Origin: Sphingomonas panacis
GTDB taxonomy: Bacteria; Pseudomonadota; Alphaproteobacteria; Sphingomonadales; Sphingomonadaceae
Direction of reading: 5' to 3'
Assembly (NCBI RefSeq): GCF_001717955.1
Contig: NZ_CP014168.1
Coordinates: forward strand, 2,079,501 to 2,143,500
Length of the DNA: 64,000 nucleotides
The number at the start of each line of letters is the position of its first letter. Position 1 is the stretch's first letter. Under the pieces are notes generated by a model. That model had not been told where the DNA came from. It did no database searches and worked only from the letters and a program-made list of their open reading frames with translations. The position numbers and the translations under genes were made by a program. Of this stretch, positions 1-64,000 are shown piece by piece.

Positions 1-210
1 CGGGAGTGTTTCCCGAACTCAGGCTGCGAGGATGCCTGTATCACTTTGCCAACGCTTTGTGCGGTGCAGCGCGGATGAGACTGCGCGGTTTTGGCGGCAA
101 TTCTTGCGCAATGGCTCGCGCGGGTCCGGGTTATGCGAACCCTTTTTCGAGGGTGGTCTGCAAGATCCTGATTGGATGCAGCTATGCCGGCTGAGCGAAC
201 ATCGTCGCGG
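1..210. other. Unassigned flank before the OPT transporter gene
   Basis: This stretch lies downstream of the minus-strand OPT gene and runs off the window edge. Short open frames exist in two plus-strand frames, but none gives a recognisable protein. It may be the tail of a plus-strand gene or simply intergenic DNA. Nothing more can be supported. Confidence 0.3.
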
Positions 211-2157
211 CTACCGCGCGACCGCCATCGTCCGGCGATACAGGCCGGCTGCCAGCGCGATGAAGCATAATGTCCCCGCGATCAGCGCGATGCCTGCGAA
301 GCCCGGCCCGACCAGCGCGAGCGGCGCGTCGCTGCCGGTGAGATACACGATGAACGCGAACGCCACGCCCCACAGGCTCTCGCCGACGATCAGCCCGGTC
401 GCGGTCAGCGTCCCCATCCGCTCCGCCACTTCGGGATTGCCGCTGCGCCGCGCCCAGCGATCGTAGAAGAACCCGACCACCGATCCGGTAACGGTCGGCA
501 GGATCACCGACATCGGCAAATAGATGCCGAGCGCGACGCCGAGCGGCGGCAACCGCAGCAGCTTGAGCCGGCCGAGCAGCTCGTCGAGCACGATCAGCGC
601 CACGCCCGCGAGCGCACCATAGCCAAGCATCGTCCAGTTCGCGTCGCCTGACAGCACGCCCTTGGCCAGCGCGGAGATCAGCCCCGCTTGCGGCGCCGCC
701 AGCGCGTTCGGCCCGGCGCCGGGCGCACCGACGAAGCCGATGCCGGTGTTGAGCACGTTGAGCACCGGCGGGATGATGAGCGAGCCGAACACCACGCCGA
801 TCACCAGCGCGACCTGCTGCTTCCACGGCGTCGCGCCGACGAGCTGGCCGGTCTTGAGATCCTGAAGGTTGTCGTTCGAAATCGTTGCGACGCCGAACAC
901 GATGCCGGTGACGATCAGTGCATAGGCGATCAGCGCGCGCGTGGTGTCTTCGCCGGGATGCTGACCGAACAGCCCGACCAGCAGAAGCGCCGAACCGATC
1001 GCGGCGAGGATGCCGATCCCCGATACCGGCGAATTCGACGCGCCGATGAGGCCGGCCATATAGCCGCACACGGCCGCGATCATCAGCCCGGCGACGAGGA
1101 TGAAGACGAGCGCGCCAGCGATCAGCAGCACCGCCGATCCCGATAGGGCGCCGCCTGCCAGCACGTCCCACAGCAGCCACACGATTGGCAGCAACGTCAG
1201 CAATGCCGCCGCGCCGACCCACAGGATCGGCAGGTCGCGCTCTTCCAGGGCGAGCGTCTCGCCGCCTTTGCGCGCGGCACTCGCCGCCAGCGCGGAGCGA
1301 ACACCGCCGAGAACCGGCCCGGCGATGCGCAGCAGCGTCCAGATCGCCGAAATGCCGATCACGCCGGCGCCGAAGAAACGCACCTGCCCTTTGAAGATCG
1401 CCCCGACCCAATCGGCAACGTCACCCGGCATCGGGTGATATGCGGTCATCAGCGGCACCAGCACGAACCAGCCGATCACGAGGCCCAGCCCCATTGCCGC
1501 GCCGACCGAAATGCCGACGAGGTGGCCGACGCCGAGCAAAGCGAACGACAGGCTCCCCGAAATCCCGGTAGCGCCCGCGCCGACGCGGAAAGCGGTGGCG
1601 GCGGTGTCCGTGATGATCTTGGTCTGAGTGGCGATCGCGAAGCCCGCCGAGGCGAGGCTGTTGACGACCAGCACCTTGAGGCCGCGCGCGCTTTCTTCGC
1701 CACCCTCGCGCGAGCCTGCGCCGACTTCGAGCACTTCGGCGGCGGCGACGCCCTCGGGATAGGGGAGGTCGGTATCGACCACCAGCGCACGCCTGAGCGG
1801 CACCGAAAACATCACGCCAAGGATGCCGCCGGTCGCGGTGATGAGCGCGGTCTGCACATAAGGGAAGCCTTGCCACCAGCCGATCATGACGAGGCCGGGC
1901 AACACGAAGATGATCGCCGACAGCGTGCCCGCCGCGCTCGCGATCGTCTGGACGATGTTGTTCTCGAGGATCGATCCGCCCGGCAGCAGCCGCAGGATCG
2001 CCATCGAGATCACCGCCGCGGGTATCGACGTCGCGAAGGTCAGCCCGACCTTGAGGCCGAGATAGACATTGGCGGCTGTGAAGAAGAGCGTGATGATCCC
2101 GCCGAGGATAACACCGCGAAAGGTGAGTTCGGCGAGGGGCTTGGCGGTGGTCTGCAT
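211..2157 (-). CDS. OPT family oligopeptide transporter
   Basis: The 648-residue product is almost entirely hydrophobic, with roughly 14-16 membrane segments, the usual size for bacterial members of the OPT family. The N-terminal stretch with NVYLGLKVGLTFATSIPAA is typical of that family, whose members import peptides or metal chelates across the inner membrane by proton symport. The start at MQTTAKPL was chosen because the frame upstream of it is low-complexity and runs into the divergent lipid-kinase gene. No clear Shine-Dalgarno sequence precedes it. The substrate cannot be told from sequence. Confidence 0.9.
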   Translation of the reverse strand: MQTTAKPLAELTFRGVILGGIITLFFTAANVYLGLKVGLTFATSIPAAVISMAILRLLPGGSILENNIVQTIASAAGTLSAIIFVLPGLVMIGWWQGFPYVQTALITATGGILGVMFSVPLRRALVVDTDLPYPEGVAAAEVLEVGAGSREGGEESARGLKVLVVNSLASAGFAIATQTKIITDTAATAFRVGAGATGISGSLSFALLGVGHLVGISVGAAMGLGLVIGWFVLVPLMTAYHPMPGDVADWVGAIFKGQVRFFGAGVIGISAIWTLLRIAGPVLGGVRSALAASAARKGGETLALEERDLPILWVGAAALLTLLPIVWLLWDVLAGGALSGSAVLLIAGALVFILVAGLMIAAVCGYMAGLIGASNSPVSGIGILAAIGSALLLVGLFGQHPGEDTTRALIAYALIVTGIVFGVATISNDNLQDLKTGQLVGATPWKQQVALVIGVVFGSLIIPPVLNVLNTGIGFVGAPGAGPNALAAPQAGLISALAKGVLSGDANWTMLGYGALAGVALIVLDELLGRLKLLRLPPLGVALGIYLPMSVILPTVTGSVVGFFYDRWARRSGNPEVAERMGTLTATGLIVGESLWGVAFAFIVYLTGSDAPLALVGPGFAGIALIAGTLCFIALAAGLYRRTMAVAR

Positions 2158-2268
2158 TGTGAGAGGTTGCCCGATCGCACGAAGGAAGCACAGCCCTTTT
2201 TCTCCCTCCGCCTTCGGGGAGAGGGCCGATGGAATGCGGCCTTTTGCAGATCCGCGCGTTGGCGCGGC

Positions 2269-3099
2269 ATGAAGACCATCTGGTTCATCACCAATCCGGC
2301 CTCCGGGTCCGCGACCGCCGCCAAGGTCGAGGCGCTCGTCGCGGTGTTCGAGGAGCGCGGGCTGGCGCTGGTCGGCCGAACCGCGTTTCCCAAGGACGAC
2401 CTGCCGACCGGCGAGGAACTCGACGCGGCCGGCGCCGATACCGTCGTGCTGTTCGCCGGTGACGGGACGATCAACGCCGCCGTCTGCGCGCTCGCCAAAT
2501 GGAGCGGCGCGATCCTGATCCTGCCGGGGGGCACGATGAACCTGCTCGCCAAGGAGCTGCATGGCAATGCCGATCCCGCCGCGATCATCCACGCCGCGCA
2601 TGAATACGGCGAGATCGTCGCGCTCCCGTTCGTCGAGGCGGGGCAGCACCGTGCGCTGGTCGGGCTGATTCTCGGCCCGGCGACGAGCTGGGTGCATGCG
2701 CGAGAACTGGTGCGGTCGGGCAAGCTGCGCGGCCTCGTGCGGGCGCTACGGCATGGGATACGGCGCACCTTTTCGCGCGGCATCCGGCTGGAGGGTGTGC
2801 CGGGGCTGGAGCATCGCGCGCAGGCGGTGTTCGTGCGGCCGGGCAGGGCGCGGCTCGATATCGCCGCGGTGGATGCGCGCGATTTCCGCTCGATCGCCGC
2901 GCTCGGGTGGGAGTGGCTGACCGGTGACTGGGTTGCCGCGCGCGCGGTGACGCAGGTATTCGCCGAGCGCTTCCGCATCGGCAGCCGCAAGCCCGTGCTC
3001 GCGCTGTTTGATGGCGAGCCGGTGATGCTCGATCCCGCCACGCAGATCTGCGGCGGCGAGACGAGGGCCATGTTCATACGCACGCTGAAGGCAGGCTAA
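2269..3099 (+). CDS. Diacylglycerol/lipid kinase family protein
   Basis: The 276-residue soluble protein opens with MKTIWFITNPASGS, the NPxSG phosphate-binding element of the DAG-kinase catalytic domain. It continues with a GDGT loop (AGDGTINAAV, Ala in place of the usual first Gly) and LPGGTMN, the two further nucleotide-binding motifs. The family phosphorylates lipid hydroxyls such as diacylglycerol or sphingoid bases. The gene is divergent from the OPT transporter and is followed 14 bp later by a metallophosphoesterase, probably in the same transcript. The in vivo lipid is unknown. Confidence 0.85.
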   Translation: MKTIWFITNPASGSATAAKVEALVAVFEERGLALVGRTAFPKDDLPTGEELDAAGADTVVLFAGDGTINAAVCALAKWSGAILILPGGTMNLLAKELHGNADPAAIIHAAHEYGEIVALPFVEAGQHRALVGLILGPATSWVHARELVRSGKLRGLVRALRHGIRRTFSRGIRLEGVPGLEHRAQAVFVRPGRARLDIAAVDARDFRSIAALGWEWLTGDWVAARAVTQVFAERFRIGSRKPVLALFDGEPVMLDPATQICGGETRAMFIRTLKAG

Positions 3100-3113
3100 C
3101 CGGGGAAAATGCG

Positions 3114-3881
3114 ATGATCCGACTGTTCCATGTCAGCGACGTGCATTTCGGGCGCGAGGACCGGGCGGCGATCGCGTGGTTCAATGACGTCGTCCACAAG
3201 GAGCAGCCCGATGCGGTCGTGATGACCGGCGACCTGACGATCCGGGCGCGCCGTCGCGAGTTTGCCGATGGTCTTGCCTGGTTGCAGGGGCTCGGCGTGC
3301 CGGTGACGGTCGAGGTCGGCAACCACGATCTGCCGTACTTCAATCTCCTCGAGCGATTCTTCCGCCCGTACCGGCGATATACCTCGGTCGAACAGATGAT
3401 CGAACAGCCGCTCGAACTGCCCGGCGTGACGATCGTGCCGATGGTGACGACGGCGCGGTTCCAGTGGCGGCTCAACTGGTCGAAAGGCTATGTCGCGAAA
3501 CGCGAACTCGCCAAGGCGGTCGCGCTGACGCGCGCGGCGCGGCCGGACACCCGCGTCTTCATCGCGTGCCACCATCCGCTGATCGAGCCGCACACGCGCA
3601 TGTCCGCGCAGACGCATCGCGGCGCCGAGGCGTTGCAGGCGCTTGCCGAGGCCGGGGCGGGCGCGGTGCTCACCGGGCACGTCCACGATCCGTTCGATAT
3701 CGCGCATGATGCCGCCGGCTATCCGATCCGGCTGATCGGCGCGGGAACGCTGTCGGAGCGCACGCGTGAGACGCCGCCGTCGTTCAATGAGATCCGCATT
3801 GGCGCGGAGGATTTTTCGGTCAAGGTTCGCACGCTCGCGCCGGAACCGGATGTGCGGCTGCCGGTGGAGCGCGTGGCGTAG
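3114..3881 (+). CDS. Metallophosphoesterase (calcineurin-like)
   Basis: The 255-residue protein carries the full run of dinuclear-metal motifs in order: DVHFG near residue 9, GDLT near 37, GNHD near 68, CHHP near 150 and GHVH near 187. It has no signal peptide, so it should be cytoplasmic. It sits 14 bp behind the lipid-kinase gene, so the two may act in phospholipid turnover, but that is inferred from position only. The nearest functional classes are CpdA/LpxH-type phosphodiesterases; sequence alone does not decide. Confidence 0.85.
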   Translation: MIRLFHVSDVHFGREDRAAIAWFNDVVHKEQPDAVVMTGDLTIRARRREFADGLAWLQGLGVPVTVEVGNHDLPYFNLLERFFRPYRRYTSVEQMIEQPLELPGVTIVPMVTTARFQWRLNWSKGYVAKRELAKAVALTRAARPDTRVFIACHHPLIEPHTRMSAQTHRGAEALQALAEAGAGAVLTGHVHDPFDIAHDAAGYPIRLIGAGTLSERTRETPPSFNEIRIGAEDFSVKVRTLAPEPDVRLPVERVA

Positions 3882-3908
3882 CGGTCCATTGTGGGCGTCC
3901 CTCTCACA

Positions 3909-3990
3909 CCGTTCGCCCTGAGCCTGTCGAAGGGCGTGCTACGCAACGCAGCGTTCTCGGCACGTGCTTCGACAGGCTCAGCACGAACGG
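3909..3990. repeat. Interspersed hairpin repeat (REP-like)
   Basis: Inverted arms beginning CCGTTCGCCCTGAGCCTGTC and ending GACAGGCTCAGCACGAACGG surround a short centre. The element lies between the convergent metallophosphoesterase and mtnA genes and could act as a bidirectional terminator. Related elements recur at 5053-5116, 19787-19863 and 55141-55221. Confidence 0.8.
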
Positions 3991-4001
3991 GGAGGGCCGG
4001 A

Positions 4002-5033
4002 TTAAATTTTGTCGAGTAACCCCCGCTCGGTCAGATAGCCGGTCACCAATCGCGCCGGCGTCACGTCGAACGCGGGGTTCGCGGCACGCGACGCTGTGAC
4101 GCGGATGCTGCCGCCTTCGCCCGCGACATGAGTCACCTCTTCGCCGCTGCGCTCCTCGATCGGGATGTCCGCGCCGGTCGCGGTGTTGGCGTCGAAGGTG
4201 GTGTAGGGCAGTGCGACATAGAAGGGCACATCGTTGTCGTGCGCGGCGAGCGCCTTCAGATAGGTGCCGATCTTGTTGCAGACATCGCCGTTCGCGGTGA
4301 CTCGGTCGGTGCCGACGATCACCGCATCGACTTGCCCGCGCATCATCAGGTGCCCGCCGGCATTGTCGGCAATGACGGTGTGCGGGACGCCGTGCCCGGC
4401 CAGTTCGAATGCGGTGAGCAAGGCGCCCTGGTTGCGCGGGCGAGTCTCGTCGACCCAGACATGGACCGGGATGCCAGCATCGTGTGCGAGATAGATCGGC
4501 GCGGTCGCGGTGCCGTAATCGACGGTTGCGAGCCAGCCGGCGTTGCAATGGGTGAGAATGTTGAGCGGCCGGTCGGGGTGCTTGGCGTGCAGATCGCGCA
4601 GCAGCGCGAGGCCGTGCTCGCCGATCGCCTTGTTGAGCGCGACATCCTCGTCGCAGATGGCGTCCGCGCGCGCGAAGGCGGCTTGCGCGCGCTCGGCCGG
4701 CGGGAGCGACCGAACGGCTTTGGCGACTTGTTCCAACGCCCAGCGCAGGTTGACCGCGGTCGGCCGCGCCTCGGCGAGCAGCGCGAAGGCGGCGTCGAGG
4801 CTCGCGTCCGAGCCATCCTCGGCGAGCGCCATCGCGAGGCCATAGGCGGCGGTCGCGCCGATCAGCGGCGCGCCGCGAGTCCACATCTCGCGAATCGCGA
4901 CCTCGGCGTCGCGTGCGGAGCGAAGCTCGACCCAGACGATCTCCCAAGGCAACCGACGCTGGTCGAGGATGCGCGCGCCCGTGCCATCGGCGGTGCGGGT
5001 GATCGAACGCTGGTGGGTGTTTTCGAGGATCAT
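4002..5033 (-). CDS. mtnA: S-methyl-5-thioribose-1-phosphate isomerase
   Basis: MtnA converts 5-methylthioribose-1-phosphate into the ribulose-1-phosphate form in methionine salvage. The 343-residue length fits the family. Visible motifs include THCNAGWLATVDYGTATAP near residue 160 and GTDRVTANGDVCNKIGTY near 241, the eIF2B-like isomerase core. The next salvage enzymes (mtnB, mtnD, mtnC) lie directly upstream on the same strand but are separated by a hairpin repeat. The start at 5033 has only a weak upstream purine stretch. Confidence 0.95.
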   Translation of the reverse strand: MILENTHQRSITRTADGTGARILDQRRLPWEIVWVELRSARDAEVAIREMWTRGAPLIGATAAYGLAMALAEDGSDASLDAAFALLAEARPTAVNLRWALEQVAKAVRSLPPAERAQAAFARADAICDEDVALNKAIGEHGLALLRDLHAKHPDRPLNILTHCNAGWLATVDYGTATAPIYLAHDAGIPVHVWVDETRPRNQGALLTAFELAGHGVPHTVIADNAGGHLMMRGQVDAVIVGTDRVTANGDVCNKIGTYLKALAAHDNDVPFYVALPYTTFDANTATGADIPIEERSGEEVTHVAGEGGSIRVTASRAANPAFDVTPARLVTGYLTERGLLDKI

Positions 5034-5052
5034 GCGACTCTGGCTCTCACAT

Positions 5053-5116
5053 CCATTCGTCCCGAGCGACGTGGAGGGACCGGCGGAGGGGCCTCGACGT
5101 CGCTCGGCACGAACGG
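5053..5116. repeat. Hairpin repeat between mtnC and mtnA
   Basis: Arms CCATTCGTCCCGAGCGACG and CGTCGCTCGGCACGAACGG form a near-perfect stem with a 26-base centre. It fills most of the 84-bp gap between mtnC and mtnA on the minus strand, where it could stabilise or partly terminate the mtnBDC message. Confidence 0.8.
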
Positions 5117-5117
5117 T

Positions 5118-5765
5118 TCAGGGTTGGGTCTCGGCTACGGATATGTCGTCGAACGTCGCGATATCGCCCATGCTGCCCGCGCGGTCGATCAGCAGCGCCT
5201 GCATGCCCGCACCCCGCGCGGCGGCGATCTCTTCGGCGATGTCGGACAGGAACAGGATTTCATCCGCTGCCACGCCGATCGACTCGGCGATCTTCGCATA
5301 GGACGCCGACTCGCGCTTCGGCCCCGTGGTCGTGTCGAAATAGCCTGAGAATAGCGGGGTCAGATCGCCCGCATCGCTGTGCCCGAACAGCAGCTTCTGC
5401 GCGGCGACCGAGCCGGACGAGAACACGTACAGCGCCACCCCGGCCGCGTGCCAGCGGCGCAGCGCGCTCACCGCATCGGCATAGACATGGCCGGTGAACG
5501 CGCCGCTCGCATAGCCGTCCGCCCAGATCATGCCTTGCAGCGTCTTGAGTGGGGTCGCCTTGCGGTCCTCGTCGATCCAGCGCAGCAAGGTCGCGATCGG
5601 ATCGCCCGGCTCGGCCGCTTCGACTTCGGCGAGGATCGGCGCGGTCTCGGCCGGGTGCGCCGCCACATAGGCCGGCAGATGCGCGCGCGCATAAGGAAAC
5701 AGCACGTCCGCGACGAACGACAGGCTCGTCGTGGTGCCCTCGATATCGGTGAGGATCGCCTTCAC
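5118..5765 (-). CDS. mtnC: Enolase-phosphatase E1 (acireductone synthase)
   Basis: MtnC is a bifunctional HAD-family enzyme that enolises and dephosphorylates 2,3-diketo-5-methylthiopentyl-1-phosphate to acireductone. The 215-residue protein begins [14 protein letters not shown], containing the DxxGT nucleophile motif, and has SSGS and GPKRESASY further on. The GTG start at 5765 overlaps the TGA stop of mtnD, so translation is probably coupled; the frame continues upstream only as out-of-frame mtnD sequence. The C-terminal HAD acid region [17 protein letters not shown] is present. Confidence 0.94.
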
Positions 5766-6301
5766 GCGGTTGCCGGTTCGTGGCGCGGGAAGCGATCGGC
5801 GATGGCATCGCCGGTGAAACGCGCGATCCAGCCGTCGGGGTTGCGGAACAGTCGGATCGCGGTGAAGCTCGGCGACGGCCCCATGTCGAACCAATGCGGC
5901 ATACCCGCCGGCACCGAGATCAGATCGCCCTGCGTACACAGCATGTTGAACACGCGCCCGTCGGCGTGGAGCGTGAACAGCCCTTCGCCGGCGACGAAGA
6001 AGCGCACCTCGTCCTCGCCGTGGGTGTGCTCGGACAGGAACTTCTGCCGCAGGTTCGCGCGCTCGGGGTGATCGGCGGTCATCGTGATCGTATCGACCGA
6101 CAGATAGCCGCCTTCGGCCTTGAGCCTTGCGATTTCCGGCGCGTAGGCGGCGAGGATGTCGGTGGAGCCGGTCTCGCGAGTCGCCCAGCGTTCGAAGCGC
6201 ACGCCGACCGGCGCGAGTTCGGTGGCGATCCGCTCGCCATCTTCGGTGTCGAGCAGCGCGGTGCCGCCATCGGCTTCGTCAAACACCTGCAAGCGGCTCA
6301 T
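5762..6301 (-). CDS. mtnD: Acireductone dioxygenase
   Basis: MtnD oxidises acireductone with O2. With Fe2+ it yields the methionine keto-acid precursor; with Ni2+ it takes an off-pathway route. The 179-residue cupin carries [16 protein letters not shown] near residue 96, which supplies the metal-binding His and Glu ligands, and a later His in [10 protein letters not shown]. It overlaps mtnC at its 3' end and shares an ATGA overlap with mtnB at its 5' end, giving a tight mtnB-mtnD-mtnC operon. Confidence 0.95.
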
Positions 6302-6915
6302 GCCCTGAAACTCCTCTCGGCGCGTTCGGTCGCGACCATGAATTCGATCGCCTCGATAACGCGCTCGGCCTCCGCCATGTCACGGCCCCAGCCGTACAGG
6401 CCGTGGCTGCGGATAAGATAGGCGGGCGGTGCGCCCGCCGCCAGCAGCGCGGGGGTGATCGCGCCGTCGATCACCGCCATGTCCTGACTGTTGTCGACGA
6501 TCGGCAGGACGACGGACGCATCGTGCGTGGGATTGCCCGGCAACGCCTTGAGCATCTCGTGCCCGGTGAAGGTGAAGCCATCGCCCGCGACCGCGCGACT
6601 CAGCCCGACGCTGTCCGGGCTATGGCTGTGCAGCACCGCGCCCGCTTCCGGGAACAATCGATAGATGGCGAGGTGAAGCGCGGTTTCCGCCGAAGGCTTT
6701 TTGCCGTCGAGCGATGCGCCATCGGCGGAGACGCGCATCACGTCCTCCTCGCCCAGTCGTCCCTTGTGCCGCCCCGACACCGTGACCGCGAAACTGCCGT
6801 CGTCGAGCCGCACCGAGTAATTACCCGATGTCGCTGGCGCCCAGCCCTTGCCGTCGAGCCAGCGCCCGACCGCGACGATCTGCCGTCTCGCCTCGGGGAA
6901 GGAGATGGCGGTCAT
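6298..6915 (-). CDS. mtnB: Methylthioribulose-1-phosphate dehydratase
   Basis: MtnB dehydrates methylthioribulose-1-phosphate and belongs to the class II aldolase/adducin fold. The 205-residue length and the motifs SGNYSVRL, VSGRHKG, HSHSPDSV (zinc-binding His pair) and SHGLYGWG fit. It is the first gene of the overlapping mtnB-mtnD-mtnC set. The genes for the earlier kinase or phosphorylase (mtnK, mtnP) are not in this window. Confidence 0.94.
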   Translation of the reverse strand: MTAISFPEARRQIVAVGRWLDGKGWAPATSGNYSVRLDDGSFAVTVSGRHKGRLGEEDVMRVSADGASLDGKKPSAETALHLAIYRLFPEAGAVLHSHSPDSVGLSRAVAGDGFTFTGHEMLKALPGNPTHDASVVLPIVDNSQDMAVIDGAITPALLAAGAPPAYLIRSHGLYGWGRDMAEAERVIEAIEFMVATERAERSFRA

Positions 6916-6940
6916 GCGTGCGCTCTACCGGAAAAGGTGG

Positions 6941-7011
6941 AGCGGGTAACGGGAATCGAACCCGTGTATTCAGCTTGGAAGGCTGCTGTACTACCATTGT
7001 ACTATACCCGC
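6941..7011 (-). tRNA. tRNA-Gly (anticodon TCC)
   Basis: Read on the minus strand, the sequence folds into a cloverleaf with acceptor arms GCGGGTA and TACCCGC, a T-arm with GGGTTCGATTCCC, and an anticodon loop CTTCCAA giving anticodon TCC (reads GGA). The top anticodon-stem pair is G-A mismatched. No CCA is encoded. It lies between mtnB and the divergent ICMT-like gene. Confidence 0.95.
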
Positions 7012-7106
7012 GTTGCGCGGGGAGATACCGGCAAGCCACGGGCTGCGCAAGCACCCTCGAAGGGCTTTACGCTGCGCTAACCCTTGCCGCGCTACAGCTC
7101 GGCGTG

Positions 7107-8411
7107 ATGTTTCACCATACCGACCTCGCGCGCGCCGCGCGCCCCGCCGATCCCCGGCCGCGTTCGGCGGTGAGCACAGGCTGCGGACTGGCTGGTCTCG
7201 TCGGGCTGCTGCTGTGGGTGGCGCTCGCGCGCAGCTATGGCATGGACGGGCCGTATTCGGCGCTGGTGAACGTCGTCGCGTGCGGGCTGCCGATGGTGCT
7301 GTGGTCGGTATTCGTCGACAAGGTCCACCGCAACGCCTCGAGCGGAATCGACTGGTCGGCTGCCAAGCCGCTGCGCGCAACCTATGAGATCAGCCTGACC
7401 AAACTCGCCGGGCTGTGGCTCACCTGGGCGGGAATCGGCGTGATCTACGGGCTGGAACGCTTCTATTGGGAGGGCAATTACAGCTTCGCGATGGGGTGCC
7501 TCGGCGTCGCCGCGCCGGTGCTGTTCGTAGCGTCGATTCCGTATGTGCTGTGGCTCGACCGCTATCTGGTCGCGCCGAAGGATGGCGCCTGGGCGCTTGG
7601 CGCATGGCTGATGGGCCTCGACGAGTCGATCGATCGCGAGGCAATCTACGGCCATTTACGGGCGTGGGCGGTGAAGGGGTTCTTCCTCGCGTTCATGCTG
7701 GCGATCGTGCCGCCGGGCTTCGGCGACTTCATTCGCGCCGACACGGGGCTGGTCCTCCACGATCCGGTCGCGCTCGCCAATTGGCTCATCACCTTGATGT
7801 TCGTGATCGACGTCGCCTTCGCGACGGTCGGCTACATCCTGACGCTGCGCCCGCTCGATTCGCACATCCGCAGCGCCAATCCGTTCGCGGCGGCGTGGAC
7901 GGCGGCGCTGATCTGCTATCCGCCCTTCGTGTTGATGGCTGACGGGGGCGTGCTCGATTACCACCCCGGCACACGCGGGCCGGACGGCTGGACGATCTGG
8001 CTGGGCGGCCACCCGATCCTGCTCGCCGCGACCGGCGCGGTGCTGGTCGCGCTGACCGCGATCTACGCCTGGGCGACCGTGGCGTTCGGCCTGCGCTTTT
8101 CCAACCTTACACATCGCGGGATCCTGACGCACGGGCCGTACCGCTTCACGCGGCACCCGGCCTATCTGTCGAAGAACCTGTTTTGGCTGATCTCGACTTT
8201 GCCGTTCCTGACGACGGGCAACTGGATCGACGCGGTGCGCGCGACCGGGCTGATGGCGGTGACGGCCGGCGTTTATTACTGGCGTGCGAAGACCGAGGAA
8301 CGCCATCTCGGCATGGACCCGGCGTATCGTGCCTATTCCGAGTGGATGGCGCGCAATGGTGCGGTGCCTCGGTTGTTCGATTGGGTGGCGGGCAAGCGGC
8401 GGAGCGGATAG
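7107..8411 (+). CDS. Integral membrane isoprenylcysteine carboxyl methyltransferase-like protein
   Basis: The 434-residue protein has about nine or ten membrane helices. The C-terminal third carries HGPYRFTRHPAYLSKN and YYWRAKTEERHLGMDPAYRA, the S-adenosylmethionine and substrate site of the ICMT/PEMT methyltransferase fold. The N-terminal half is an additional membrane domain I do not recognise. Bacterial homologues methylate lipids or are uncharacterised, so the substrate is unknown. ATG at 7107 was chosen; the upstream part of the frame overlaps the tRNA. Confidence 0.8.
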   Translation: MFHHTDLARAARPADPRPRSAVSTGCGLAGLVGLLLWVALARSYGMDGPYSALVNVVACGLPMVLWSVFVDKVHRNASSGIDWSAAKPLRATYEISLTKLAGLWLTWAGIGVIYGLERFYWEGNYSFAMGCLGVAAPVLFVASIPYVLWLDRYLVAPKDGAWALGAWLMGLDESIDREAIYGHLRAWAVKGFFLAFMLAIVPPGFGDFIRADTGLVLHDPVALANWLITLMFVIDVAFATVGYILTLRPLDSHIRSANPFAAAWTAALICYPPFVLMADGGVLDYHPGTRGPDGWTIWLGGHPILLAATGAVLVALTAIYAWATVAFGLRFSNLTHRGILTHGPYRFTRHPAYLSKNLFWLISTLPFLTTGNWIDAVRATGLMAVTAGVYYWRAKTEERHLGMDPAYRAYSEWMARNGAVPRLFDWVAGKRRSG

Positions 8412-8434
8412 AATTTTCGACCGCCACCCTGCAT

Positions 8435-8580
8435 CCGCTCGTGCTGAGTAGTGATCGAGTAGGCGCTTGCGCCGTATCGAGAGCAGGTATCGAAGCACAG
8501 GCGATCGTGCGGGGCATGTCCTTCGATACACTGCCTCGATACGCCCTTCGGGCTACTCGGCGGTTACTCAGAACGAGCGG
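8435..8580. repeat. Long 146-bp inverted repeat element, copy A
   Basis: The outer arms begin CCGCTCGTGCTGAG and end CTCAGAACGAGCGG. Inside are nested stretches such as GATCGAGTA, TATCGAAGCACAG and CTCGATACGCCCTTCGGGCT. A second copy with the same order of motifs lies at 38008-38153. It separates the convergent ICMT-like gene and gshA. Confidence 0.8.
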
Positions 8581-8602
8581 AGTTGAGGGGAGGCATTGAA
8601 CT

Positions 8603-9988
8603 CTAGAACTTCATATCCTCGTAAACCCGACTGACGTCGCCGTCCCAGACGCCGTGATACTTCTCCAGCAGAACTTCGGCCGGCACCTTGCCGCTCCGCA
8701 CGACTTCGCGCAGCGGATCGAGGAAGCCGGTTTCGTTGCTGCCGCCCGCGTCGAACCGCGCGCGTGCGGACAGGCCGGCGTGAGCGATGTCGAGCACGTC
8801 GCCGGCGATGTCGCGCAAGCGTCGTCCGCCCGCGATCGGCGCGTCGAGGCCGAGCTTGGGCACCGACGACCGCAGCGCCTCGCGCTCCTCCATCGTCCAG
8901 TGCTTGACCACGTCCCACGCTGCATCGAGCGCGGCATCGTCGTAGAGCAGCCCGACCCACAACGCCGGCAGCGCGCAGATCCGGCTCCATGGTCCGCCAT
9001 CGGCGCCGCGCATTTCGAGGAAGGTCTTGAGCCGCACTTCGGGGAAGGCGGTGGAGAGATGGTCGTTCCAGTCGTCGATCGTCGGCAGTTCGCCCGGCAG
9101 CACCGACAGCTCACCCTTGAGGAAATCGCGGAACGAAAGGCCGGCCGCGTCGATATACGTGCCTTCACGGTAGACGAAGTACATCGGCACATCGAGCGCG
9201 TACTCGGCGTAGCGCTCGTAGCCGAACCCGTCCTCGAACACGAACGGCAGCATGCCGGTGCGCGCCGGATCGGTGTCCGACCAGATATGGCTGCGGTACG
9301 ACAGCATGCCATTGGGCTTGCCTTCGGTGAACGGCGAATTGGCGAACAAAGCGGTCGCGAGCGGTTGCAGCGCGAGGCCGACGCGGAACTTCTTCACCAT
9401 GTCCGCCTCGCTCGCATAGTCGAGGTTGACCTGGATGGTGCAGGTGCGCAGCATCATGTCGAGCCCCATGCTGCCGACCCGTGGCATGTGGCGCAGCATG
9501 ATCGCATAGCGGCCCTTGGGCATGATCGGCAGTTCAGCGCGGGTCTTGTCCGGCCACATGCCGAGCCCGAGGAAACCGATGCCGAGTTCGTCGCCGACCG
9601 TCTTGACCTGTTCGAGATGGCGTCCGGTCTCGGCGCAGGTCTGGTGGAGATTGTCGAGCGGCGCGCCCGACAGTTCGAACTGGCCGGCGGGTTCGAGACT
9701 GAGGCTGCCGTCCGCGCCGGTCATCGCGATGACGTTGGCGCCATCGGGGCCATTCTCGATCACCGGCTCCCAGCCGAAGCGCTGGAGTCCCATCAGCAGA
9801 TCGCGGATGCCGCCTTTTTCGTCATAGCTCGGTGCGTGATGATCGCCGAGCGCATAGACGAATTTTTCGTGCTCGGTGCCGATCCGCCAGCGGTCCTTGG
9901 GCTTCTCGCCCTTGGCGAAGCTCGCGATCAACTGGTCGCGGTGCTCGATGACCGCGTGCTTGGCGGAAGAGGCGGTCTTGGTGCTCAT
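8603..9988 (-). CDS. gshA: Glutamate-cysteine ligase (plant/proteobacterial class)
   Basis: This enzyme joins glutamate and cysteine in the first, rate-limiting step of glutathione synthesis. The 461-residue protein matches the plant-type ligase seen in Alphaproteobacteria: an early RIGTEHEKFVY stretch near residue 36, LSLEPAGQFELSGAPL near 96, and MLRTCTIQVNLDYASE near 180. The start at 9988 follows a region of repeats, so the gene probably has its own promoter. No glutathione synthetase gene is adjacent. Confidence 0.93.
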   Translation of the reverse strand: MSTKTASSAKHAVIEHRDQLIASFAKGEKPKDRWRIGTEHEKFVYALGDHHAPSYDEKGGIRDLLMGLQRFGWEPVIENGPDGANVIAMTGADGSLSLEPAGQFELSGAPLDNLHQTCAETGRHLEQVKTVGDELGIGFLGLGMWPDKTRAELPIMPKGRYAIMLRHMPRVGSMGLDMMLRTCTIQVNLDYASEADMVKKFRVGLALQPLATALFANSPFTEGKPNGMLSYRSHIWSDTDPARTGMLPFVFEDGFGYERYAEYALDVPMYFVYREGTYIDAAGLSFRDFLKGELSVLPGELPTIDDWNDHLSTAFPEVRLKTFLEMRGADGGPWSRICALPALWVGLLYDDAALDAAWDVVKHWTMEEREALRSSVPKLGLDAPIAGGRRLRDIAGDVLDIAHAGLSARARFDAGGSNETGFLDPLREVVRSGKVPAEVLLEKYHGVWDGDVSRVYEDMKF

Positions 9989-10066
9989 CGCCGCGCCTTA
10001 GCGGGGCGTGCGGGGCTGCGCTAGAGGGTGGCGAAACGATCGGTACAGAATCGCTTTCGGTACTAT

Positions 10067-10147
10067 CGTCACCCCAGCGCAAGCTGGGGTCTCGTGCGGC
10101 TCCTGTCCCGAGTCTCGCTAGAGACCCCAGCTTGCGCTGGGGTGACG
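10067..10147. repeat. Inverted repeat of the GTCACCCC-type hairpin family
   Basis: Arms CGTCACCCCAGCGCAAGCTG and CAGCTTGCGCTGGGGTGACG pair almost perfectly around a 30-40 base centre. The element lies in the gap between rsmE and gshA. A related element occurs at 13993-14118. Confidence 0.8.
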
Positions 10148-10187
10148 AAAGTGGCCGGGTTCGGAGCTTCGCCCGACCCGCCGGCCG

Positions 10188-10221
10188 TTCGAGGTGATGC
10201 GCTTGCGCGCATCACCTCGAA
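10188..10221 (-). terminator. Perfect 15-bp hairpin after rsmE
   Basis: The arms TTCGAGGTGATGCGC and GCGCATCACCTCGAA pair perfectly around the loop TTGC and abut the rsmE stop codon at 10222. There is no clear U-tract, so it may act in mRNA protection or weak termination rather than as a strong intrinsic terminator. Confidence 0.55.
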
Positions 10222-10962
10222 TCACCAATCTCCCCTTGCCGCCATCCACAGGCTCGCCGCCGCCGCCGCCGCCGTGTCGGCGCGCAGGATGCGGGGGCCG
10301 AGCGAGATGCCGATCGCCTGTGGCAATGCGCGGATTGCTGCGCGTTCGGCGTCGTCGAAGCCGCCCTCCGGGCCAATCAGGATCGCCGCCGCCGCGCCGC
10401 CGTCTCGCATCGCCGCCAGCGCGGGCACGCCGCCCGCTTCGTCGGCGAAGAACAAGGTGCGATCCGCCGGCCATTCGCGCAGCAGCGCGGTAAGCTTCAC
10501 CGGCTCGGCGAGGTCGGGCACGGCGGTGCGGCCGCATTGCTCGGCCGCCTCGATCATATGCGCGCGCAACCGTTCGAGGTTGAGCCGATCGACCACGGTT
10601 CGCCGCGTCAGTGTCGGCACCAGTCGCGCGACGCCGAGTTCGCAGGCCTTTTCCACCAGCCAATCGATCCTGCCCTTCTTGAGCGGGGCCGCGCAGAGCC
10701 ACAGATCGGGGACATGCTCGCGCTCGCGCAGTTGCTCGCCCACATCGAGCAGCAGGTCGCGCTTGCCGACCATGCTCGCGACCCCGAGCCACTCGCCCGA
10801 CACGCCGTCGAACAGCTTGACCGGATCGCCGATCTTGGTCCGCATCACCGAGACGAGATAATGCGCCTGCGCGCCCTCAATGCGAATCTGGCCTGGTCCG
10901 AGTGGCTGTTCGACGAACAGCCGGGGCGTCGATTGCGGTGGCCATGCAGGGGTAGCGATCAT
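10222..10962 (-). CDS. rsmE: 16S rRNA (uracil(1498)-N(3))-methyltransferase
   Basis: RsmE methylates U1498 of 16S rRNA with S-adenosylmethionine. The 246-residue protein has an N-terminal PUA-like part and a C-terminal SPOUT knot with LIGPEGGFDDAERA and ALPQAIGISLGPRILRADTA, the cofactor-binding trefoil loop. It starts one base inside the end of rnr (TGATG overlap), so the two are translationally coupled. This is a solid assignment. Confidence 0.94.
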   Translation of the reverse strand: MIATPAWPPQSTPRLFVEQPLGPGQIRIEGAQAHYLVSVMRTKIGDPVKLFDGVSGEWLGVASMVGKRDLLLDVGEQLREREHVPDLWLCAAPLKKGRIDWLVEKACELGVARLVPTLTRRTVVDRLNLERLRAHMIEAAEQCGRTAVPDLAEPVKLTALLREWPADRTLFFADEAGGVPALAAMRDGGAAAAILIGPEGGFDDAERAAIRALPQAIGISLGPRILRADTAAAAAASLWMAARGDW

Positions 10963-13193
10963 CAGCGGCGTTTGCCTTGATGCCGGATGTTGGCCGGTCG
11001 CCCGCGCCGCTTGATGACGCGCGGGCCGGCGCGCTCTTCGCGTGCGGGGCGTGCGCCGCCCTCGACCATCTCGAAGCGCAGCGCGCCCGATACCGGGTTC
11101 GATTCCGCCAGCCGCAATTGCAGCCGCATGCCGCTGGCGTAGACGGTGCCGCTATCCTCGCCGACCAGCCGCTTGCCGGCATCGTCGTAGCGAAAATATT
11201 CGCGCCCCAGATCGCGCACCGGCATCAGCCCGTCGCCGCCGATCCCCTCGACCGTCGCGAAGAAGCCGAAGCTGGCGACGCCGGTGATCCGCACATCTAC
11301 GATCTCGCCGATGCGGGTGGCGAGGAAGGCGGCGACATAGCGGTCGATCGTGTCGCGCTCGGCTTCCATCGCACGGCGCTCCAGCATCGAGATCGACTGG
11401 CCGATCTTCTCCATCGCCGCCGCTTCGCCCTCGGTCAGCCCGCCTGCGCCCAGCTTATACGCATCGACCAGCGAACGGTGGACGAGAAGATCGGCATAGC
11501 GCCGGATCGGCGAAGTGAAATGCGCGTAACTGCCGAGCGCGAGGCCGAAATGGCCGTGGTTTTCGGGCGCGTAATAGGCCTGGGTCTGCGTGCGCAGCAC
11601 CTGCTCCATGATCTGCGGGCGGAAATCCGCCTCGCCGACTTTGACGAGGATATGATTGAACGTGCCCGGCCGCACCACCTGACCGAGCGCGAACTCGACG
11701 CCGAAGGTCTTGAGATACTCCTTGAGCGCGACGAGCTTCTCGCGGCTGGGCGGCTCGTGGACGCGGTACATCACCGGCGCCTTCTTCGCCTCCAGCGCCT
11801 TGGCGGCGGCGACGTTGGCGGCAATCATGTAATCCTCGATCAGCATGTGCGCGTCGAGACGCTCGCGCGGCGCGACCGAGAGGATTCGACCCTTTTCGTC
11901 GAGCATCACCCGCCGTTCGGGAAGATCGAGATCGAGCGGCGCGCGTGCGGCACGGGCCTTGGAGAGCGCCTTCCAGCAGCCCCAGAGGGGCGTGAGGATA
12001 GGCAGCAAATCCGCCTCCCGCGATTGGGGAAGGGAGGAGGTCGCGCGATCCATCACCGCCTGCGCGTCCTCATAGGCGATATTCGCCACCACCCGGATCA
12101 CGCCGCGCGTGAAGCGCCAGGTCTTCAGCGTGCCGTTTTCGGCGATGCGCAGATGACAGACCAGCGCTGCGCGATCGACGCCCTCTTTCAGCGAACAGAT
12201 GTCCGCCGACAGTTCTTCGGGCAGCATCGGTACGACGCGGTCGGGGAAATAGACACTGTTGCCGCGCCGCCGCGCGTCCTTGTCGAGCGCGCCGCCGGGG
12301 CGGACGTAGAAGCTCACGTCGGCGATCGCGACGATCGCCTGCCAGCCGCCAGGGTTGGCGGGGTCGTCGTCGGGGGCGGCCCAGACCGCATCGTCATGGT
12401 CGCGCGCGTCGGCGGGGTCGATCGCGACGATCGGCAGGTGGCGCAGATCTTCACGATCCTCGCCCATATGAAGCCCGGCGACGCGGTGGGCTTCGTCGAT
12501 GGCTTCGGGGGCGAAGGCTGTTGGAATACCGAGTTTGTGGATCGCGATCATCGAGAAGCTGCGCGGCGCGAAGGGGTCGCCGAGGATCTCGGTCACGCGC
12601 GCGGTGATGCGCGGCGGGCGCCCCGCCTTCTCGGCCAGCACGAGATCGCCGGGCTGGGCGCCGCCCGCGTCGGAGACCTGGAAATCGCGGCGATCCTTCT
12701 TCTCGACGCCTTGCAGCCAGAGCTTGCCGCCCTCCTCGTGGAGCACGCCGAGAATCAGTTCCTCGCCGCGCGCGAGACTCTTCATCGGATGCGCGATCCA
12801 GCCGTTGCCGGCTTCTTCGGTGCGCGCCAGCACCCGATCCCCCACGGCGAGCGCGCCATGCTTGCGTTCGCGCACGCGGAGGCGCGGCGCAGGCGTTTCC
12901 GCCTCCCAGCGTTCAGGCACCGCCCAGACGTTGCCGCCGTCATCGACATCGGCGATGCGCAGCACCGTCACCTTGGGCAGACCGCCGAGCTTGTGGAAGG
13001 CGCGGCCGGGGGCGCTGTCGATCAGCCCTTCGTCGGCCATGTCCTTGAGCAGCGCCTTGAGCGCGATCTTGTCCTGCGCGCTCAGCCCGAAGGCGCGCGC
13101 GATCTCGCGCTTGCCCGCAGGCGTGGGGGAGGTGGAGATGAAGTCGAGGACCTGCTCGCGCGTGGGCAGGCCGGGCGGGGTACGCTTGGGCAT
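10962..13193 (-). CDS. rnr: Ribonuclease R
   Basis: RNase R is a 3'-5' exoribonuclease that degrades structured RNA. The 743-residue protein shows the expected order: N-terminal helix-turn-helix region, cold-shock-like domains, the RNB catalytic domain with IDPADARDHDDAVWA near residue 265 supplying the metal-binding Asp residues, and a C-terminal S1 domain near 620-700 followed by a basic Arg/Lys tail. It is co-directional with, and overlaps, rsmE. A long plus-strand frame across this gene is an antisense shadow. Confidence 0.95.
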   Translation of the reverse strand: MPKRTPPGLPTREQVLDFISTSPTPAGKREIARAFGLSAQDKIALKALLKDMADEGLIDSAPGRAFHKLGGLPKVTVLRIADVDDGGNVWAVPERWEAETPAPRLRVRERKHGALAVGDRVLARTEEAGNGWIAHPMKSLARGEELILGVLHEEGGKLWLQGVEKKDRRDFQVSDAGGAQPGDLVLAEKAGRPPRITARVTEILGDPFAPRSFSMIAIHKLGIPTAFAPEAIDEAHRVAGLHMGEDREDLRHLPIVAIDPADARDHDDAVWAAPDDDPANPGGWQAIVAIADVSFYVRPGGALDKDARRRGNSVYFPDRVVPMLPEELSADICSLKEGVDRAALVCHLRIAENGTLKTWRFTRGVIRVVANIAYEDAQAVMDRATSSLPQSREADLLPILTPLWGCWKALSKARAARAPLDLDLPERRVMLDEKGRILSVAPRERLDAHMLIEDYMIAANVAAAKALEAKKAPVMYRVHEPPSREKLVALKEYLKTFGVEFALGQVVRPGTFNHILVKVGEADFRPQIMEQVLRTQTQAYYAPENHGHFGLALGSYAHFTSPIRRYADLLVHRSLVDAYKLGAGGLTEGEAAAMEKIGQSISMLERRAMEAERDTIDRYVAAFLATRIGEIVDVRITGVASFGFFATVEGIGGDGLMPVRDLGREYFRYDDAGKRLVGEDSGTVYASGMRLQLRLAESNPVSGALRFEMVEGGARPAREERAGPRVIKRRGRPANIRHQGKRR

Positions 13194-13211
13194 CCGCCAG
13201 AGATAGGGTGG

Positions 13212-13946
13212 TTAGGCGCCCGCGTCACCTTTTCCCGACGGATCATCGGCATGGGCGAGATGGAGCGCGACCAGCCGGGCGAGCAAGGTCGCCGGGAAGA
13301 GATGCCCGAACACCGATTCGAGATTGACGAGGCTGCGCGCGATCGGGTGCATCGGCACGATATCGCCGAAGCCGGTGGTGGTGATGGTGACGAGGCTGAA
13401 ATAGGTGAGCGCAGCCGTCCGCGCGCTGGCGGGATTGGCGAAGCGTAGCCCGTCCGACATGACGATCGCACCTGGCGCGCGCGTCTCGATCACGCCGTAG
13501 GCGATCGCGAACAGTTGCGCGACGTTGAGATAGACCAGCACCGCGCCCTGCAACCGATGGCTGGTGACCCGCCCGGGGCCGAACACGTGGCGCGCGATCA
13601 GCGCCGTCACCAGCCCGTTGAACACGAAGGCGGTCAGCGCGATCGATTCGTGCATCGTGACCGCAGTGAGACCGCGCGACGCGACCGCCTGTTCGCCGAT
13701 GATCGGCCCGATCGCCAGCCCGGCCAGCGCCGCGAGCAGCAGCGCGCGCATCATCCGGTTGTGCGCGAGCACCGCGACCGAGACGGCGGCGAACGCGAGA
13801 TGCCCGGCATCGAGCACGACGTGCCAGCCGGGATGCTGCGCCGACAACGGAATCGCCACGAACAGCGACACCGCCTGTACGATCAGCAGGGCGCTGAGCG
13901 CACGGTCGGCATGCGGGGGTGGGGTGGAGACGGAGGGCGCGGTCAT
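13212..13946 (-). CDS. Two-pore-helix potassium channel family protein
   Basis: The 244-residue protein has about five or six membrane helices and, near residue 190, the selectivity filter TTTGFGDIVP, the bacterial K+ channel signature. No ligand-binding or RCK domain follows the last helix, so gating would have to be intrinsic or through a partner. It lies 18 bp downstream of rnr on the same strand, but a functional link is not evident. Confidence 0.85.
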   Translation of the reverse strand: MTAPSVSTPPPHADRALSALLIVQAVSLFVAIPLSAQHPGWHVVLDAGHLAFAAVSVAVLAHNRMMRALLLAALAGLAIGPIIGEQAVASRGLTAVTMHESIALTAFVFNGLVTALIARHVFGPGRVTSHRLQGAVLVYLNVAQLFAIAYGVIETRAPGAIVMSDGLRFANPASARTAALTYFSLVTITTTGFGDIVPMHPIARSLVNLESVFGHLFPATLLARLVALHLAHADDPSGKGDAGA

Positions 13947-13992
13947 GATCCGCCGTTTCTACCACGCTGCACGAACCAGCGGTGAACAACAC

Positions 13993-14118
13993 CGTCGCCC
14001 CGGCGCAGGGCATCCCATCAAAGTAATACTCTGATGGGGCCCGAAGGCCGGGACCGTTACGCACTTTGGCGAACCGATTGCTCCGCAACCAGCGGCCCCG
14101 GCCTGCGCCGGGGCGACG
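13993..14118. repeat. Hairpin repeat between msrA and the channel gene
   Basis: Outer arms CGTCGCCCCGGCGCAGG and CCTGCGCCGGGGCGACG flank a second inner inverted repeat built on CCCATCA and TGATGGG. It belongs to the same loose family as the element at 10067-10147. Confidence 0.75.
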
Positions 14119-14120
14119 AT

Positions 14121-14669
14121 TTACGCGGTCGCGTCGGCGGTTTTGGAGCGTTTGGCGAAGCTCTTGCGCAGCTTCGCCAGCTTGGGCGGGATCACCGCGA
14201 GGCAATAGGGATTGCGCTGGCCTTCGCCTTCCCAATATTCCTGATGATAGTCCTCGGCCGGATACCAGTGGGACGCCGGCTCGATCGTCGTCACGATCGG
14301 CTTGGGCCAATCCGCGCTGGCGCGTTCGATCGCGGCCTGCGCTTCCTCGCGCTGGTCGGGCGAGGCGGGGAACAATGCCGAGCGATATTGCGTCCCGACA
14401 TCGTTACCCTGGCGGTTGAGCTGCGTCGGATCGTGCGTGGCGAAGAAGATGTCGAGCAGATCGGCATAGCGGACCTGATCCGAATCGAACGTAACGCGGA
14501 TCGCCTCGGCATGGCCGGTATCGCCGCCGCACACCTGCTTGTAAGTCGGGTTCGCGACCGTACCGCCGATATAGCCGCTCTCGACCTTCTCCACGCCGAT
14601 CACGTCGGCGAAGACTGCCTCGGTACACCAGAAACATCCGCCCGCGAATGTCGCGACTTCGCTCGCCAT
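14121..14669 (-). CDS. msrA: Peptide-methionine (S)-S-oxide reductase, cytosolic
   Basis: MsrA reduces methionine-S-sulfoxide in proteins. The 182-residue form starts MASEVATFAGGCFWCTEAVF, with the catalytic Cys at residue 12 and the GCFWC signature. GHAEAIRV and YHQEYW are the other family hallmarks. The start at 14669 is set by an AAGGAG Shine-Dalgarno sequence about seven bases upstream. It lacks a signal peptide, unlike the second MsrA at 17495. Confidence 0.94.
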   Translation of the reverse strand: MASEVATFAGGCFWCTEAVFADVIGVEKVESGYIGGTVANPTYKQVCGGDTGHAEAIRVTFDSDQVRYADLLDIFFATHDPTQLNRQGNDVGTQYRSALFPASPDQREEAQAAIERASADWPKPIVTTIEPASHWYPAEDYHQEYWEGEGQRNPYCLAVIPPKLAKLRKSFAKRSKTADATA

Positions 14670-14773
14670 TATCTGCTCCTTCTTGATAGCCATGAAGATA
14701 GGGAGCGATTGGCGCGGCGCAATCTCCGGTGGTAGGCGCGGATACGGGTGCGATGCAGCATAGGGGTGATTCG

Positions 14774-15772
14774 ATGATCGACGGCGCGGTTCTGGTAACG
14801 GGCGGAGCGGGCTATATCGGCAGCCATGCGGTGCTGGCGCTGCTCGACGCGGGCTACCGCGTGGTAGTGGTCGACAATCTCGTGACCGGGTTTTCCTGGG
14901 CGGTCGATCCGCGCGCGATGCTGGTCGAGGCGAACATCGAGGATGACCATGCGGTGCGCGCCGCGATCCGCGACCACGGGGTGCGTGCAATCCTGCATTT
15001 CGCCGGATCGGTGGTGGTGCCCGAGTCGGTCAGCAACCCGCTCAAATATTACCGCAACAACACCGTCGCGACGCGCGCGCTTCTGGAAAGCGCGGTGGCG
15101 TGCGGCGTGCCGCACTTCATCTTCTCCTCCACGGCCGCGACCTATGGCACGCCGGCCAAGATCCCGGTCGTCGAGACCGATCCGACCGTGCCGATCAACC
15201 CCTATGGCATGTCCAAGCTGATGACCGAGACGATGCTGCGCGATGTCGCGGCCGCGCACCCGATCAACTATTGCGCGCTTCGCTATTTCAACGTGGCGGG
15301 CGCCGATCCGCAGGGCCGCTCGGGCCAGTCGACCGCCGGCGCGACTCATCTCATCAAGGTCGCGGTCGAGGCGGCGACGGGCAAGCGCGCGTCGGTCGGC
15401 GTGTTCGGCACCGATTTCGACACGCCCGACGGGACCGGGGTGCGCGATTACATCCATGTCAGCGATCTGGCGGCGGCACATGTCGCCGCGCTCGACCTGC
15501 TCACCGCCGATCCGGCCAAGAGCCACACGCTCAACTGCGGTTACGGGCGCGGCTTCTCGGTGCTGGAGGTGCTCGACGCGGTCGATCGCGTGACCAACGT
15601 CAAGATCGAGCGCAAGATCGAGGGCCGCCGCGCGGGCGATCCCGCCGCGCTGGTGGCGGACAACAGCGCGATCCTCAAGGCGCTGGAGTGGCGCCCGCAG
15701 CGCGACGATCTCGACCTGATCGTCCGCGACGCGCTCGCGTGGGAGCGCGTGCTCGCCGAACGCGACGCGTAG
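14774..15772 (+). CDS. galE: UDP-glucose 4-epimerase
   Basis: GalE interconverts UDP-glucose and UDP-galactose. The 332-residue protein has the Rossmann GGAGYIGSH motif near residue 10, the catalytic Ser region SSTAATYG, and NPYGMSK, which is the YxxxK active site. The ATG at 14774 follows AGGGG; an earlier in-frame ATG at 14753 is possible. The gene is divergent from msrA and probably feeds exopolysaccharide or lipopolysaccharide synthesis. Confidence 0.93.
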   Translation: MIDGAVLVTGGAGYIGSHAVLALLDAGYRVVVVDNLVTGFSWAVDPRAMLVEANIEDDHAVRAAIRDHGVRAILHFAGSVVVPESVSNPLKYYRNNTVATRALLESAVACGVPHFIFSSTAATYGTPAKIPVVETDPTVPINPYGMSKLMTETMLRDVAAAHPINYCALRYFNVAGADPQGRSGQSTAGATHLIKVAVEAATGKRASVGVFGTDFDTPDGTGVRDYIHVSDLAAAHVAALDLLTADPAKSHTLNCGYGRGFSVLEVLDAVDRVTNVKIERKIEGRRAGDPAALVADNSAILKALEWRPQRDDLDLIVRDALAWERVLAERDA

Positions 15773-15814
15773 GCGGTCGGCCTTCTCCGGCACCGGCGAG
15801 CCTTCGTAAGTCTT

Positions 15815-15902
15815 GTTCTCCCGCGCACGCGGGAGTCCAGGGCCGGGAACGTTGCAAGTTGGGTTTTGCTTGGCTCTGGGTTCCCGCTTTCGTTGGAACA
15901 CG
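15815..15902. repeat. Decayed hairpin repeat downstream of galE
   Basis: A perfect small hairpin (CTCCCGCG and CGCGGGAG, 15818-15835) is embedded in a longer imperfect inverted repeat with GTTC/GAAC ends. It resembles the TTCTCCCGCG element at 61908-61963 and may terminate galE. Confidence 0.5.
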
Positions 15903-16019
15903 AGAAGGTTTTGCGGGGTCGCAGGAACTTCCGCAGAAGTTTCGCTTGCGGGGTTTCGCTCGACTTTCCCGCACCCAAGACGCTAGCCTTTGACTTTCTA
16001 CGAAAAAGGGGCGGGGCGG

Positions 16020-17417
16020 ATGCGAAGGATGGCGATGGCGCTCGGGCTGGGCGCGGTGATGCTTCCAGCGGCCGTTTCCGCGCAGGCCCGGCCCGACCAG
16101 CAGCCGTTCTTCACGCTCTACAAGGAGCTGGTCGAGACCAACACCACGCTCCCGACCGGAAGCTGCACCGACGCCGCCGCCAAGATCGCGGCGCGGCTTG
16201 AGGATGCCGGCTATCCGGCGCGCGACATCACGCTGTTTTCCGCACCCGACCACCCCAAAGAGGGCGGCATGGTCGCGATCCTGGCGGGCAGCGATCCGTC
16301 GGTGAAGCCGATCCTGCTGCTCGCGCATCTCGACGTGGTCGAGGCCAAGCGCGAGGACTGGAAGCGCGATCCGTTCAAACTGATCGAGGACGGCGGCTAT
16401 TATTACGCGCGCGGTGCCGCCGACGACAAATCGATGGCAGCGATCTGGGCGGACAGCCTGATCCGCTTCCGCCGGTCGGGCTATCGCCCCAGGCGCACCA
16501 TAAAACTCGCGCTGACCTGCGGCGAGGAGACGACCTACGCCTTCAACGGCGCGGCGTGGCTGGCGAAGACCAAGCCCGATCTGATCGCCGCCGAGTTCGC
16601 GCTCAACGAGGGCGGCGGCGGGCGCTACGGCGCGAACGGCAAGCCCGAGGTGCTCGCGATCCAGGTCGGCGAGAAGGCCGCGCAGAATTACACCTTCGCC
16701 ACCACCAACCCCGGCGGGCACAGTTCGCAGCCGACCGCGGACAATGCGATCTACCAGCTCGCCGATGCGTTGAAGGCGGTGCAGGGCTACACCTTCCCGG
16801 TGCGCTTCAGCGACACCACGCGTGCCTTTTTCACCGCGATGGCGGCGACCACGCCAGCGCCCGTCGCCGACGCGATCCGGCGGTTGCTCGCCAACCCCGA
16901 CGAGGCCGAGGCGGCGGCGTTGCTGGCCCGCGACAAGACCTTCAATTCGACGCTGCGCACCACCTGCGTCGCGACTTTGGTGTCGGCGGGCCATGCCGAG
17001 AACGCCTTGCCGCAACGCGCCACCGCCAACATCAACTGCCGCATCTTTCCCGGCGAGACGGTCGAGGGCACGCTCGCCAAGCTGAAGGAGCTGGCCGGGC
17101 CGAACGTGACCGTCACCATCAATGCGCCGATCCGCCCGACCGCGATCCCCCCCGCGCTCGACCCGAAAATCCTCGGCCCGGCCAAGGCGGTCGCCGAGCG
17201 GCATTTCCCCGGCGTGCCGATGCTGCCGCTGATGTCGACCGGCGCGACCGACGGCATCTTCTTCGAAGCGATCGGCATTCCCGTGTACGGCGTGCCGGGG
17301 CTGTTCTTCGATGCCGATGGCAATGGCATTCACGGGCTCAACGAGCGGATCGGCGTGAAGTCGCTCTACGAGGGGCGCGACTATCTCTACGATCTCGTCA
17401 AGGCTTATGCCGGCTAG
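16020..17417 (+). CDS. M20 family metallopeptidase, exported
   Basis: The 465-residue protein begins with a signal peptide (MRRMAMALGLGAVMLPAAVSAQA). It then has the M20 metal and catalytic residues: LLAHLDVV, GAADDKSM, and CGEETT with the catalytic Glu pair. The dimerisation lid contains NPGGHSSQP. The family cleaves dipeptides or acyl amino acids, and export suggests a role in the periplasm. The start at 16020 was chosen over an earlier ATG at 15990 because it puts the signal peptide at the N-terminus. Substrate unknown. Confidence 0.88.
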   Translation: MRRMAMALGLGAVMLPAAVSAQARPDQQPFFTLYKELVETNTTLPTGSCTDAAAKIAARLEDAGYPARDITLFSAPDHPKEGGMVAILAGSDPSVKPILLLAHLDVVEAKREDWKRDPFKLIEDGGYYYARGAADDKSMAAIWADSLIRFRRSGYRPRRTIKLALTCGEETTYAFNGAAWLAKTKPDLIAAEFALNEGGGGRYGANGKPEVLAIQVGEKAAQNYTFATTNPGGHSSQPTADNAIYQLADALKAVQGYTFPVRFSDTTRAFFTAMAATTPAPVADAIRRLLANPDEAEAAALLARDKTFNSTLRTTCVATLVSAGHAENALPQRATANINCRIFPGETVEGTLAKLKELAGPNVTVTINAPIRPTAIPPALDPKILGPAKAVAERHFPGVPMLPLMSTGATDGIFFEAIGIPVYGVPGLFFDADGNGIHGLNERIGVKSLYEGRDYLYDLVKAYAG

Positions 17418-17460
17418 GCGTTTGGCAGCGGTTCAGCCGAGGGGGTGTAAATCGGCCGCC

Positions 17461-17480
17461 TGTCACCGATATCGGTGACA
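17461..17480. promoter_or_regulatory. Perfect 20-bp palindrome upstream of the exported msrA
   Basis: TGTCACCGATATCGGTGACA is its own reverse complement. It ends 14 bases before the ATG at 17495 and sits 43 bases after the M20 peptidase stop. The CG-centred symmetry resembles LacI- or GntR-type operators, but it could also be a hairpin in the mRNA. Confidence 0.5.
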
Positions 17481-17494
17481 TGGAGACCCTGGTG

Positions 17495-18160
17495 ATGAAA
17501 ACCGTGCTTGCAGGATTGAGCGTCGCTGGCATTGCGACGTTCGCACTCTCGGGTGGCGCGGCCAGCGCCGAGCGCGCGGTGCCGATCCCGGCGGCGCTGC
17601 ATGATGTCGCCAAGACCGGCGGTAGCCAGGTGGCGGTGCTGGCAGGCGGCTGCTTCTGGGGCATGGAAGCGGTGTTCGAGCATGTGAAGGGCGTGAAATC
17701 GGTGACGGCGGGCTATGCCGGCGGAACCGCGCGCACCGCCACCTACGAGCAGGTGAGCAGCGAGACCACCGGCCATGCCGAGGCGATCCGCATCGTCTAC
17801 GATCCCGCGCAGGTGAGCTACGCGACGTTGCTGCGCGTCTATTTCTCGGTCGCGCACGATCCGACCACGCTCAACCGGCAGATGCCCGATAGCGGCACCA
17901 GCTACCGTTCGGCGATCTTCCCGCAGACCCCGGCGCAGCGCGCGGTCGCCGCGGAGTATATCGCGCAGCTTGGCCAGACGCATGTGTTCAAGGCGCCGAT
18001 CGTGACCAAGATCGAGAGCGGCGGCTTCTTCCCGGCCGAAGACTATCACCAGCATTTCTACGACCGGAACCCGAGCCACCCGTACATCGTGCGGTGGGAC
18101 AAGCCCAAGGTCGCGGCGTTCAAGGCAGGCTTCCCGGCGTTGGCGACCAAGGCGGCCTAG
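17495..18160 (+). CDS. msrA: Peptide-methionine (S)-S-oxide reductase, exported
   Basis: This second MsrA has a signal peptide (MKTVLAGLSVAGIATFALSG, cleavage near AASA) and then the catalytic region LAGGCFWGMEAVF with the reactive Cys at residue 53 of 221. GHAEAIRI, YRSAIF and YHQHFYD match the family. It should repair oxidised methionines in periplasmic proteins. The ATG at 17495 is preferred over one at 17480 because GGAG stands nine bases before it. It overlaps the convergent small gene by four bases. Confidence 0.92.
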   Translation: MKTVLAGLSVAGIATFALSGGAASAERAVPIPAALHDVAKTGGSQVAVLAGGCFWGMEAVFEHVKGVKSVTAGYAGGTARTATYEQVSSETTGHAEAIRIVYDPAQVSYATLLRVYFSVAHDPTTLNRQMPDSGTSYRSAIFPQTPAQRAVAAEYIAQLGQTHVFKAPIVTKIESGGFFPAEDYHQHFYDRNPSHPYIVRWDKPKVAAFKAGFPALATKAA

Positions 18161-18420
18161 TAGCGCGTGCCTTCCTGACTCGGCGATTGGAAGTGGTTGG
18201 TCTGGACGGTCCGTGAGGTGTCCTTGTCGTTCTGCTCGCCGATTTGAGTCCATTCGGCGCGGGTATGACAGACCTGATGCGTGAAGATCGAGCCGGTCTG
18301 TTCGATCCCACGGCAAATCCGCTTGTTGGGATCGGCAGCCTTCTTGTCGCCGGCGGTTGCTGCGCTCGATACGGCGACGGCAAGAACTGCGAACGAAACG
18401 GTGCGAAGTGCGTGGTGCAT
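18157..18420 (-). CDS. Small exported protein, sphingomonad type
   Basis: The 87-residue product has a clear signal peptide (MHHALRTVSFAVLAVAVSSA, cleavage near ATA) and a short mature part with two Cys residues in RICRGIEQTGSI and HQVCHTRAEW. I recall small proteins with this Cys-spaced CHTRAEW pattern as common and uncharacterised in sphingomonads; that is from memory, not a search. It converges on the exported msrA. No function can be assigned. Confidence 0.75.
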   Translation of the reverse strand: MHHALRTVSFAVLAVAVSSAATAGDKKAADPNKRICRGIEQTGSIFTHQVCHTRAEWTQIGEQNDKDTSRTVQTNHFQSPSQEGTRY

Positions 18421-18736
18421 GCAAATGTCTCCCGGGCGCTAACCGACGGTCGCGATGGGTCGTATCGCTAACCTTTCCCGTTTTACGCTGCAAGCGCGAA
18501 GTCTTCGCGTTTATAATCATAAGTTTGGCCTGTTAAGTCAGCGCGATGCGCCGTAATCCAAACTATCGGCGCAGCATCATCCACGCCGCGAGCCGCCGGA
18601 GAACTCGTCGGGGCCGCGAAGACGAGGAACACGCATGGATGGCAGAGCCATCGCGGCCGGAGTGGCGTAGATAAAACGCTATTTTACCGTGAGTTAATGA
18701 ACTATCGCCGATATGGATGTTAAATAAGGTGTACAC
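18421..18736. other. 316-bp intergenic region, relatively AT-rich
   Basis: The region lies between two divergent small genes and should hold their promoters. A TATAAT stands at 18512-18517 on the plus strand, just after the palindrome CGCGAAGTCTTCGCG (18495-18509). No convincing -35 box or RNA gene was identified. Confidence 0.4.
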
Positions 18737-19024
18737 GTGTCGTATAAGATGACCCTCGGTGCAGGGTTCCTCGTCCTGGTTGCGGTCGCAACCCCTCATC
18801 TCGGCGTGTTGGCCGCACCGGGCGTGGGGGTGCGGCCGGTATTTTTTCGGGTGGTGGCCTCGACCGCGCGCTTGCCGGCGTTCGTTCCTCCGTCGGTGAT
18901 CGTGGTGCCGGCGCCGGTCGCGGCGGTTGCGGATCTTCCCGTATCCGGCGCGGTCTATGGTGACGCCAAGATCGCCGATTTCGATCCCGAGCACCCGCCC
19001 GCGCGGATGGGCGAACCGGGCTGA
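18737..19024 (+). CDS. Small hypothetical membrane-anchored or exported protein
   Basis: A 95-residue frame starting with GTG at 18737 (ATG alternative at 18749) encodes a hydrophobic N-terminal helix KMTLGAGFLVLVAVATPHLG, then a Pro/Val-rich stretch and an acidic end FDPEHPPARMGEPG. A weak AAGG precedes it. It lies just upstream of ung. I do not recognise it and cannot exclude a spurious frame. Confidence 0.5.
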   Translation: MSYKMTLGAGFLVLVAVATPHLGVLAAPGVGVRPVFFRVVASTARLPAFVPPSVIVVPAPVAAVADLPVSGAVYGDAKIADFDPEHPPARMGEPG

Positions 19025-19072
19025 CGTTTGCGCGTTGACAGGCGCATCACCGATCCGGCAGCACGCGCCGAG

Positions 19073-19774
19073 ATGAGCGACCACATCACCCTCCATCCCG
19101 AGTGGCGCACCGCGCTGCAAGCCGAGTTCGACAGCCCCTATATGGCCGAACTCAGGGACTTCCTTGTCGCCGAGAAGGCGGCGGGCGCGCGCGTGTTCCC
19201 CAAGGGCAGCGCGTGGTTCCGCGCGCTCGACCTGACCGCACCCTCATCGGTGCGCGTCGTCATTCTCGGGCAAGACCCCTACCATGGCGAGGGGCAGGCG
19301 CATGGGCTGTGTTTCTCGGTGAAGCCGGGGGTGCGTACCCCGCCGAGCCTCGTCAACATCTACAAGGAAATGCAGGCCGATCTCGGCATCGCGCCGGCGC
19401 GGCACGGGTTCCTGGAGCATTGGGCGAATCAGGGCGTGCTATTGCTCAATTCGGTGCTGACGGTGCGGATGGGCGCCGCCGCCTCGCACCAGGGGCGTGG
19501 CTGGGAGCGGTTCACCGATGCGGTGATCCGCACCGTCGCGGCGTCGCCCGAGCCGATCGTGTTCCTGCTGTGGGGTGCTTATGCGCAGAAGAAGGCGGCG
19601 TTCATCGAGGATGTGACTCGCGGCGGGCGGCATCTGGTGCTGAAGTCCGCGCATCCCTCGCCGCTGTCGGCGCATAACGGGTTCTTCGGGAGCCGGCCGT
19701 TCTCGAAGGCCAATGCTTTCCTGCGTGAACAGGGCCGCGAGCCGATCGACTGGGCATTGCCGGAAGCGGTGTAG
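19073..19774 (+). CDS. ung: Uracil-DNA glycosylase (family 1)
   Basis: Ung excises uracil from DNA. The 233-residue protein carries [18 protein letters not shown] with the catalytic Asp near residue 67, [10 protein letters not shown], and the DNA-intercalation loop [13 protein letters not shown] with the catalytic His. The start at [11 protein letters not shown] fits the family; the frame extends 15 codons further upstream without a better site. The hairpin repeat behind it probably ends the transcript. Confidence 0.95.
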
Positions 19775-19786
19775 CGACATCCTCAA

Positions 19787-19863
19787 CCGTTCGTGTCGAG
19801 CGAAGTCGAGACACCGGCCACAGCGTTCGTGGCACATCCCTCGACTTCGCTCGGGACGAACGG
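19787..19863. repeat. Hairpin repeat downstream of ung
   Basis: Arms CCGTTCGTGTCGAGCGAAGT and CTTCGCTCGGGACGAACGG pair around a 35-40 base centre. Same family as the elements at 3909 and 5053. Confidence 0.75.
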
Positions 19864-19874
19864 AGTGGATGCGG

Positions 19875-19904
19875 GAAGGGCGCGGCAGGTTCGCCGCGCC
19901 CTTC
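19875..19904. terminator. Perfect 12-bp GC hairpin between convergent genes
   Basis: GAAGGGCGCGGC and GCCGCGCCCTTC pair exactly around a six-base loop. It lies between ung and the convergent alpha/beta hydrolase gene and could end both transcripts. There is no strong U-tract on either side. Confidence 0.6.
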
Positions 19905-19918
19905 TGCATTTCAGGGGA

Positions 19919-20746
19919 TCAGCCCTTCACGAACGCCAGCAGATCGGCGTTGATGACGTCGGCGTGGGTGGTCGGCATGCCATGCGGATAGCCGGGGTAG
20001 GAGATCAGTTTGGCGCCGGGCACCAGCGTCGCCGAGACCTTGCCGGTGGTCGGGAACGGCACGACCTGATCGTCCTCGCCGTGGAGTACCAAGGTCGGCA
20101 CCGTGATCGCCTTCAGGTCGGCGGTGAAGTCGGTCTCGGAGAACGCCTTCACCCCGAGCGTGTGGGCGAGAACGCTGCCCATCATGCCTTGCCGCCACCA
20201 ATTCTGCCGCACCGCCTCCTTCACCTCGGCGCCGTCACGGTTGTAGCCGAAGAAGGGCAAGGTGAAGTCATAGTAGAATTGCGCGCGGTTGGTGGCGGTC
20301 TGGTCGCGGACCATGTCGAACACTGACATCGGCACGCCGTCCGGGTTGCTCCCGGTCGCCACCATGATCGGCGCGACCGCGCTGACCAGCACCGCCTTGG
20401 TGACGCGGCCCGGCTTGGCTTGCGCGACGTAGCGGGCGACTTCGCCGCCGCCGGTCGAATGGCCGATGTGGATCGCGTGCTTGAGATCGAGATGATCGGT
20501 CAGCGCGACCACGTCGGCGACATAGGTGTCCATGTCATGCCCGCTCGCCGATTGCGACGAGCGGCCATGCCCGCGCCGGTCATGCACGATCACGCGGTAG
20601 CCTTCGTTCAAGAAGAACATCATCTGCGCGTCCCAATCGTCGCCGCTGAGCGGCCAGCCGTGGTGGAACATGATCGGCTGCGCGTCTTTCGAGCCCCAGT
20701 CCTTGTAGAAGATTTCGGTGCCGTCGGCGGTGGTGATGGTGGCCAT
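19919..20746 (-). CDS. Alpha/beta hydrolase, cofactor-free haloperoxidase-like
   Basis: The 275-residue protein shows the non-heme chloroperoxidase pattern: oxyanion segment HHGWPLSGDDW near residue 28, HDRRGHGRSS near 55, nucleophile Ser97 in GHSTGGG, Asp near 228 in HGEDDQVVPF, and the catalytic His near 257 in YPHGM. Such enzymes hydrolyse esters and can form peracids; natural substrates are usually unknown. It follows the pirin gene by 36 bp and is probably co-transcribed with it. Confidence 0.9.
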   Translation of the reverse strand: MATITTADGTEIFYKDWGSKDAQPIMFHHGWPLSGDDWDAQMMFFLNEGYRVIVHDRRGHGRSSQSASGHDMDTYVADVVALTDHLDLKHAIHIGHSTGGGEVARYVAQAKPGRVTKAVLVSAVAPIMVATGSNPDGVPMSVFDMVRDQTATNRAQFYYDFTLPFFGYNRDGAEVKEAVRQNWWRQGMMGSVLAHTLGVKAFSETDFTADLKAITVPTLVLHGEDDQVVPFPTTGKVSATLVPGAKLISYPGYPHGMPTTHADVINADLLAFVKG

Positions 20747-20782
20747 GATGATGTTCCCCTTTGGTCGTGCGGTGGTTGTGGT

Positions 20783-21481
20783 TCAGGCGGCGTCGACGAG
20801 GACGATCTCGGCTTCGTCGTTGGCGGTGATGCGAAGCAGCGTCTCGCCGGTGATGGCGGCGCCGTCGCGTGCGTCGAGGTGTACGCCGTTGATCTCGACC
20901 GAGCCTTTGGCGAGCACCAGATAGGCGTGGCGGCTGGCGTCGATCGGATATTCGGTGGTTTCACCGGCCTTCAGCGTCGCGCCGGAAATGCGCGCGTCGG
21001 TGCGGATCGGCAGCGCATCGGTATCCTCCGAAAAGCCGCTGGCGAGCGTGACGAAATGGCCCGAGCGTTCGCCCTTGGGGAAGGGCTTGGCGCCCCATGA
21101 CGGCGTTTCACCGCGGGTCTTCGGCTCGATCCAGATCTGGAAGATCCGCGTGGTGCCGCTTTCCTTGTTGTATTCGGAGTGGCGCACGCCCGAACCGGCG
21201 CTCATCACCTGCACGTCGCCCGCTTCGGTGCGGCCGGTGTTGCCGAGGCTGTCCTGATGCGTGATCGCGCCTTCGCGGACATAGGTGATGATCTCCATGT
21301 CGGCATGCGGATGCGGCGGGAAGCCGGTGCCCGGCGCGATCGTGTCGTCGTTCCAGACGCGGATGTCGCCCCAGCCCATCTTGGCGGGATCGTAATAGCC
21401 GGCGAACGAGAAGTGATGCTTGGCATCGAGCCAGCCGTGGTTGGCGCCGCCGAGCTGGTTGAAGGGTCTACGGTCGATCAT
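20783..21481 (-). CDS. Pirin family protein
   Basis: The 232-residue bicupin contains HPHADMEIITYVREGAITHQ, with the HxHxxxE metal-binding set, followed by the pirin stretch VMSAGSGVRHSEYN. Bacterial pirins bind Fe or other metals; some show quercetinase activity and others act as redox sensors. The start at 21481 is set by AAGGAG eight bases upstream. The gene is divergent from a LysR-type regulator, a common arrangement for pirins. Confidence 0.92.
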   Translation of the reverse strand: MIDRRPFNQLGGANHGWLDAKHHFSFAGYYDPAKMGWGDIRVWNDDTIAPGTGFPPHPHADMEIITYVREGAITHQDSLGNTGRTEAGDVQVMSAGSGVRHSEYNKESGTTRIFQIWIEPKTRGETPSWGAKPFPKGERSGHFVTLASGFSEDTDALPIRTDARISGATLKAGETTEYPIDASRHAYLVLAKGSVEINGVHLDARDGAAITGETLLRITANDEAEIVLVDAA

Positions 21482-21584
21482 CGGAAATCTCCTTGGCGGA
21501 GCGGCCTTCGCTCCTGACCCGCACAAGATGCGTTCGATCGTGACTTGACGAAAGAGAAACAATTGCATTGTATCATTGCCGACA

Positions 21585-22496
21585 ATGACACGTAGACTCC
21601 CCGACCTCGAAGCCTGGGCGATCTTTGCCAAGGTCGCCGAATGCGGCTCGTTCGCGGGGGCGGCGCAGGCGCTGGGGCTCTCCAACCCGACCGTTTCGAA
21701 AGCGATCACGCGGCTGGAGGCGCGGCTCGGCGTCGCGCTGATCGCGCGCACCTCGCGGCGGCTGTCGCTGACCGAGGGCGGCCGTGCCGCGCTGCCGCGC
21801 GCGATACGGCTGCTCGCCGAGGGCGAAGCGGCGGAGGATGAAGCGGCCGAGCAATCGGCAACGCCGCGTGGGGTGGTGCGGATGAGCGCGCCCTTGTCGT
21901 TCGGGATCGGCTATCTCGGCGATGCGCTGCCGCCGTTCCTCGACCTGTATCCCGAGATCACGCTCGATCTCGCGCTCAGCGACCGCCGGGTGGATCTGGT
22001 CGCGGACGGGTTCGACCTCGCCATGCGGATCGCGCGGCTGGAGGATTCGTCGATGCTGGCGCGACGGCTGTGCGCGGTGCGAATCCTGCTGGTCGCATCG
22101 CCCGGCTATCTCGACGCGCGCGGGCGGCCGACTCACCCGGCGCAGCTCGCCGAACACAGTGCGCTCGCTTATACCGGCGGGGGTCCGCGCGGCGTATGGC
22201 GCTTCACCCATCCGCAGTTCGGCGAGGAAATCGTCGAGCCGCCGGTGCGGATCTGGACCGACAATGCCGACATGCTCGGCCCGGCGCTGGCGGCGGGGCA
22301 GGGGCTGGCGCTTCAGCCCGAGTTCCTCGTGTGGCGCGCGCTGCAGGCGGGGACGCTGGAGGTGGCGATGCCCGAATGGTCGGTGCCGCCGCTCGCGCTG
22401 CACCTGCTGATGCCGCCCTCGCCACTGCGCCCGCTGCGCGTGCAGGCGCTGATCGATTATCTCGCCAAGGCGCTGGCGACGCCGCCCTGGGCGTAA
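21585..22496 (+). CDS. LysR family transcriptional regulator
   Basis: The 303-residue protein has an N-terminal winged helix with GSFAGAAQALGLSNPTVSKAITRLEARLG (in part near residues 21-48) and a LysR-type effector-binding domain. It is transcribed away from the pirin gene across a 103-bp gap. The gap holds ATTGT-N10-ACAAT near the start codon, which may be its binding site. By position it probably controls the pirin-hydrolase pair; the effector is unknown. Confidence 0.9.
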   Translation: MTRRLPDLEAWAIFAKVAECGSFAGAAQALGLSNPTVSKAITRLEARLGVALIARTSRRLSLTEGGRAALPRAIRLLAEGEAAEDEAAEQSATPRGVVRMSAPLSFGIGYLGDALPPFLDLYPEITLDLALSDRRVDLVADGFDLAMRIARLEDSSMLARRLCAVRILLVASPGYLDARGRPTHPAQLAEHSALAYTGGGPRGVWRFTHPQFGEEIVEPPVRIWTDNADMLGPALAAGQGLALQPEFLVWRALQAGTLEVAMPEWSVPPLALHLLMPPSPLRPLRVQALIDYLAKALATPPWA

Positions 22497-22527
22497 CTCT
22501 GGGGCATCGTCCGGCGTGGCGGCGCGA

Positions 22528-23016
22528 CTAGCGCGATGTCCCCGTCGCCGCAGCATCGCGCAGCCGGGTCGCGGCCTCGGTCAGCCGCACAGTGTAGGCG
22601 GGGATCCGCGTGAGGACGCGGCCGATGTGATCGGCGGTGCCGAAGCGGATCGCGTATTTGCGCCCATCGACATGCTTGAGGACCAGCATCTGGCCGACCA
22701 GCGTGTTGCGGACATCGGCCTGTTCGATGTCGGAGAAAGCGAGGTGCTGGTGGCGCAGCACGCGCAGATCGATCCCGCCCGGGCCGATCGCGAACAAAGG
22801 GTTGATGCTGTTGTGCGATCCGCCGACGATCAGGCGGCTCTGTGTGGAGATGCCGCGCACCGGGAAGCTGGTCATGCCGTCGGCACCCGTCGTCGGCGGC
22901 ACCGCGAGGCGGCGGCGCTGCCCCCGGAAGAACCAGAACAACACCACGGCCGACGCCAGCACGCCGAACGCGGTGCTCGCCCCGACCATCATCCAAAGCT
23001 CCGAATCGTCCATCAT
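22528..23016 (-). CDS. Hypothetical single-pass membrane protein
   Basis: The 162-residue product starts MMDDSELWMMVGASTAFGV, has one membrane helix near residues 8-30 followed by the basic stretch FRGQRRRLA, and a soluble domain of about 130 residues containing IGPGGIDLRVLRH. A GGAGGG precedes the paired ATGs at 23016 and 23013, so either may be the start. I do not recognise the domain. Confidence 0.65.
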   Translation of the reverse strand: MMDDSELWMMVGASTAFGVLASAVVLFWFFRGQRRRLAVPPTTGADGMTSFPVRGISTQSRLIVGGSHNSINPLFAIGPGGIDLRVLRHQHLAFSDIEQADVRNTLVGQMLVLKHVDGRKYAIRFGTADHIGRVLTRIPAYTVRLTEAATRLRDAAATGTSR

Positions 23017-23060
23017 GCCCTCCGCGCCGAAGCGTATCGTGACACAACCATCGTCCGGCT

Positions 23061-23090
23061 GGAAAAGACCCGCCCGGGGTGCCGGGCGGG
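23061..23090 (-). terminator. Intrinsic terminator of the halogenase-GH3-esterase operon
   Basis: On the minus strand a 9-bp GC stem (CCCGCCCGG and CCGGGCGGG, 23069-23090) is followed by TCTTTTCC. It lies just after the esterase stop codon and fits a rho-independent terminator. Confidence 0.8.
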
Positions 23091-23104
23091 CGGGTAAACA
23101 GTGC

Positions 23105-25036
23105 CTATTGTACCGCCATCGCGAACGGGCCGGCGGGCAGCGCGGCATCATCGACGAGATTGACCACCGGGAAGTCGGCCCATGCATAGCGCACGCGCGC
23201 GACCGGTTGGCCGTCGCCCGCCAGCATCACGCGATTACCGTCCACCGTCGCGGCGGCGTAGCGGCATGAGCCGGCCGCCGCCGCGCACAGTTCGAAGCCG
23301 GTCGCCTGCGCGGCGCTGCGGGTGTGCAGCGCGCCGACCACGCCCTTGAACGTCACGCTCGCACCGCCATTCGCGGCGCGCGTAACGCTCGCAACCTGCG
23401 GGCCGGAGGGCGGTGGGGTCGCGCCATAGGCGAGGCTGCTCATCGCGCGCGCGAGCCGCCGACCGACCTCGTGCTTCTCGCCCGGATGGATATCGAGCGG
23501 ATCGCCGAGGTCGATCGCCAGCGCGAGCGCGGTATGGCCATCGGTTTCGGCGACGCGGCGCTGGTCGTCGCGCACGCGCGCCCAGCCGCTTTCGCCGGGT
23601 GCGACCGCCGGTTTGCCGAACCCTGCGAGCGAGACGATCGCGAACGGCAGCGCGGGCGCGCCGAACTGCCCGCGCCAGTCGGCGATCAGCGCCTTCATGC
23701 GGTCGGCATAGCCGGGAATGTCGGTGTCCGATTCGCCCTGATACCAGGCGACGCCAGCCAGTCCGATGCCGCCGAGCGGGGCGATCATCGCATTGTAGAT
23801 CGTCCCCGCGCCGGTGATGTCGTCCCACGGCACGCGTGGCGAAGTGCCGCCCGCCTTCTTGGCCACCGCATAGCGCCAGCCTTCGCCGATCGGCACGGTG
23901 CCGCCATCGGCGAAGCTCAGCTTCATCGCCTCGGCCGGGCCGGGCAGCCCGCCGGTCGCGTAAGCGTTCTCGATGTTGATGGTGATGACGTTGCGCCCCG
24001 CGACGAGCGTGCCCGCCGGTACGGTATAGACGCGCGCATCCCAGCCGCCGCGCCCGCCGACCGGCTTGCCGTTGATCCACACCCGGTCGGCATCATCCGC
24101 CGGGCCGATCGCGATCATCGCGACCTGTTTGGCTTGCTCCGCCGTCAGATCGACGGTTTTTTGATACCACAACATGCCGAGATAGGTCTGGAGCGCGGGC
24201 ACGCCCCAATTCTCGTAGAAATCGACGCGCGGCACCGGCTGCCAGTCGAGCGCGGCATCGGGCTGCCACGGCTCATGACCGGGCATGTCGCCGCTCTGTT
24301 CGCGCCACCATGCTTCCCATGTCGCATTGGCGCTGCGCATCGCGGCGGCGGGGTCGCGCGCGTAGAGCTTGAGCAGATCGGCTTGCGCGCCGCGCCCGGC
24401 GGCGCGTTGCGCAGCGTCGCCCATCCACGCCGAGATCGACGAGCCGCCCCAGCTGGAATGGATCGCGCCGATCGGCACCTTGGCGGTCTTGCGCAGCTCC
24501 TGCGCCATGTAGAAACATGCCGCCGAGAAGCCGCCGGTGGTGAGCGGACCCGCCGACGCCCATGCCGGCTGCTGCGCGAGATGATCCTGCGCGACCGGCG
24601 CGGTCGCCTTGGCGATGGTGACGAGGCGAAGCTGGTCGTCGACCGGCGCGTGGATCGCGCTGCCGGCATCCTGCGCGCGCTCGACCGGCAATTCCATGTT
24701 GCTCTGGCCCGAGCACAGGAAGACGTCACCGACGAGCAGATCGTGGACTTGCGTGGTGCCACTCGGCGCGATCACCGACAGGTCATAAGGTCCGCCGGCG
24801 GGGAGCGCGGGCAGGGTGGCGCTGAACACACCGTCGCGGCCCGCGCGGGCCTGCGCGCTGTGGCCGGCCAGAACCAATGTCACCGGCTCGCCCGGCGTGG
24901 CGGTGCCGGTCACCACGACCGGCTTGCCACGCTGGACGACGGCATGATCGCCGATCAGCCCGTCGAGTTTCGGCGCGGCGAGCGCCGGCGTGGCGAGCGC
25001 GAGCAGGCTGGCGCCGGCCGCGATGGTGCGGAGCAT
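23105..25036 (-). CDS. Sialate O-acetylesterase-family esterase (probable acetylxylan esterase)
   Basis: The 643-residue exported protein has a signal peptide ending near ATPALAA, an SGNH-hydrolase nucleophile motif LCSGQSNMELP near residue 110, and the C-terminal catalytic pair region DIHPGEKHEVG near 520. A beta-sandwich insertion near residues 290-400 is typical of the family. Because it is the last gene of a xylan-type operon, removal of acetyl groups from xylan is more likely than from sialic acid. It starts 10 bp behind the GH3 gene. Confidence 0.88.
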   Translation of the reverse strand: MLRTIAAGASLLALATPALAAPKLDGLIGDHAVVQRGKPVVVTGTATPGEPVTLVLAGHSAQARAGRDGVFSATLPALPAGGPYDLSVIAPSGTTQVHDLLVGDVFLCSGQSNMELPVERAQDAGSAIHAPVDDQLRLVTIAKATAPVAQDHLAQQPAWASAGPLTTGGFSAACFYMAQELRKTAKVPIGAIHSSWGGSSISAWMGDAAQRAAGRGAQADLLKLYARDPAAAMRSANATWEAWWREQSGDMPGHEPWQPDAALDWQPVPRVDFYENWGVPALQTYLGMLWYQKTVDLTAEQAKQVAMIAIGPADDADRVWINGKPVGGRGGWDARVYTVPAGTLVAGRNVITINIENAYATGGLPGPAEAMKLSFADGGTVPIGEGWRYAVAKKAGGTSPRVPWDDITGAGTIYNAMIAPLGGIGLAGVAWYQGESDTDIPGYADRMKALIADWRGQFGAPALPFAIVSLAGFGKPAVAPGESGWARVRDDQRRVAETDGHTALALAIDLGDPLDIHPGEKHEVGRRLARAMSSLAYGATPPPSGPQVASVTRAANGGASVTFKGVVGALHTRSAAQATGFELCAAAAGSCRYAAATVDGNRVMLAGDGQPVARVRYAWADFPVVNLVDDAALPAGPFAMAVQ

Positions 25037-25046
25037 CGTCTCTCCC

Positions 25047-27740
25047 TTACAGCGGCAGCGGCGCGGACTGCGCTGCCTTGAAGCTCGCCGAGCGCACCGG
25101 CACGTCCGTTCCCGGCTGGCCCGAACCGACGCTGACCCGGTATTGGCCTGCCATCACCTGCCGCGTGCCATCGGCGGTGACCGCGCTGAGATCACGCGGG
25201 CTGAGATCGAACGTCACCTGACGCTTCTCGCCGGGCGCGAGCGTCACGCGCTGATAGCCGCGCAGCGCGATCTTCGGCGCACCGGGCACGTCGGGGAAGG
25301 TCAGATAGAGCTGAGCGACCTCGTCACCGGCGCGCTTGCCGGTGTTGCTCACCTCGGTCGTCACGCGCAGGCCCTGTTCGGCACCGCCCGCCGCCGGTGT
25401 CACGTCGAGCGGGGCGTAGGCGAAGCTGGTGTAGCTGAGGCCATAGCCGAACGGATACACCGGCGTGCCGGTGAAGTAGCGATAGGTCCGCCCCTTCATC
25501 GCATAATCGCCGAACGGCGGCAGATCGGCGATGCTCTTGTAGAAGGTCAGCGGCAGACGGCCGGCCGGATTGACCTTGCCCGACAGCACGTTGCCGACCG
25601 CGAGACCGCCGGCTTCACCCGGATACCATGCCTCCAGAATCGCGGCGGCATTGTCCTTTGCCCAGGCGAGGTTGATCGGGCTGCCGTTCATCGCGACGAC
25701 GACGATCGGCTTGCCGGTCGCCTTGGCGGCTTCGAGCAGCGCCTGCTGATCGGCCGGCAGATCGAGCGTGGTCTTGTCGCCCCCTTCGAAGCCCGGCACC
25801 TTGACCGGGGTTTCCTCGGCTTCGAGATCCGAGGTGAGGCCGACCGCGGCGACCAGAACGTCGGCATTGGCGGCGGCGGCGCGCAGATCCGCGTCGGGGT
25901 TGGTCGAGATACGCTTCCACACCAGATCGACCCCGCCGCCGACATGCGCGTCGGTGGTGACGGTGACCGGATAGCGGTGGCCCGCCTCCAGCGTCACGTC
26001 CTTGAACGTACCCAGGCTGCCATAGGCGCCCGCGACATCGACGAATGGCTTGCCGTCGAACATGAGGCTCCCCGAGCCGTTCATGCCGAGCCGGTAGGTG
26101 CCGCTCGCTGGCGGCACCAGGAATCCGGTCCAGACGGTCCGGTGGTGATCCGAAACCTTGGCGAGATCGAGATTGGCGCCCGAGACGCCGGCCTCGACGC
26201 GCGTGACGACCGGCTTGGTCGAGAAGCGCATCGCCTTGGTCACGTCCTTGAACGTATCCGGCGCGAAATATTTCGGCGGCGTCTCGACCGGGTTGTAATA
26301 GCGCGCGAGCAGGCCGGGTTTGCCGTCTGGCGCGCGGAGAGCCGTGGTCGGCACGCGGTCGCCATCGGTGAACGACCGGCCGAACGGAACCAAGGTCACG
26401 GTCGCGCCGGGCAGCGCCTGCTTCAGTCCGTCCACGATCGAGATCGGCGGCGCCGACAGTTCCGACGAGTAATTGCCGCGCAGCACGCGGGTGGCATCGC
26501 CGAGCGGCCCGATCACGGCGATCCGCAAGCCGGGCTTGAGCGGCAAAATGCCGGTGTTCTTGAGCAGCACGAGGCTCTTTTCGGACGCGGTCAGCGCGAG
26601 CGCGCGATGCTCGGGCGTGTCGATCTGCGAGACCGGCACGACGCTCGGGGTGCGCGCGCTGAGGCCGGACAGATCGCCATTGCGGTAGCGCGCCGAGAAC
26701 AGCCGGACGAGCGTGCGATCGACATCGCCTTCCGAGATCAGCCCGCGCCGCAACGCTTCATGGTAGCGATCGCCGAGACCGGCGGTGTCGTTGAGTGTGC
26801 GCGTGTGGCATTCGTTGTCGACGCCGACCTTGATCGCCGCCGCCACCGCCGATGCACCGTCGGGCGCGTATTTGTGGTTGTCGCTGATGTCCTTCACCGC
26901 GTCGCAATCCGACACGACATAGCCCTTGAAGCCCCACGCGCCGCGCAGATGGTCCTTGAGCAGCAGGTCGTTGGCGCAGGCTGGCTGGCCGTCGATGCGG
27001 TTGTACGCGCACATGATCGAGCCGGCCTGACCCTCGACGATCGCCGCGCGGAAGGCGGGGAGGTAGGTATCCTCGAGATCGTGCGGCGAGACGAAGACGT
27101 TGGCCGCGTGGCGAGTCGATTCGGGGCCGCTGTGGACCGCGAAGTGCTTGGGCGTGGCGATCACGGCGGGCAGATCGGGGTTCGGCCCCTGCATGCCGGT
27201 GACGAAGGCGACGCCCATATGCGCGGTGAGATACGGGTCTTCGCCGTAGGTTTCCTGGCCACGCCCCCAGCGCGGATCGCGGAAGATGTTGATGTTGGGC
27301 GACCAGGTATCGAGCCCCGTGCCGATCCGCCCGAGCCGCCCGGTCTGGCGGCCAAGCGTGTGGAGCGCGCGGACTTCGGTGCTGATCGTGCCGGCGACCT
27401 CATGCACCAGCGGCGTGTCGAACGTGGCGGCGAGGCCGATCGGTTCGGGGAAGTTGGTGGTCGGCAAGGTGCCGATCGCGCCGTGCAGCGATTCGGTCCA
27501 CCAATTGTAGGCCGGCACCCCGAGACGCGGGATCGCAGGGGCGACGTTGAGAAGCTGACCGACCTTCTCGTCGAGCGTCATGCGCGCGACCATCGCCGCC
27601 GCCATCCGGTCGGCCTCGGCACGGACATCGCCGGAGGAGGCGGGGCCGGCGGCAGGTGCCGTCTGCGCCTGCGCGGTGACGGCGGCGAGGCTGGCGCCGA
27701 GCAGCAGGACCGCCTTGGCGAACGGGAAGGACGATGCCAT
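25047..27740 (-). CDS. GH3 beta-xylosidase/beta-glucosidase with PA14 insertion
   Basis: The 897-residue exported enzyme has a signal peptide, the GH3 N-terminal domain with KHFAVHSGPE near residue 198, and nucleophile Asp278 in VVSDCDAV, a variant I associate with beta-xylosidases. A C-terminal GH3 domain is split by a PA14-like beta-barrel near residues 465-600, and a fibronectin-III-like end follows. It probably cleaves xylo-oligosaccharides in the periplasm. The ATG at 27740 was chosen because GAGG lies six bases upstream. It follows the halogenase by 30 bp. Confidence 0.92.
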   Translation of the reverse strand: MASSFPFAKAVLLLGASLAAVTAQAQTAPAAGPASSGDVRAEADRMAAAMVARMTLDEKVGQLLNVAPAIPRLGVPAYNWWTESLHGAIGTLPTTNFPEPIGLAATFDTPLVHEVAGTISTEVRALHTLGRQTGRLGRIGTGLDTWSPNINIFRDPRWGRGQETYGEDPYLTAHMGVAFVTGMQGPNPDLPAVIATPKHFAVHSGPESTRHAANVFVSPHDLEDTYLPAFRAAIVEGQAGSIMCAYNRIDGQPACANDLLLKDHLRGAWGFKGYVVSDCDAVKDISDNHKYAPDGASAVAAAIKVGVDNECHTRTLNDTAGLGDRYHEALRRGLISEGDVDRTLVRLFSARYRNGDLSGLSARTPSVVPVSQIDTPEHRALALTASEKSLVLLKNTGILPLKPGLRIAVIGPLGDATRVLRGNYSSELSAPPISIVDGLKQALPGATVTLVPFGRSFTDGDRVPTTALRAPDGKPGLLARYYNPVETPPKYFAPDTFKDVTKAMRFSTKPVVTRVEAGVSGANLDLAKVSDHHRTVWTGFLVPPASGTYRLGMNGSGSLMFDGKPFVDVAGAYGSLGTFKDVTLEAGHRYPVTVTTDAHVGGGVDLVWKRISTNPDADLRAAAANADVLVAAVGLTSDLEAEETPVKVPGFEGGDKTTLDLPADQQALLEAAKATGKPIVVVAMNGSPINLAWAKDNAAAILEAWYPGEAGGLAVGNVLSGKVNPAGRLPLTFYKSIADLPPFGDYAMKGRTYRYFTGTPVYPFGYGLSYTSFAYAPLDVTPAAGGAEQGLRVTTEVSNTGKRAGDEVAQLYLTFPDVPGAPKIALRGYQRVTLAPGEKRQVTFDLSPRDLSAVTADGTRQVMAGQYRVSVGSGQPGTDVPVRSASFKAAQSAPLPL

Positions 27741-27770
27741 GAAATACCTCACTTGGGGGGGATAGGGGAA

Positions 27771-29312
27771 TCAGATCGCAGGAAGCCCGTGGTCGATGAT
27801 CTTGCGGATTAGGTCGCGGTGGCGCGGCAGGCCCGCGCGCAGCCGCTGGGTTTGCACCGCCGCCTCGCGCCGGGTCTGCTCGGCGATCCGCGCCTCGGCG
27901 GAGAGCGCCTCGCGCGACACTTCGGTGCCGAACTGCATGCCGTAGAGCACGTACTGATAGCTCGCCGCCGGGAACACTTCATCGACCCGGTCGAACTCGT
28001 CGTGGAACCAGGGCGGCTGGTATTTCCACAGCGTCAGCAGGTCGCGGAGCCGATCGGGGATCGTGTCGGCGCGGACATTGTCGCGCCAGAAGTCGCTGTC
28101 GGTGCGCTTGGTCAGCACGTAATGCAGCTTGAGGAAATCGATGATCCGCCCCCAGCGATAATGCGTGGTGGCGTTGAAACGCGCGGCGATGATGTCCATC
28201 ACCTCGCGGCACACCGGCATCTGCTCGGCGATCAGCTTGGCCGACATTTCGATCAGCACGATCGCCGAGGCCTCGAGCGGTTCGAGGAACCCGGCCGCCA
28301 GCCCGACCGCGACGACATTGTTCTTCCAGAACGTCTCGCGGTGGCCCGAACGGATCTTGATCTTGCGCACGTCGGCGGTCGCGCCGACGGGGCCGAGATA
28401 GGCGCGGAGCTCGCGCTCGGCATCTTCGTCGGAGATGTGGCTGCTCGAATAGACGTGGCCCGTGCCGCGCCGGCTGGGCAGGCCGATGTCCCAAATCCAC
28501 CCGGCCGATTGCGCGGTCGAGATGGTGTGCGAGGCGATCGGACTGTCCTCGCTTTCATACGGCACCTGTATGGCGAGCGCGGTGTCGCAGAACAGCACGT
28601 CGGCGCAGCTCTTGAAGGGCACGCCGAGGGCCTTGCCGATCAGCAGCGCAGCGAAGCCGGTGCAATCGACGAACAGATCGCCAGCGATTTCGCCCGCTTG
28701 CTCGGTGACGACGCTGGTGATGTCGCCATTCTCGGCCTGGTTGACGCTGGTGACGTCGGCGAGGACGTGGCGCACGCCGAGCTTGGCGGTGCAGTGGCGC
28801 TGGAGGAAGCCGGCGAATTTGCCGGCATCGAGGTGATAGGCGTAATTGGCGACCGCGTCGAATTCCGGGGTGGCGATCGTCTTCGGCGCGAGGCCGTCGT
28901 CGCACAACAAACCCTGCGGGGTGACGGCGTCGCAAAAACTCTGGTCATGGCCGTCGGCGAGCCAGTGGGCGGCCATGTTCACGCGCTGGAAGCCCTGCGG
29001 CAGCATCAACGGGTGGTAATAGCCTTCGTCCACCTCGCCGGTGGTCCAGCGGGCGAAGCGTGCGCCCTGCTTGAACGACGCGTGGCATTCGCGGAAGAAA
29101 TCGGTTTCGGACACGCCCATCTTGGACAATGTCGTGCGCAGCGTCGGCCAGGTGCCTTCGCCCACGCCGATGATCGGGGTGGTGGGGGATTCGACCAAAG
29201 TGACGGTGAAGTCCGCCGGCATCCGCCCCTGATGTTTCGCGGCGATCACGCCCGCGGCAAGCCAGCCGGCCGTGCCGCCGCCGACGATCACGATGTTTCT
29301 GATAGGCTGCAT
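27771..29312 (-). CDS. FAD-dependent tryptophan-halogenase-family protein
   Basis: The 513-residue flavoprotein has the FAD motif IVGGGTAGWLA at residues 9-19, VGEGTWP near 50, and a Lys at position 81 (HASFKQGARF) that aligns with the catalytic Lys of PrnA/RebH. EPLEASA at 344-350 matches the active-site Glu region. The WxWxIP signature is altered to W272-I-W-D-I-G277. Members found beside TonB-dependent receptors are known to act weakly on free indoles, and their true substrate is unknown. It lies 59 bp behind the receptor, across an intrinsic terminator. Confidence 0.9.
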   Translation of the reverse strand: MQPIRNIVIVGGGTAGWLAAGVIAAKHQGRMPADFTVTLVESPTTPIIGVGEGTWPTLRTTLSKMGVSETDFFRECHASFKQGARFARWTTGEVDEGYYHPLMLPQGFQRVNMAAHWLADGHDQSFCDAVTPQGLLCDDGLAPKTIATPEFDAVANYAYHLDAGKFAGFLQRHCTAKLGVRHVLADVTSVNQAENGDITSVVTEQAGEIAGDLFVDCTGFAALLIGKALGVPFKSCADVLFCDTALAIQVPYESEDSPIASHTISTAQSAGWIWDIGLPSRRGTGHVYSSSHISDEDAERELRAYLGPVGATADVRKIKIRSGHRETFWKNNVVAVGLAAGFLEPLEASAIVLIEMSAKLIAEQMPVCREVMDIIAARFNATTHYRWGRIIDFLKLHYVLTKRTDSDFWRDNVRADTIPDRLRDLLTLWKYQPPWFHDEFDRVDEVFPAASYQYVLYGMQFGTEVSREALSAEARIAEQTRREAAVQTQRLRAGLPRHRDLIRKIIDHGLPAI

Positions 29313-29326
29313 GATCTTCCGATACC

Positions 29327-29357
29327 AAAAAAACGGGGGCGCCGGGAAGGCGCCCCC
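29327..29357 (-). terminator. Intrinsic terminator between the receptor and halogenase genes
   Basis: On the minus strand a perfect 9-bp stem (GGGGGCGCC and GGCGCCCCC, 29335-29357) is followed by seven T residues (29327-29333), a textbook rho-independent terminator. It sits between two genes that otherwise look like one operon, so it probably lowers downstream expression relative to the receptor. Confidence 0.88.
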
Positions 29358-29371
29358 GAGGTTGAGGAAGA

Positions 29372-32344
29372 TCAGAAGCGGAAGTGGGCGCCGAAGGTGA
29401 AGCGGCGACCATAATCCCACACGTCGAGCATCTGGTTCTTGAACCGCCCGTGCGTGCTCTGCTGCGCGTTGTTGACGTTGGTGATCTCACCGAACACGCT
29501 GAAGTGTGGCGTGATGTCGTAGCTGCTGCTGAGATCGATCTGCGTCTGGGCATTGACGAAGGTTGGTTCGGCGCCGAACGACCCGGTATTCTGGTTCTGC
29601 CCGAACTGGAGCAGATATTCATCGCGCCAGTTGACCGCAGCACGGAACTGGAAGCCGTTCTTGTCATAGAAACCGACGAAGTTCGCCGAGTTGGCCAAGC
29701 CCGTCACCGCGAAGCCGGTCTGCGAGATGTCGGCCTGGTCATACGGCTTGTTGGTGCCGACGAAGGTGGCGTTGGCGTTGAAGCCGAAGCCGCTGTCGCC
29801 GAACACCTGCTGCCATGCCACTTCGACGCCGCGCACCGTCGCGTCCGGGCCGTTGACTCGTGCCGTCACCGCGAAGCTCGCGGGTTGGCCGGTCGTAGGA
29901 TCGATCACGCCGTTGATCGTCTGCCGAGTCACGCCACCGACGATGAAGTTGCTGACGTTTTTAAGGAAGAAATCGACCGAGAAGTACGAGTTGCGCTGGT
30001 AATACCATTCCAACGCGGCATCGAAGTTGTCCGACAGATACGGTTTCAGATTGGGGTTGCCGCCGCTCGCCGTCAGTGCCCCGACGCGCTGGCCGCTGCC
30101 GACGCTCAACACCGGCGTGAGAAGGCTAAGGCCCGGACGGGTGAGCGTTCGCGAAGCATCGACACGCAGGATCAGCTTATCGGTTAGTTCGAGCTTGGCG
30201 TCCATGCTCGGCAGCAAATACGAGTAGTTGCTGCGTGTAGTGATGTTCTGCACTGCAGTGTAGCCCGTAGGGTCCGGGATCGACAACAGCGTTTTGTCGG
30301 TAGTGCTGGTGTTCAGCACCAGCGGCAGGCGACCCTGGCCTGTCGAGGTCAGATGCGTATTCTCGTTACGCACACCAGCGTTGAGGTGGAACGGCATGCC
30401 CGCCACTTCAGTCTGGAACGACGCGCTGAAGAACAGAGACCAGGTCTGTTCGTTGATGCGTTGGATGCTGCCCGGATCGACCTTCTGATCAAAGGTGCCG
30501 GTAAAGCCGGGGACCTGCGAATAGTTGAAGCCCGGGATATTTTTTGCTTGTGGATTGCCGAGGCCGGTCAGGAAGTTTTGGTAAGCGACCGGGCTGTACA
30601 TGAAGATCGAGGGAGGCAGTGACCCCTTAAAGCCGGGGATGAAGCCGTTGGTGCTGATCGATCCCTGATACAGGTTGGCTGGCAGCGGGCTGATGCCACC
30701 GCCCTGGCCCGAAGGGCCGCCGTAGCCGGAATAGGCTTGCCAGAAGTTGTTGGTGAAGGTGCTCGCGTTCTGGAACTCGAATGTATCGTCGATGAACTGA
30801 CCGCCCACCTTGAGGGTCAGGTCGTCCTGCTTCCAGGTCGCGGTCAGACGGCCCTGCTTGAGGCGGTCGGTGTTCTTCTGCGTCTGGTTGACGGTGACGT
30901 GCGAGCCGATCAGCCCGGTGTTGGCATAGTCCGCCTGATTGCCGTTCGGGCCGTAGCTGGTCAGCGATGGGAAGGCGTTGTTGCTGTTGCCGGTGATCGA
31001 CAGCCCGGTCAGCGTGCCGAGATTGCCGCCGTAGCCGATATCGCCGTTCTGCGAACCGATGTTGCCATCCGGATTGAGCCAGCTCTGGCCGTAGCTGACG
31101 TCGGCGTCGATGTTGAGATGCTCGGTCGCATCCCATTTCAGATTACCGCCGATCTGGTTGGTCTGAAGCACCTGCTTGTTGATTGCCGAGGTGAAATCGG
31201 TCGGCGTGCCGGCCTGAACGAAATTGGTCGCCTGGCCGTTCTTGTCGAGCGTGACGTTGCGCAGGGCGCCCTGGTTGAACCACATGCCGACGCCATAGGC
31301 GTCCGTCGTGATCGTTTGACGCGAGAAATTGTCATCGACCGTCAGCATCACGTTTTCGGATGGGTGCCACTGCAGCGCGATGCGCGCATCGACACGCTCG
31401 TCCTTGGTGTAGCTCTGCTCATAGCCATATTGCTGCGGGAAGAAGCCGACGACGCTCTTGATGTCCGACGGGCCGGCCCCTGCCGTGCCGGGATCGGAGG
31501 GATTGCAGGTCGCAGCGGTGCTGCCAGCGAGCTGGCACGGCGCGTAAAAACCGCCCGGCCAACCTGATACGAAAACCCGGTTCGTGGTAGTATCGTGGCG
31601 CGTGTAGATCGCGTCGGCGAGGACGCCGAGCGTATCGTTGGCGAACGTATCGCTGATCAGCAGGCCACCGGTCGGGACGACCTTGCCGGCACGATCCTGG
31701 ATCGAACCCGAGGCGCTACCCGCGATGCGGAAACCGGGGTGATCGAACGGCTTGGGGAATGCGATATCGACGGTCGCGCCGATCGAGTTCGACGACACCG
31801 CGACATCAGGCGTCTTGTAGACGCTCAGCCCGCCGATGAAGTCCGAACCGACGGTCGAGAAGTCGATCTGGCGTCCGCCGGTACCGGTCGAGATGCGACG
31901 GCCGTCATACAGCGTGGTGTTGAAGTCGCCGCCGAAGCCGCGCACGGTGATGCCGGTCGGCTCACCGCGCGCGCCGTTGCGCTGGATCGACACGCCGGGG
32001 AGGCGCTGAAGCGAGGCCGCGACGTTCGAATCCGGGAATTTGCCGATATCTTCTGCCGAGATCGCGTCGACGACGCCCGACGACGTGCGCTTGATGTCGA
32101 GGTTGCGCTGGAGCGAGCCGCGCAGACCGGTGACGATGATGTCCTGGGTCTCATCGACAGGCCGGCTCGAGCTGGGGCCGTTTGTCGGATCGGTCGCCGG
32201 TGCGGCCTGGGTGGCGGCGTCCGTCGTGGTGGTCGCGGTCTGCGCAGCGGCCGGGTTGGCGATCGTTAGCGCGATCAGGCTCGACGCACCGATAAAGCCG
32301 AACTTGCGGCCACGTGCGGACATGAATGTGATTGATGGTTTCAC
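29372..32344 (-). CDS. TonB-dependent receptor (Caulobacter/sphingomonad carbohydrate type)
   Basis: The 990-residue outer-membrane receptor begins with a long signal region (FIGASSLIALTIANPAAAQ). It has a TonB box-like ETQDIIVTGLRGSL near residue 70, the plug with GKFPDSNVAASLQRLPGVSI, and a 22-strand-type barrel ending FGAHFRF with the C-terminal aromatic. It should import xylan-derived oligosaccharides by energy from TonB-ExbBD. The GTG at 32344 is chosen because AAGGAGGGG stands six bases before it; an in-frame ATG at 32323 lacks such a site. Confidence 0.92.
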   Translation of the reverse strand: MKPSITFMSARGRKFGFIGASSLIALTIANPAAAQTATTTTDAATQAAPATDPTNGPSSSRPVDETQDIIVTGLRGSLQRNLDIKRTSSGVVDAISAEDIGKFPDSNVAASLQRLPGVSIQRNGARGEPTGITVRGFGGDFNTTLYDGRRISTGTGGRQIDFSTVGSDFIGGLSVYKTPDVAVSSNSIGATVDIAFPKPFDHPGFRIAGSASGSIQDRAGKVVPTGGLLISDTFANDTLGVLADAIYTRHDTTTNRVFVSGWPGGFYAPCQLAGSTAATCNPSDPGTAGAGPSDIKSVVGFFPQQYGYEQSYTKDERVDARIALQWHPSENVMLTVDDNFSRQTITTDAYGVGMWFNQGALRNVTLDKNGQATNFVQAGTPTDFTSAINKQVLQTNQIGGNLKWDATEHLNIDADVSYGQSWLNPDGNIGSQNGDIGYGGNLGTLTGLSITGNSNNAFPSLTSYGPNGNQADYANTGLIGSHVTVNQTQKNTDRLKQGRLTATWKQDDLTLKVGGQFIDDTFEFQNASTFTNNFWQAYSGYGGPSGQGGGISPLPANLYQGSISTNGFIPGFKGSLPPSIFMYSPVAYQNFLTGLGNPQAKNIPGFNYSQVPGFTGTFDQKVDPGSIQRINEQTWSLFFSASFQTEVAGMPFHLNAGVRNENTHLTSTGQGRLPLVLNTSTTDKTLLSIPDPTGYTAVQNITTRSNYSYLLPSMDAKLELTDKLILRVDASRTLTRPGLSLLTPVLSVGSGQRVGALTASGGNPNLKPYLSDNFDAALEWYYQRNSYFSVDFFLKNVSNFIVGGVTRQTINGVIDPTTGQPASFAVTARVNGPDATVRGVEVAWQQVFGDSGFGFNANATFVGTNKPYDQADISQTGFAVTGLANSANFVGFYDKNGFQFRAAVNWRDEYLLQFGQNQNTGSFGAEPTFVNAQTQIDLSSSYDITPHFSVFGEITNVNNAQQSTHGRFKNQMLDVWDYGRRFTFGAHFRF

Positions 32345-32667
32345 AGCACTCCCCTCCTTGAAAAAGTTTTTCGTCGGCATTGCCGCTGTCGCATCGTTGG
32401 CGAAAGCGGGGTTCACCCCATTCGAAGCCGCATCCTGGCCGGATCATCCGCCCGGCTGTGGAATCAACTCCGTCTGTGTCGTGGTGGTAACGCTACCAGA
32501 ATCGTTCTGCAAGCGCTTTTTGTAGGAGCACATAAAGCGCGACCGATGGCTTGGCCGGGGGCGGCACGCCGTTTATGCAGCGATACCACGCAGACCGAGG
32601 GATGCCGCCGAGCGGGCGAATCGCGAGCGGGGCGATAGCGATATAATGATATAGGGAGACGGGTGAC
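32345..32667. other. Divergent control region between receptor and SapC genes
   Basis: This 323-bp gap holds the receptor's Shine-Dalgarno sequence, a promoter with an overlapping LacI-type operator at 32484-32512, and a TATAAT at 32642-32647 that may serve the plus-strand SapC gene, although no good -35 box precedes it. No further gene is evident. Confidence 0.6.
32484..32512 (-). promoter_or_regulatory. Proposed receptor promoter with LacI-type operator
   Basis: On the minus strand TTGCAG (32507-32512) and TACCAC (32484-32489) are separated by 17 bases. The operator TGGTAACGCTACCA (32485-32498, plus-strand reading) covers the -10 element. It resembles the published Xanthomonas xyl-box TGGTAGCGCTAACA, recalled from memory. 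A LacI-family repressor bound here would block transcription until the inducer arrives. Confidence 0.65.
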
Positions 32668-33354
32668 GTGCCCACGTGGGAAGTTCTCAACAGCCAGGTC
32701 CATGCCACGCTGAGCATCGCCGCACCGTCAGTCGACACACGGCTGTTCGTTCAGGTCGTCGCCGCCGAATTCGAAGCGGCGGCCGCGCGGTTCCCGATCC
32801 TGTTCACCAAGAATGCCGAGACCGGCGCCTTCTTCGCGGGCGCGATGCTCGGCTTCAAACCCGGCCAGCCGTTGTTCGCCGACTCGCGCGACCGCATCGA
32901 CGCGGAGCGGCTGTTCGATGTCGAGCGCGAGGGCTTCTACGTGTCCGACGACTCGATCGTCATCGACCGCGATCATCCGCGTTTCGGCGGGGCGGACGGT
33001 AAGCCGGTATTCGATTGGGAGGGCAAGCCCGACGAGCCGCTGCGCCGCGTGCAGCGCGCGCTCGCGCAACTGAGCGTCGGGCTGGACGCGACCGACCAGT
33101 TCATCCGCGCCTGCCTCGACCTCAAGCTGATCGAGCCGATCGACATGACGTTCCGCTTCGATGACGGCGAGCAGCTCGCGCTTGAGGGTCTGTACACGAT
33201 CAGTCGCGATGCGCTCGGTGCGCTCGACGATGCCGCCGCGCTCGATCTGTTCCGGCGCGGCTGGTTGCAACCCGCGTATGCCGTGATCGGCTCGCTCCAG
33301 CATGTGCCGCGGCTGGCGCGGCTCCACAACGATCGGCTGGCCGAGGCCGCGTGA
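32668..33354 (+). CDS. SapC family protein
   Basis: The 228-residue soluble protein has no signal peptide and carries the SapC-family pattern: an early HATLSI, FPILFTKNAETGAFFAGAML near residue 42 and ERLFDVEREGFYVSDD near 82. The name comes from S-layer literature, but most members sit beside TonB-dependent receptors and have no known role. The GTG at 32668 follows GGGAG. Its TGA overlaps the GTG of the cupin-like gene, so the two are translationally coupled. Confidence 0.9.
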   Translation: MPTWEVLNSQVHATLSIAAPSVDTRLFVQVVAAEFEAAAARFPILFTKNAETGAFFAGAMLGFKPGQPLFADSRDRIDAERLFDVEREGFYVSDDSIVIDRDHPRFGGADGKPVFDWEGKPDEPLRRVQRALAQLSVGLDATDQFIRACLDLKLIEPIDMTFRFDDGEQLALEGLYTISRDALGALDDAAALDLFRRGWLQPAYAVIGSLQHVPRLARLHNDRLAEAA

Positions 33355-34352
33355 TCGAACGAGACGGCCCGCTCGACCGCGCGACGTTCCTCGCCGGGAT
33401 CGCGCCGGCGTGCGAGCCGGTCGTCCTGCGCGGGCTGTGCGGCGAGTGGCCGGCGACGCGGGCCGCCGCCGAGTCGCGCCAGGCGCTGTTCGCGTGCCTG
33501 GGGGATTTCGATTCGGGGCAGGTCGCTGAGGCGTTCGTCGGCGATGCCGGCATCGCCGGACGCTATGATTATGCGGCCGATCTCGACGGCTTCAACTTCG
33601 TTCGCGAGGCGATGCCGCTCGGCGCGGCGCTCGCGCGGATCGGCGCGGCGGCGGATACGCCCGGTGACGCGTCGATCTATGTCGGTTCGCTGCCGGTCGA
33701 GGCCTTTCTACCCGGTTTCGAGCGTGAGCATCGGCTCGCCGCGCTGCCCGATGCGGCGGTGCGGCAGCATGTCTGGATCGGCACCGCCTCGAGCGTCGCC
33801 TGCCATTACGACACGTTCGATAATTTCGCCTGTGTCGTGGCCGGGCGGCGGCGCTTCACGCTGTATCCGCCCGACGCGATCGGCGATCTTTATGTCGGGC
33901 CGATCGACTTCACGATGGCGGGCCAGCCGACCAGCCTCGCCGCCGGCGCGGCGCCTGACGATCCGCGCTACCCGCGCTTCGCGACCGCGCGGGGGCGGGC
34001 CATCACCGTCGATCTCGAACCCGGCGACGTTCTCTACCTCCCAAAGCTGTGGTGGCATTCGGTCGAGGCGACCGCGCCGTTCAACATGCTGGTCAATTTC
34101 TGGTGGGATGAATTCGCAAGCGGCTCCGACGCGCCCTATACGAGCCTGCTGCTCGCGATGATCGCGATCTCCGAGCGGCCCGAGCGCGAGCGCGCGGCGT
34201 GGCGTGCCTATTTCGACCATTATGTGTTCCGCGGCCGAGGCCATCCGCTCGCGCATCTGCCCGAGGCGAAGCACGGCGCGCTCGGCCCGCTTGCGCAAGG
34301 CAATTACGGCCGCATCCGCGCGCAGGTGATGCGGTGGCTGCGCGGCGGCTGA
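33351..34352 (+). CDS. Cupin-like/JmjC-type Fe(II)- and 2-oxoglutarate-dependent protein
   Basis: The 333-residue protein belongs to the cupin-8/JmjC group. The metal triad is visible as H152-x-D154 (CHYDTFDN) and H236 (LWWHSVEA), and RRRFTLYPP supplies the usual cofactor-contacting stretch. Relatives hydroxylate proteins or small molecules. It is translated through a GTGA overlap with SapC and sits opposite the halogenase arm, so a shared substrate such as the receptor or its ligand is an inference. The start is GTG at 33351. Confidence 0.88.
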   Translation: MIERDGPLDRATFLAGIAPACEPVVLRGLCGEWPATRAAAESRQALFACLGDFDSGQVAEAFVGDAGIAGRYDYAADLDGFNFVREAMPLGAALARIGAAADTPGDASIYVGSLPVEAFLPGFEREHRLAALPDAAVRQHVWIGTASSVACHYDTFDNFACVVAGRRRFTLYPPDAIGDLYVGPIDFTMAGQPTSLAAGAAPDDPRYPRFATARGRAITVDLEPGDVLYLPKLWWHSVEATAPFNMLVNFWWDEFASGSDAPYTSLLLAMIAISERPERERAAWRAYFDHYVFRGRGHPLAHLPEAKHGALGPLAQGNYGRIRAQVMRWLRGG

Positions 34353-34370
34353 CGGCGCGCGCCGGCCGCC

Positions 34371-34388
34371 TGCGATAGCGTTATCGCA
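34371..34388. terminator. Near-palindrome between convergent cupin-like and GH51 genes
   Basis: TGCGATAGCGTTATCGCA can form a 7-bp stem and overlaps the GH51 stop codon. It could be a weak bidirectional terminator. Its reverse complement contains TAACGCTA, the core of the two proposed operators nearby, so a regulatory role is a second possibility. Confidence 0.4.
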
Positions 34389-35952
34389 GCGCCAGCACCG
34401 CGACCGATTTGGGCGGCAGCACGATGCGCAGCCCCTTGGCGGTCTGTGTCGCGGTGATCGGGGCGGGGGCCACTGTGTCGGGCGCGGCGAAGCTGTTGAC
34501 GCTATCGACCCGTGGCGCGGTCAGAACCTGCCCGCTGCCCTGCGAGACGCTGGCGCCGGCCACGTCGAGGACGATCTCCGCCGGGCGGTTCGGATCGACG
34601 TTGGTCGCCGACACCCAGAGCTGACCGCCGGTATCGCGCGCCGCGACGGCATCGACCTGCGGCATGCTGATGGTGCCATGCGTATAGGTGGCCGAACTGT
34701 AGGCGAGCGGCACGTAGGTGGCGTCCTGGAACGGCAGGTACATCCGGTAGACGTGGTAGGTCGGCGTCAGCACCATCTTCGGCCCGTCGGTCAGGATCAT
34801 CGCCTGCAACACGTTGATCATCTGCGCGATATTGGCGACGCGCACGCGATCGGCATGGCGCATGAAGATGTTGAGGTTGATCGCGGCGAGGATCGCGTCA
34901 CGAAGCGAATTCTGCTGTTGCAGGAAGCCGGGGTTGCTGCCCGGCGTCGGCGCCAGCCACGCGCCCCATTCGTCAACTACCAGCGCGATCTTCTTGCCCG
35001 GATCGTAGCGGTCCATGATCGCCGATTGCTTGACGATCAGATCGTCCATGCCGCGCGTCTCCTTGAGCAGCCGCGCGTAATCGTCCTCGCCGAAGCCCGT
35101 GCTCGCCATGCGCGGCGGCCACCCGCCGACGCTGTAGCTGTGCAGCGACACGCCCTCGATGTCCCAGCTCCACGCCTTGCTGGCCCACGCCTTCATCACC
35201 GCTTCGGTATAATCGCCCTTGTCGGCATCCCAACCGACCGCGATCCGCTTCATCTGGTCGGTGGTCTTTTGCGCCGGATTGCCGTTGCGCGAGAAATGGC
35301 TGAACAGCTTCATTTGTTCGACATAATGATCGGGCGACATCGCGCCGCCGCAACCCCAATTCTCGTTGCCGAGGCCGAGGTACTTGACCTTATAGGGTGC
35401 CGGATGGCCGTTGGCGGCGCGCTCCTTGGCGAGCGTGGTCGGCTGGTCGGTGGTCATATATTCGAGCCACCTGCTCGACTCTTCGACGGTGCCCGAGCCG
35501 ACGTTGACCGAGACATAGGCCTCGGCGCCGATCTGGCCGAGGAAATCCATATATTCCTCGGTGCCGAAGCTGTTCGGCTCGGGCACGCCGCCCCAGTTCG
35601 CATTGACCGTGACGGTGCGCTTCGTCTGCGGGCCGATGCCGTCGCGCCAGTGATATTCGTCGGCGAAGCAGCCGCCCGGCCAGCGCACGTTGGGCACCTT
35701 CAGCGCGCGCAAAGCGCGCACGACATCGCTGCGGATGCCGCGCACGTTGGGGATCGCCGAGGCCTTGCCGACCCAGATGCCGCCATAGATGCCGGTGCCG
35801 AGATGCTCGGCGAACTGGCCGAACACGTCGCGGTCGATTCTGGGGCCAGGCTTGGTTGCTTCTACGCGGACGATCAGCGGCGCGTCGGCGGCAAGCGCGG
35901 GCGTCGCAGTCGACAGCAGCAGCGCGGCGACGGTGCAGGCAAGGCGTTTCAT
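34381..35952 (-). CDS. GH51 alpha-L-arabinofuranosidase, exported
   Basis: GH51 enzymes remove alpha-arabinofuranosyl side groups from arabinoxylan. The 523-residue protein has a signal peptide ending near ATPALAA, the acid/base Glu197 in GLGNENWG, and the nucleophile Glu328 in VVDEWGAW. VRWPGGCFADEYHWRDGIGP is the expected N-terminal barrel motif. It is 15 bp behind a GH43 gene on the same strand and likely shares its transcript. Confidence 0.94.
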   Translation of the reverse strand: MKRLACTVAALLLSTATPALAADAPLIVRVEATKPGPRIDRDVFGQFAEHLGTGIYGGIWVGKASAIPNVRGIRSDVVRALRALKVPNVRWPGGCFADEYHWRDGIGPQTKRTVTVNANWGGVPEPNSFGTEEYMDFLGQIGAEAYVSVNVGSGTVEESSRWLEYMTTDQPTTLAKERAANGHPAPYKVKYLGLGNENWGCGGAMSPDHYVEQMKLFSHFSRNGNPAQKTTDQMKRIAVGWDADKGDYTEAVMKAWASKAWSWDIEGVSLHSYSVGGWPPRMASTGFGEDDYARLLKETRGMDDLIVKQSAIMDRYDPGKKIALVVDEWGAWLAPTPGSNPGFLQQQNSLRDAILAAINLNIFMRHADRVRVANIAQMINVLQAMILTDGPKMVLTPTYHVYRMYLPFQDATYVPLAYSSATYTHGTISMPQVDAVAARDTGGQLWVSATNVDPNRPAEIVLDVAGASVSQGSGQVLTAPRVDSVNSFAAPDTVAPAPITATQTAKGLRIVLPPKSVAVLALR

Positions 35953-35967
35953 CGGGAGACCTCGTCG

Positions 35968-37962
35968 TCAGGGCAGGATACGGAAGCGCGCCAGATCGGC
36001 GTTGTCGGCGGTTGGCCCCGGGCTGTCGGCGCGAAGCGCGCCGGTGGCGGGATCGACATGGAGATAGCGGCTGGTGGCGAGCGACATCAGCACCGCGCCG
36101 CCGCTGAGGCTTTCCATCCACTGGAAGCTCTGTCCCGGTGAATCGGCGCGCACCGGTTGCAGCGACACCGCGCCGTCCGCCGCTACCGTCAGCGCTTTGC
36201 GGCCGCTGAGCAACGCCACCCGACCGAGCTTCCGGTCGGCAACCAGCAACGGCGCCTGCAACAGCGCGGCGGTGCGATCCGAACCGAGCGGGCGCAGCGT
36301 GATGCTCTTGCCAAAGGGGATCGTCGGGCGGCTTTCGGGCCGGCCTTCGGTAACGCCGACGCTGGCGAAATCGGCGAAACCACCCGCCGCGCTGTGCTGG
36401 TTATAGGCGAACAGCCCGGAGCGGACGCCCTGGAAGGTTAGCAACTGATAGACCGTCGTGAAATCGGGGCCGAGATCGGTGAAATGGGTGCCATCGGTCG
36501 AATAGCTGAAGCGCGCCTGCTCGGTATCGAAATCGCACGCCGCGCGCAGCCACAGGTGTGACGCGCGAACCGGTGCGCTCGCGATGCGGCCGCCGTTTTC
36601 GTCGAAACGCACGATGCTCAGACCGTTCGCGCCACGTTCGACGCCAAGCCATGCATAAGGGCGGTTGAGCAACGCCAGTCCAGCAACGTCACCTACTGCG
36701 AGCCCGCTCGCATCGAGTTCGGCGGTGATGGTCGATTGCGGGCCGATCGCGCGCTGGGTCAGCGTGTTGCGCGCCGACAGGAAATCGCTGGCGGGGGCGG
36801 TGTGAAGCCGCAGCGAGCCGGGCCGCTCGGTCAGCGACCAGCGTGCCGGATCGGGGACGTGGTTCCATTCCCAGACATTGGCGAGCGCGCCGTCGAAGCT
36901 GTCGCTGCGCTGATAGGGTGCGCGCGGCGCCGCCGCCGAAGCGATCGGCTTTACCCAGGTGCGCGGGCTTCGGCCGAGATTGCCGGGCAGGCCGAAATAG
37001 GGCCAGCCGTCCTTCCACGTCACCGGCGACAGCGCGGTCAGCCGGCCGACCGAATTGCCCTCGAACATCGACCAGCCCCACCAGTCACCCTTCGGGGTCT
37101 GGATGATGCCGCCCTGATGCATCGACATCGCATCGCGCAGTTTCGGGTCGGGCGGCAGGATCGTCGCCAGATCCTTGTTGCCGCGCAGGTGATAGCCCTT
37201 GGCGAGGCCGAAATCCTCATGCTCGCTGATCGACGGGTTGATTTCCCACGGCCCGAGCGGCGATGTGGCGCGCGCGGCGGGCATGCGGAAGCTGCCGGAA
37301 TATTCGGCGGTGGTGATGTAATAGGTCTTGCCGAACTTGTAGAAGTGCGAGCCTTCGCCAAGCCCGGTGCCCTTCTGCGTGATGATCCGCTCGCTGCCCG
37401 GCACGATGTCCGTCAGGCTGGCGTCGAGCTGCGCGAGGTGGAGTTCCTGATAGCCCCAGACGACGTACGCCTTGCCGTCGTCATCGAACAGCACCGACAG
37501 ATCGTGGAAGGTCCGCTTCATCGGCGTGCGCGTCCACGGCCCCTTGGGGGATTTGGCGGTGAACATCTGCGTCATCGCGTGGTTGACGTTGCTGAAGATG
37601 TAGAAGGTGCCGTCGTGATAACGGAAGCTCGGCGCCCAGATGCCCTGGCCGTAGATATTCTTGCCGTCCTCCAGCCGGTATGCCGGGCCGAGATCGAGCG
37701 TGTCGAGCGCGTAGCCGACGAAATCCCAGTTCACCATGTCCTTCGAATGGAGGATCGGCAGGCCGGGCATGGCGTGCATGGTCGTGCCGGTCAGGTAGAA
37801 ATCGTCGCCGACGCGGATCATGTCGGGGTCGGAGAACTCGTCGTAGAACAACGGGTTGGTGTAGGTGCCGTTGCCGTTGTCGGCGGTCCAGGTCGGGCGC
37901 TCCGACGCGATGGCGGGGGTGGCGACGAGCGCCAGCGCGATCAGGCTTGCGAACGATTTCAT
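35968..37962 (-). CDS. GH43 glycosidase with C-terminal beta-sandwich and trefoil-like tail
   Basis: The 664-residue exported enzyme has a signal peptide and a five-bladed GH43 domain with catalytic Asp in EFSDPDMIRVGDDFYLTG near residue 47, the pKa-modulating Asp in DLSVLFDDDG, and the acid Glu in GEGSHFYK. A concanavalin-like domain (CBM91 type) follows near 370-560, and a further 100-residue stretch resembles a beta-trefoil. It is likely an arabinofuranosidase or xylosidase. The ATG at 37962 follows GGGAG. Confidence 0.88.
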   Translation of the reverse strand: MKSFASLIALALVATPAIASERPTWTADNGNGTYTNPLFYDEFSDPDMIRVGDDFYLTGTTMHAMPGLPILHSKDMVNWDFVGYALDTLDLGPAYRLEDGKNIYGQGIWAPSFRYHDGTFYIFSNVNHAMTQMFTAKSPKGPWTRTPMKRTFHDLSVLFDDDGKAYVVWGYQELHLAQLDASLTDIVPGSERIITQKGTGLGEGSHFYKFGKTYYITTAEYSGSFRMPAARATSPLGPWEINPSISEHEDFGLAKGYHLRGNKDLATILPPDPKLRDAMSMHQGGIIQTPKGDWWGWSMFEGNSVGRLTALSPVTWKDGWPYFGLPGNLGRSPRTWVKPIASAAAPRAPYQRSDSFDGALANVWEWNHVPDPARWSLTERPGSLRLHTAPASDFLSARNTLTQRAIGPQSTITAELDASGLAVGDVAGLALLNRPYAWLGVERGANGLSIVRFDENGGRIASAPVRASHLWLRAACDFDTEQARFSYSTDGTHFTDLGPDFTTVYQLLTFQGVRSGLFAYNQHSAAGGFADFASVGVTEGRPESRPTIPFGKSITLRPLGSDRTAALLQAPLLVADRKLGRVALLSGRKALTVAADGAVSLQPVRADSPGQSFQWMESLSGGAVLMSLATSRYLHVDPATGALRADSPGPTADNADLARFRILP

Positions 37963-38007
37963 GCGTGTCTCCCGGAAGCTCTTAGAGCGTCGTGACATCA
38001 AACAGCT

Positions 38008-38153
38008 CCGTTCGTGCTGAGGAGAGATCGAGTAGGGCCAACGGCCTGTATCGAGAGCTCGTATCGAAGCACAGGTCGCGCGCGAAACCTGTACTCCGAT
38101 ACGCTACCTCGATACGCCCTTCGGGCTACTCGGCAGCTACTCAGCACGAATGG
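38008..38153. repeat. Long 146-bp inverted repeat element, copy B
   Basis: The arms begin CCGTTCGTGCTGAG and end CTCAGCACGAATGG. Inner motifs GATCGAGTA, TATCGAAGCACAGG and CTCGATACGCCCTTCGGGCT match copy A at 8435-8580 in the same order. It lies between the two GH43 genes. Confidence 0.8.
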
Positions 38154-38173
38154 GGAGGTGAAAACATCGCGTG

Positions 38174-39832
38174 TTAACGCCGCAGCCCCTGCGCGAACGG
38201 GCCGATCATCGTGCCGACGAACCCGCCAGCGGTCGCGGTGCTGAGGTTGGTGGCATCGACCCCGGCGGCGACCGTCGTCCACGCCTTGCCCTGCGATACC
38301 GCGAAATCGTAGCGGCCGCCGTGGGCGGCGATGCGCAATTGCACCGGGCCTGCCGCGATCGGACGCTCCGCCACGGTGACGCCGTCGCGCGGCTCCTGCT
38401 TGCCGGCGCGGCGCGCGACGCGGACGAAGGTCTTGCCGTCGTGGCGGGTCAGCGCGATCGTCAGGAAATACTCGTCGTTCTGGAGCGCGGCGAGACCTGC
38501 CATCTCGCCCTCGCGCGGCGCGAAGCTGAGCGCGGTGGTGACGGTCGCGTCGGCATGCTGCTGGCGGCGCGCGACAAAGGCGGGGCGGCCGAAATCGCCG
38601 AGTCCGTCGTGACCCGGCGTCAGCGACAGCGCGCCGCCGGCAGGCTGCACCGGCGCGGTGCGCATCGCCATCCATTCGCGGCCGAGGCTAGGCGCGGTGA
38701 AATCGTCGCGCACGGTGAAGCTGCCGGTCAGCGGCGTCGTGCCGGCGGGGGCGGCGGGGAGCGGCGCCTTGACCAAGGTCGGCACCGGCTTGCCGCGATC
38801 GAGGATCACCGGCCAGCCGTCACGCCACGTCACCGGCAGCAGGAAGGTCTCGCGCCCGGCGTTGTAATAATCCTTGGCGTAAGGCCGCGTGCCGAGGAAC
38901 ACCGACCACCAGCGCCCGTCGGGCAATTGCACCAGATCGGCATGGCCGGTCGCGCTGATCGGCGCGGCGCGACCGGCGGGCAGATCGCGCTGGGTCAGGA
39001 TCGGGTTGATCGAGGGCGGGGCGGGACGATACGGCCCATCGACCTTGTCGGCTCGGAGGATCACCTCGCTGTGGTTGACGCTGGTGCCGCCCTCCGCCGC
39101 CATCAGATAATATGTGCCGTTGACCTTGTAGACGTGCGGCCCCTCGATCCAGACCGGCTTGGCGGCGGGATCGATGCCGCCATCGACGATCATCTTGGCG
39201 TTGCCGAGCATCTTGAGGGCGACCGGATCGAACTGCTCGATCCAGATCGCGCGGTGGCCCGAGTAGCGCGGCTCGCCTTCGGGCGCGCGGTTGTTGACGA
39301 TCCACGCGCGGCCATCGTCGTCGAAGAACATCGAGGGATCGATCCCCTCGACGGTCTTGAGCCAGACCGGATCGGACCACGGACCAGCGGGGTTGGTCGC
39401 GGTGATGACGAAATTGCCGCCGCAATCGACGCAGGTGTTGACGATGTAGAACCGGCCGTTGTGGTGGTTGATCGCAGGCGCGAACACGCCGCGGGACATC
39501 GCGAGCGTGCCGAAATCGAGCTGGCCGGGGCGGTCGATCGCGTTGCCGATCTGCTTCCAGTGGATCAGATCGCGGCTGTGGAACACCGGGATGCCGGGGA
39601 ACCACGAGAAGGTCGAGGTGACGAGATAATAATCGCTGCCGACGCGCAGGATGCTGGGATCGGAATAGAAGCCGGCGAGGATCGGGTTGCGATACTGGCC
39701 CGCCGGGGCGGCGGGGCCATCGGTGCCGCGATATTCGACCCAGTCGAAGCGCGCCTTTTCAGGTGCCGGCGCGGCCGACACCAACGTCGCTGTCGCAAGC
39801 GCGCCGACCATCGCCAGGATAGTGCTCTTCAT
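38174..39832 (-). CDS. GH43 beta-xylosidase-like enzyme, exported
   Basis: The 552-residue enzyme carries a signal peptide, a GH43 five-bladed propeller with catalytic Asp in GFYSDPSILRVG near residue 57, GIDPSMFFDDDG with the modulating Asp, and the acid Glu in WIEGPHVYK. A C-terminal beta-sandwich (CBM91-like) starts near 370. This domain layout fits beta-xylosidases and exo-acting arabinan or xylan enzymes. It is the first gene of a GH43-GH43-GH51 arm and has an operator-bearing promoter in front. Confidence 0.9.
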   Translation of the reverse strand: MKSTILAMVGALATATLVSAAPAPEKARFDWVEYRGTDGPAAPAGQYRNPILAGFYSDPSILRVGSDYYLVTSTFSWFPGIPVFHSRDLIHWKQIGNAIDRPGQLDFGTLAMSRGVFAPAINHHNGRFYIVNTCVDCGGNFVITATNPAGPWSDPVWLKTVEGIDPSMFFDDDGRAWIVNNRAPEGEPRYSGHRAIWIEQFDPVALKMLGNAKMIVDGGIDPAAKPVWIEGPHVYKVNGTYYLMAAEGGTSVNHSEVILRADKVDGPYRPAPPSINPILTQRDLPAGRAAPISATGHADLVQLPDGRWWSVFLGTRPYAKDYYNAGRETFLLPVTWRDGWPVILDRGKPVPTLVKAPLPAAPAGTTPLTGSFTVRDDFTAPSLGREWMAMRTAPVQPAGGALSLTPGHDGLGDFGRPAFVARRQQHADATVTTALSFAPREGEMAGLAALQNDEYFLTIALTRHDGKTFVRVARRAGKQEPRDGVTVAERPIAAGPVQLRIAAHGGRYDFAVSQGKAWTTVAAGVDATNLSTATAGGFVGTMIGPFAQGLRR

Positions 39833-39878
39833 CGTCCGACCTCTCCCGTACCGCGCCGTCCCACGGCGTCGAGGCCAG

Positions 39879-39907
39879 ATGTTAACGCTATCAAAGAGCG
39901 CTGTCGA
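39879..39907 (-). promoter_or_regulatory. Proposed GH43-arm promoter with LacI-type operator
   Basis: On the minus strand TCGACA (39902-39907) and TAACAT (39879-39884) are spaced by exactly 17 bases. The near-palindrome TGTTAACGCTATCA (39880-39893, plus-strand reading) overlaps the -10 and spacer and shares the TAACGCTA core with the receptor operator at 32485-32498. One repressor probably controls both arms. Confidence 0.65.
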
Positions 39908-39916
39908 GGCGTTCGC

Positions 39917-40261
39917 TCAGCGCTCGTCGTCGGCGCTGCGCCCGGTCAGCGGAAAGCCGTCGCCGGTGGCGGCGTCGCTGTCGAAATCCTCGCCTTCGTT
40001 GCCGCCGCCCGCGCCCGAGCCGCTGCCGTGGACCGCGCCGGTCGCGGAATCGTAGGAGGCGCGCTTGCCATTGTCGGGCGGGATCGCGGCGTCGGCACGC
40101 GTATTGGCCTCCAGCGCCTTTTCGCTCGCATGCGCCTGACTGTCATATTCCTGGCCCGAATAGCCGGGGCCGGCGCCGAGCTCGCCGGTCTGGACGTCGA
40201 TGTCTTTGTCGATGCTGCCGCCCGCTCTGGGCGATTCGGGTAGATCCTTGGGTGCCGACAT
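39917..40261 (-). CDS. Small hydrophilic conserved hypothetical protein
   Basis: The 114-residue product begins MSAPKDLPESPRAGGSIDKD and is rich in Gly, Ser and Asp, with no membrane segment; it is probably largely disordered. The ATG at 40261 is supported by AAGGAG eight bases upstream. It converges on nothing and lies upstream of the GH43 promoter. No function is recognised; the composition resembles stress-associated small proteins. Confidence 0.65.
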   Translation of the reverse strand: MSAPKDLPESPRAGGSIDKDIDVQTGELGAGPGYSGQEYDSQAHASEKALEANTRADAAIPPDNGKRASYDSATGAVHGSGSGAGGGNEGEDFDSDAATGDGFPLTGRSADDER

Positions 40262-40369
40262 GATCGTTCTCCTTGCGGGCACAACGCATCACATCGTAGC
40301 GGGTGCCAGGCACGGGTCCGAAGCTGACTCCCGTGCGTTGTTGCAGTGCAGCAATTCGAGGAATCCGCA

Positions 40370-40810
40370 ATGCCGTCCGTTACCGACAATGCCATGACAT
40401 TATGGAACTGGCCGCTGGCCGCGGCGCAGTGGAACAAGGACGTCATCGATATGATGTTCGGTGCGCAGCGCGTCGTCGCCGCGCGCATGCCGACGATCGC
40501 CGCGGCGATGCAGAACCCGCTGGCTGCCGATCATGTCGAACTAAGCCGGATGGTTTCGGAGAAGGTTGGCGCGTTCACCACCTCGGGCAAGTCGATCAGT
40601 GCGGCGGGCGACGCCGTGCAGCGCGCGGGCAGCGCCAATGCGCGGGCGCTGAGCAAGATGGCGTCGGGCAGCGTGCTGTGGCCGAGCGACTGGATGCGCC
40701 TCGCCGAAAGCAATCTCGCGGCGGCGGCGGCGATGGCCGCGCTCCCCACCGCCACGCTGGCGCCGCTTCAGGACGGCGTGAAGGCGAACGACACCCGGTT
40801 CCGGAAGTAG
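40370..40810 (+). CDS. Phasin-like protein
   Basis: The 146-residue, mostly helical protein has an early segment WNWPLAAAQWNKDVIDMMFGA and repeated Ala-rich amphipathic helices, a pattern seen in phasins that coat polyhydroxyalkanoate granules. The ATG at 40370 follows GAGGAA by about six bases. No PHA synthase gene is adjacent, so the assignment is tentative and rests on composition and helix pattern. Confidence 0.5.
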   Translation: MPSVTDNAMTLWNWPLAAAQWNKDVIDMMFGAQRVVAARMPTIAAAMQNPLAADHVELSRMVSEKVGAFTTSGKSISAAGDAVQRAGSANARALSKMASGSVLWPSDWMRLAESNLAAAAAMAALPTATLAPLQDGVKANDTRFRK

Positions 40811-40826
40811 AACGCACGAACGGTCA

Positions 40827-40851
40827 GGGCCGGGGCTTCACGCCCCGGCCC
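40827..40851. terminator. Bidirectional GC hairpin
   Basis: GGGCCGGGGC and GCCCCGGCCC pair perfectly around a five-base loop, between the convergent phasin-like and hemerythrin genes. No long T-run follows on either strand. Confidence 0.7.
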
Positions 40852-40857
40852 GTCCGG

Positions 40858-41361
40858 TCAGCCGCCGAGCGACACGGTCTCGAAGGTGCGCGCCTCGGGC
40901 GTGGGCAACTTCTTCTTGTACTGCGCGGTCAGCTCTTCCTTGCGGGCGAACATCTGCTCGCCGAGCGCGGCGAGATCGAGGTCGGTGCGCCGCGCCTGCG
41001 CGAACAGGCCCTTGAGGAACGCTTCCTCCTCGTGGACGTGGTGCTTGATCTGCTCGGCCAGCACGGTCACCTTGGCGTCGTAGAAATCGTCGCTCGGCTT
41101 GCCGTTCTCGATCTCGGTGATCAGCACCTTGGCGCCGTCATGTTCGACATAGCTCTCGTCGAGCAAATCGTCTTCGACTTCGCCCTTGCACGCCGGATAG
41201 AAGATCTCTTCCTCGATCTGGGTGTGGACGGTGAGTTCGAGGCAAATCTGCTCGGCAATCTTGCGCTTGGCGACGGCACCCTTGGCGCTCTCATAGTCGG
41301 AAAACAGATCTTCCACCTTGCGGTGATCGGCCTTGAGCAAGGCGATCGCGTCGTGTGCCAT
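40858..41361 (-). CDS. Hemerythrin HHE domain protein
   Basis: The 167-residue four-helix protein has the metal ligands in order: His near residue 13 (LLKADHRKVEDLF), HTQIEEEIFYP near 46, EHDGAK near 73 and HHVHEEEAF near 107. These proteins bind a di-iron centre and sense or carry O2 or NO, or handle iron. The ATG at 41361 follows AGGAG. It is divergent from the pyruvate-oxidase-like gene, and both may respond to oxygen or redox state. Confidence 0.88.
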   Translation of the reverse strand: MAHDAIALLKADHRKVEDLFSDYESAKGAVAKRKIAEQICLELTVHTQIEEEIFYPACKGEVEDDLLDESYVEHDGAKVLITEIENGKPSDDFYDAKVTVLAEQIKHHVHEEEAFLKGLFAQARRTDLDLAALGEQMFARKEELTAQYKKKLPTPEARTFETVSLGG

Positions 41362-41500
41362 GTCGTGTTCTCCTGTTGGATAGTGCGCCCTCAACGTCCG
41401 GTCGGCGCGGGGCGTTCCTCGGGGCTGCAAAGCGGACGCAAGGACCGTCCGGGCGCTTCATGGGTTACAGCCGGGTCCAGTTCTTCCCGGAGCATCCCTC

Positions 41501-43213
41501 ATGGCCCAGACCGTCGCGCAGGTTATCATCGAAACGCTCGAACAGGCGGGCGTGCGTCGCTGTTATGGCGTTCCCGGCGATACGCTCAACCACATCACCG
41601 ATGCGATCCGCACCTCGGGAATCCGTTGGGTTCATGTCCGCCACGAGGAAGCCGGCGGCTTCGCGGCGGGCGCGGATGCGCTGCTGACCGGTGAGCTGGC
41701 GGCGTGCGCTGGGTCGTGCGGGCCGGGCAGCCTGCATTTCATCAACGGGCTGTTCGAAAGCCACCGCAACCGCGCGCCGGTGGTGCTGATCGCCAGCCAG
41801 ATCGTCCGCGACGAACTCGGTTTCGAGTTTCCGCAGGAAGTCGATTTCAAGCAGGTCTATTCGGCGTGCAGCGTGTTCTGCGACGAGATCCGCACCCCCG
41901 CCCAGGCGCGCCGCATGACGGCGATGGCGGCGCAGGCGGCGCTCGCGAAGAAGGGTGTGGCGGTGCTGATCGTGCCAGCCGATGTGTCGTCCTCGGCCGC
42001 GCCCGACGAACCCGCGTTCGCGGTGCATCGCGCGCAGCCGCGCATCTTGCCGTCGGAGGATGAACTGGCGCGGATCGCCGGGTTGCTCAACGCGGGCGAG
42101 AAGGTGGCGATTTACGGTGGTTCGGGTTGTCACGATGCGCATGACGAGGTGGTCGCACTCGCCGAGCGGCTCAAGGCGCCGGTCGCGCATACATCGCGCG
42201 CCAAGGACTTCCTCGAACATGACAATCCGTATGTGGTCGGCATGACCGGCGTGTTCGGATCGGAGAGCGGCTATCACGCGCTGATGGACTGCGACACGCT
42301 GCTGCTGCTCGGCTGCGATTTCGCGTGGCGGCAATTCTACCCGTCCAAGGCGAAGATCATCCAGATCGATATCGATGGATCGCATCTCGGCCGCCGCCAT
42401 CCGGTCGATCTCGGCGCGGTCGGCGGGATTCGCGAAACGCTTGGCGCACTGCTCCCGCTGATCGAGACGCGCGAGGAACGCGGCTTTCTCGACACCTGCC
42501 TCACGCATCGCCAAAAATCGCTGGAGAGCGAAAGCAAACATGCCGTCGCCGAGACGGGCAAGGCGATCCATCCGCAATATCTCACCGAGACGATCGGCCG
42601 CCACGCCTCGCCCGACGCGGTGTTCACCGCCGACGGCGGCTCGCCGATGGTCTGGCTGCTGCGCCACGTGCCCGCGACTGGACGCAACCGCACCGTCATT
42701 TCGCTCACCCACGGCACGATGGCGAACGCGATGCCGCAGGCGCTCGGCGCCAAGGCGGCGTTCCCCGAACGGCAGGTGATTTCGCTGTCGGGCGACGGCG
42801 GCATCGCGATGCTGATCGGCGACCTGATGACCGCGATTCAGGAAGATCTGCCGATCAAGGTGTGCATCTACAACAACAGCTCGCTCGGGTTCGTCGAGCT
42901 GGAACAGAAGGTCGAGGGGCTGCTCGACACCTATACCGATCTCAAGAACCCCGATTTCGCGCAGGTCGGCGCGGCGATGGGCTTCTGGAGCCGGCGCGTC
43001 GAGGACAGCGCCGATCTGGACGCGGCGGTGCGGCAATGGCTCGCCGAGCCGGGGCCAGCTTTGCTCGATGTCGTTACCGATCGCTACGAACTGGTGATGC
43101 CGCCCAAGGTCGAGGCCAACCAGGTGTTCGGCACCGCGCTCTATTCCGCCAAGGCGGTGCTCGCCGGTCGCGCGGGCGAGGCGTTCCAGCTTATGAAGGG
43201 CGCGATCAGCTAA
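41501..43213 (+). CDS. Thiamine-diphosphate enzyme, pyruvate oxidase/dehydrogenase (PoxB) type
   Basis: The 570-residue enzyme has the N-terminal glutamate-bearing pyrimidine domain (RHEEAGGFAAGADAL near residue 48), a central FAD-type domain, and the ThDP motif GDGGIAMLIGDLMTAI...NN near 430-458. It matches ubiquinone-dependent pyruvate dehydrogenases, which turn pyruvate into acetate and CO2 at the membrane. Acetolactate synthase-like relatives cannot be excluded. It is followed 17 bp later by tag. Confidence 0.82.
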   Translation: MAQTVAQVIIETLEQAGVRRCYGVPGDTLNHITDAIRTSGIRWVHVRHEEAGGFAAGADALLTGELAACAGSCGPGSLHFINGLFESHRNRAPVVLIASQIVRDELGFEFPQEVDFKQVYSACSVFCDEIRTPAQARRMTAMAAQAALAKKGVAVLIVPADVSSSAAPDEPAFAVHRAQPRILPSEDELARIAGLLNAGEKVAIYGGSGCHDAHDEVVALAERLKAPVAHTSRAKDFLEHDNPYVVGMTGVFGSESGYHALMDCDTLLLLGCDFAWRQFYPSKAKIIQIDIDGSHLGRRHPVDLGAVGGIRETLGALLPLIETREERGFLDTCLTHRQKSLESESKHAVAETGKAIHPQYLTETIGRHASPDAVFTADGGSPMVWLLRHVPATGRNRTVISLTHGTMANAMPQALGAKAAFPERQVISLSGDGGIAMLIGDLMTAIQEDLPIKVCIYNNSSLGFVELEQKVEGLLDTYTDLKNPDFAQVGAAMGFWSRRVEDSADLDAAVRQWLAEPGPALLDVVTDRYELVMPPKVEANQVFGTALYSAKAVLAGRAGEAFQLMKGAIS

Positions 43214-43230
43214 ACGAGGGAGGATCGCCG

Positions 43231-43797
43231 ATGGCCGGGAAGACACGGTGCGCGTGGAGCGGGGATGACGCGCTGATGGTGCGCTATCATGACGAGGAAT
43301 GGGGCGTGCCCCTCCACGATTCGCGCGAGCTGTGGGAGACGCTTGTCCTCGACGGTTTCCAGGCCGGGCTGTCGTGGCGGACGATCCTGCACAAGCGCGA
43401 AGCCTTCCGCGCCGCGTTCAAGGGTTTCGATCCGGCGATCGTGGCGCGCTTCGACGATGCCGATATCGAACGGCTGATAGCCGACCCCGGCATCGTCCGC
43501 AGCGCCGCCAAGATCCGCGCGACGATCACCGCCGCGCAGATCTATCTCGATATGATGGCGCGCGGCGAGGATTTCGCCGGCTTCGTGTGGGGCATCGCCG
43601 GCGGTGCCCCGGTGGAAGGCGACGGGCATATCGTCGCCAGCACGCCCGCTTCCGAAGCGATGTCGAAGGCGCTCAAGGCGCGCGGCTTCAAGTTCGTCGG
43701 GCCGGTGATCGTCCATGCCTGGATGCAGGCGGTCGGCATGGTCAACGATCACGCGCGCGAATGCTTCCGCCATGCCGAGGTGCGCGCTTTGACATGA
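43231..43797 (+). CDS. tag: DNA-3-methyladenine glycosylase I
   Basis: Tag removes 3-methyladenine from alkylated DNA. The 188-residue protein begins MAGKTRCAWSGDDALMVRYHDEEWGVPLHD, the zinc-binding Cys/His start and HDEEWG motif of the family. GFQAGLSWRTIL and FVGPVIVHAWMQAVGMVNDH follow. The ATG at 43231 has GAGGGAGG upstream. Its stop overlaps the antiporter start (ATGA). Confidence 0.94.
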   Translation: MAGKTRCAWSGDDALMVRYHDEEWGVPLHDSRELWETLVLDGFQAGLSWRTILHKREAFRAAFKGFDPAIVARFDDADIERLIADPGIVRSAAKIRATITAAQIYLDMMARGEDFAGFVWGIAGGAPVEGDGHIVASTPASEAMSKALKARGFKFVGPVIVHAWMQAVGMVNDHARECFRHAEVRALT

Positions 43798-45335
43798 CGT
43801 TTTTCGAAAGCCTCATCGCATTGCTCGCCGCCGCGATCCTGCTGTTGCAGGTGACGCGGCGGGTGCGGCTGCCCTATCCGGGTATGCTCGCCGCCGCCGG
43901 CGTGGCGGTGGGGATGGTGCCCGGCGCGCCGGTCATCCCGATCGACCCGAACACCGCGCTCGCCTTGTTCATCGCGCCGATCCTGATCGATTCGGCCTAT
44001 GACTTTCCGATCGGTGCGGCGTGGCGGCTGTTGGTGCCGCTGATCGTCTTCGCGGTCGGCGCGGTGCTGCTGACCACCGCCGTGGTGGTGGCGATCGGCT
44101 CGGGCGGGTTCGGCTTGCCGGTCGTGGTCGCGGTGACGCTCGGCGCGATCGTGTCGCCGCCCGACGCGGCGGCGGTGACGGCGGTGCTGACCAATCTGCC
44201 GGTCGCGCGTCGGGTCGATGCCTTGCTCAAGGGCGAGAGCCTGTTCAACGACGCGACGACCTTGCTGCTGTTCGGTGCCGCGCTCGCGGTGCAGGCGCAT
44301 GGCGGGATCGACGGCGGCACTGCGCTCAGGCTGACGCTCGCCGTGCCCGGCGGCATCCTGTTCGGGATCGTCTACGGGATGCTCGTGTCGCGGCTGACGC
44401 CGCTTGCCGACAACACCGTCGCCGGCACCTTGCTCCAGTTCGTCCATGCCTTCGCGACATGGCTGATCGCCGAACGGCTGCACCTTTCGCCCGTGCTGGC
44501 CACCGTCGCCAGCGCGATGACGATCGCGTACCACGCGCGCGTCACCGATTCCCCGCGTATGCGAGTCCATTCCTATGCGGTGTGGACGACGGTGGTGTTC
44601 CTGCTCAACGTGCTCGCCTTCCTGCTGATGGGGTTGCAGGCGCGGCGGATCGTCGGCGGCATGTCGACCGCCGATCTGCACCGCGCGGTCGGCCTTACCA
44701 GCGCGGTGGTGGCCGGGGTGATCGTTACCCGGCTGCTGCTCGCCTTCCTCTACCGCGAGTTCGCGAAATACCGGCACAATCGCGCGGGCGGCGCCGAGCC
44801 GGCGTCGCGCGGCGAGGCAGTGCTGATCGGCTGGGCCGGGATGCGCGGGCTGGTGACGCTCGCCACCGCTTTCGCGCTGCCGGAGACCTTCCCGGAGCGC
44901 GATCTCGTGGTGCTGACCGCCTTCGCGGTCGTGCTGGCGACTTTGGTGCTGCAGGGAGCGACGCTCGCGCCGCTGATCCATGTTCTCAAGCTCGAACGCA
45001 GCAAGGATGCCGAGCAGGAACGCGATGCCGCCCGCCTGTCGCTCGTCGAGGCGGCGCTGGCGCGGCTGGAGGGCGAGCCGGGCGACTCCGCTGAAGCGAT
45101 CCGCCAGGCCTATCGCGAACATCGCGACCGGCTGACCGATCGCAAGCACGAGGCACCGCTCGCGCGCCGGCGCGGCCTGTCGCTCGCCGCGGTGCTGGCG
45201 CAGCGCAAGCGCCTCGACGACCTGCGCGATACCGATGAGATCGGCCCCGACGCATATCTCGAATTGCAGGAAGATCTCGACTGGAAACAACTTGCCGTCG
45301 TTTCGGACGAAGACCGGCGTATCGACGAGAGCTGA
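43794..45335 (+). CDS. Na+/H+ antiporter, CPA1 family
   Basis: The 513-residue protein has about 12 membrane helices, with the CPA1 core motifs IVSPPDAAAVTAV near residue 119 and GESLFNDATTLLLFGAA near 142, which supply the conserved Asp residues of the ion site, and then a charged cytoplasmic tail of about 120 residues. It exports Na+ or K+ against H+ and helps set pH. The ATG overlaps the tag stop codon, so the poxB-like, tag and antiporter genes probably form one operon. Confidence 0.9.
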   Translation: MTFFESLIALLAAAILLLQVTRRVRLPYPGMLAAAGVAVGMVPGAPVIPIDPNTALALFIAPILIDSAYDFPIGAAWRLLVPLIVFAVGAVLLTTAVVVAIGSGGFGLPVVVAVTLGAIVSPPDAAAVTAVLTNLPVARRVDALLKGESLFNDATTLLLFGAALAVQAHGGIDGGTALRLTLAVPGGILFGIVYGMLVSRLTPLADNTVAGTLLQFVHAFATWLIAERLHLSPVLATVASAMTIAYHARVTDSPRMRVHSYAVWTTVVFLLNVLAFLLMGLQARRIVGGMSTADLHRAVGLTSAVVAGVIVTRLLLAFLYREFAKYRHNRAGGAEPASRGEAVLIGWAGMRGLVTLATAFALPETFPERDLVVLTAFAVVLATLVLQGATLAPLIHVLKLERSKDAEQERDAARLSLVEAALARLEGEPGDSAEAIRQAYREHRDRLTDRKHEAPLARRRGLSLAAVLAQRKRLDDLRDTDEIGPDAYLELQEDLDWKQLAVVSDEDRRIDES

Positions 45336-45618
45336 CCTCGCGCCCGCGCTCGAAAGAGTCACCGGGCTTCACGTACATAAACATATGGATAGATGGTGGA
45401 CGTCCGGGGTCGGCGGTAGTCGCATCGTGCGTGCCGCCAGTCTTGCTGCACGGCGGTCAAGACCGGCACGACATGATGCCGACGCCGTCAAATATTACAA
45501 ACCCGTGCATTTCATAACCGCTGGATGACGGACTTGTCACTGTTACGCCGCATTGCAGCGCGGTAATGCCGCGCCGGACCCATTCTTGCGCCTGCCCGCC
45601 AAAACACACAGGAATTCG

Positions 45619-46881
45619 ATGCACACTCACGACGAGCCAAAGGCGCTGCCGCCGTCGACGCGCCTGCCTGCCCGCACGCAGCTTCGCTGGCTCGCTTTGG
45701 GTGTCGCCGCGCTTGTCGTGATCGTGCTGCTGGTGATGCTGATCGCCCAGCTTACCCGCAGCACCCCGCCGGCACCGCCGGCAACGCCGCCGGGCACCCT
45801 GCGCCTCTCGCGCGATCAGTTCGCCGGGTTGCAGACGATGCGCGTCGCGATCGGCGATTCGGATGCGCGCACGCTCGCCACCGGCGCGATCACCGTCGAT
45901 GCCGATCACAGCACGCCGGTGCTGATGCCCTATTCGGGGCAGGTCGCGCAGGTGCTCGTCGATGCCGGGCAATATGTGAAGCAGGGCCAGGCGCTCCTGA
46001 CGGTGAAGACCGGCGATTTCGTCGACGCGCGCAACGGCCTGTTCTCGGCGCGTGCCGCGTACCAGACCGCGCAGGCGCAACTCCAGGCCGCGCAACGCAC
46101 CACCGAACGCCAGCAACAGATCTATTCGACTGCCGGCGGTGCGCTGAAAGACTATCAGCAGGCGCAGGCCGATCTTGCCGCCGCGCAGGCGACCGCGCGA
46201 ACCGCCGCCGCCGCACTCGGCGCGGCGCGCGACAAGCTCGCCATCCTCGGCAAGAGCCCGGCCGAGATCAACAGACTCGAAGGCGCCGGCGAAGTCTCAG
46301 GCATCCACGACATGACGACGCTGCATGCGCCGATCTCCGGGCTTGTCGCCACGCGCGACGTGTCGGTCGGGCAATATCTGTCGCAGGGCGGCGACAAGCC
46401 GGTGATGACGATCACCGATCCGTCGCGCGTCTGGCTGGTCGCGCAGATCGCCGAGAGCGACGCGAGCGCGGTGCATGTCGGCGATGCCGTGACGGTGACA
46501 ACGCCGGCGCTGCCCGGCCGTATCTTCCATGCGACGATCAACCTGGTCGGCGCGGCACTCGACCCCGATACGCACCGACTGCCGGTACGCGCGGCGATCC
46601 CCAACCCGGACGGCGCGCTCAAACCGCAGATGTTCGCCAGCTTCGCGATCCACCAGACCGGCGCCGCGCAGGCGATCCGTGTCCCCGCCGCCGCCGTCAT
46701 CCACGAAGGCGATTCGGCGCGGGTGTGGGTGGTGCGGCCGGACGGGCTGCTCGCGGCGCGATCGGTGACGGCGGGCGAGGAGCAGGACGGATCGGTCGAG
46801 ATCACCGCCGGCCTCAAGCCCGGTGAGCGTATCGTCACCGCCGGCGCTTTGTTCGTCAACGAGGCGGGTCTCGGCGAATGA
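45619..46881 (+). CDS. Efflux RND periplasmic adaptor subunit
   Basis: The 420-residue membrane-fusion protein has an N-terminal anchor helix (LALGVAALVVIVLLVMLIA), a biotinyl-lipoyl-like half near VLMPYSGQVAQVLVDAGQYV, a coiled-coil hairpin rich in Gln/Ala near residues 150-220, and a beta-barrel and membrane-proximal end. The N-terminus MHTHDEP carries two His residues. It links the RND pump to the outer-membrane channel encoded behind it. The ATG at 45619 follows AGGAA. A 283-bp gap in front probably holds the promoter. Confidence 0.9.
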   Translation: MHTHDEPKALPPSTRLPARTQLRWLALGVAALVVIVLLVMLIAQLTRSTPPAPPATPPGTLRLSRDQFAGLQTMRVAIGDSDARTLATGAITVDADHSTPVLMPYSGQVAQVLVDAGQYVKQGQALLTVKTGDFVDARNGLFSARAAYQTAQAQLQAAQRTTERQQQIYSTAGGALKDYQQAQADLAAAQATARTAAAALGAARDKLAILGKSPAEINRLEGAGEVSGIHDMTTLHAPISGLVATRDVSVGQYLSQGGDKPVMTITDPSRVWLVAQIAESDASAVHVGDAVTVTTPALPGRIFHATINLVGAALDPDTHRLPVRAAIPNPDGALKPQMFASFAIHQTGAAQAIRVPAAAVIHEGDSARVWVVRPDGLLAARSVTAGEEQDGSVEITAGLKPGERIVTAGALFVNEAGLGE

Positions 46882-49800
46882 ACGGTCTCGTTGCGATCGC
46901 GCTGCGGCAGCGGATGCTGATCGTCGGCATCTTCTGCGCCATGCTGCTGGCCGGGGTGATCGGCTTCCTCAATCTCAACATCGAGGCCTATCCCGATCCC
47001 GTCCCGCCGATGGTCGAGGTCATCACGCAGACTCACGGTTTGTCCGCAGAGGAGATGGAGCGCAACGTCACCATCCCGATCGAGGTCGGCATGGCGGGCA
47101 TTCCGCACCTCACCGCGATCCGTGCGATCTCGCTGTTCGGCCTGTCCGACATCAAGCTGCAATTCAGCTATGATCTGACCAACGAGGCCGCCAAGCAGCA
47201 AGTCATCAACCGGCTGTCGCAGCTTCCGCCGCTCGCCGGCGGCGCGCAACCGACGTTGTCGCCGACCAGCCCGGTCGGCGAAATCTACCGCTACAAGATC
47301 ACCGCGCCCAAGGGCTATTCGGTGATGGATTTGAAGACCTTGCAGGATTGGGTGCTGCAACGCCGCTTCAAGCGAATCCCCGGCGTGATCGACGTGACCG
47401 GCTGGGGCGGCAAGCTGCGCACCTATGACGTGGTGATCGACAGCGCGCGGCTCGCCGCGCACAACGCCACCATCTCGCAGGTGCTTTCGGCGCTCGCCAA
47501 GAGCGACGGCAACGTCGGTGGCCAGACGATCAACTTCGGCGCGCAGGCGGCTATCGTGCGTGGCGTCGGGCTGATCCAGTCGGCCTCGGCGATCGAGAAC
47601 GTGCTGGTCGGCACGTCGGGCGGTCAGCCGATTCTCGTCAAGGATGTCGCGAACGTCCAGATCGGCAACGCGCCACGGCTCGGCATCGCCGGCTATAACG
47701 ATCAGGACGATATCGTTCAGGGCATCGTGCTGATGCAGCGCGGCGCGCAATCGATGCCGACGATCATGGCGGTGCAAAAGGAAGTCGCCGACATCAACAG
47801 TTCGGGCATCCTGCCGCCCGGCGTCCAGCTCGAGCGCATCTACGATCGCTCCGACCTGATCCACCTGACGATCCATACCGTGCTCGAGAACATGCTGGTC
47901 GGCATCGTGCTGATCTTCGTGTTGCAGGTGCTGTTCCTCGGCAATTTGCGCAGCGCGATCATCGTCGCGGCGACGATTCCCTTCGCGCTCGCCTTCGCGA
48001 TCCTGATCCTGGTGTTGCAGGGCGAGAGCGCCAATCTGCTCTCGGTCGGCGCGCTCGATTTCGGGCTGGTCGTCGACGCCAGCGTCATCATGGTCGAGAA
48101 CATCTTCCGCCACATGGTCGATCGTACCGCGCGCGTCGAAAGCGGGCAGGGCCATTACACCACGGCGACGCGCTTCTCGGCGATCCTTGGCGCGAGCTCC
48201 GAGGTCAGTCGCGGCATCTTCTTCGCGGCGGCGATCATCATCGTCAGCTTCCTGCCGCTGTTCACGCTGACCGGCGTGGAAGGCCACATCTTCGGGCCGA
48301 TGGCGAAGACCTATGCCTATGCCATCAGCGGCGGCCTGATCGCGACCTTCACCGTCGCGCCGGTGCTGTCGGCGATGCTGCTGCCCGACAAGCTCTCCGA
48401 AGTGGAGACGTGGATCGTCGCGCGGCTGCGGCGCCTGTACGAACCCGCCGCCGCCTTCGCGCTCGGCAACCGAATCCTCGCGATCGGCGGGGCGGTGCTG
48501 CTGCTCGTCGTCGCGCTGATCGGCGGGCGCTCGCTGGGTATCGAGTTCTTGCCCCATCTCGAGGAGGGCAACATGTACATCCGCGCCAGCCTGCCGCCCT
48601 CGATCAGCCTCGAAGCTGGCGAGCCGGTGGTGCAGGGCGTGCGCCGGATCATCATGAAATACCCTGAGGTCAACGCGGTGCTTTCCGCGCACGGACGACC
48701 TGACGACGGCACCGATGCGACGGGCTTCTTCAACGCCGAATTCTTCGTGCCGCTGAAGCCGTTCGACACCTGGCCGCGCGGAGTCACCAAGGACACGCTG
48801 ATCGCCGAACTGTCGAAGAAGCTTTCGGACAAATACCCCGGCGTGGAATTCTCCTTCTCACAGATCATCGAGGACAACGTCGAGGAAGCCGCCTCGGGCG
48901 TGAAGGGCGCCAATTCGATCAAGCTGTTCGGCCCCGATCTCGCCACGCTCGAAAAATACGCCGACCAGATCAAGAGCGAGATGGCCAAGGTGCAGGGCAT
49001 CGCCGATCTCGGCGTGTTCCAGTCGCTCGGCCAGCCGACCGTGCAGGTCGATGTCGATCGCGGCGCAGCGGCGCGCTATGGCCTGACGCCCGACGACGTC
49101 AACCAGACCGTCGCTGCCGCGATCGGCGGTTCGTCGACCGCCGATCTGTACGAGAAAGGCACCGACCGCCACTTCCCGATCATGGTGCGTTTGAAGCCCG
49201 AGCAACGCGACACCGTCGAAGCGATCCGCCGAATCACGATCGGCGCGGCGGCGCCGAGCGGCACCGGCATGATCCAGGTGCCCCTGTCCGAAATCGCCAA
49301 CGTTCGGCTCACCTCGGGCGCCTCGTTCATCTACCGCGAGCATCAGGAACGCTACATCCCGATCAAATATTCGGTGCGCGGGCGTGATCTCGGCAGCGCC
49401 GTCGCGGAAGCGCAGGCGCGGATCGCGCGCAACGTCCATCTGCCGTCTGGCTATCACCTCGAATGGGCGGGCGAACTCGACAATCTCAACAACGCCGTCG
49501 CGCGGCTGGAGATCGTCGTGCCGATCAGCCTGTTGCTGATCCTGCTGCTGCTCTACGCCAATTTCGGCTCGATCCGCGACAGCCTGCTCGCCTTCTCGGC
49601 GATCCCGATGGCGGTGATCGGCGGCATCCTCGCGCTGGCGCTGTCGGGAACGCCGTTCAGCATCTCGGCGGCGATCGGCTTCGTCGCCTTGTTCGGCATC
49701 GCGGTGATGGACGGGATTCTCGTCGTGACGACCTACAACAATGCGATCGACGAAGGCGTCGATCGCGAGGGATCGCTGGCGACGACGGTGTCGCACAGCC

Positions 49801-50066
49801 TGCGCCCGGTGGTGATGACCTGCCTCGTCGCTGCGATCGGCCTGTTGCCGGCGGCGATGTCGAGCGGGATCGGCAGTCAGGTGCAGAAGCCGCTCGCGCT
49901 CGTCGTGGTCGGCGGGATGACGCTGGCGCCGGTGCTGATCCTGCTGGTGCTGCCGGCGCTGATCGCGCGCTTCTCGCGCCGGGTATCGCCGCATGATCGC
50001 GGCGCGCATGGCCGCGATGTCGGGCATCACACACCGCCTGCGGGCGACGCGGAGATGCCGGCATGA
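46878..50066 (+). CDS. Heavy-metal-type (CusA/CzcA) RND efflux pump
   Basis: The 1,062-residue inner-membrane proton antiporter shows 12 helices in the RND pattern and, in helix 4, DFGLVVDASVIMVEN, close to the HME-RND motif with the essential Asp. It has Ala where CzcA-type pumps usually have Gly after the Asp. The N-terminus MNGLVAIALRQRMLIVGI and the start FLNLNIEAYPDP are typical. It overlaps the adaptor stop by ATGA. The metal cannot be named from sequence, and no metal sensor lies nearby. Confidence 0.9.
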   Translation: MNGLVAIALRQRMLIVGIFCAMLLAGVIGFLNLNIEAYPDPVPPMVEVITQTHGLSAEEMERNVTIPIEVGMAGIPHLTAIRAISLFGLSDIKLQFSYDLTNEAAKQQVINRLSQLPPLAGGAQPTLSPTSPVGEIYRYKITAPKGYSVMDLKTLQDWVLQRRFKRIPGVIDVTGWGGKLRTYDVVIDSARLAAHNATISQVLSALAKSDGNVGGQTINFGAQAAIVRGVGLIQSASAIENVLVGTSGGQPILVKDVANVQIGNAPRLGIAGYNDQDDIVQGIVLMQRGAQSMPTIMAVQKEVADINSSGILPPGVQLERIYDRSDLIHLTIHTVLENMLVGIVLIFVLQVLFLGNLRSAIIVAATIPFALAFAILILVLQGESANLLSVGALDFGLVVDASVIMVENIFRHMVDRTARVESGQGHYTTATRFSAILGASSEVSRGIFFAAAIIIVSFLPLFTLTGVEGHIFGPMAKTYAYAISGGLIATFTVAPVLSAMLLPDKLSEVETWIVARLRRLYEPAAAFALGNRILAIGGAVLLLVVALIGGRSLGIEFLPHLEEGNMYIRASLPPSISLEAGEPVVQGVRRIIMKYPEVNAVLSAHGRPDDGTDATGFFNAEFFVPLKPFDTWPRGVTKDTLIAELSKKLSDKYPGVEFSFSQIIEDNVEEAASGVKGANSIKLFGPDLATLEKYADQIKSEMAKVQGIADLGVFQSLGQPTVQVDVDRGAAARYGLTPDDVNQTVAAAIGGSSTADLYEKGTDRHFPIMVRLKPEQRDTVEAIRRITIGAAAPSGTGMIQVPLSEIANVRLTSGASFIYREHQERYIPIKYSVRGRDLGSAVAEAQARIARNVHLPSGYHLEWAGELDNLNNAVARLEIVVPISLLLILLLLYANFGSIRDSLLAFSAIPMAVIGGILALALSGTPFSISAAIGFVALFGIAVMDGILVVTTYNNAIDEGVDREGSLATTVSHSLRPVVMTCLVAAIGLLPAAMSSGIGSQVQKPLALVVVGGMTLAPVLILLVLPALIARFSRRVSPHDRGAHGRDVGHHTPPAGDAEMPA

Positions 50067-51484
50067 CGCGTTCGCTCCTGATCGCCGCGCTGCTCGCCAC
50101 CAGCGGTTGCGCGCTCGGCCCGAAGAACCTCGATCCGCATGCCGCGTTGCCGCCCTCGCCCGTGCCCGAGACGATTCACCCGGTCAGCGGCCCGGCGCAG
50201 ACCGTCGGCGCCGATGTGCCTGCCGGCGACTGGTGGCGCGAGTTCGGCAGCGATCAGCTCGACGCGCTGGTCGGCACCGCGCTCGCGCACAACAATGACA
50301 TCCAGGTCGCCGAAGCGTCGCTGCGTCAGGCGCAGGAGACGGGCAGGGCGGCGGCTGGCGCGGCGTTGCCGCAGGTCGATCTCAACTATCAGGCGCAGCG
50401 GGACCGCGTTTCGCGCGCGCTGTCGCCGGCAGTCACGAATTCGAACCAGTATCTCTACAGCCTCCACACCGCTCAGGTGACGGTGAGCTACGGACTCGAC
50501 CTGTTCGGGGCGACCCGCTCGCGCATCCGCTCGGCGCGTGCCGCCGCCGAGGTGCAGGCGCACAGGCGCGATGCCGCACGCGCAACCGTGGTGGCGAACC
50601 TCGTCGCCGCTGTCATCCAGCGCGCCGCGCTCGCCGATCAGATCGCCGCGACGGAGACCAGCATCGCGGTCAACCGCGACATCCTCGGCGCTTTGCAGCG
50701 GCGCCAGCACCTCGGTGAGGTCGGCGCCGCCGATGTCGCGACTCAGCAGACCGCGCTCGCCGCCGCTGAAGGCGCGTTGCCGCCGCTGATCCGCGCGGAA
50801 CTCCACCAGCGCGTCGTGATCGGCAGCCTGATCGGTGTGCCCGCCGGCGCGGCCTTGCCCGATCTGCCATCGCTGGCGTCGCTGGCGCTGCCGACGCGTC
50901 TGCCGCTCGCCCTGCCGTCCGATCTGGTCACGCGGCGCCCCGACGTCGGTGCCGCGCGTGCGCAGCTGGAGGGCGCGGGGGCCGATGTCGGCACCGCGAT
51001 CGCGGCGCGCTTGCCGAGCATCCAGCTCAGCGCGAGTGCCGGCGGCACCGCGCAGGCGTTCGGCGATATGTTCAAGGATGGCAACCCGTTCTGGGCGATC
51101 CTCGGCGGTGTGACGCAACCGCTGTTTCATGCCGGCGCGCTACGCCACCAGCAACGCGCGGCAGAGGCCGCGCTCGACGGCGCGAAGGCGCAGTATCGCG
51201 CGACGGTGCTCCAGGCGTTCGGCGAGGTTTCCGATGCGCTGAGTGGCTTGCGCACCGATGCCGACGCGCTCGACGCCGCGACGCGCGCGAGCGATGCCTC
51301 GGGCCGCGCGCTCGGCTTCGCGCGGCGGCAGCTCCAGCTTGGCAGCATCGGCACGCTCGCGTTGCTCAACGCCACCGCTGCCGATGCGCAGGCGCGCGCG
51401 CAACTCGTGCAGGCGCGCGCGGCACGGTTGAGCGACACGGTCGCGCTGTTTCAGGCGGTCGGCAGCCGGATCGGAGCACAATAG
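50063..51484 (+). CDS. Outer-membrane efflux lipoprotein (NodT/OprM family)
   Basis: The 473-residue protein has a lipoprotein signal with lipobox-like LLATSGC, so Cys15 should be lipidated, and the repeated TolC-type alpha-barrel domains (DWWREFGSDQLDALVGTAL, PDVGAARAQLEGAGADVG). It forms the outer-membrane channel of the RND complex. Its ATG overlaps the pump stop codon, completing the adaptor-pump-channel operon. Confidence 0.92.
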   Translation: MTRSLLIAALLATSGCALGPKNLDPHAALPPSPVPETIHPVSGPAQTVGADVPAGDWWREFGSDQLDALVGTALAHNNDIQVAEASLRQAQETGRAAAGAALPQVDLNYQAQRDRVSRALSPAVTNSNQYLYSLHTAQVTVSYGLDLFGATRSRIRSARAAAEVQAHRRDAARATVVANLVAAVIQRAALADQIAATETSIAVNRDILGALQRRQHLGEVGAADVATQQTALAAAEGALPPLIRAELHQRVVIGSLIGVPAGAALPDLPSLASLALPTRLPLALPSDLVTRRPDVGAARAQLEGAGADVGTAIAARLPSIQLSASAGGTAQAFGDMFKDGNPFWAILGGVTQPLFHAGALRHQQRAAEAALDGAKAQYRATVLQAFGEVSDALSGLRTDADALDAATRASDASGRALGFARRQLQLGSIGTLALLNATAADAQARAQLVQARAARLSDTVALFQAVGSRIGAQ

Positions 51485-51486
51485 CG

Positions 51487-51510
51487 GTTCCCCAGCGAAG
51501 GCGGGGGAAC
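51487..51510. terminator. Short hairpin after the efflux operon
   Basis: GTTCCCC and GGGGAAC pair around a ten-base loop with GCGAAGGC, part of the family seen in full at 61908-61963. It may end the efflux transcript. Confidence 0.45.
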
Positions 51511-51598
51511 GCCGTCACGCAATCTCTGGTGCGCTGGCGGAAACCCGCTTAGCAAGGCATCGCCAGGCGGACCGCGCCGGCACGAGGGGATGCCGGCC

Positions 51599-52732
51599 AT
51601 GATCGCACTACGCACCATTTTGGGGTTCGCTCTGACAGCCTGCACCGTTCAGGTCGCCCGCGCCGAACCGCTCGATTGCCCGCTCGCCCACGCGCCGTAT
51701 TCGGTGCGGACACCGGTGATCGACCTGCTGCTCGATCCGCGCGCCAAGGCGGTACTCGATCGGGAGTTCGGGCCGGCGCTTGCCAAGCTGCCGCCAGGTT
51801 TCGCCTCGACCACGCCGCCCACCTTCGCGGCGATCATCTCGGTCAAGGAAGTGATGGGCATGATCGGAGCGCCCAACGTCGCGGCGACTCTCGCCCGGCT
51901 CGATCCCGAATTGCGCGCGATCCCGATCACTCCGGCGGCAAGTCGCGCACGCTGCGCGCGCTACGATCATGTCCCGCCCAAACTGCCCGCCACGCTCAAA
52001 CACCCGGCGCTGCTGGTGTTCGACAAGATCACCGGTTTTCGCGACACCCCCTCGGTCGATGCCGCCACCGCCGCGTTGAAGGCGATGGCGCAGCGGCGCG
52101 GCTGGACTTTGGTCTTCACCGACAAGGGCGCGGTGTTCAACCAGCGTGACCTCGCGCGATTCGATGCGGTGATCTGGAACAACGTCAGCGGCGACGCGCT
52201 GACGGTGCCGCAGCAAAAGGCGTTTCAGGCGTATCTTGCCAAAGGCGGCGGGTTCGCCGGCTTCCACGGCGCGTCGGGCGACCCGTTTTACGTGTGGGAC
52301 TGGTATCCCGATACGCTGATCGGCGCGCGCTTCATCGGCCATCCCGGCAAGCCGCAATTCCAGCAGGCGCGCGTCGTCGTCGACGATACGAAAAGTGCGA
52401 TCACGCGCGGCCTCGGTGACGGCTGGACGATGACCGAGGAATGGTATTCGTTCGCCAAGAGCCCGCGCGGCCCCGGCACGCATGTCCTCGCGACGCTCGA
52501 CGAGAAAAGCTATGCGCCGATCGGCTATCACGGCGAGACATTGGCGATGGGCGATCACCCGATCGCCTGGACGCGTTGCATCGGCGCCGGGCGGTCTTTC
52601 TATTCGGCGATCGGACACCGGCCGGAAAACTACACCGAGCCCAACAGCGTGCGCTTGCTCGAACAGGGAATCGCCTGGTCGGCCGGGCTCGGCGAAACGA
52701 CCTGCCGGGACGGGCGCGAAACGGCCCGTTGA
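51599..52732 (+). CDS. ThuA domain protein, exported
   Basis: The 377-residue product has a signal peptide ending near VARA, a low-similarity N-terminal part of about 115 residues, and then a ThuA (trehalose-utilisation-type) domain with PALLVFDKITGFRD near residue 138 and GGGFAGFHGASGDPFYVWDWYPDTL (split here for length) near 215. ThuA relatives take part in sugar metabolism or act as lectin-like or hydrolase domains. ATG 51599 is preferred because GAGGGG lies nine to ten bases upstream; 51590 is too close. Function unknown. Confidence 0.8.
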   Translation: MIALRTILGFALTACTVQVARAEPLDCPLAHAPYSVRTPVIDLLLDPRAKAVLDREFGPALAKLPPGFASTTPPTFAAIISVKEVMGMIGAPNVAATLARLDPELRAIPITPAASRARCARYDHVPPKLPATLKHPALLVFDKITGFRDTPSVDAATAALKAMAQRRGWTLVFTDKGAVFNQRDLARFDAVIWNNVSGDALTVPQQKAFQAYLAKGGGFAGFHGASGDPFYVWDWYPDTLIGARFIGHPGKPQFQQARVVVDDTKSAITRGLGDGWTMTEEWYSFAKSPRGPGTHVLATLDEKSYAPIGYHGETLAMGDHPIAWTRCIGAGRSFYSAIGHRPENYTEPNSVRLLEQGIAWSAGLGETTCRDGRETAR

Positions 52733-53074
52733 GCCGGCGGGATGCCGCCGGTCCGCCCAATCTCGCAAGTGTCCCGGCTCGGGGTGACATCAGGATCGGC
52801 CACGCGCCGGGCAAAAAAAGGGCCGCCCCGAAGGGCGGCCTTGAAAGTTTTAGGAGAGGATGCCTGAAAGGCACCCCCTCTTTGCGGCGGAACTGACAAT
52901 GCTGCAAGTGCGAACAAAGCACCCTTGATTGCGTCAGGCGCATTTGTCCGATCCGGCCTGAATTCTTTAATTAACGGCACGTTAACGAACTCTGGATACC
53001 CATTTTGGGGTTGGCGCTCGGCATGGTGCGATCGGCCAGCACGAATGGCATCTACATCGGGGGAGAGCGCGGCC
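52733..53074. other. 342-bp intergenic region with candidate small RNA
   Basis: It lies between the ThuA-like and PilZ genes. It holds a strong minus-strand terminator (52813-52840), an upstream hairpin (52861-52873) and an AT-rich stretch near 52963-52985 that could be a minus-strand promoter. No convincing protein gene was found. Confidence 0.6.
52813..52965 (-). ncRNA. Candidate small RNA ending in an intrinsic terminator
   Basis: On the minus strand, a stem GGCCGCCC/GGGCGGCC with a TTCG loop (52821-52840) is followed by seven T residues (52813-52819). Upstream are a small hairpin (52861-52873) and a pyrimidine stretch CATCCTCTCCT that could pair with Shine-Dalgarno sequences. No minus-strand gene precedes this terminator. 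The 5' end is unknown, and the given limit is a guess. Confidence 0.5.
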
Positions 53075-53731
53075 ATGTTCGATCGTTGCAATGACAAAGC
53101 CTTGACCGTCGTGTCGATGTGCGACGACGTACCGCCGGCGCCCGAGCGCCGCAGCGACGCCCGCAACCTGTCGATTCTCAAGGCCGCGATCTTGCGCACC
53201 GCGCTCGGCGAGGAGCTTTGTCTCGTCCGCAACATCTCGCGCGGCGGGCTGATGGCGCATATCTTCTCCGAGCTGGAGGTCGGCGATCCGGTCAAGATCG
53301 AGTTCCGCTCCTCGAAGATCGTGCGAGGCCGCGTCGTCTGGCGCCGCCCGGAACTGATGGGCGTGCGTTTCAGCCAGTTCATTGACATCGGCGAAATCCT
53401 GACCGACCCGAAGCCGCAACCCAGCCATGCCGCCCGTGCGCCACGCGTCACGGTCAACGTGCCGGCACGGCTGCGCTCGGGGGGGCGCTATCAGGCCGCT
53501 GCCCTAGGCAACATCTCGCAGGGCGGCGCGCGGATCTATTTGAGCGAACCCGACCGGCTCGGCGACGATGTGGTGCTCTCGGTTGCCGGACTGCCCGTGC
53601 TCACCGGCTCGGTGCGGTGGCGCGACGATACAGCTGCGGGTATCGCCTTCAGCGAGTTGCTCGCGTTCGAGGATGTCGGCCGCTGGGTTTCCAGCCACAA
53701 TATCGGCGTTCCGCCGCAACTTGTGGAATAG
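53075..53731 (+). CDS. Tandem PilZ domain protein
   Basis: The 218-residue protein has two PilZ units. The first contains RRSDAR (an RxxxR element) near residue 26 and VRNISRGGL (NxSxxG), the cyclic-di-GMP-binding pair. The second has GNISQGGARIYL but only a degenerate Arg region. It probably responds to c-di-GMP in motility or polysaccharide control. The ATG at 53075 has GGGGGAG about nine bases upstream. The upstream extension of the frame lacks domain similarity. Confidence 0.85.
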   Translation: MFDRCNDKALTVVSMCDDVPPAPERRSDARNLSILKAAILRTALGEELCLVRNISRGGLMAHIFSELEVGDPVKIEFRSSKIVRGRVVWRRPELMGVRFSQFIDIGEILTDPKPQPSHAARAPRVTVNVPARLRSGGRYQAAALGNISQGGARIYLSEPDRLGDDVVLSVAGLPVLTGSVRWRDDTAAGIAFSELLAFEDVGRWVSSHNIGVPPQLVE

Positions 53732-53737
53732 CCGGCG

Positions 53738-54997
53738 TTACGCCGCGGCGCGCTGCGGTGCGCCGCGCCCACCGGTCACGAACAACCCCGATGCGATCAG
53801 CCCGAACACGCCGGCGATCACGAATGCAGGCAGGTACGTGCCGGTCGCCTCGCGGATCGCGCCCGCACCGAACGCTGCGGTCGCCGCGCCGAGCTGGTGG
53901 CCGACCATGATCCAGCCGAACATCACCGGCGCGTCGCGCTCGCCGAACGCCTGATTGGAGAGCTTTACGGTGGGCGGCACGGTCGCGATCCAGTCGAGTC
54001 CGTAGAACACCGCGAACACGGTGAGGCTGAGCGCCGAGAAATCGATGAACGGCAGCGCGATCAGCGACGCTCCGCGCAGGCCATAATACACCATCAGCAG
54101 CTTCTTCGGATCGTAGCGATCGGTCAGCCAGCCCGAGGCGGTGGTGCCGATCAGGTCGAACACCCCCATCATCGACAGCAATCCCGCCGCCGCCACCGGC
54201 GCGATGCCGTGGTCGCCGCAGAACGCGATCATGTGCGTGCCGATCAGCCCGTTGGTGGTCAGCCCGCACACGAAGAAGGTGCTGAACAGCAGCCAGAACA
54301 CCGGATTGCGGCTGGCGCGGAACAGCGCCTCGAACGCGAGCATCGGCGTCGCCGCCTGTTTCAGCGCGGGCGGGGTGGTCGGCTCGCCCTCGCCGAAGCG
54401 GCCGGTGCCGACATCGCCGGGATGTTCTGGGATCAGCAGCCACACCAAAGGCACCAATGCGAGCGCGGCGATGCTCACCGCCATCGCCACCGGCTTCCAG
54501 TCGCCCGCGCTCGACAGCCAGGCGAGCACCGGCAGGAACACCAGCGCGCCGGTCGCGGTGCTTGCGCTCAGCATGCCCATGACGAGGCCCTGGCGCGTCG
54601 CGAACCAGCGGTTGACCACCGCCGCGCCCAGCACCGACGCGACCGCGCCGCTGCCGATCCCGGACACCACGCCCCAGCTCAGCACATAGTGCCACGCCTC
54701 GGTCATCCGGAGGCTGGCGATCGTCGCAGCCGCCATCAGCGCGAGCCCGCCGAGCATCGTGCGGCGGATGCCGATGCTCTGCATCAGCGCCGCCGCGAAC
54801 GGGCCGACCAGCCCGTAGAAGAAAATACCGATCGCCGCCGAGGCCGAGATCGTCGCACGATCCCAGCCGAAGTGCATTTCCAGCGGCACCATCATTACGC
54901 CGGGCGCGGAGCGCAAGCCCGCCGAGACGAGCAACGCGAGGAACGTCACCGCGACGACGACATAGGCATAGAAGCGGGGCGGGACGCGCAGGATCAT
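53738..54997 (-). CDS. MFS transporter
   Basis: The 419-residue protein has 12 membrane helices and an MFS loop (SGWLTDRYDPKKLLMVYYGLR) between helices 8 and 9. The overall layout resembles the monocarboxylate or oxalate/formate antiporter groups. The ATG at 54997 follows AAGGG. It lies between a PilZ gene and a TonB-dependent receptor and may carry the same nutrient across the inner membrane, by position only. Confidence 0.88.
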   Translation of the reverse strand: MILRVPPRFYAYVVVAVTFLALLVSAGLRSAPGVMMVPLEMHFGWDRATISASAAIGIFFYGLVGPFAAALMQSIGIRRTMLGGLALMAAATIASLRMTEAWHYVLSWGVVSGIGSGAVASVLGAAVVNRWFATRQGLVMGMLSASTATGALVFLPVLAWLSSAGDWKPVAMAVSIAALALVPLVWLLIPEHPGDVGTGRFGEGEPTTPPALKQAATPMLAFEALFRASRNPVFWLLFSTFFVCGLTTNGLIGTHMIAFCGDHGIAPVAAAGLLSMMGVFDLIGTTASGWLTDRYDPKKLLMVYYGLRGASLIALPFIDFSALSLTVFAVFYGLDWIATVPPTVKLSNQAFGERDAPVMFGWIMVGHQLGAATAAFGAGAIREATGTYLPAFVIAGVFGLIASGLFVTGGRGAPQRAAA

Positions 54998-55140
54998 GCA
55001 TCGGCCCTTTGCGCGAGCGTGGGCAAACGGCCGAGCGTGGTTTCGAGCGCCGGCCATTGCTCTGCGCCGAACGCGCCGATCGATTGTGCTGGCATCCTAG
55101 CCATGTGGTCAGTCTGGCAGACGGTATGGCGCCCCTAATC

Positions 55141-55221
55141 CCGTTCGCGCTGAGCGAAGCCGAAACACCTGCAACAGGCATGGGCGCTTGTTACAGGCAT
55201 TTCAGCTTCGCTCAATGCGAA
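55141..55221. repeat. Hairpin repeat downstream of the second receptor
   Basis: Arms TTCGCGCTGAGCGAAGC...AAA and TTTCAGCTTCGCTCAATGCGAA flank a second inner inverted repeat. It belongs to the CCGTTCG family and lies between the receptor and MFS genes. Confidence 0.7.
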
Positions 55222-55246
55222 AGGTCTTGGTTCTACACGCAGCCCC

Positions 55247-57664
55247 TCAGAAGTTGACGCTGATCGTACCGAACACCTGCCGCGGGGCGACCGGGAATTC
55301 GTTGAACGTGCCCGATGCCGCGCCGATGCTGAGCGTCGAAGCGCCCTTCTGGTCGGTGATGTTGGTGACGTTCAGGCTGAGGTTGAGCGTCTTGGCGAAC
55401 ATCGCGCCGTTCAGCGGTACGGCTACGCCGATCCGCCCGGCGAGCGTGAAATAGCCGGGCACCGACAGGTCGTTGGTGTAGGTCGCGAAACGGCGGCCGA
55501 GATAGTCGCCGGTGAACTGGACGTCGAACATGCCGTAATTGGCCGACACGACGGTCTTGTTGAGCCATTTCGGCGAACCGGGCACCTGCTTGCCGGCGGT
55601 CGGCACCACCACGGCGGGAACCCCGACCGAATAGTTCTGCTGGTACTTCGAGTCGTTGTAGGACACCGCATTGTAGATCGAAACATGCGATCCGAAGTGC
55701 AGCGTCGCCGCGAAATCGACGCCGTTGGTCTTCACGTCGCCGACGTTCTGGACGATCGCCGCACCGCTGATGATCGAGGTGATCACCGTGGTCGGGCTGA
55801 GCGCGAGCAGGCGGTTGCTGAAATCGACGTGATAATAGCTGATCTGCCCCTCGAAGGCGGTGATCGGCCCCAGCGAGAGCGCATGCTGCGCGCGCGCGCC
55901 GATTTCATAGGTCCAGCTCGTTTCGGGCTTCACGTTCGCCTTGAAGTCCTCGAACACCGGCTGGCTGCCGAGCGCGAACGGCGACAGGCCAGTCGCGGCG
56001 CTGGTCGGGAACTGGCGGATGTTCTGCTGCGCGTTGACGAAGAACTGGTCGTGCTCGGTGACGGCCCAGGTCGCGCCGATTTCGGGCAGGAACGCCTTGT
56101 CGGTGTTGATTCGGCCGACCGGCAGCGCGGTCGAGTTCGAGAAGGAGCCGGGGATCGGCTGGACGGGAACCTCCTGGCGCGCCTTCTGGAAGGTGCTCTT
56201 GAACCCAGCCAGCACGGTCACGCTCGGCAGGATGTGCCACGTGTCCTGAATATGCGTCTGGATCTCGTCGACGGTGATCCGGCTGCCATATTGCGTGATG
56301 AGCGGCGCGGCCTGATCGTAGGGGCGGGTATAGGGCGACGACGGGTTGTTGACGTCGAGCGCGTACCAGCGCCGGAACGCCGACGAGCTTTGCCGTTCGT
56401 ACCAGCCGCCCAGTTCGATCTCGTGGTTGCCGAGGTGCGCGCTCAGCGTGGAGAGGATGCCGCCGCGATCGATCTGATATTCGGTGGTGCGCGTCGCGAG
56501 GCCCGACCCGCCGAAGATGGTCGAGAGCCGCGCGAGGTTCGCCGCCGAGGTCGGGCTGCTGCCCGCGACGCCCGGATAATAAAAGGAGAACAGCCCCGGC
56601 AGTCCGGCGACGTCGATCGGCCCGGCGACCACGCCGACGCCGTCGTCGTGATGCGCATAAGCCTGGTTGCTCCAGGTGATCCGGTCGCTGACGTGCCAGT
56701 CGTACTTGGCGTAGGCGAGATAATCGGTGCGCTGCGCGTCCGAATAGTAATTGCGGTAGTTGGAGCCGGCCGCCTTGTACGCGCCAGAGGTGAGATAGGT
56801 CTGCATGCCGGCGAAATCGGGATAGAAGAACGGGCGCGCATACGGTGCGGTGGCGCGATTGGCTGGAGTGATGACGGTGGCGTCCTCGTTCGGCTCGGTC
56901 TTGTCCGAATAGGCGGCGTAGATCGTCAGCTTGCCGGTGGCATCGTCATGAACGAACTTGCCGTTGGCTTGATAGCCGCCCTGATGCCCGTTGAAATCCC
57001 ACGCGCGCGAATCCTGCCGCACGCCCGAGAGGTAGAAGGCGCTGCCGGCGCCGAGATCGCCGCTGTCGATGCGGACGAAGGTGCGGTAGGTGTTGTAGCT
57101 GCCGAAGGTCTGCGCGATCGTGCCGCCCATCTCGTGCTTGGGGTCGCTCGAGAAGGTGTCGATCGTGCCGCCGAGATTGCTGGTCGATGCGGTGCCAAGA
57201 TCGCCCGCGCCGCTCGCCAGCGTCACCCGCCCGACGTTCTCCGAGATGATCGCGCGCTGCGGCGACAGGCCATTGTAATTGCCATAGGTCTGGTCGCCGA
57301 GCGGAATGCCGTCGAGCGTGTAGCCGAGCTGCTGCGCGTTGAAGCCGTGGATGAACAGCGAGATGTTCTGCTCGTTATTGCCCCACGGATCGGCGGTGAG
57401 GAAGGTGACGCCGGGCAGCGTCTGGATCGCCTTCAGCGGATTGATGCCGGGCAATTGCTTCTGGATCTGGATGCCGTCCATCTCGACCACCGAGCGCGTG
57501 CGGCGGCCGGTGACGACGATCGACTCGCCATCGCCTTCAGGCGCGGCGGCATCGGCGGGCGCTGCCGCCGGGGCTGGCGCGGCATCGGCGGCATGCGCGG
57601 CGACGGGGGCGGCGCTGGCGATCCCCGTGGCCAGCGCGATCAGCGAAATCAGACCCGTCTTCAT
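55247..57664 (-). CDS. TonB-dependent receptor
   Basis: The 805-residue receptor has a signal peptide, an Ala/Pro-rich linker, ESIVVTGRR (TonB-box-like) near residue 53, a plug with PGINPLKAIQTLPGVTFLT, and a barrel ending FGTISVNF with the C-terminal Phe. It differs in plug sequence from the receptor at 29372 and has no halogenase/SapC neighbours. The ligand is unknown. The ATG at 57664 follows AAGGG. Confidence 0.9.
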   Translation of the reverse strand: MKTGLISLIALATGIASAAPVAAHAADAAPAPAAAPADAAAPEGDGESIVVTGRRTRSVVEMDGIQIQKQLPGINPLKAIQTLPGVTFLTADPWGNNEQNISLFIHGFNAQQLGYTLDGIPLGDQTYGNYNGLSPQRAIISENVGRVTLASGAGDLGTASTSNLGGTIDTFSSDPKHEMGGTIAQTFGSYNTYRTFVRIDSGDLGAGSAFYLSGVRQDSRAWDFNGHQGGYQANGKFVHDDATGKLTIYAAYSDKTEPNEDATVITPANRATAPYARPFFYPDFAGMQTYLTSGAYKAAGSNYRNYYSDAQRTDYLAYAKYDWHVSDRITWSNQAYAHHDDGVGVVAGPIDVAGLPGLFSFYYPGVAGSSPTSAANLARLSTIFGGSGLATRTTEYQIDRGGILSTLSAHLGNHEIELGGWYERQSSSAFRRWYALDVNNPSSPYTRPYDQAAPLITQYGSRITVDEIQTHIQDTWHILPSVTVLAGFKSTFQKARQEVPVQPIPGSFSNSTALPVGRINTDKAFLPEIGATWAVTEHDQFFVNAQQNIRQFPTSAATGLSPFALGSQPVFEDFKANVKPETSWTYEIGARAQHALSLGPITAFEGQISYYHVDFSNRLLALSPTTVITSIISGAAIVQNVGDVKTNGVDFAATLHFGSHVSIYNAVSYNDSKYQQNYSVGVPAVVVPTAGKQVPGSPKWLNKTVVSANYGMFDVQFTGDYLGRRFATYTNDLSVPGYFTLAGRIGVAVPLNGAMFAKTLNLSLNVTNITDQKGASTLSIGAASGTFNEFPVAPRQVFGTISVNF

Positions 57665-57774
57665 TATCTTTTCCCTTTGCGGCACTGCAACAAAGGGGGC
57701 GCGTAGAGACGATGGAAGACGGTACGGCGTCAGGGATGTTTCAGTTTTATGTTATCGACGAATGCGAAAATCTG

Positions 57775-60700
57775 TCACGTTTTTGCATCAGCGGCATCGG
57801 TCGCCATTGCACCCATCGTCACATAATCGGTCTTGCCCGTGCCGAGCACCGGCAGCGCCTCAACCACGCGGATATCGCGGGGGATCGTCAGTTCGGCGAT
57901 GCCGTTGGCGCGGCCCCAGGCTTGTAGATCCGCCGCCTTGGCATCCTTCTGCGTGGTGAACAGCACGAGTTGCTCGCCCTTTTTGGGATCGGGCCGGGCC
58001 ACCACGCCATGCTGCGCCTCGGGCCAGAGCTGCGCCGCATAGCCTTCGACCGCCGGCAGCGAGACCATCTCGCCGCCGATCTTCGCGAAGCGTTTGGCGC
58101 GGCCCTTGATGCTGACGAAGCCAGCCTCGTCGATCTCGACGATGTCGCCGGTGTCATGCCAGCCGCCTTCGGGCGGTTGCAGCACGCCGGGCTGGTCGGC
58201 CTTGAGATAGCCCGCCATCACGTTCGGCCCGCGGATCGAGAGCTTGCCGCCGCCGTCGATGCCCGGCACCGCGTCGATCTGCCCCTCGATGCCGGGCAAC
58301 AGCCGCCCGACGCTGCCGGTCTTGAAGTGCATCGGCGTGTTGACCGCGATCACCGGCCCGGCCTCGGTCGCGCCATAGCCTTCGAGAATGCGCAGGCCGA
58401 ACTTCTCGATCCACGCCTTGCGCGTCTCGTCCTTCACGCGTTCGGCACCGGCGACGACGTAGCGGACCGCGTAGAAATCATAATTATGCGCCATCCGCGC
58501 ATAGCCAGCGAGGAACGTGTCGGTGCCGAACAGGATCGTTGCGTTTGAATCATAGGCGAGCGCGGGCACGATCCGGTAGTGGAGCGGGTTGGGGTACAGC
58601 AATGTCTTCACCCCCGACAGGACCGGCAGCAGCACGCCGCCGGTCAGCCCAAAGCTGTGGAACACCGGCAGCGCGTTGAGCACCATGTCAGACCCGTTGA
58701 AATCGATCCGCGCGGCGATCTGCGCGCAATTGGCGAGCAGGTTGCGATGCGTGAGCACGACGCCCTTGGGCAGCCCTTCGGAGCCACTGGTGAACAGGAT
58801 CACCGCCGGCGCGGTCGGCGCGATCTTGCGGCGGGCATGGAGGTGCGCTGCGAAGCGCGTCGCGACCAGCGCGCGCAGCTTGGCGCCCATGCCGATTCCG
58901 GCGGAGACATCCTCCAGATAGCGCACGGTGATGCCCTCGGCGGTCAGCCCTTCGACCACCGCCGTCAGCTTGGCCTGTTCGATGAAGGCACGCGCCGTCA
59001 CGATTGTCCGCACTTCGGCGGCGACGCATGCCGCCTTCAGATTGGCGAGCCCGGCGGTGTAGTTGAGCATCGCCGGCACGCGCCCGGTCGCCTGCAGGCC
59101 GAAGAACGTCACCACCACCGCCGACACGTTGGGCAGCAACACGCCGATCGCCTCGCCGGGCTTCGTGCCGGGTTCGAGCGCACGGCCGAGCGCGAGACTG
59201 CCGGTGACGAGCCGCGCGTAGGTGAGGGGTGTGCGCTTCACATCCTCGATCACCGGCTTGTTCGCGCCGCCGAGATGGCTGGCATCGACCAGCGCTTCGA
59301 ACAGGGTGCGGTCGATATGCGAGGTCGCGAAGATCATCGCGCTCATCTCGTCGTAAAGCTGCCGCCCGGTCGCGGCGCGACGTGCACGGGCGGTCATCGC
59401 GCCTTCGACATGGAAGCGGCGCGGCGGCAGCACGGTGAGCGTGATCTTGGGGAACAGCCGCATCCGCACCTTGCCGCGCAGATACGAGAAGGGCGTGAAC
59501 TGCGCGCCCGCGATCCGCACCGGCACGATCGGGGCATCAGCCTTGTCGGCGACCATGCCGGGGCCATCGAACACCTTCATCAGCGCGCCGGTCACGGTGA
59601 TGCGGCCTTCGGGGAAGATGACGAGCGTGTTGCCCTCCTTCACCGCGCGGACCATCGCCTTGGCCGACATCGGGTTGGTCGGATCGACCGGGAAAGCGCG
59701 GAACAGCTTCAGCGCAGGTGCCATCCACCAGCGTTTGGTGACGGCGGTATGCACCGCGAACACCGGCTTGCCGGGCAGGAACACCGCGAGCAGCAGCCCG
59801 TCGAGCCATGACACATGGTTGACCACCACCACCGCGCGTTCGCCCGGCTGCGGCATGTTGCTCGATCCATCGACCTCGACGCGGTAGAGCAAGGTCAGCA
59901 ACCCGCGCATCACCGCCTTGATGACCGTTTCCGGGAGCAACCAGCACGAGATCAGCGCCACCGCCAAGGTCGCGAAGCCGAGCGCGCCGATCACGCCCGA
60001 TACGGTCGTGCCGCTCGCCTGCAACCCGGCGACCGCGGCGACCACCGTCACCGTGACGGCGGCGTTGAGGATGTTGTTGGCGGCGATGATCCGCGAGCGT
60101 TCCTCGGGCGGGCTCGCGGTCTGGAGGATCGCGTAGAGCGGGACGATGAACATGCCCCCCGCGAACGAGATGCCGGCGAGATCGAGCAGCACCCGCCACG
60201 CGCCTTCGCTCCGCACGAAGGTCAGCATGCCGGGGTTGGGCGCATGGACGACATAGGCCGAGGTCGACAGCCACAGATCGATCATGAAGCCCGCCATCAT
60301 CAGCGCCGCCACCGGCACATAGCGCGCCGAGACTTCACCGGCGAGCAGCCGGTTGACGAACAGCGAGCCGAGCGCGACCGCGATCGAGAAGGTCAGCAGG
60401 AACAACGTCACCACCGGCGACGCGCCGCCGAGCCGCCCGGTCACCAGCGCGGGGAATTGCGAGACGAGGATCGCACCGACCGCGAAGAACCAGCTTATGC
60501 CGAGGATGCACAGCCACACGCCTTCGCCGTCATGCGCGGTCTTGAGGACATGCCAGGTGCTTTTGAACGGGTTGCGCTCGATCCGCACGTCCTTGCGCAC
60601 GGGCGGCGCCGGCGCGATGCCGAGACTGGCGAGCAGCCCGCACACCGCCAGCGCGGTCGCGATCATGCCCGCTTCCCACGGCGGCACGACGCCCGCGAGC

Positions 60701-61188
60701 AACTGCCCGCCGAGGATCGCGAGGAAGGTGCCCGCCTCGATCACGCCGGTCGCGCCCATGATCTCGTGGGGGCCGAGCTGTTGCGGCATGATCGAATATT
60801 TGACCGGGCCGAACAGCGTCGAATGGCAGCCCATCATGAACAAGGCGATGAGCAGCAGCGGCACCGACTGGAACCAGAACCCGGCGAGGCCTATGCCCAT
60901 GAACGCGATCTCGGCGGTTTTCACCAGCCGGATCAGCTTGGCCTTGTCCCATGCGTCGGCGATCTGGCCGCCCAGCGCCGAGAACAGGAAATAGGGGAGG
61001 ATGAAGATGCCGGTCGCGATCGTCGCGAGCATCTCCGCTTTTTCGGGATGGCCCCTGTAGAGCGTGAAGTTGGCGAGGAACAGCATCGCGAACTTGAGGA
61101 CGTTGTCGTTGAACGCCCCGAGGAACTGGACGACGAACAGCGGCCCGAAGCGGCGCTTGGCGAGGAGCGAGAAATCGGGTGCCGACAT
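57775..61188 (-). CDS. Three-domain LplT-PlsC-acyl-ACP synthetase fusion
   Basis: The 1,137-residue protein joins a 12-helix LplT-like flippase (residues about 1-420), a PlsC acyltransferase (about 435-620) with NHVSWLDG (HxxxxD), and an AMP-binding synthetase (about 650-1137) with LFTSGSEGLPKGVVLTH. Separate LplT and Aas together re-acylate lysophospholipids brought in from the periplasm, so the fusion should repair inner-membrane lipids. The start at 61188 follows GGAG. It is divergent from a TetR gene. Confidence 0.92.
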   Translation of the reverse strand: MSAPDFSLLAKRRFGPLFVVQFLGAFNDNVLKFAMLFLANFTLYRGHPEKAEMLATIATGIFILPYFLFSALGGQIADAWDKAKLIRLVKTAEIAFMGIGLAGFWFQSVPLLLIALFMMGCHSTLFGPVKYSIMPQQLGPHEIMGATGVIEAGTFLAILGGQLLAGVVPPWEAGMIATALAVCGLLASLGIAPAPPVRKDVRIERNPFKSTWHVLKTAHDGEGVWLCILGISWFFAVGAILVSQFPALVTGRLGGASPVVTLFLLTFSIAVALGSLFVNRLLAGEVSARYVPVAALMMAGFMIDLWLSTSAYVVHAPNPGMLTFVRSEGAWRVLLDLAGISFAGGMFIVPLYAILQTASPPEERSRIIAANNILNAAVTVTVVAAVAGLQASGTTVSGVIGALGFATLAVALISCWLLPETVIKAVMRGLLTLLYRVEVDGSSNMPQPGERAVVVVNHVSWLDGLLLAVFLPGKPVFAVHTAVTKRWWMAPALKLFRAFPVDPTNPMSAKAMVRAVKEGNTLVIFPEGRITVTGALMKVFDGPGMVADKADAPIVPVRIAGAQFTPFSYLRGKVRMRLFPKITLTVLPPRRFHVEGAMTARARRAATGRQLYDEMSAMIFATSHIDRTLFEALVDASHLGGANKPVIEDVKRTPLTYARLVTGSLALGRALEPGTKPGEAIGVLLPNVSAVVVTFFGLQATGRVPAMLNYTAGLANLKAACVAAEVRTIVTARAFIEQAKLTAVVEGLTAEGITVRYLEDVSAGIGMGAKLRALVATRFAAHLHARRKIAPTAPAVILFTSGSEGLPKGVVLTHRNLLANCAQIAARIDFNGSDMVLNALPVFHSFGLTGGVLLPVLSGVKTLLYPNPLHYRIVPALAYDSNATILFGTDTFLAGYARMAHNYDFYAVRYVVAGAERVKDETRKAWIEKFGLRILEGYGATEAGPVIAVNTPMHFKTGSVGRLLPGIEGQIDAVPGIDGGGKLSIRGPNVMAGYLKADQPGVLQPPEGGWHDTGDIVEIDEAGFVSIKGRAKRFAKIGGEMVSLPAVEGYAAQLWPEAQHGVVARPDPKKGEQLVLFTTQKDAKAADLQAWGRANGIAELTIPRDIRVVEALPVLGTGKTDYVTMGAMATDAADAKT

Positions 61189-61266
61189 TGTCATCTCCGA
61201 ACGGAACGGACGCGTATTGGTTGCCTGCGGTGGCTGGCGCGTATTGGGTGACACAGAAATGAACGG

Positions 61267-61288
61267 TGTTCAATATTTAAATTGGACA
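61267..61288. promoter_or_regulatory. Palindromic site between the fusion gene and TetR
   Basis: TGTTCAAT, a six-base AT-rich spacer ATTTAA and ATTGGACA form an inverted repeat with one mismatch. It lies in the divergent 129-bp gap, 30 bases before the TetR start, and fits a TetR operator. Confidence 0.65.
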
Positions 61289-61317
61289 GTGCTCAGTTTT
61301 CGATTTATCGCGCTGGC

Positions 61318-61908
61318 ATGGGCCGCCGATCCGATCATAGCCGTGCAGAGCTTGAGGAACTGATACTCGCCAAGGCGCACGCGCTGATGGCCGAAGTCGG
61401 CTTTGCGCGTTTCTCGGCGCGCGAGGTGGCGAAGCGGATCGGCTATTCGATCGGGACGATCTACAATGTGTTCGGCAGTCTCGACCGGCTGGTTCTGGCG
61501 GTCAACAGCCGCACCTTCGTCGCCTGGGCGGCGCTGGTGCGTGCGCGGCTCGATGCGGCAGGGGCAGACCGGGTCGCGGCGCTGGTCGAGGCGTATTTCG
61601 ACTTCGCCGAGGCCAATCCCAATCTGTGGATGGCGATCTACGATCACCGCCTGCCGCCCGACGCGCCGTTCCCGGAGGATTATTTCCGCCAGCGCGCCGA
61701 ACTGACCGGACTGGTCGAAGCCGAGATCGCCGCGATCTTGCCGCCGGCGCGGGCGGGCACGGCGGCGGCGCTGGCGCGCTCGCTGGTGGCGATGGTCCAC
61801 GGCCATTGCCTGTTCGCGCTCAACGGCACGTTCGCGTTGTTGGGAGAGACCGATGCGCGGGGTGCGGCGCTGGCGCGGGCGCGCGAGATCTTGGGCGCGC
61901 AACACTAA
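61318..61908 (+). CDS. TetR family transcriptional regulator
   Basis: The 196-residue protein has an N-terminal TetR helix-turn-helix with FSAREVAKRIGYSIGTIYNVFGS near residues 36-58 (given here in part) and a helical effector domain containing a WHG-like segment LVAMVHGHCLFALNG. It probably represses the divergent lipid-repair fusion through the palindrome in between. The ATG at 61318 is chosen; a TTG further upstream at 61282 overlaps the palindrome. Confidence 0.88.
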   Translation: MGRRSDHSRAELEELILAKAHALMAEVGFARFSAREVAKRIGYSIGTIYNVFGSLDRLVLAVNSRTFVAWAALVRARLDAAGADRVAALVEAYFDFAEANPNLWMAIYDHRLPPDAPFPEDYFRQRAELTGLVEAEIAAILPPARAGTAAALARSLVAMVHGHCLFALNGTFALLGETDARGAALARAREILGAQH

Positions 61909-61963
61909 TGTTCTCCCGCGAAGGCGGGAGCCCAGTCTGACTCCCGCCTTCGCGGGAGAACAT
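61908..61963. repeat. Perfect 23-bp-stem inverted repeat
   Basis: Arms starting ATGTTCTCCCGCGAAGGCGG and ending CCGCCTTCGCGGGAGAACAT pair over 23 bases around a ten-base loop. It directly follows the TetR stop and probably ends that transcript. Confidence 0.85.
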
Positions 61964-61968
61964 CGAAA

Positions 61969-61998
61969 GGGGCGCAGCAGCCTTAGCCGCCACGCCCC
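61969..61998 (-). terminator. Weak hairpin after degP
   Basis: GGGGCG and CGCCCC arms with an imperfect inner stem lie just downstream of the degP stop on the minus strand and run into the larger repeat. Termination here is likely but not certain. Confidence 0.4.
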
Positions 61999-62004
61999 AT
62001 CTTT

Positions 62005-63546
62005 TTACTTCTTCAGCTTCACCGCAACGAACAGCGCTGGCATCCGCCCGCGCTGCACGTACAGCGCGACCTGATCGCGGCCGTCGCGCTTGGCCTGTGC
62101 GACCACCGCTGCCAGCGCCGCCGGGGTCGGCGTCGTCGTGCCGTTGGCGGAGATGATGACATCACCGCGCTTGAGCTTCTGGCCAGCGTCGCTCGCCGGA
62201 TCGGTGGTCGCGATCACGACGCCCTGCACCGACGAATCGACGTTGAGGCTGCGTGCGATCGCGGGGGTGAGCGTCTGGACGGTCAGGCCGAGCGGGTTGG
62301 CCGAGGCCGAGGGGCCGCCCTGCTGCTGGCCGTCATCGCCGCCCAGCGCATCGTCGTCATCGCCGGTCGCGACCTTGGCGGCGAGCGCGTCCTCCGACGG
62401 ACGCGTGCCGATCACCGCGTTGATCGTCATCGGCTTGCCCTGGCGGATGATGCCGATCGGCACGCGCGTGCCCGGCGTCACGTTCGCGACCAGATAGCTC
62501 AGCGACTGATCGGGCGTGACGTCCTTGCCATCGACCGAGGTGACGACGTCGCCGACCTTGAGACCGGCTTTGGCCGCAGCCTCATTCGGCTCGATCGACC
62601 GCAGCAGCTCGCCGTGGTTCTTCTGCAGGCCGAGCGCCGCCGCGATATCGTCATCGACCGGCTGCGGGCCGACGCCGAGATAGCCGCGTGCGATCTTGGT
62701 GCCCTTCATCAGCTTGTCGATGACGGGGCGCGCGTCTTCCGCCGGAATCGCGAAGCCGATGCCGATGTTGCCGCCCGACTGGCCGGCGTAGATCTGCGAG
62801 TTGATGCCGATCACCGCGCCGGTCATGTCGAACATTGGGCCGCCCGAATTGCCCTGGTTGATCGCCGCATCGGTCTGGATGAAGCGATCGTAGGCGCCGC
62901 CGCCGGTGACGCGGTGCAGCGCCGAGACGATGCCGGCGGTCACGGTCGAGCCGATCCCGAACGGATTGCCGATCGCGATGATCCAGTCGCCCACACGCGC
63001 CCGGCTCGAATCGCCGAACTTCACATAGGGCAGGTTGGTCGCGTCGATCTTGAGGAGTGCGAGGTCCGAGGTCGGATCGCGGCCGATCAGCTTGGCCTTG
63101 TATTCCTTGCGGTCGATCATGATCGCGGTGATCGAATCGACCGTCGCACCCTTCGCGCCGGGCGCGACAACGTGGTTGTTGGTGACGATATAGCCGTCGG
63201 GCGAGATGATGAAGCCTGACCCGAGCGAGGTCGCCTCGCGCGTGATCGGCGCGCCGCCGTTGCCGCCGCCCTGGCCCATCTGACCGAACATCTCGGCGAA
63301 CGGCGTGCCCGCGAACGGATTGGCGGGCTGCTCGACCTTGATGTGCTGGCTGGTCGAGATGTTGACGACGGCCGGCTGCAATTTCGCGACCATGTCGGCG
63401 AAGCTCATCGGCGCGCCGGAGCGCGGTACCGCGGCGGCGATCGCGCCGGGCTCGTTCTGCGCGGTCTGCGCGGGCGGTTCCAGCGCGACTGCGGCAGCGG
63501 TGCCGCTGAGAAGGATGGCTGCAGTAATGGCGTAAGCGTATCGCAC
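62005..63546 (-). CDS. degP: Do family serine endopeptidase (DegP/HtrA)
   Basis: The 513-residue periplasmic protease-chaperone has a signal anchor, a trypsin-like domain with His125 (TNNHVV), Asp161 (SDLALLK) and Ser234 (GNSGGP), and two PDZ domains near 290-370 and 415-500. The start is GTG at 63546, supported by AAGGAA about ten bases upstream. It lies behind hflC, the usual alphaproteobacterial order hflK-hflC-degP, and should handle envelope protein quality control. Confidence 0.94.
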   Translation of the reverse strand: MRYAYAITAAILLSGTAAAVALEPPAQTAQNEPGAIAAAVPRSGAPMSFADMVAKLQPAVVNISTSQHIKVEQPANPFAGTPFAEMFGQMGQGGGNGGAPITREATSLGSGFIISPDGYIVTNNHVVAPGAKGATVDSITAIMIDRKEYKAKLIGRDPTSDLALLKIDATNLPYVKFGDSSRARVGDWIIAIGNPFGIGSTVTAGIVSALHRVTGGGAYDRFIQTDAAINQGNSGGPMFDMTGAVIGINSQIYAGQSGGNIGIGFAIPAEDARPVIDKLMKGTKIARGYLGVGPQPVDDDIAAALGLQKNHGELLRSIEPNEAAAKAGLKVGDVVTSVDGKDVTPDQSLSYLVANVTPGTRVPIGIIRQGKPMTINAVIGTRPSEDALAAKVATGDDDDALGGDDGQQQGGPSASANPLGLTVQTLTPAIARSLNVDSSVQGVVIATTDPASDAGQKLKRGDVIISANGTTTPTPAALAAVVAQAKRDGRDQVALYVQRGRMPALFVAVKLKK

Positions 63547-63644
63547 TTGGGTTGATTCCTTCCGTGTGCCGTATCGGGGCAACGCACCGACCTTAGCCAA
63601 GGTTGCTGAACGGCTATTGAATATGAACACGCCGAAAGACTCGA

Positions 63645-64000
63645 TCAGCGCCGGCCCTGGAACTCCTTCAGGTAGGCGTTGTCGGGCGACAATACCATCG
63701 AGGTCTGGCCTTTCGCGCTATCGCCGAAGGTATAACGGTACGATTGCATGGCCCGGTAGAAGTCATAGAAGTCCGGGTCTTTGTTGAAGCTTTCCGCATA
63801 GATCTGCGCGGCCTTGGCGTCGGCTTCGGCGCTGATAATCTGCGCGGTCTGCTGGCCCTTGGCCTGGATCGTCAGCGCTTCCTGTTCGCGCGCGGTCTTC
63901 ATCCGGTCGAGCGCACTTTGCAGCGGCGCGCCGTCGGGCAGGTCGGCATGCTTGATTCGCACGTCGACGATCTGCACGCCGTATTGCGCGGCGAGCCGCT
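63645..64000 (-). CDS. hflC: HflC, C-terminal part (cut by window edge)
   Basis: The visible C-terminal 118 or so residues show the SPFH/band-7 end: QIVDVRIKHADLP, a long coiled-coil stretch ALTIQAKGQQTAQIISAEAD, and the typical end FYDFYRAMQSYRYTF. HflC with HflK regulates the FtsH membrane protease. The gene continues past the right edge of the window. A 98-bp gap separates it from degP. Confidence 0.9.
   Translation of the reverse strand, partial: RLAAQYGVQIVDVRIKHADLPDGAPLQSALDRMKTAREQEALTIQAKGQQTAQIISAEADAKAAQIYAESFNKDPDFYDFYRAMQSYRYTFGDSAKGQTSMVLSPDNAYLKEFQGRR

Follow-up and report, generated by a model that had tools for sequence, protein, structure and literature searches.

Genes and features of the locus

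The window is a stretch of 64,000 nucleotides from Sphingomonas panacis, in which a flavin-dependent halogenase homologue, a TonB-dependent receptor (TBDR), a SapC family protein and a JmjC-like Cupin_8 protein are encoded together at 27771-34352. A reading made from the sequence alone had described the halogenase, SapC and JmjC/cupin-like genes around one TBDR in a xylan-type locus, and this grouping is confirmed, each of the four genes exceeding by a wide margin the curated cut-off for its profile bit score. The neighbours, which are a GH3 enzyme, a SASA-type esterase, a GH51 enzyme and two GH43 enzymes, are by their profile matches an arabinoxylan-type set.

23105-25036, reverse strand: SASA-type carbohydrate esterase (context; profile match)
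25047-27752, reverse strand: GH3 beta-xylosidase-like enzyme (context; profile matches)
27771-29312, reverse strand: flavin-dependent halogenase homologue (PF04820), 513 aa; 416.6 bits against a cut-off of 21
29334-29358, reverse strand: GC-rich stem-loop of 10 pairs and then seven T, between the receptor stop and the halogenase start
29372-32416, reverse strand: TBDR of the TIGR01782 subfamily, 1014-aa ORF with provisional start; 557.8 bits against 310; Plug and barrel
31280-31282, reverse strand: codon of the invariant receptor Trp (W-F-N motif), placed by arithmetic from the alignment
32485-32498, forward strand: operator-like palindrome TGGTAACGCTACCA in the divergent intergenic region
32668-33354, forward strand: SapC family protein (PF07277), 228 aa, GTG start; 159.6 bits against 28.9
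33351-34352, forward strand: Cupin_8/JmjC-like Fe(II)/2-oxoglutarate oxygenase homologue (PF13621), 333 aa; 202.5 bits against 27.4
34381-35952, reverse strand: GH51-type alpha-L-arabinofuranosidase (context; profile matches)
35968-38001, reverse strand: GH43 enzyme (context; profile match)
38174-39832, reverse strand: second GH43 enzyme (context; profile match)

The Cupin_8 gene overlaps the SapC gene by 4 bases and its product has an additional JmjC_2 match (38 bits against 22). The halogenase start that matches its relatives (MQPIRN) is at 29312, and the listed ORF opens at 29420. The palindrome TGGTAACGCTACCA has two matches in the window at up to 2 mismatches, against 0.66 expected, and 8 of 73 relatives carry it unchanged.

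Conservation of the cassette

The whole genome has 2 halogenases, 4 SapC proteins, 3 Cupin_8 proteins and 16 TIGR01782 receptors over cut-off. A second cassette is present in it, so that each of the two halogenase genes has TBDR, SapC and Cupin_8 neighbours. Assuming independent placement and each neighbour within 5 kb, simple arithmetic puts the chance of one such grouping at about 1e-6 and that of two at about 1e-12. All four genes are present at 75 of the 80 loci of halogenase relatives, four of the other five being cut by contig ends, and GH3 is present in 64 of the 80. The expectation that similar groupings occur in sphingomonads and Caulobacter is borne out, as six of seven Caulobacter loci have the four-gene set and the remaining one is truncated at the edge of its contig. 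The four-gene set is thus a conserved cassette.

For the four genes, distances are correlated across the 98 complete cassettes (r of 0.84-0.92; these are the 98 of 101 Cupin_8 loci at which the set is whole), a correlation that joint inheritance would also explain. Mere co-inheritance and co-regulation with the receptor, with no shared function, would fit four genes that are mostly read together and travel together. This explanation is nevertheless highly improbable, since both the gene order and the accompanying sugar genes vary among the loci that have the grouping, and since in the 58 window-type loci GH3 correlates less with the four genes (0.36-0.56) than these do with each other (0.50-0.86).

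Association of each family with TonB-dependent receptors

SapC loci fall into two groups: 72 of the 98 examined lack both halogenase and Cupin_8, and a TBDR is found anywhere in the fetched stretch in 9 of these 72, whereas all 26 loci of the cassette branch have one. These 26 loci all carry Cupin_8, and two of them lack the halogenase. The SapC family as a whole is therefore not receptor-linked; only one branch is. The PF04820 family, matched over cut-off in 83 of 119 genomes drawn from one bacterial family, has a TBDR within 800 bp in 33 of 40 SapC-free halogenase loci sampled from these genomes when broader TBDR models are used (29 of 40 within 600 bp with the first model). Partial sets thus also occur with TBDRs, and the TBDR is the sole partner that they have in common. 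A single obligate system is not needed, since any one of the genes can be found beside receptors where the set is incomplete. The gene-neighbourhood survey of the three families, proposed in the sequence-only reading, hence finds an association with TBDRs at the loci of halogenase relatives, at the loci with Cupin_8 and at the SapC-free halogenase loci, and the absence of statistical association, which had been named as the outcome that would speak against the proposal, is not what is seen.

No paper on the halogenase/SapC/Cupin_8/TBDR grouping was found among the literature matches listed, which cover few subscription journals. The text of PMC2996990 does not contain "halogenase" or "SapC", that of PMC8269204 does not contain "TonB" or "SapC", and PMC3838355 describes a pigment cluster without such a grouping.

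Sugar context

Loci with such gene sets are of arabinoxylan, beta-glucan, agar and galactoside type. A modification system acting on the receptor, on its ligand or on a linked aromatic had been proposed; the TBDR, as the constant partner, is consistent with the first part of this proposal. Action on a linked aromatic, ferulate or another, is disfavoured because the sets also adjoin beta-glucan, agar and galactoside genes. The same diversity of sugars weighs against the broader idea that the enzymes act on a small molecule, be it the sugar that is taken up, a linked aromatic (ferulate, for example) or a halogenated signal or antibiotic produced in the presence of the sugar. The window type does lie in an arabinoxylan-type locus with esterases, and characterised PF04820 enzymes use small indoles, phenols or pyrroles (PMC7336383); yet partial sets share only the TBDR, and no biosynthetic genes such as NRPS or PKS were seen among the subset of neighbour proteins scanned, so that action on a small molecule is unlikely.

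The halogenase homologue

Lys and Glu residues have catalytic roles in flavin-dependent halogenases, and WxWxIP is a motif of these enzymes. Both catalytic residues are kept in the window protein and in all 98 cassette halogenases; the catalytic Lys is also described in PMC7336383. This Lys is lost in 8 halogenase-like neighbours, so at least those 8 do not act as halogenases. Both Trp of WxWxIP are present in 98 of 98, but the Pro is replaced by Gly in the window protein; this position is Gly in 74 of 76 window-type halogenases and Pro in 19 of the 22 others.

Among solved structures, the window enzyme is closer to 2pyx, an unpublished structure (548.6 bits), than to 6frl (258.9) or 6y1w (233.4), which are BrvH and Xcc4156, respectively (PMC7336383). 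Both are indole-brominating flavin halogenases that share the Pfam family of the window enzyme (PMC5945002, PMC7336383). BrvH has a neighbouring second halogenase gene, as do many arrays among the loci surveyed. BrvH and Xcc4156 have open active sites for which action on peptides has been proposed, and their native substrates are unknown, as is stated for BrvH and three Xanthomonas halogenases (PMC7336383); a comparison with MibH is made in PMC5945002 as well.

The window halogenase has weak similarity to the NCBIfam models of QhpG and LodB, of 28.5 and 19.5 bits, and membership was rejected with scores far below the cut-offs of 240 and 400. QhpG and LodB are flavoproteins that mature other proteins, QhpG modifying a Trp in a protein.

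The Cupin_8 oxygenase homologue and SapC

The Cupin_8 protein matches its profile and carries the iron-binding HxD...H motif, whose His, Asp and His are each kept in 97 of 98 cassettes. Its nearest solved relatives are FIH, JMJD7 and JMJD5, with which it has the iron ligands in common in a match of about 55 bits that covers only the core. FIH hydroxylates proteins.

The structure model of SapC is confident (pLDDT 93.8) and gives no fold match to solved structures, though its fold may still be a known one. The family is named after SapC of the Campylobacter S-layer and the name suggests an S-layer role; the two are linked here by the family name only, and the window SapC has no visible export signal. 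In a crude hydropathy look, no clear export signal is seen in the halogenase, SapC or Cupin_8 proteins. An unfolded receptor crosses the cytoplasm quickly, which would make modification there demanding and speaks against a step before export.

Search for an acceptor residue in the receptor

The receptor Trp of the W-F-N motif, which is W388 counted from the upstream stop and W366 in the model, is present in 101 of 102 cassette receptors. The exception, L057, has Tyr, and its genome (G251) is not among the 86 genomes with a halogenase match; as this receptor differs at 4 of 106 conserved columns, Tyr at this one has a probability of about 0.04 by chance. Trp388 was rejected as a halogenation site: it had been predicted beforehand that the halogenase-free genome G264 would lack the Trp, and G264 keeps it. 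In all, two cassette genomes free of the halogenase came to light. The Asn that follows was likewise rejected as an oxygenase site, as 11 of 85 window-type receptors have WFS despite Cupin_8 in their loci.

The motif could instead be what SapC recognises, so that SapC would be a specific receptor partner reading W-F-[N/S/D/E] and the two enzymes would be secondary. The Trp is found in the cassette receptors, in that of G264 and in three receptors from other orders that are linked to SapC and lie by other sugar genes, and W-F is found in 0 of 14 control receptors at that column. However, the shared ancestry of the receptors could explain the Trp. The model (mean pLDDT 72.5) places this residue at a strand's outer end, and SapC shows no export signal; L057 has SapC yet Tyr, and the SapC-free receptors L192 and L208 have W-F close by. 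This role of SapC is very unlikely.

In the residue comparison, which covered receptors of at least 700 aa, no aromatic alignment column is common to all halogenase-linked receptors and different from controls. One plug Arg is present in 102 of 102 and 29 of 29 halogenase-linked receptors, against 6 of 14 controls, and is not informative. Against action on the receptor, no receptor residue was found that tracks the halogenase, and there are the two halogenase-free loci among the 26 of the cassette branch.

Stem-loop after the receptor gene

A stem lies between the receptor stop and the halogenase in 72 of 74 relatives (75 of 80 gave a receptor-halogenase gap, and L142, with 752 nt, was dropped). 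The window element reads clearly as a terminator, but scripted T-rich criteria recognise only 8 of 75 and 4 of 74 relatives, and for this reason it is named a stem-loop; a run of at least four T occurs somewhere in 33 of the 40 gaps listed.

Such an element would set receptor and enzyme levels apart, as expected if the three proteins serve the making, sorting or regulation of the receptor without covalent change, SapC being a holdase or adaptor and the flavoprotein and oxygenase sensing redox, oxygen or 2-oxoglutarate to tune the receptor level. SapC genes beside a TonB gene and beside another kind of TBDR, and the 8 halogenase-like neighbours without catalytic Lys, would also agree with it. 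A pure scaffold, on the other hand, would not need the catalytic residues that are kept in 97-98 of 98 cassettes. This explanation is unlikely, with an appreciable chance of being right.

Possible role of the cassette

The recurrence beside receptors, whatever the sugar, suggests that the three genes act on the receptor itself, so that the receptor would matter and not its cargo. They would serve one subfamily of outer-membrane sugar receptors as an accessory set: the FIH-like oxygenase and the halogenase homologue, neither depending on the other, would modify the receptor protein in the cytoplasm before export, and SapC would hold or present it. The constant TBDR, the co-varying distances, the kept catalytic residues and the lack of a clear export signal are consistent with action on the receptor, for which protein modification by FIH and QhpG and the peptide substrates proposed for BrvH and Xcc4156 are precedents. 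Cytoplasmic modifying enzymes with a SapC adaptor are put forward tentatively, with a little less than an even chance; we infer the receptor as substrate, as well as the kind of chemistry, its timing before export and what SapC does.

In its most specific form, the halogenase and the FIH-like oxygenase would write halogen and hydroxyl marks on receptors whose precursors are presented by a SapC of new fold, and many sphingomonad and Caulobacter "tryptophan halogenases" would have receptors as their native substrate; this form is quite unlikely. If the receptor is the substrate, the long-open question of the native substrate turns into one for mass spectrometry, and a layer of control so far unknown is added to nutrient uptake.

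Loci that combine a TBDR with enzymes are already known. The carbohydrate utilization loci containing TBDRs (CUT loci) of Xanthomonas have, like the window with its GH3, GH51 and GH43 genes, a TBDR beside carbohydrate-degrading enzymes (PMC1790865). The accessory trio lies outside the CUT definition, and the words halogenase and SapC are absent from that text.

Conservation of the four-gene cassette

All four genes of the cassette are real in the window, where they are surrounded by genes for GH3, a SASA esterase, GH51 and two GH43 enzymes:

27771-29312, minus strand, halogenase homologue (PF04820), next after the receptor
29372-32416, minus strand, TonB-dependent receptor (TBDR, TIGR01782), upstream of the halogenase homologue
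32668-33354, plus strand, SapC (PF07277), transcribed away from the receptor, 4-base overlap with Cupin_8
33351-34352, plus strand, Cupin_8 (PF13621), transcribed away from the receptor, 4-base overlap with SapC

Upstream of the sugar locus lie adjoining alpha/beta hydrolase and pirin genes (19919-21751). The four-gene grouping is robust, and no description of it was found in the literature searched. A scan of genome contigs gave 176 relatives of the window halogenase, and the best 80 were kept (69-98% identity; 74/80 sphingomonad or Caulobacter by name). All four genes are found in 75 of these best 80 loci (TBDR in 78, SapC in 76, Cupin_8 in 75), which also carry GH3 (64), GH51 (37), SASA (32) and GH43 (16 and 15). 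Four of the five incomplete loci (L133, L153, L163 and L176) end at contig ends, and Cupin_8 is absent from the 21.5 kb of L154, a gammaproteobacterial MAG. The assemblies show Cupin_8 of L115 and GH3 of L145, two of the relatives' loci, each as two separate pieces.

Of the genomes sampled, 144 from the class and 119 from the family, SapC is present in 34 and 118, and PF04820 scores above cut-off in 46 (many weak partial matches) and 83, respectively. Together with the window, 97 fetched SapC-centred stretches make a set of 98, with genes called by profiles built for this analysis; the 97 comprise 33 class rows outside the family, three further from the S. panacis genome and 61 family rows. 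Because genomes carrying two or more SapC genes supplied most of these 61, the family part is no random sample. TBDR, SapC and Cupin_8 occur together in 26 of the 98, including two of the 33 class stretches, and the halogenase is also present in 24 of them (absent from L034 and L057), while the remaining 72 have neither enzyme and, in nine cases, a TBDR anywhere in the stretch. SapC therefore forms two branches, receptor-linked and stand-alone.

Gene orders among the 26 loci
TBDR>SapC>Cupin_8>halogenase: 12 loci
TBDR>halogenase>SapC>Cupin_8>halogenase: 5 loci
Divergent order as in the window: 4 loci, window included
Other orders: 5 loci

The S. panacis genome encodes two PF04820 proteins, four SapC, three Cupin_8 (one of them weak) and 16 TIGR01782 receptors above cut-off. 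Its second PF04820 protein belongs to a TBDR>SapC>Cupin_8>halogenase order. The third SapC (L008:5014-11328) is flanked on one side by a cytochrome b561 gene and on the other by a TonB gene together with one for a different kind of TBDR. Around the fourth, neither a TBDR nor a halogenase nor Cupin_8 occurs within the stretch fetched. The stand-alone SapC of L007:6137-10535 has among its neighbours genes for an FAD-linked oxidase and a DEAD-box helicase. When 71 non-cassette loci were compared, ORFs like these neighbours recurred beside SapC in about 28-31, almost all of them belonging to the same family.

Partial sets and sugar neighbours

Among 40 loci, one per genome, with high-scoring family PF04820 rows outside SapC cassettes, 33 have a TBDR within 800 bp of a halogenase (chance 4e-21 if 15% of genome places lie so near a TBDR and 9e-12 if 30%, both background rates being guesses). 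Halogenase loci of other families (L104-L109) have an adjacent TBDR in one of six. Eight halogenase-like genes without the catalytic Lys, two of which retain the PF04820 match, are found in arrays alongside intact halogenases and are possible pseudo-enzymes:

L208:9544-11064
L205:10658-12160
L224:10628-12121
L227:11038-12570
L193:10600-11712
L214:7377-8555
L203:8262-9518
L191:8127-9746

TBDR and halogenase occur without SapC or Cupin_8 in most of these 40 loci (L190-L229), and with Cupin_8 in L191, L224, L226 and L227. TBDR, halogenase and SapC form a partial set among the 80 relatives' loci and on annotated plasmids of Catenovulum (adjoining an agarase), Pseudoalteromonas (alpha- and beta-galactosidase) and Niveispirillum (GH2 and galactonate genes), for which Cupin_8 is not listed in an incomplete gene table. 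TBDR, SapC and Cupin_8 lack the halogenase in L034, L057 and L268, and TBDR and SapC lack both enzymes in L008 and L045. The receptor is the only constant member across the partial sets, and this is the main argument for receptor-directed roles working singly; such a role for halogenase, SapC and Cupin_8 is a plausible candidate.

Sphingobium RAC03 has the full cassette with GH9, GH43 and GH3, and in Hirschia a GH68 gene adjoins halogenase and TBDR, SapC not being listed. Among 20 large neighbours scanned from 18 loci not of the window type, GH3 with an ExoP-type domain is found in 7/18 loci, GH3 with Fn3 in 2/18 (GH1 too in one), and GH67, a LacI regulator and a sodium symporter in 1/18 each; in the remaining 6/18 the scanned proteins are non-sugar or have no match.

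Active sites and co-variation

The halogenase, SapC and Cupin_8 are taken as cytoplasmic because their N-terminal hydropathy is lower than that of the receptor and two GH enzymes, a crude indication rather than a predictor's result. The cassette halogenases keep the catalytic Lys and Glu and both motif Trp in 98/98, with a Pro-to-Gly change in the motif in 74/76 window-type sequences, and the iron-binding His, Asp and His of Cupin_8 are each kept in 97/98. The nearest solved structures are 2pyx for the halogenase and FIH, JMJD7 and JMJD5 for Cupin_8, and SapC has no solved-structure match at E 1.

Mantel r is 0.84-0.92 over the six gene pairs of 98 cassettes. In 58 window-type loci with GH3 it is 0.77 for receptor-SapC, 0.71 for receptor-halogenase, 0.50 for receptor-Cupin_8, 0.86 for SapC-halogenase, 0.62 for SapC-Cupin_8 and 0.61 for Cupin_8-halogenase, and 0.36-0.56 for GH3 against the four genes, a weaker yardstick since some GH3 may be paralogues. 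The correlations show that the four genes travel together, not that their products touch.

Conserved receptor tryptophan

An alignment of 101 other cassette receptors holds 106 columns with conservation of 97% or more. A single Trp column is among them, that of the W-F-N motif; this Trp is also found in three SapC-linked receptors of other orders and is replaced by Tyr in the halogenase-free L057. A moderate receptor model (mean pLDDT 72.5) places this Trp at the end of a long barrel strand, and it is taken to be on the outer side. Among 80 further Cupin_8-bearing genomes searched, the halogenase is absent only from G264; loss of the Trp there had been predicted beforehand for a halogenase-dependent site, and G264 keeps it. 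The Trp therefore tracks cassette receptors rather than the halogenase. No acceptor residue tracking the halogenase was found among the receptors compared, which is the strongest result against the receptor-directed reading.

Stem-loop after the receptor stop

The receptor stop lies 58-105 nt from the halogenase start in 74 of 75 relatives, and a main stem of at least nine pairs is found in 72 of 74 (29334-29358 in the window). The stems are stable and vary in sequence: the first 8 nt of the 5' arm take 52 different forms among the relatives. Folding of this gap has a mean z of -3.1 (61/74 below -2), and coding control stretches a mean of -0.8 (11/75). In other gene orders, stems of at least nine pairs follow the receptor stop in 13/13 cases before SapC and in 11/11 and 8/9 before halogenases, as raw counts without a shuffle control. 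The stem-loop probably sets receptor and enzyme transcript levels apart.
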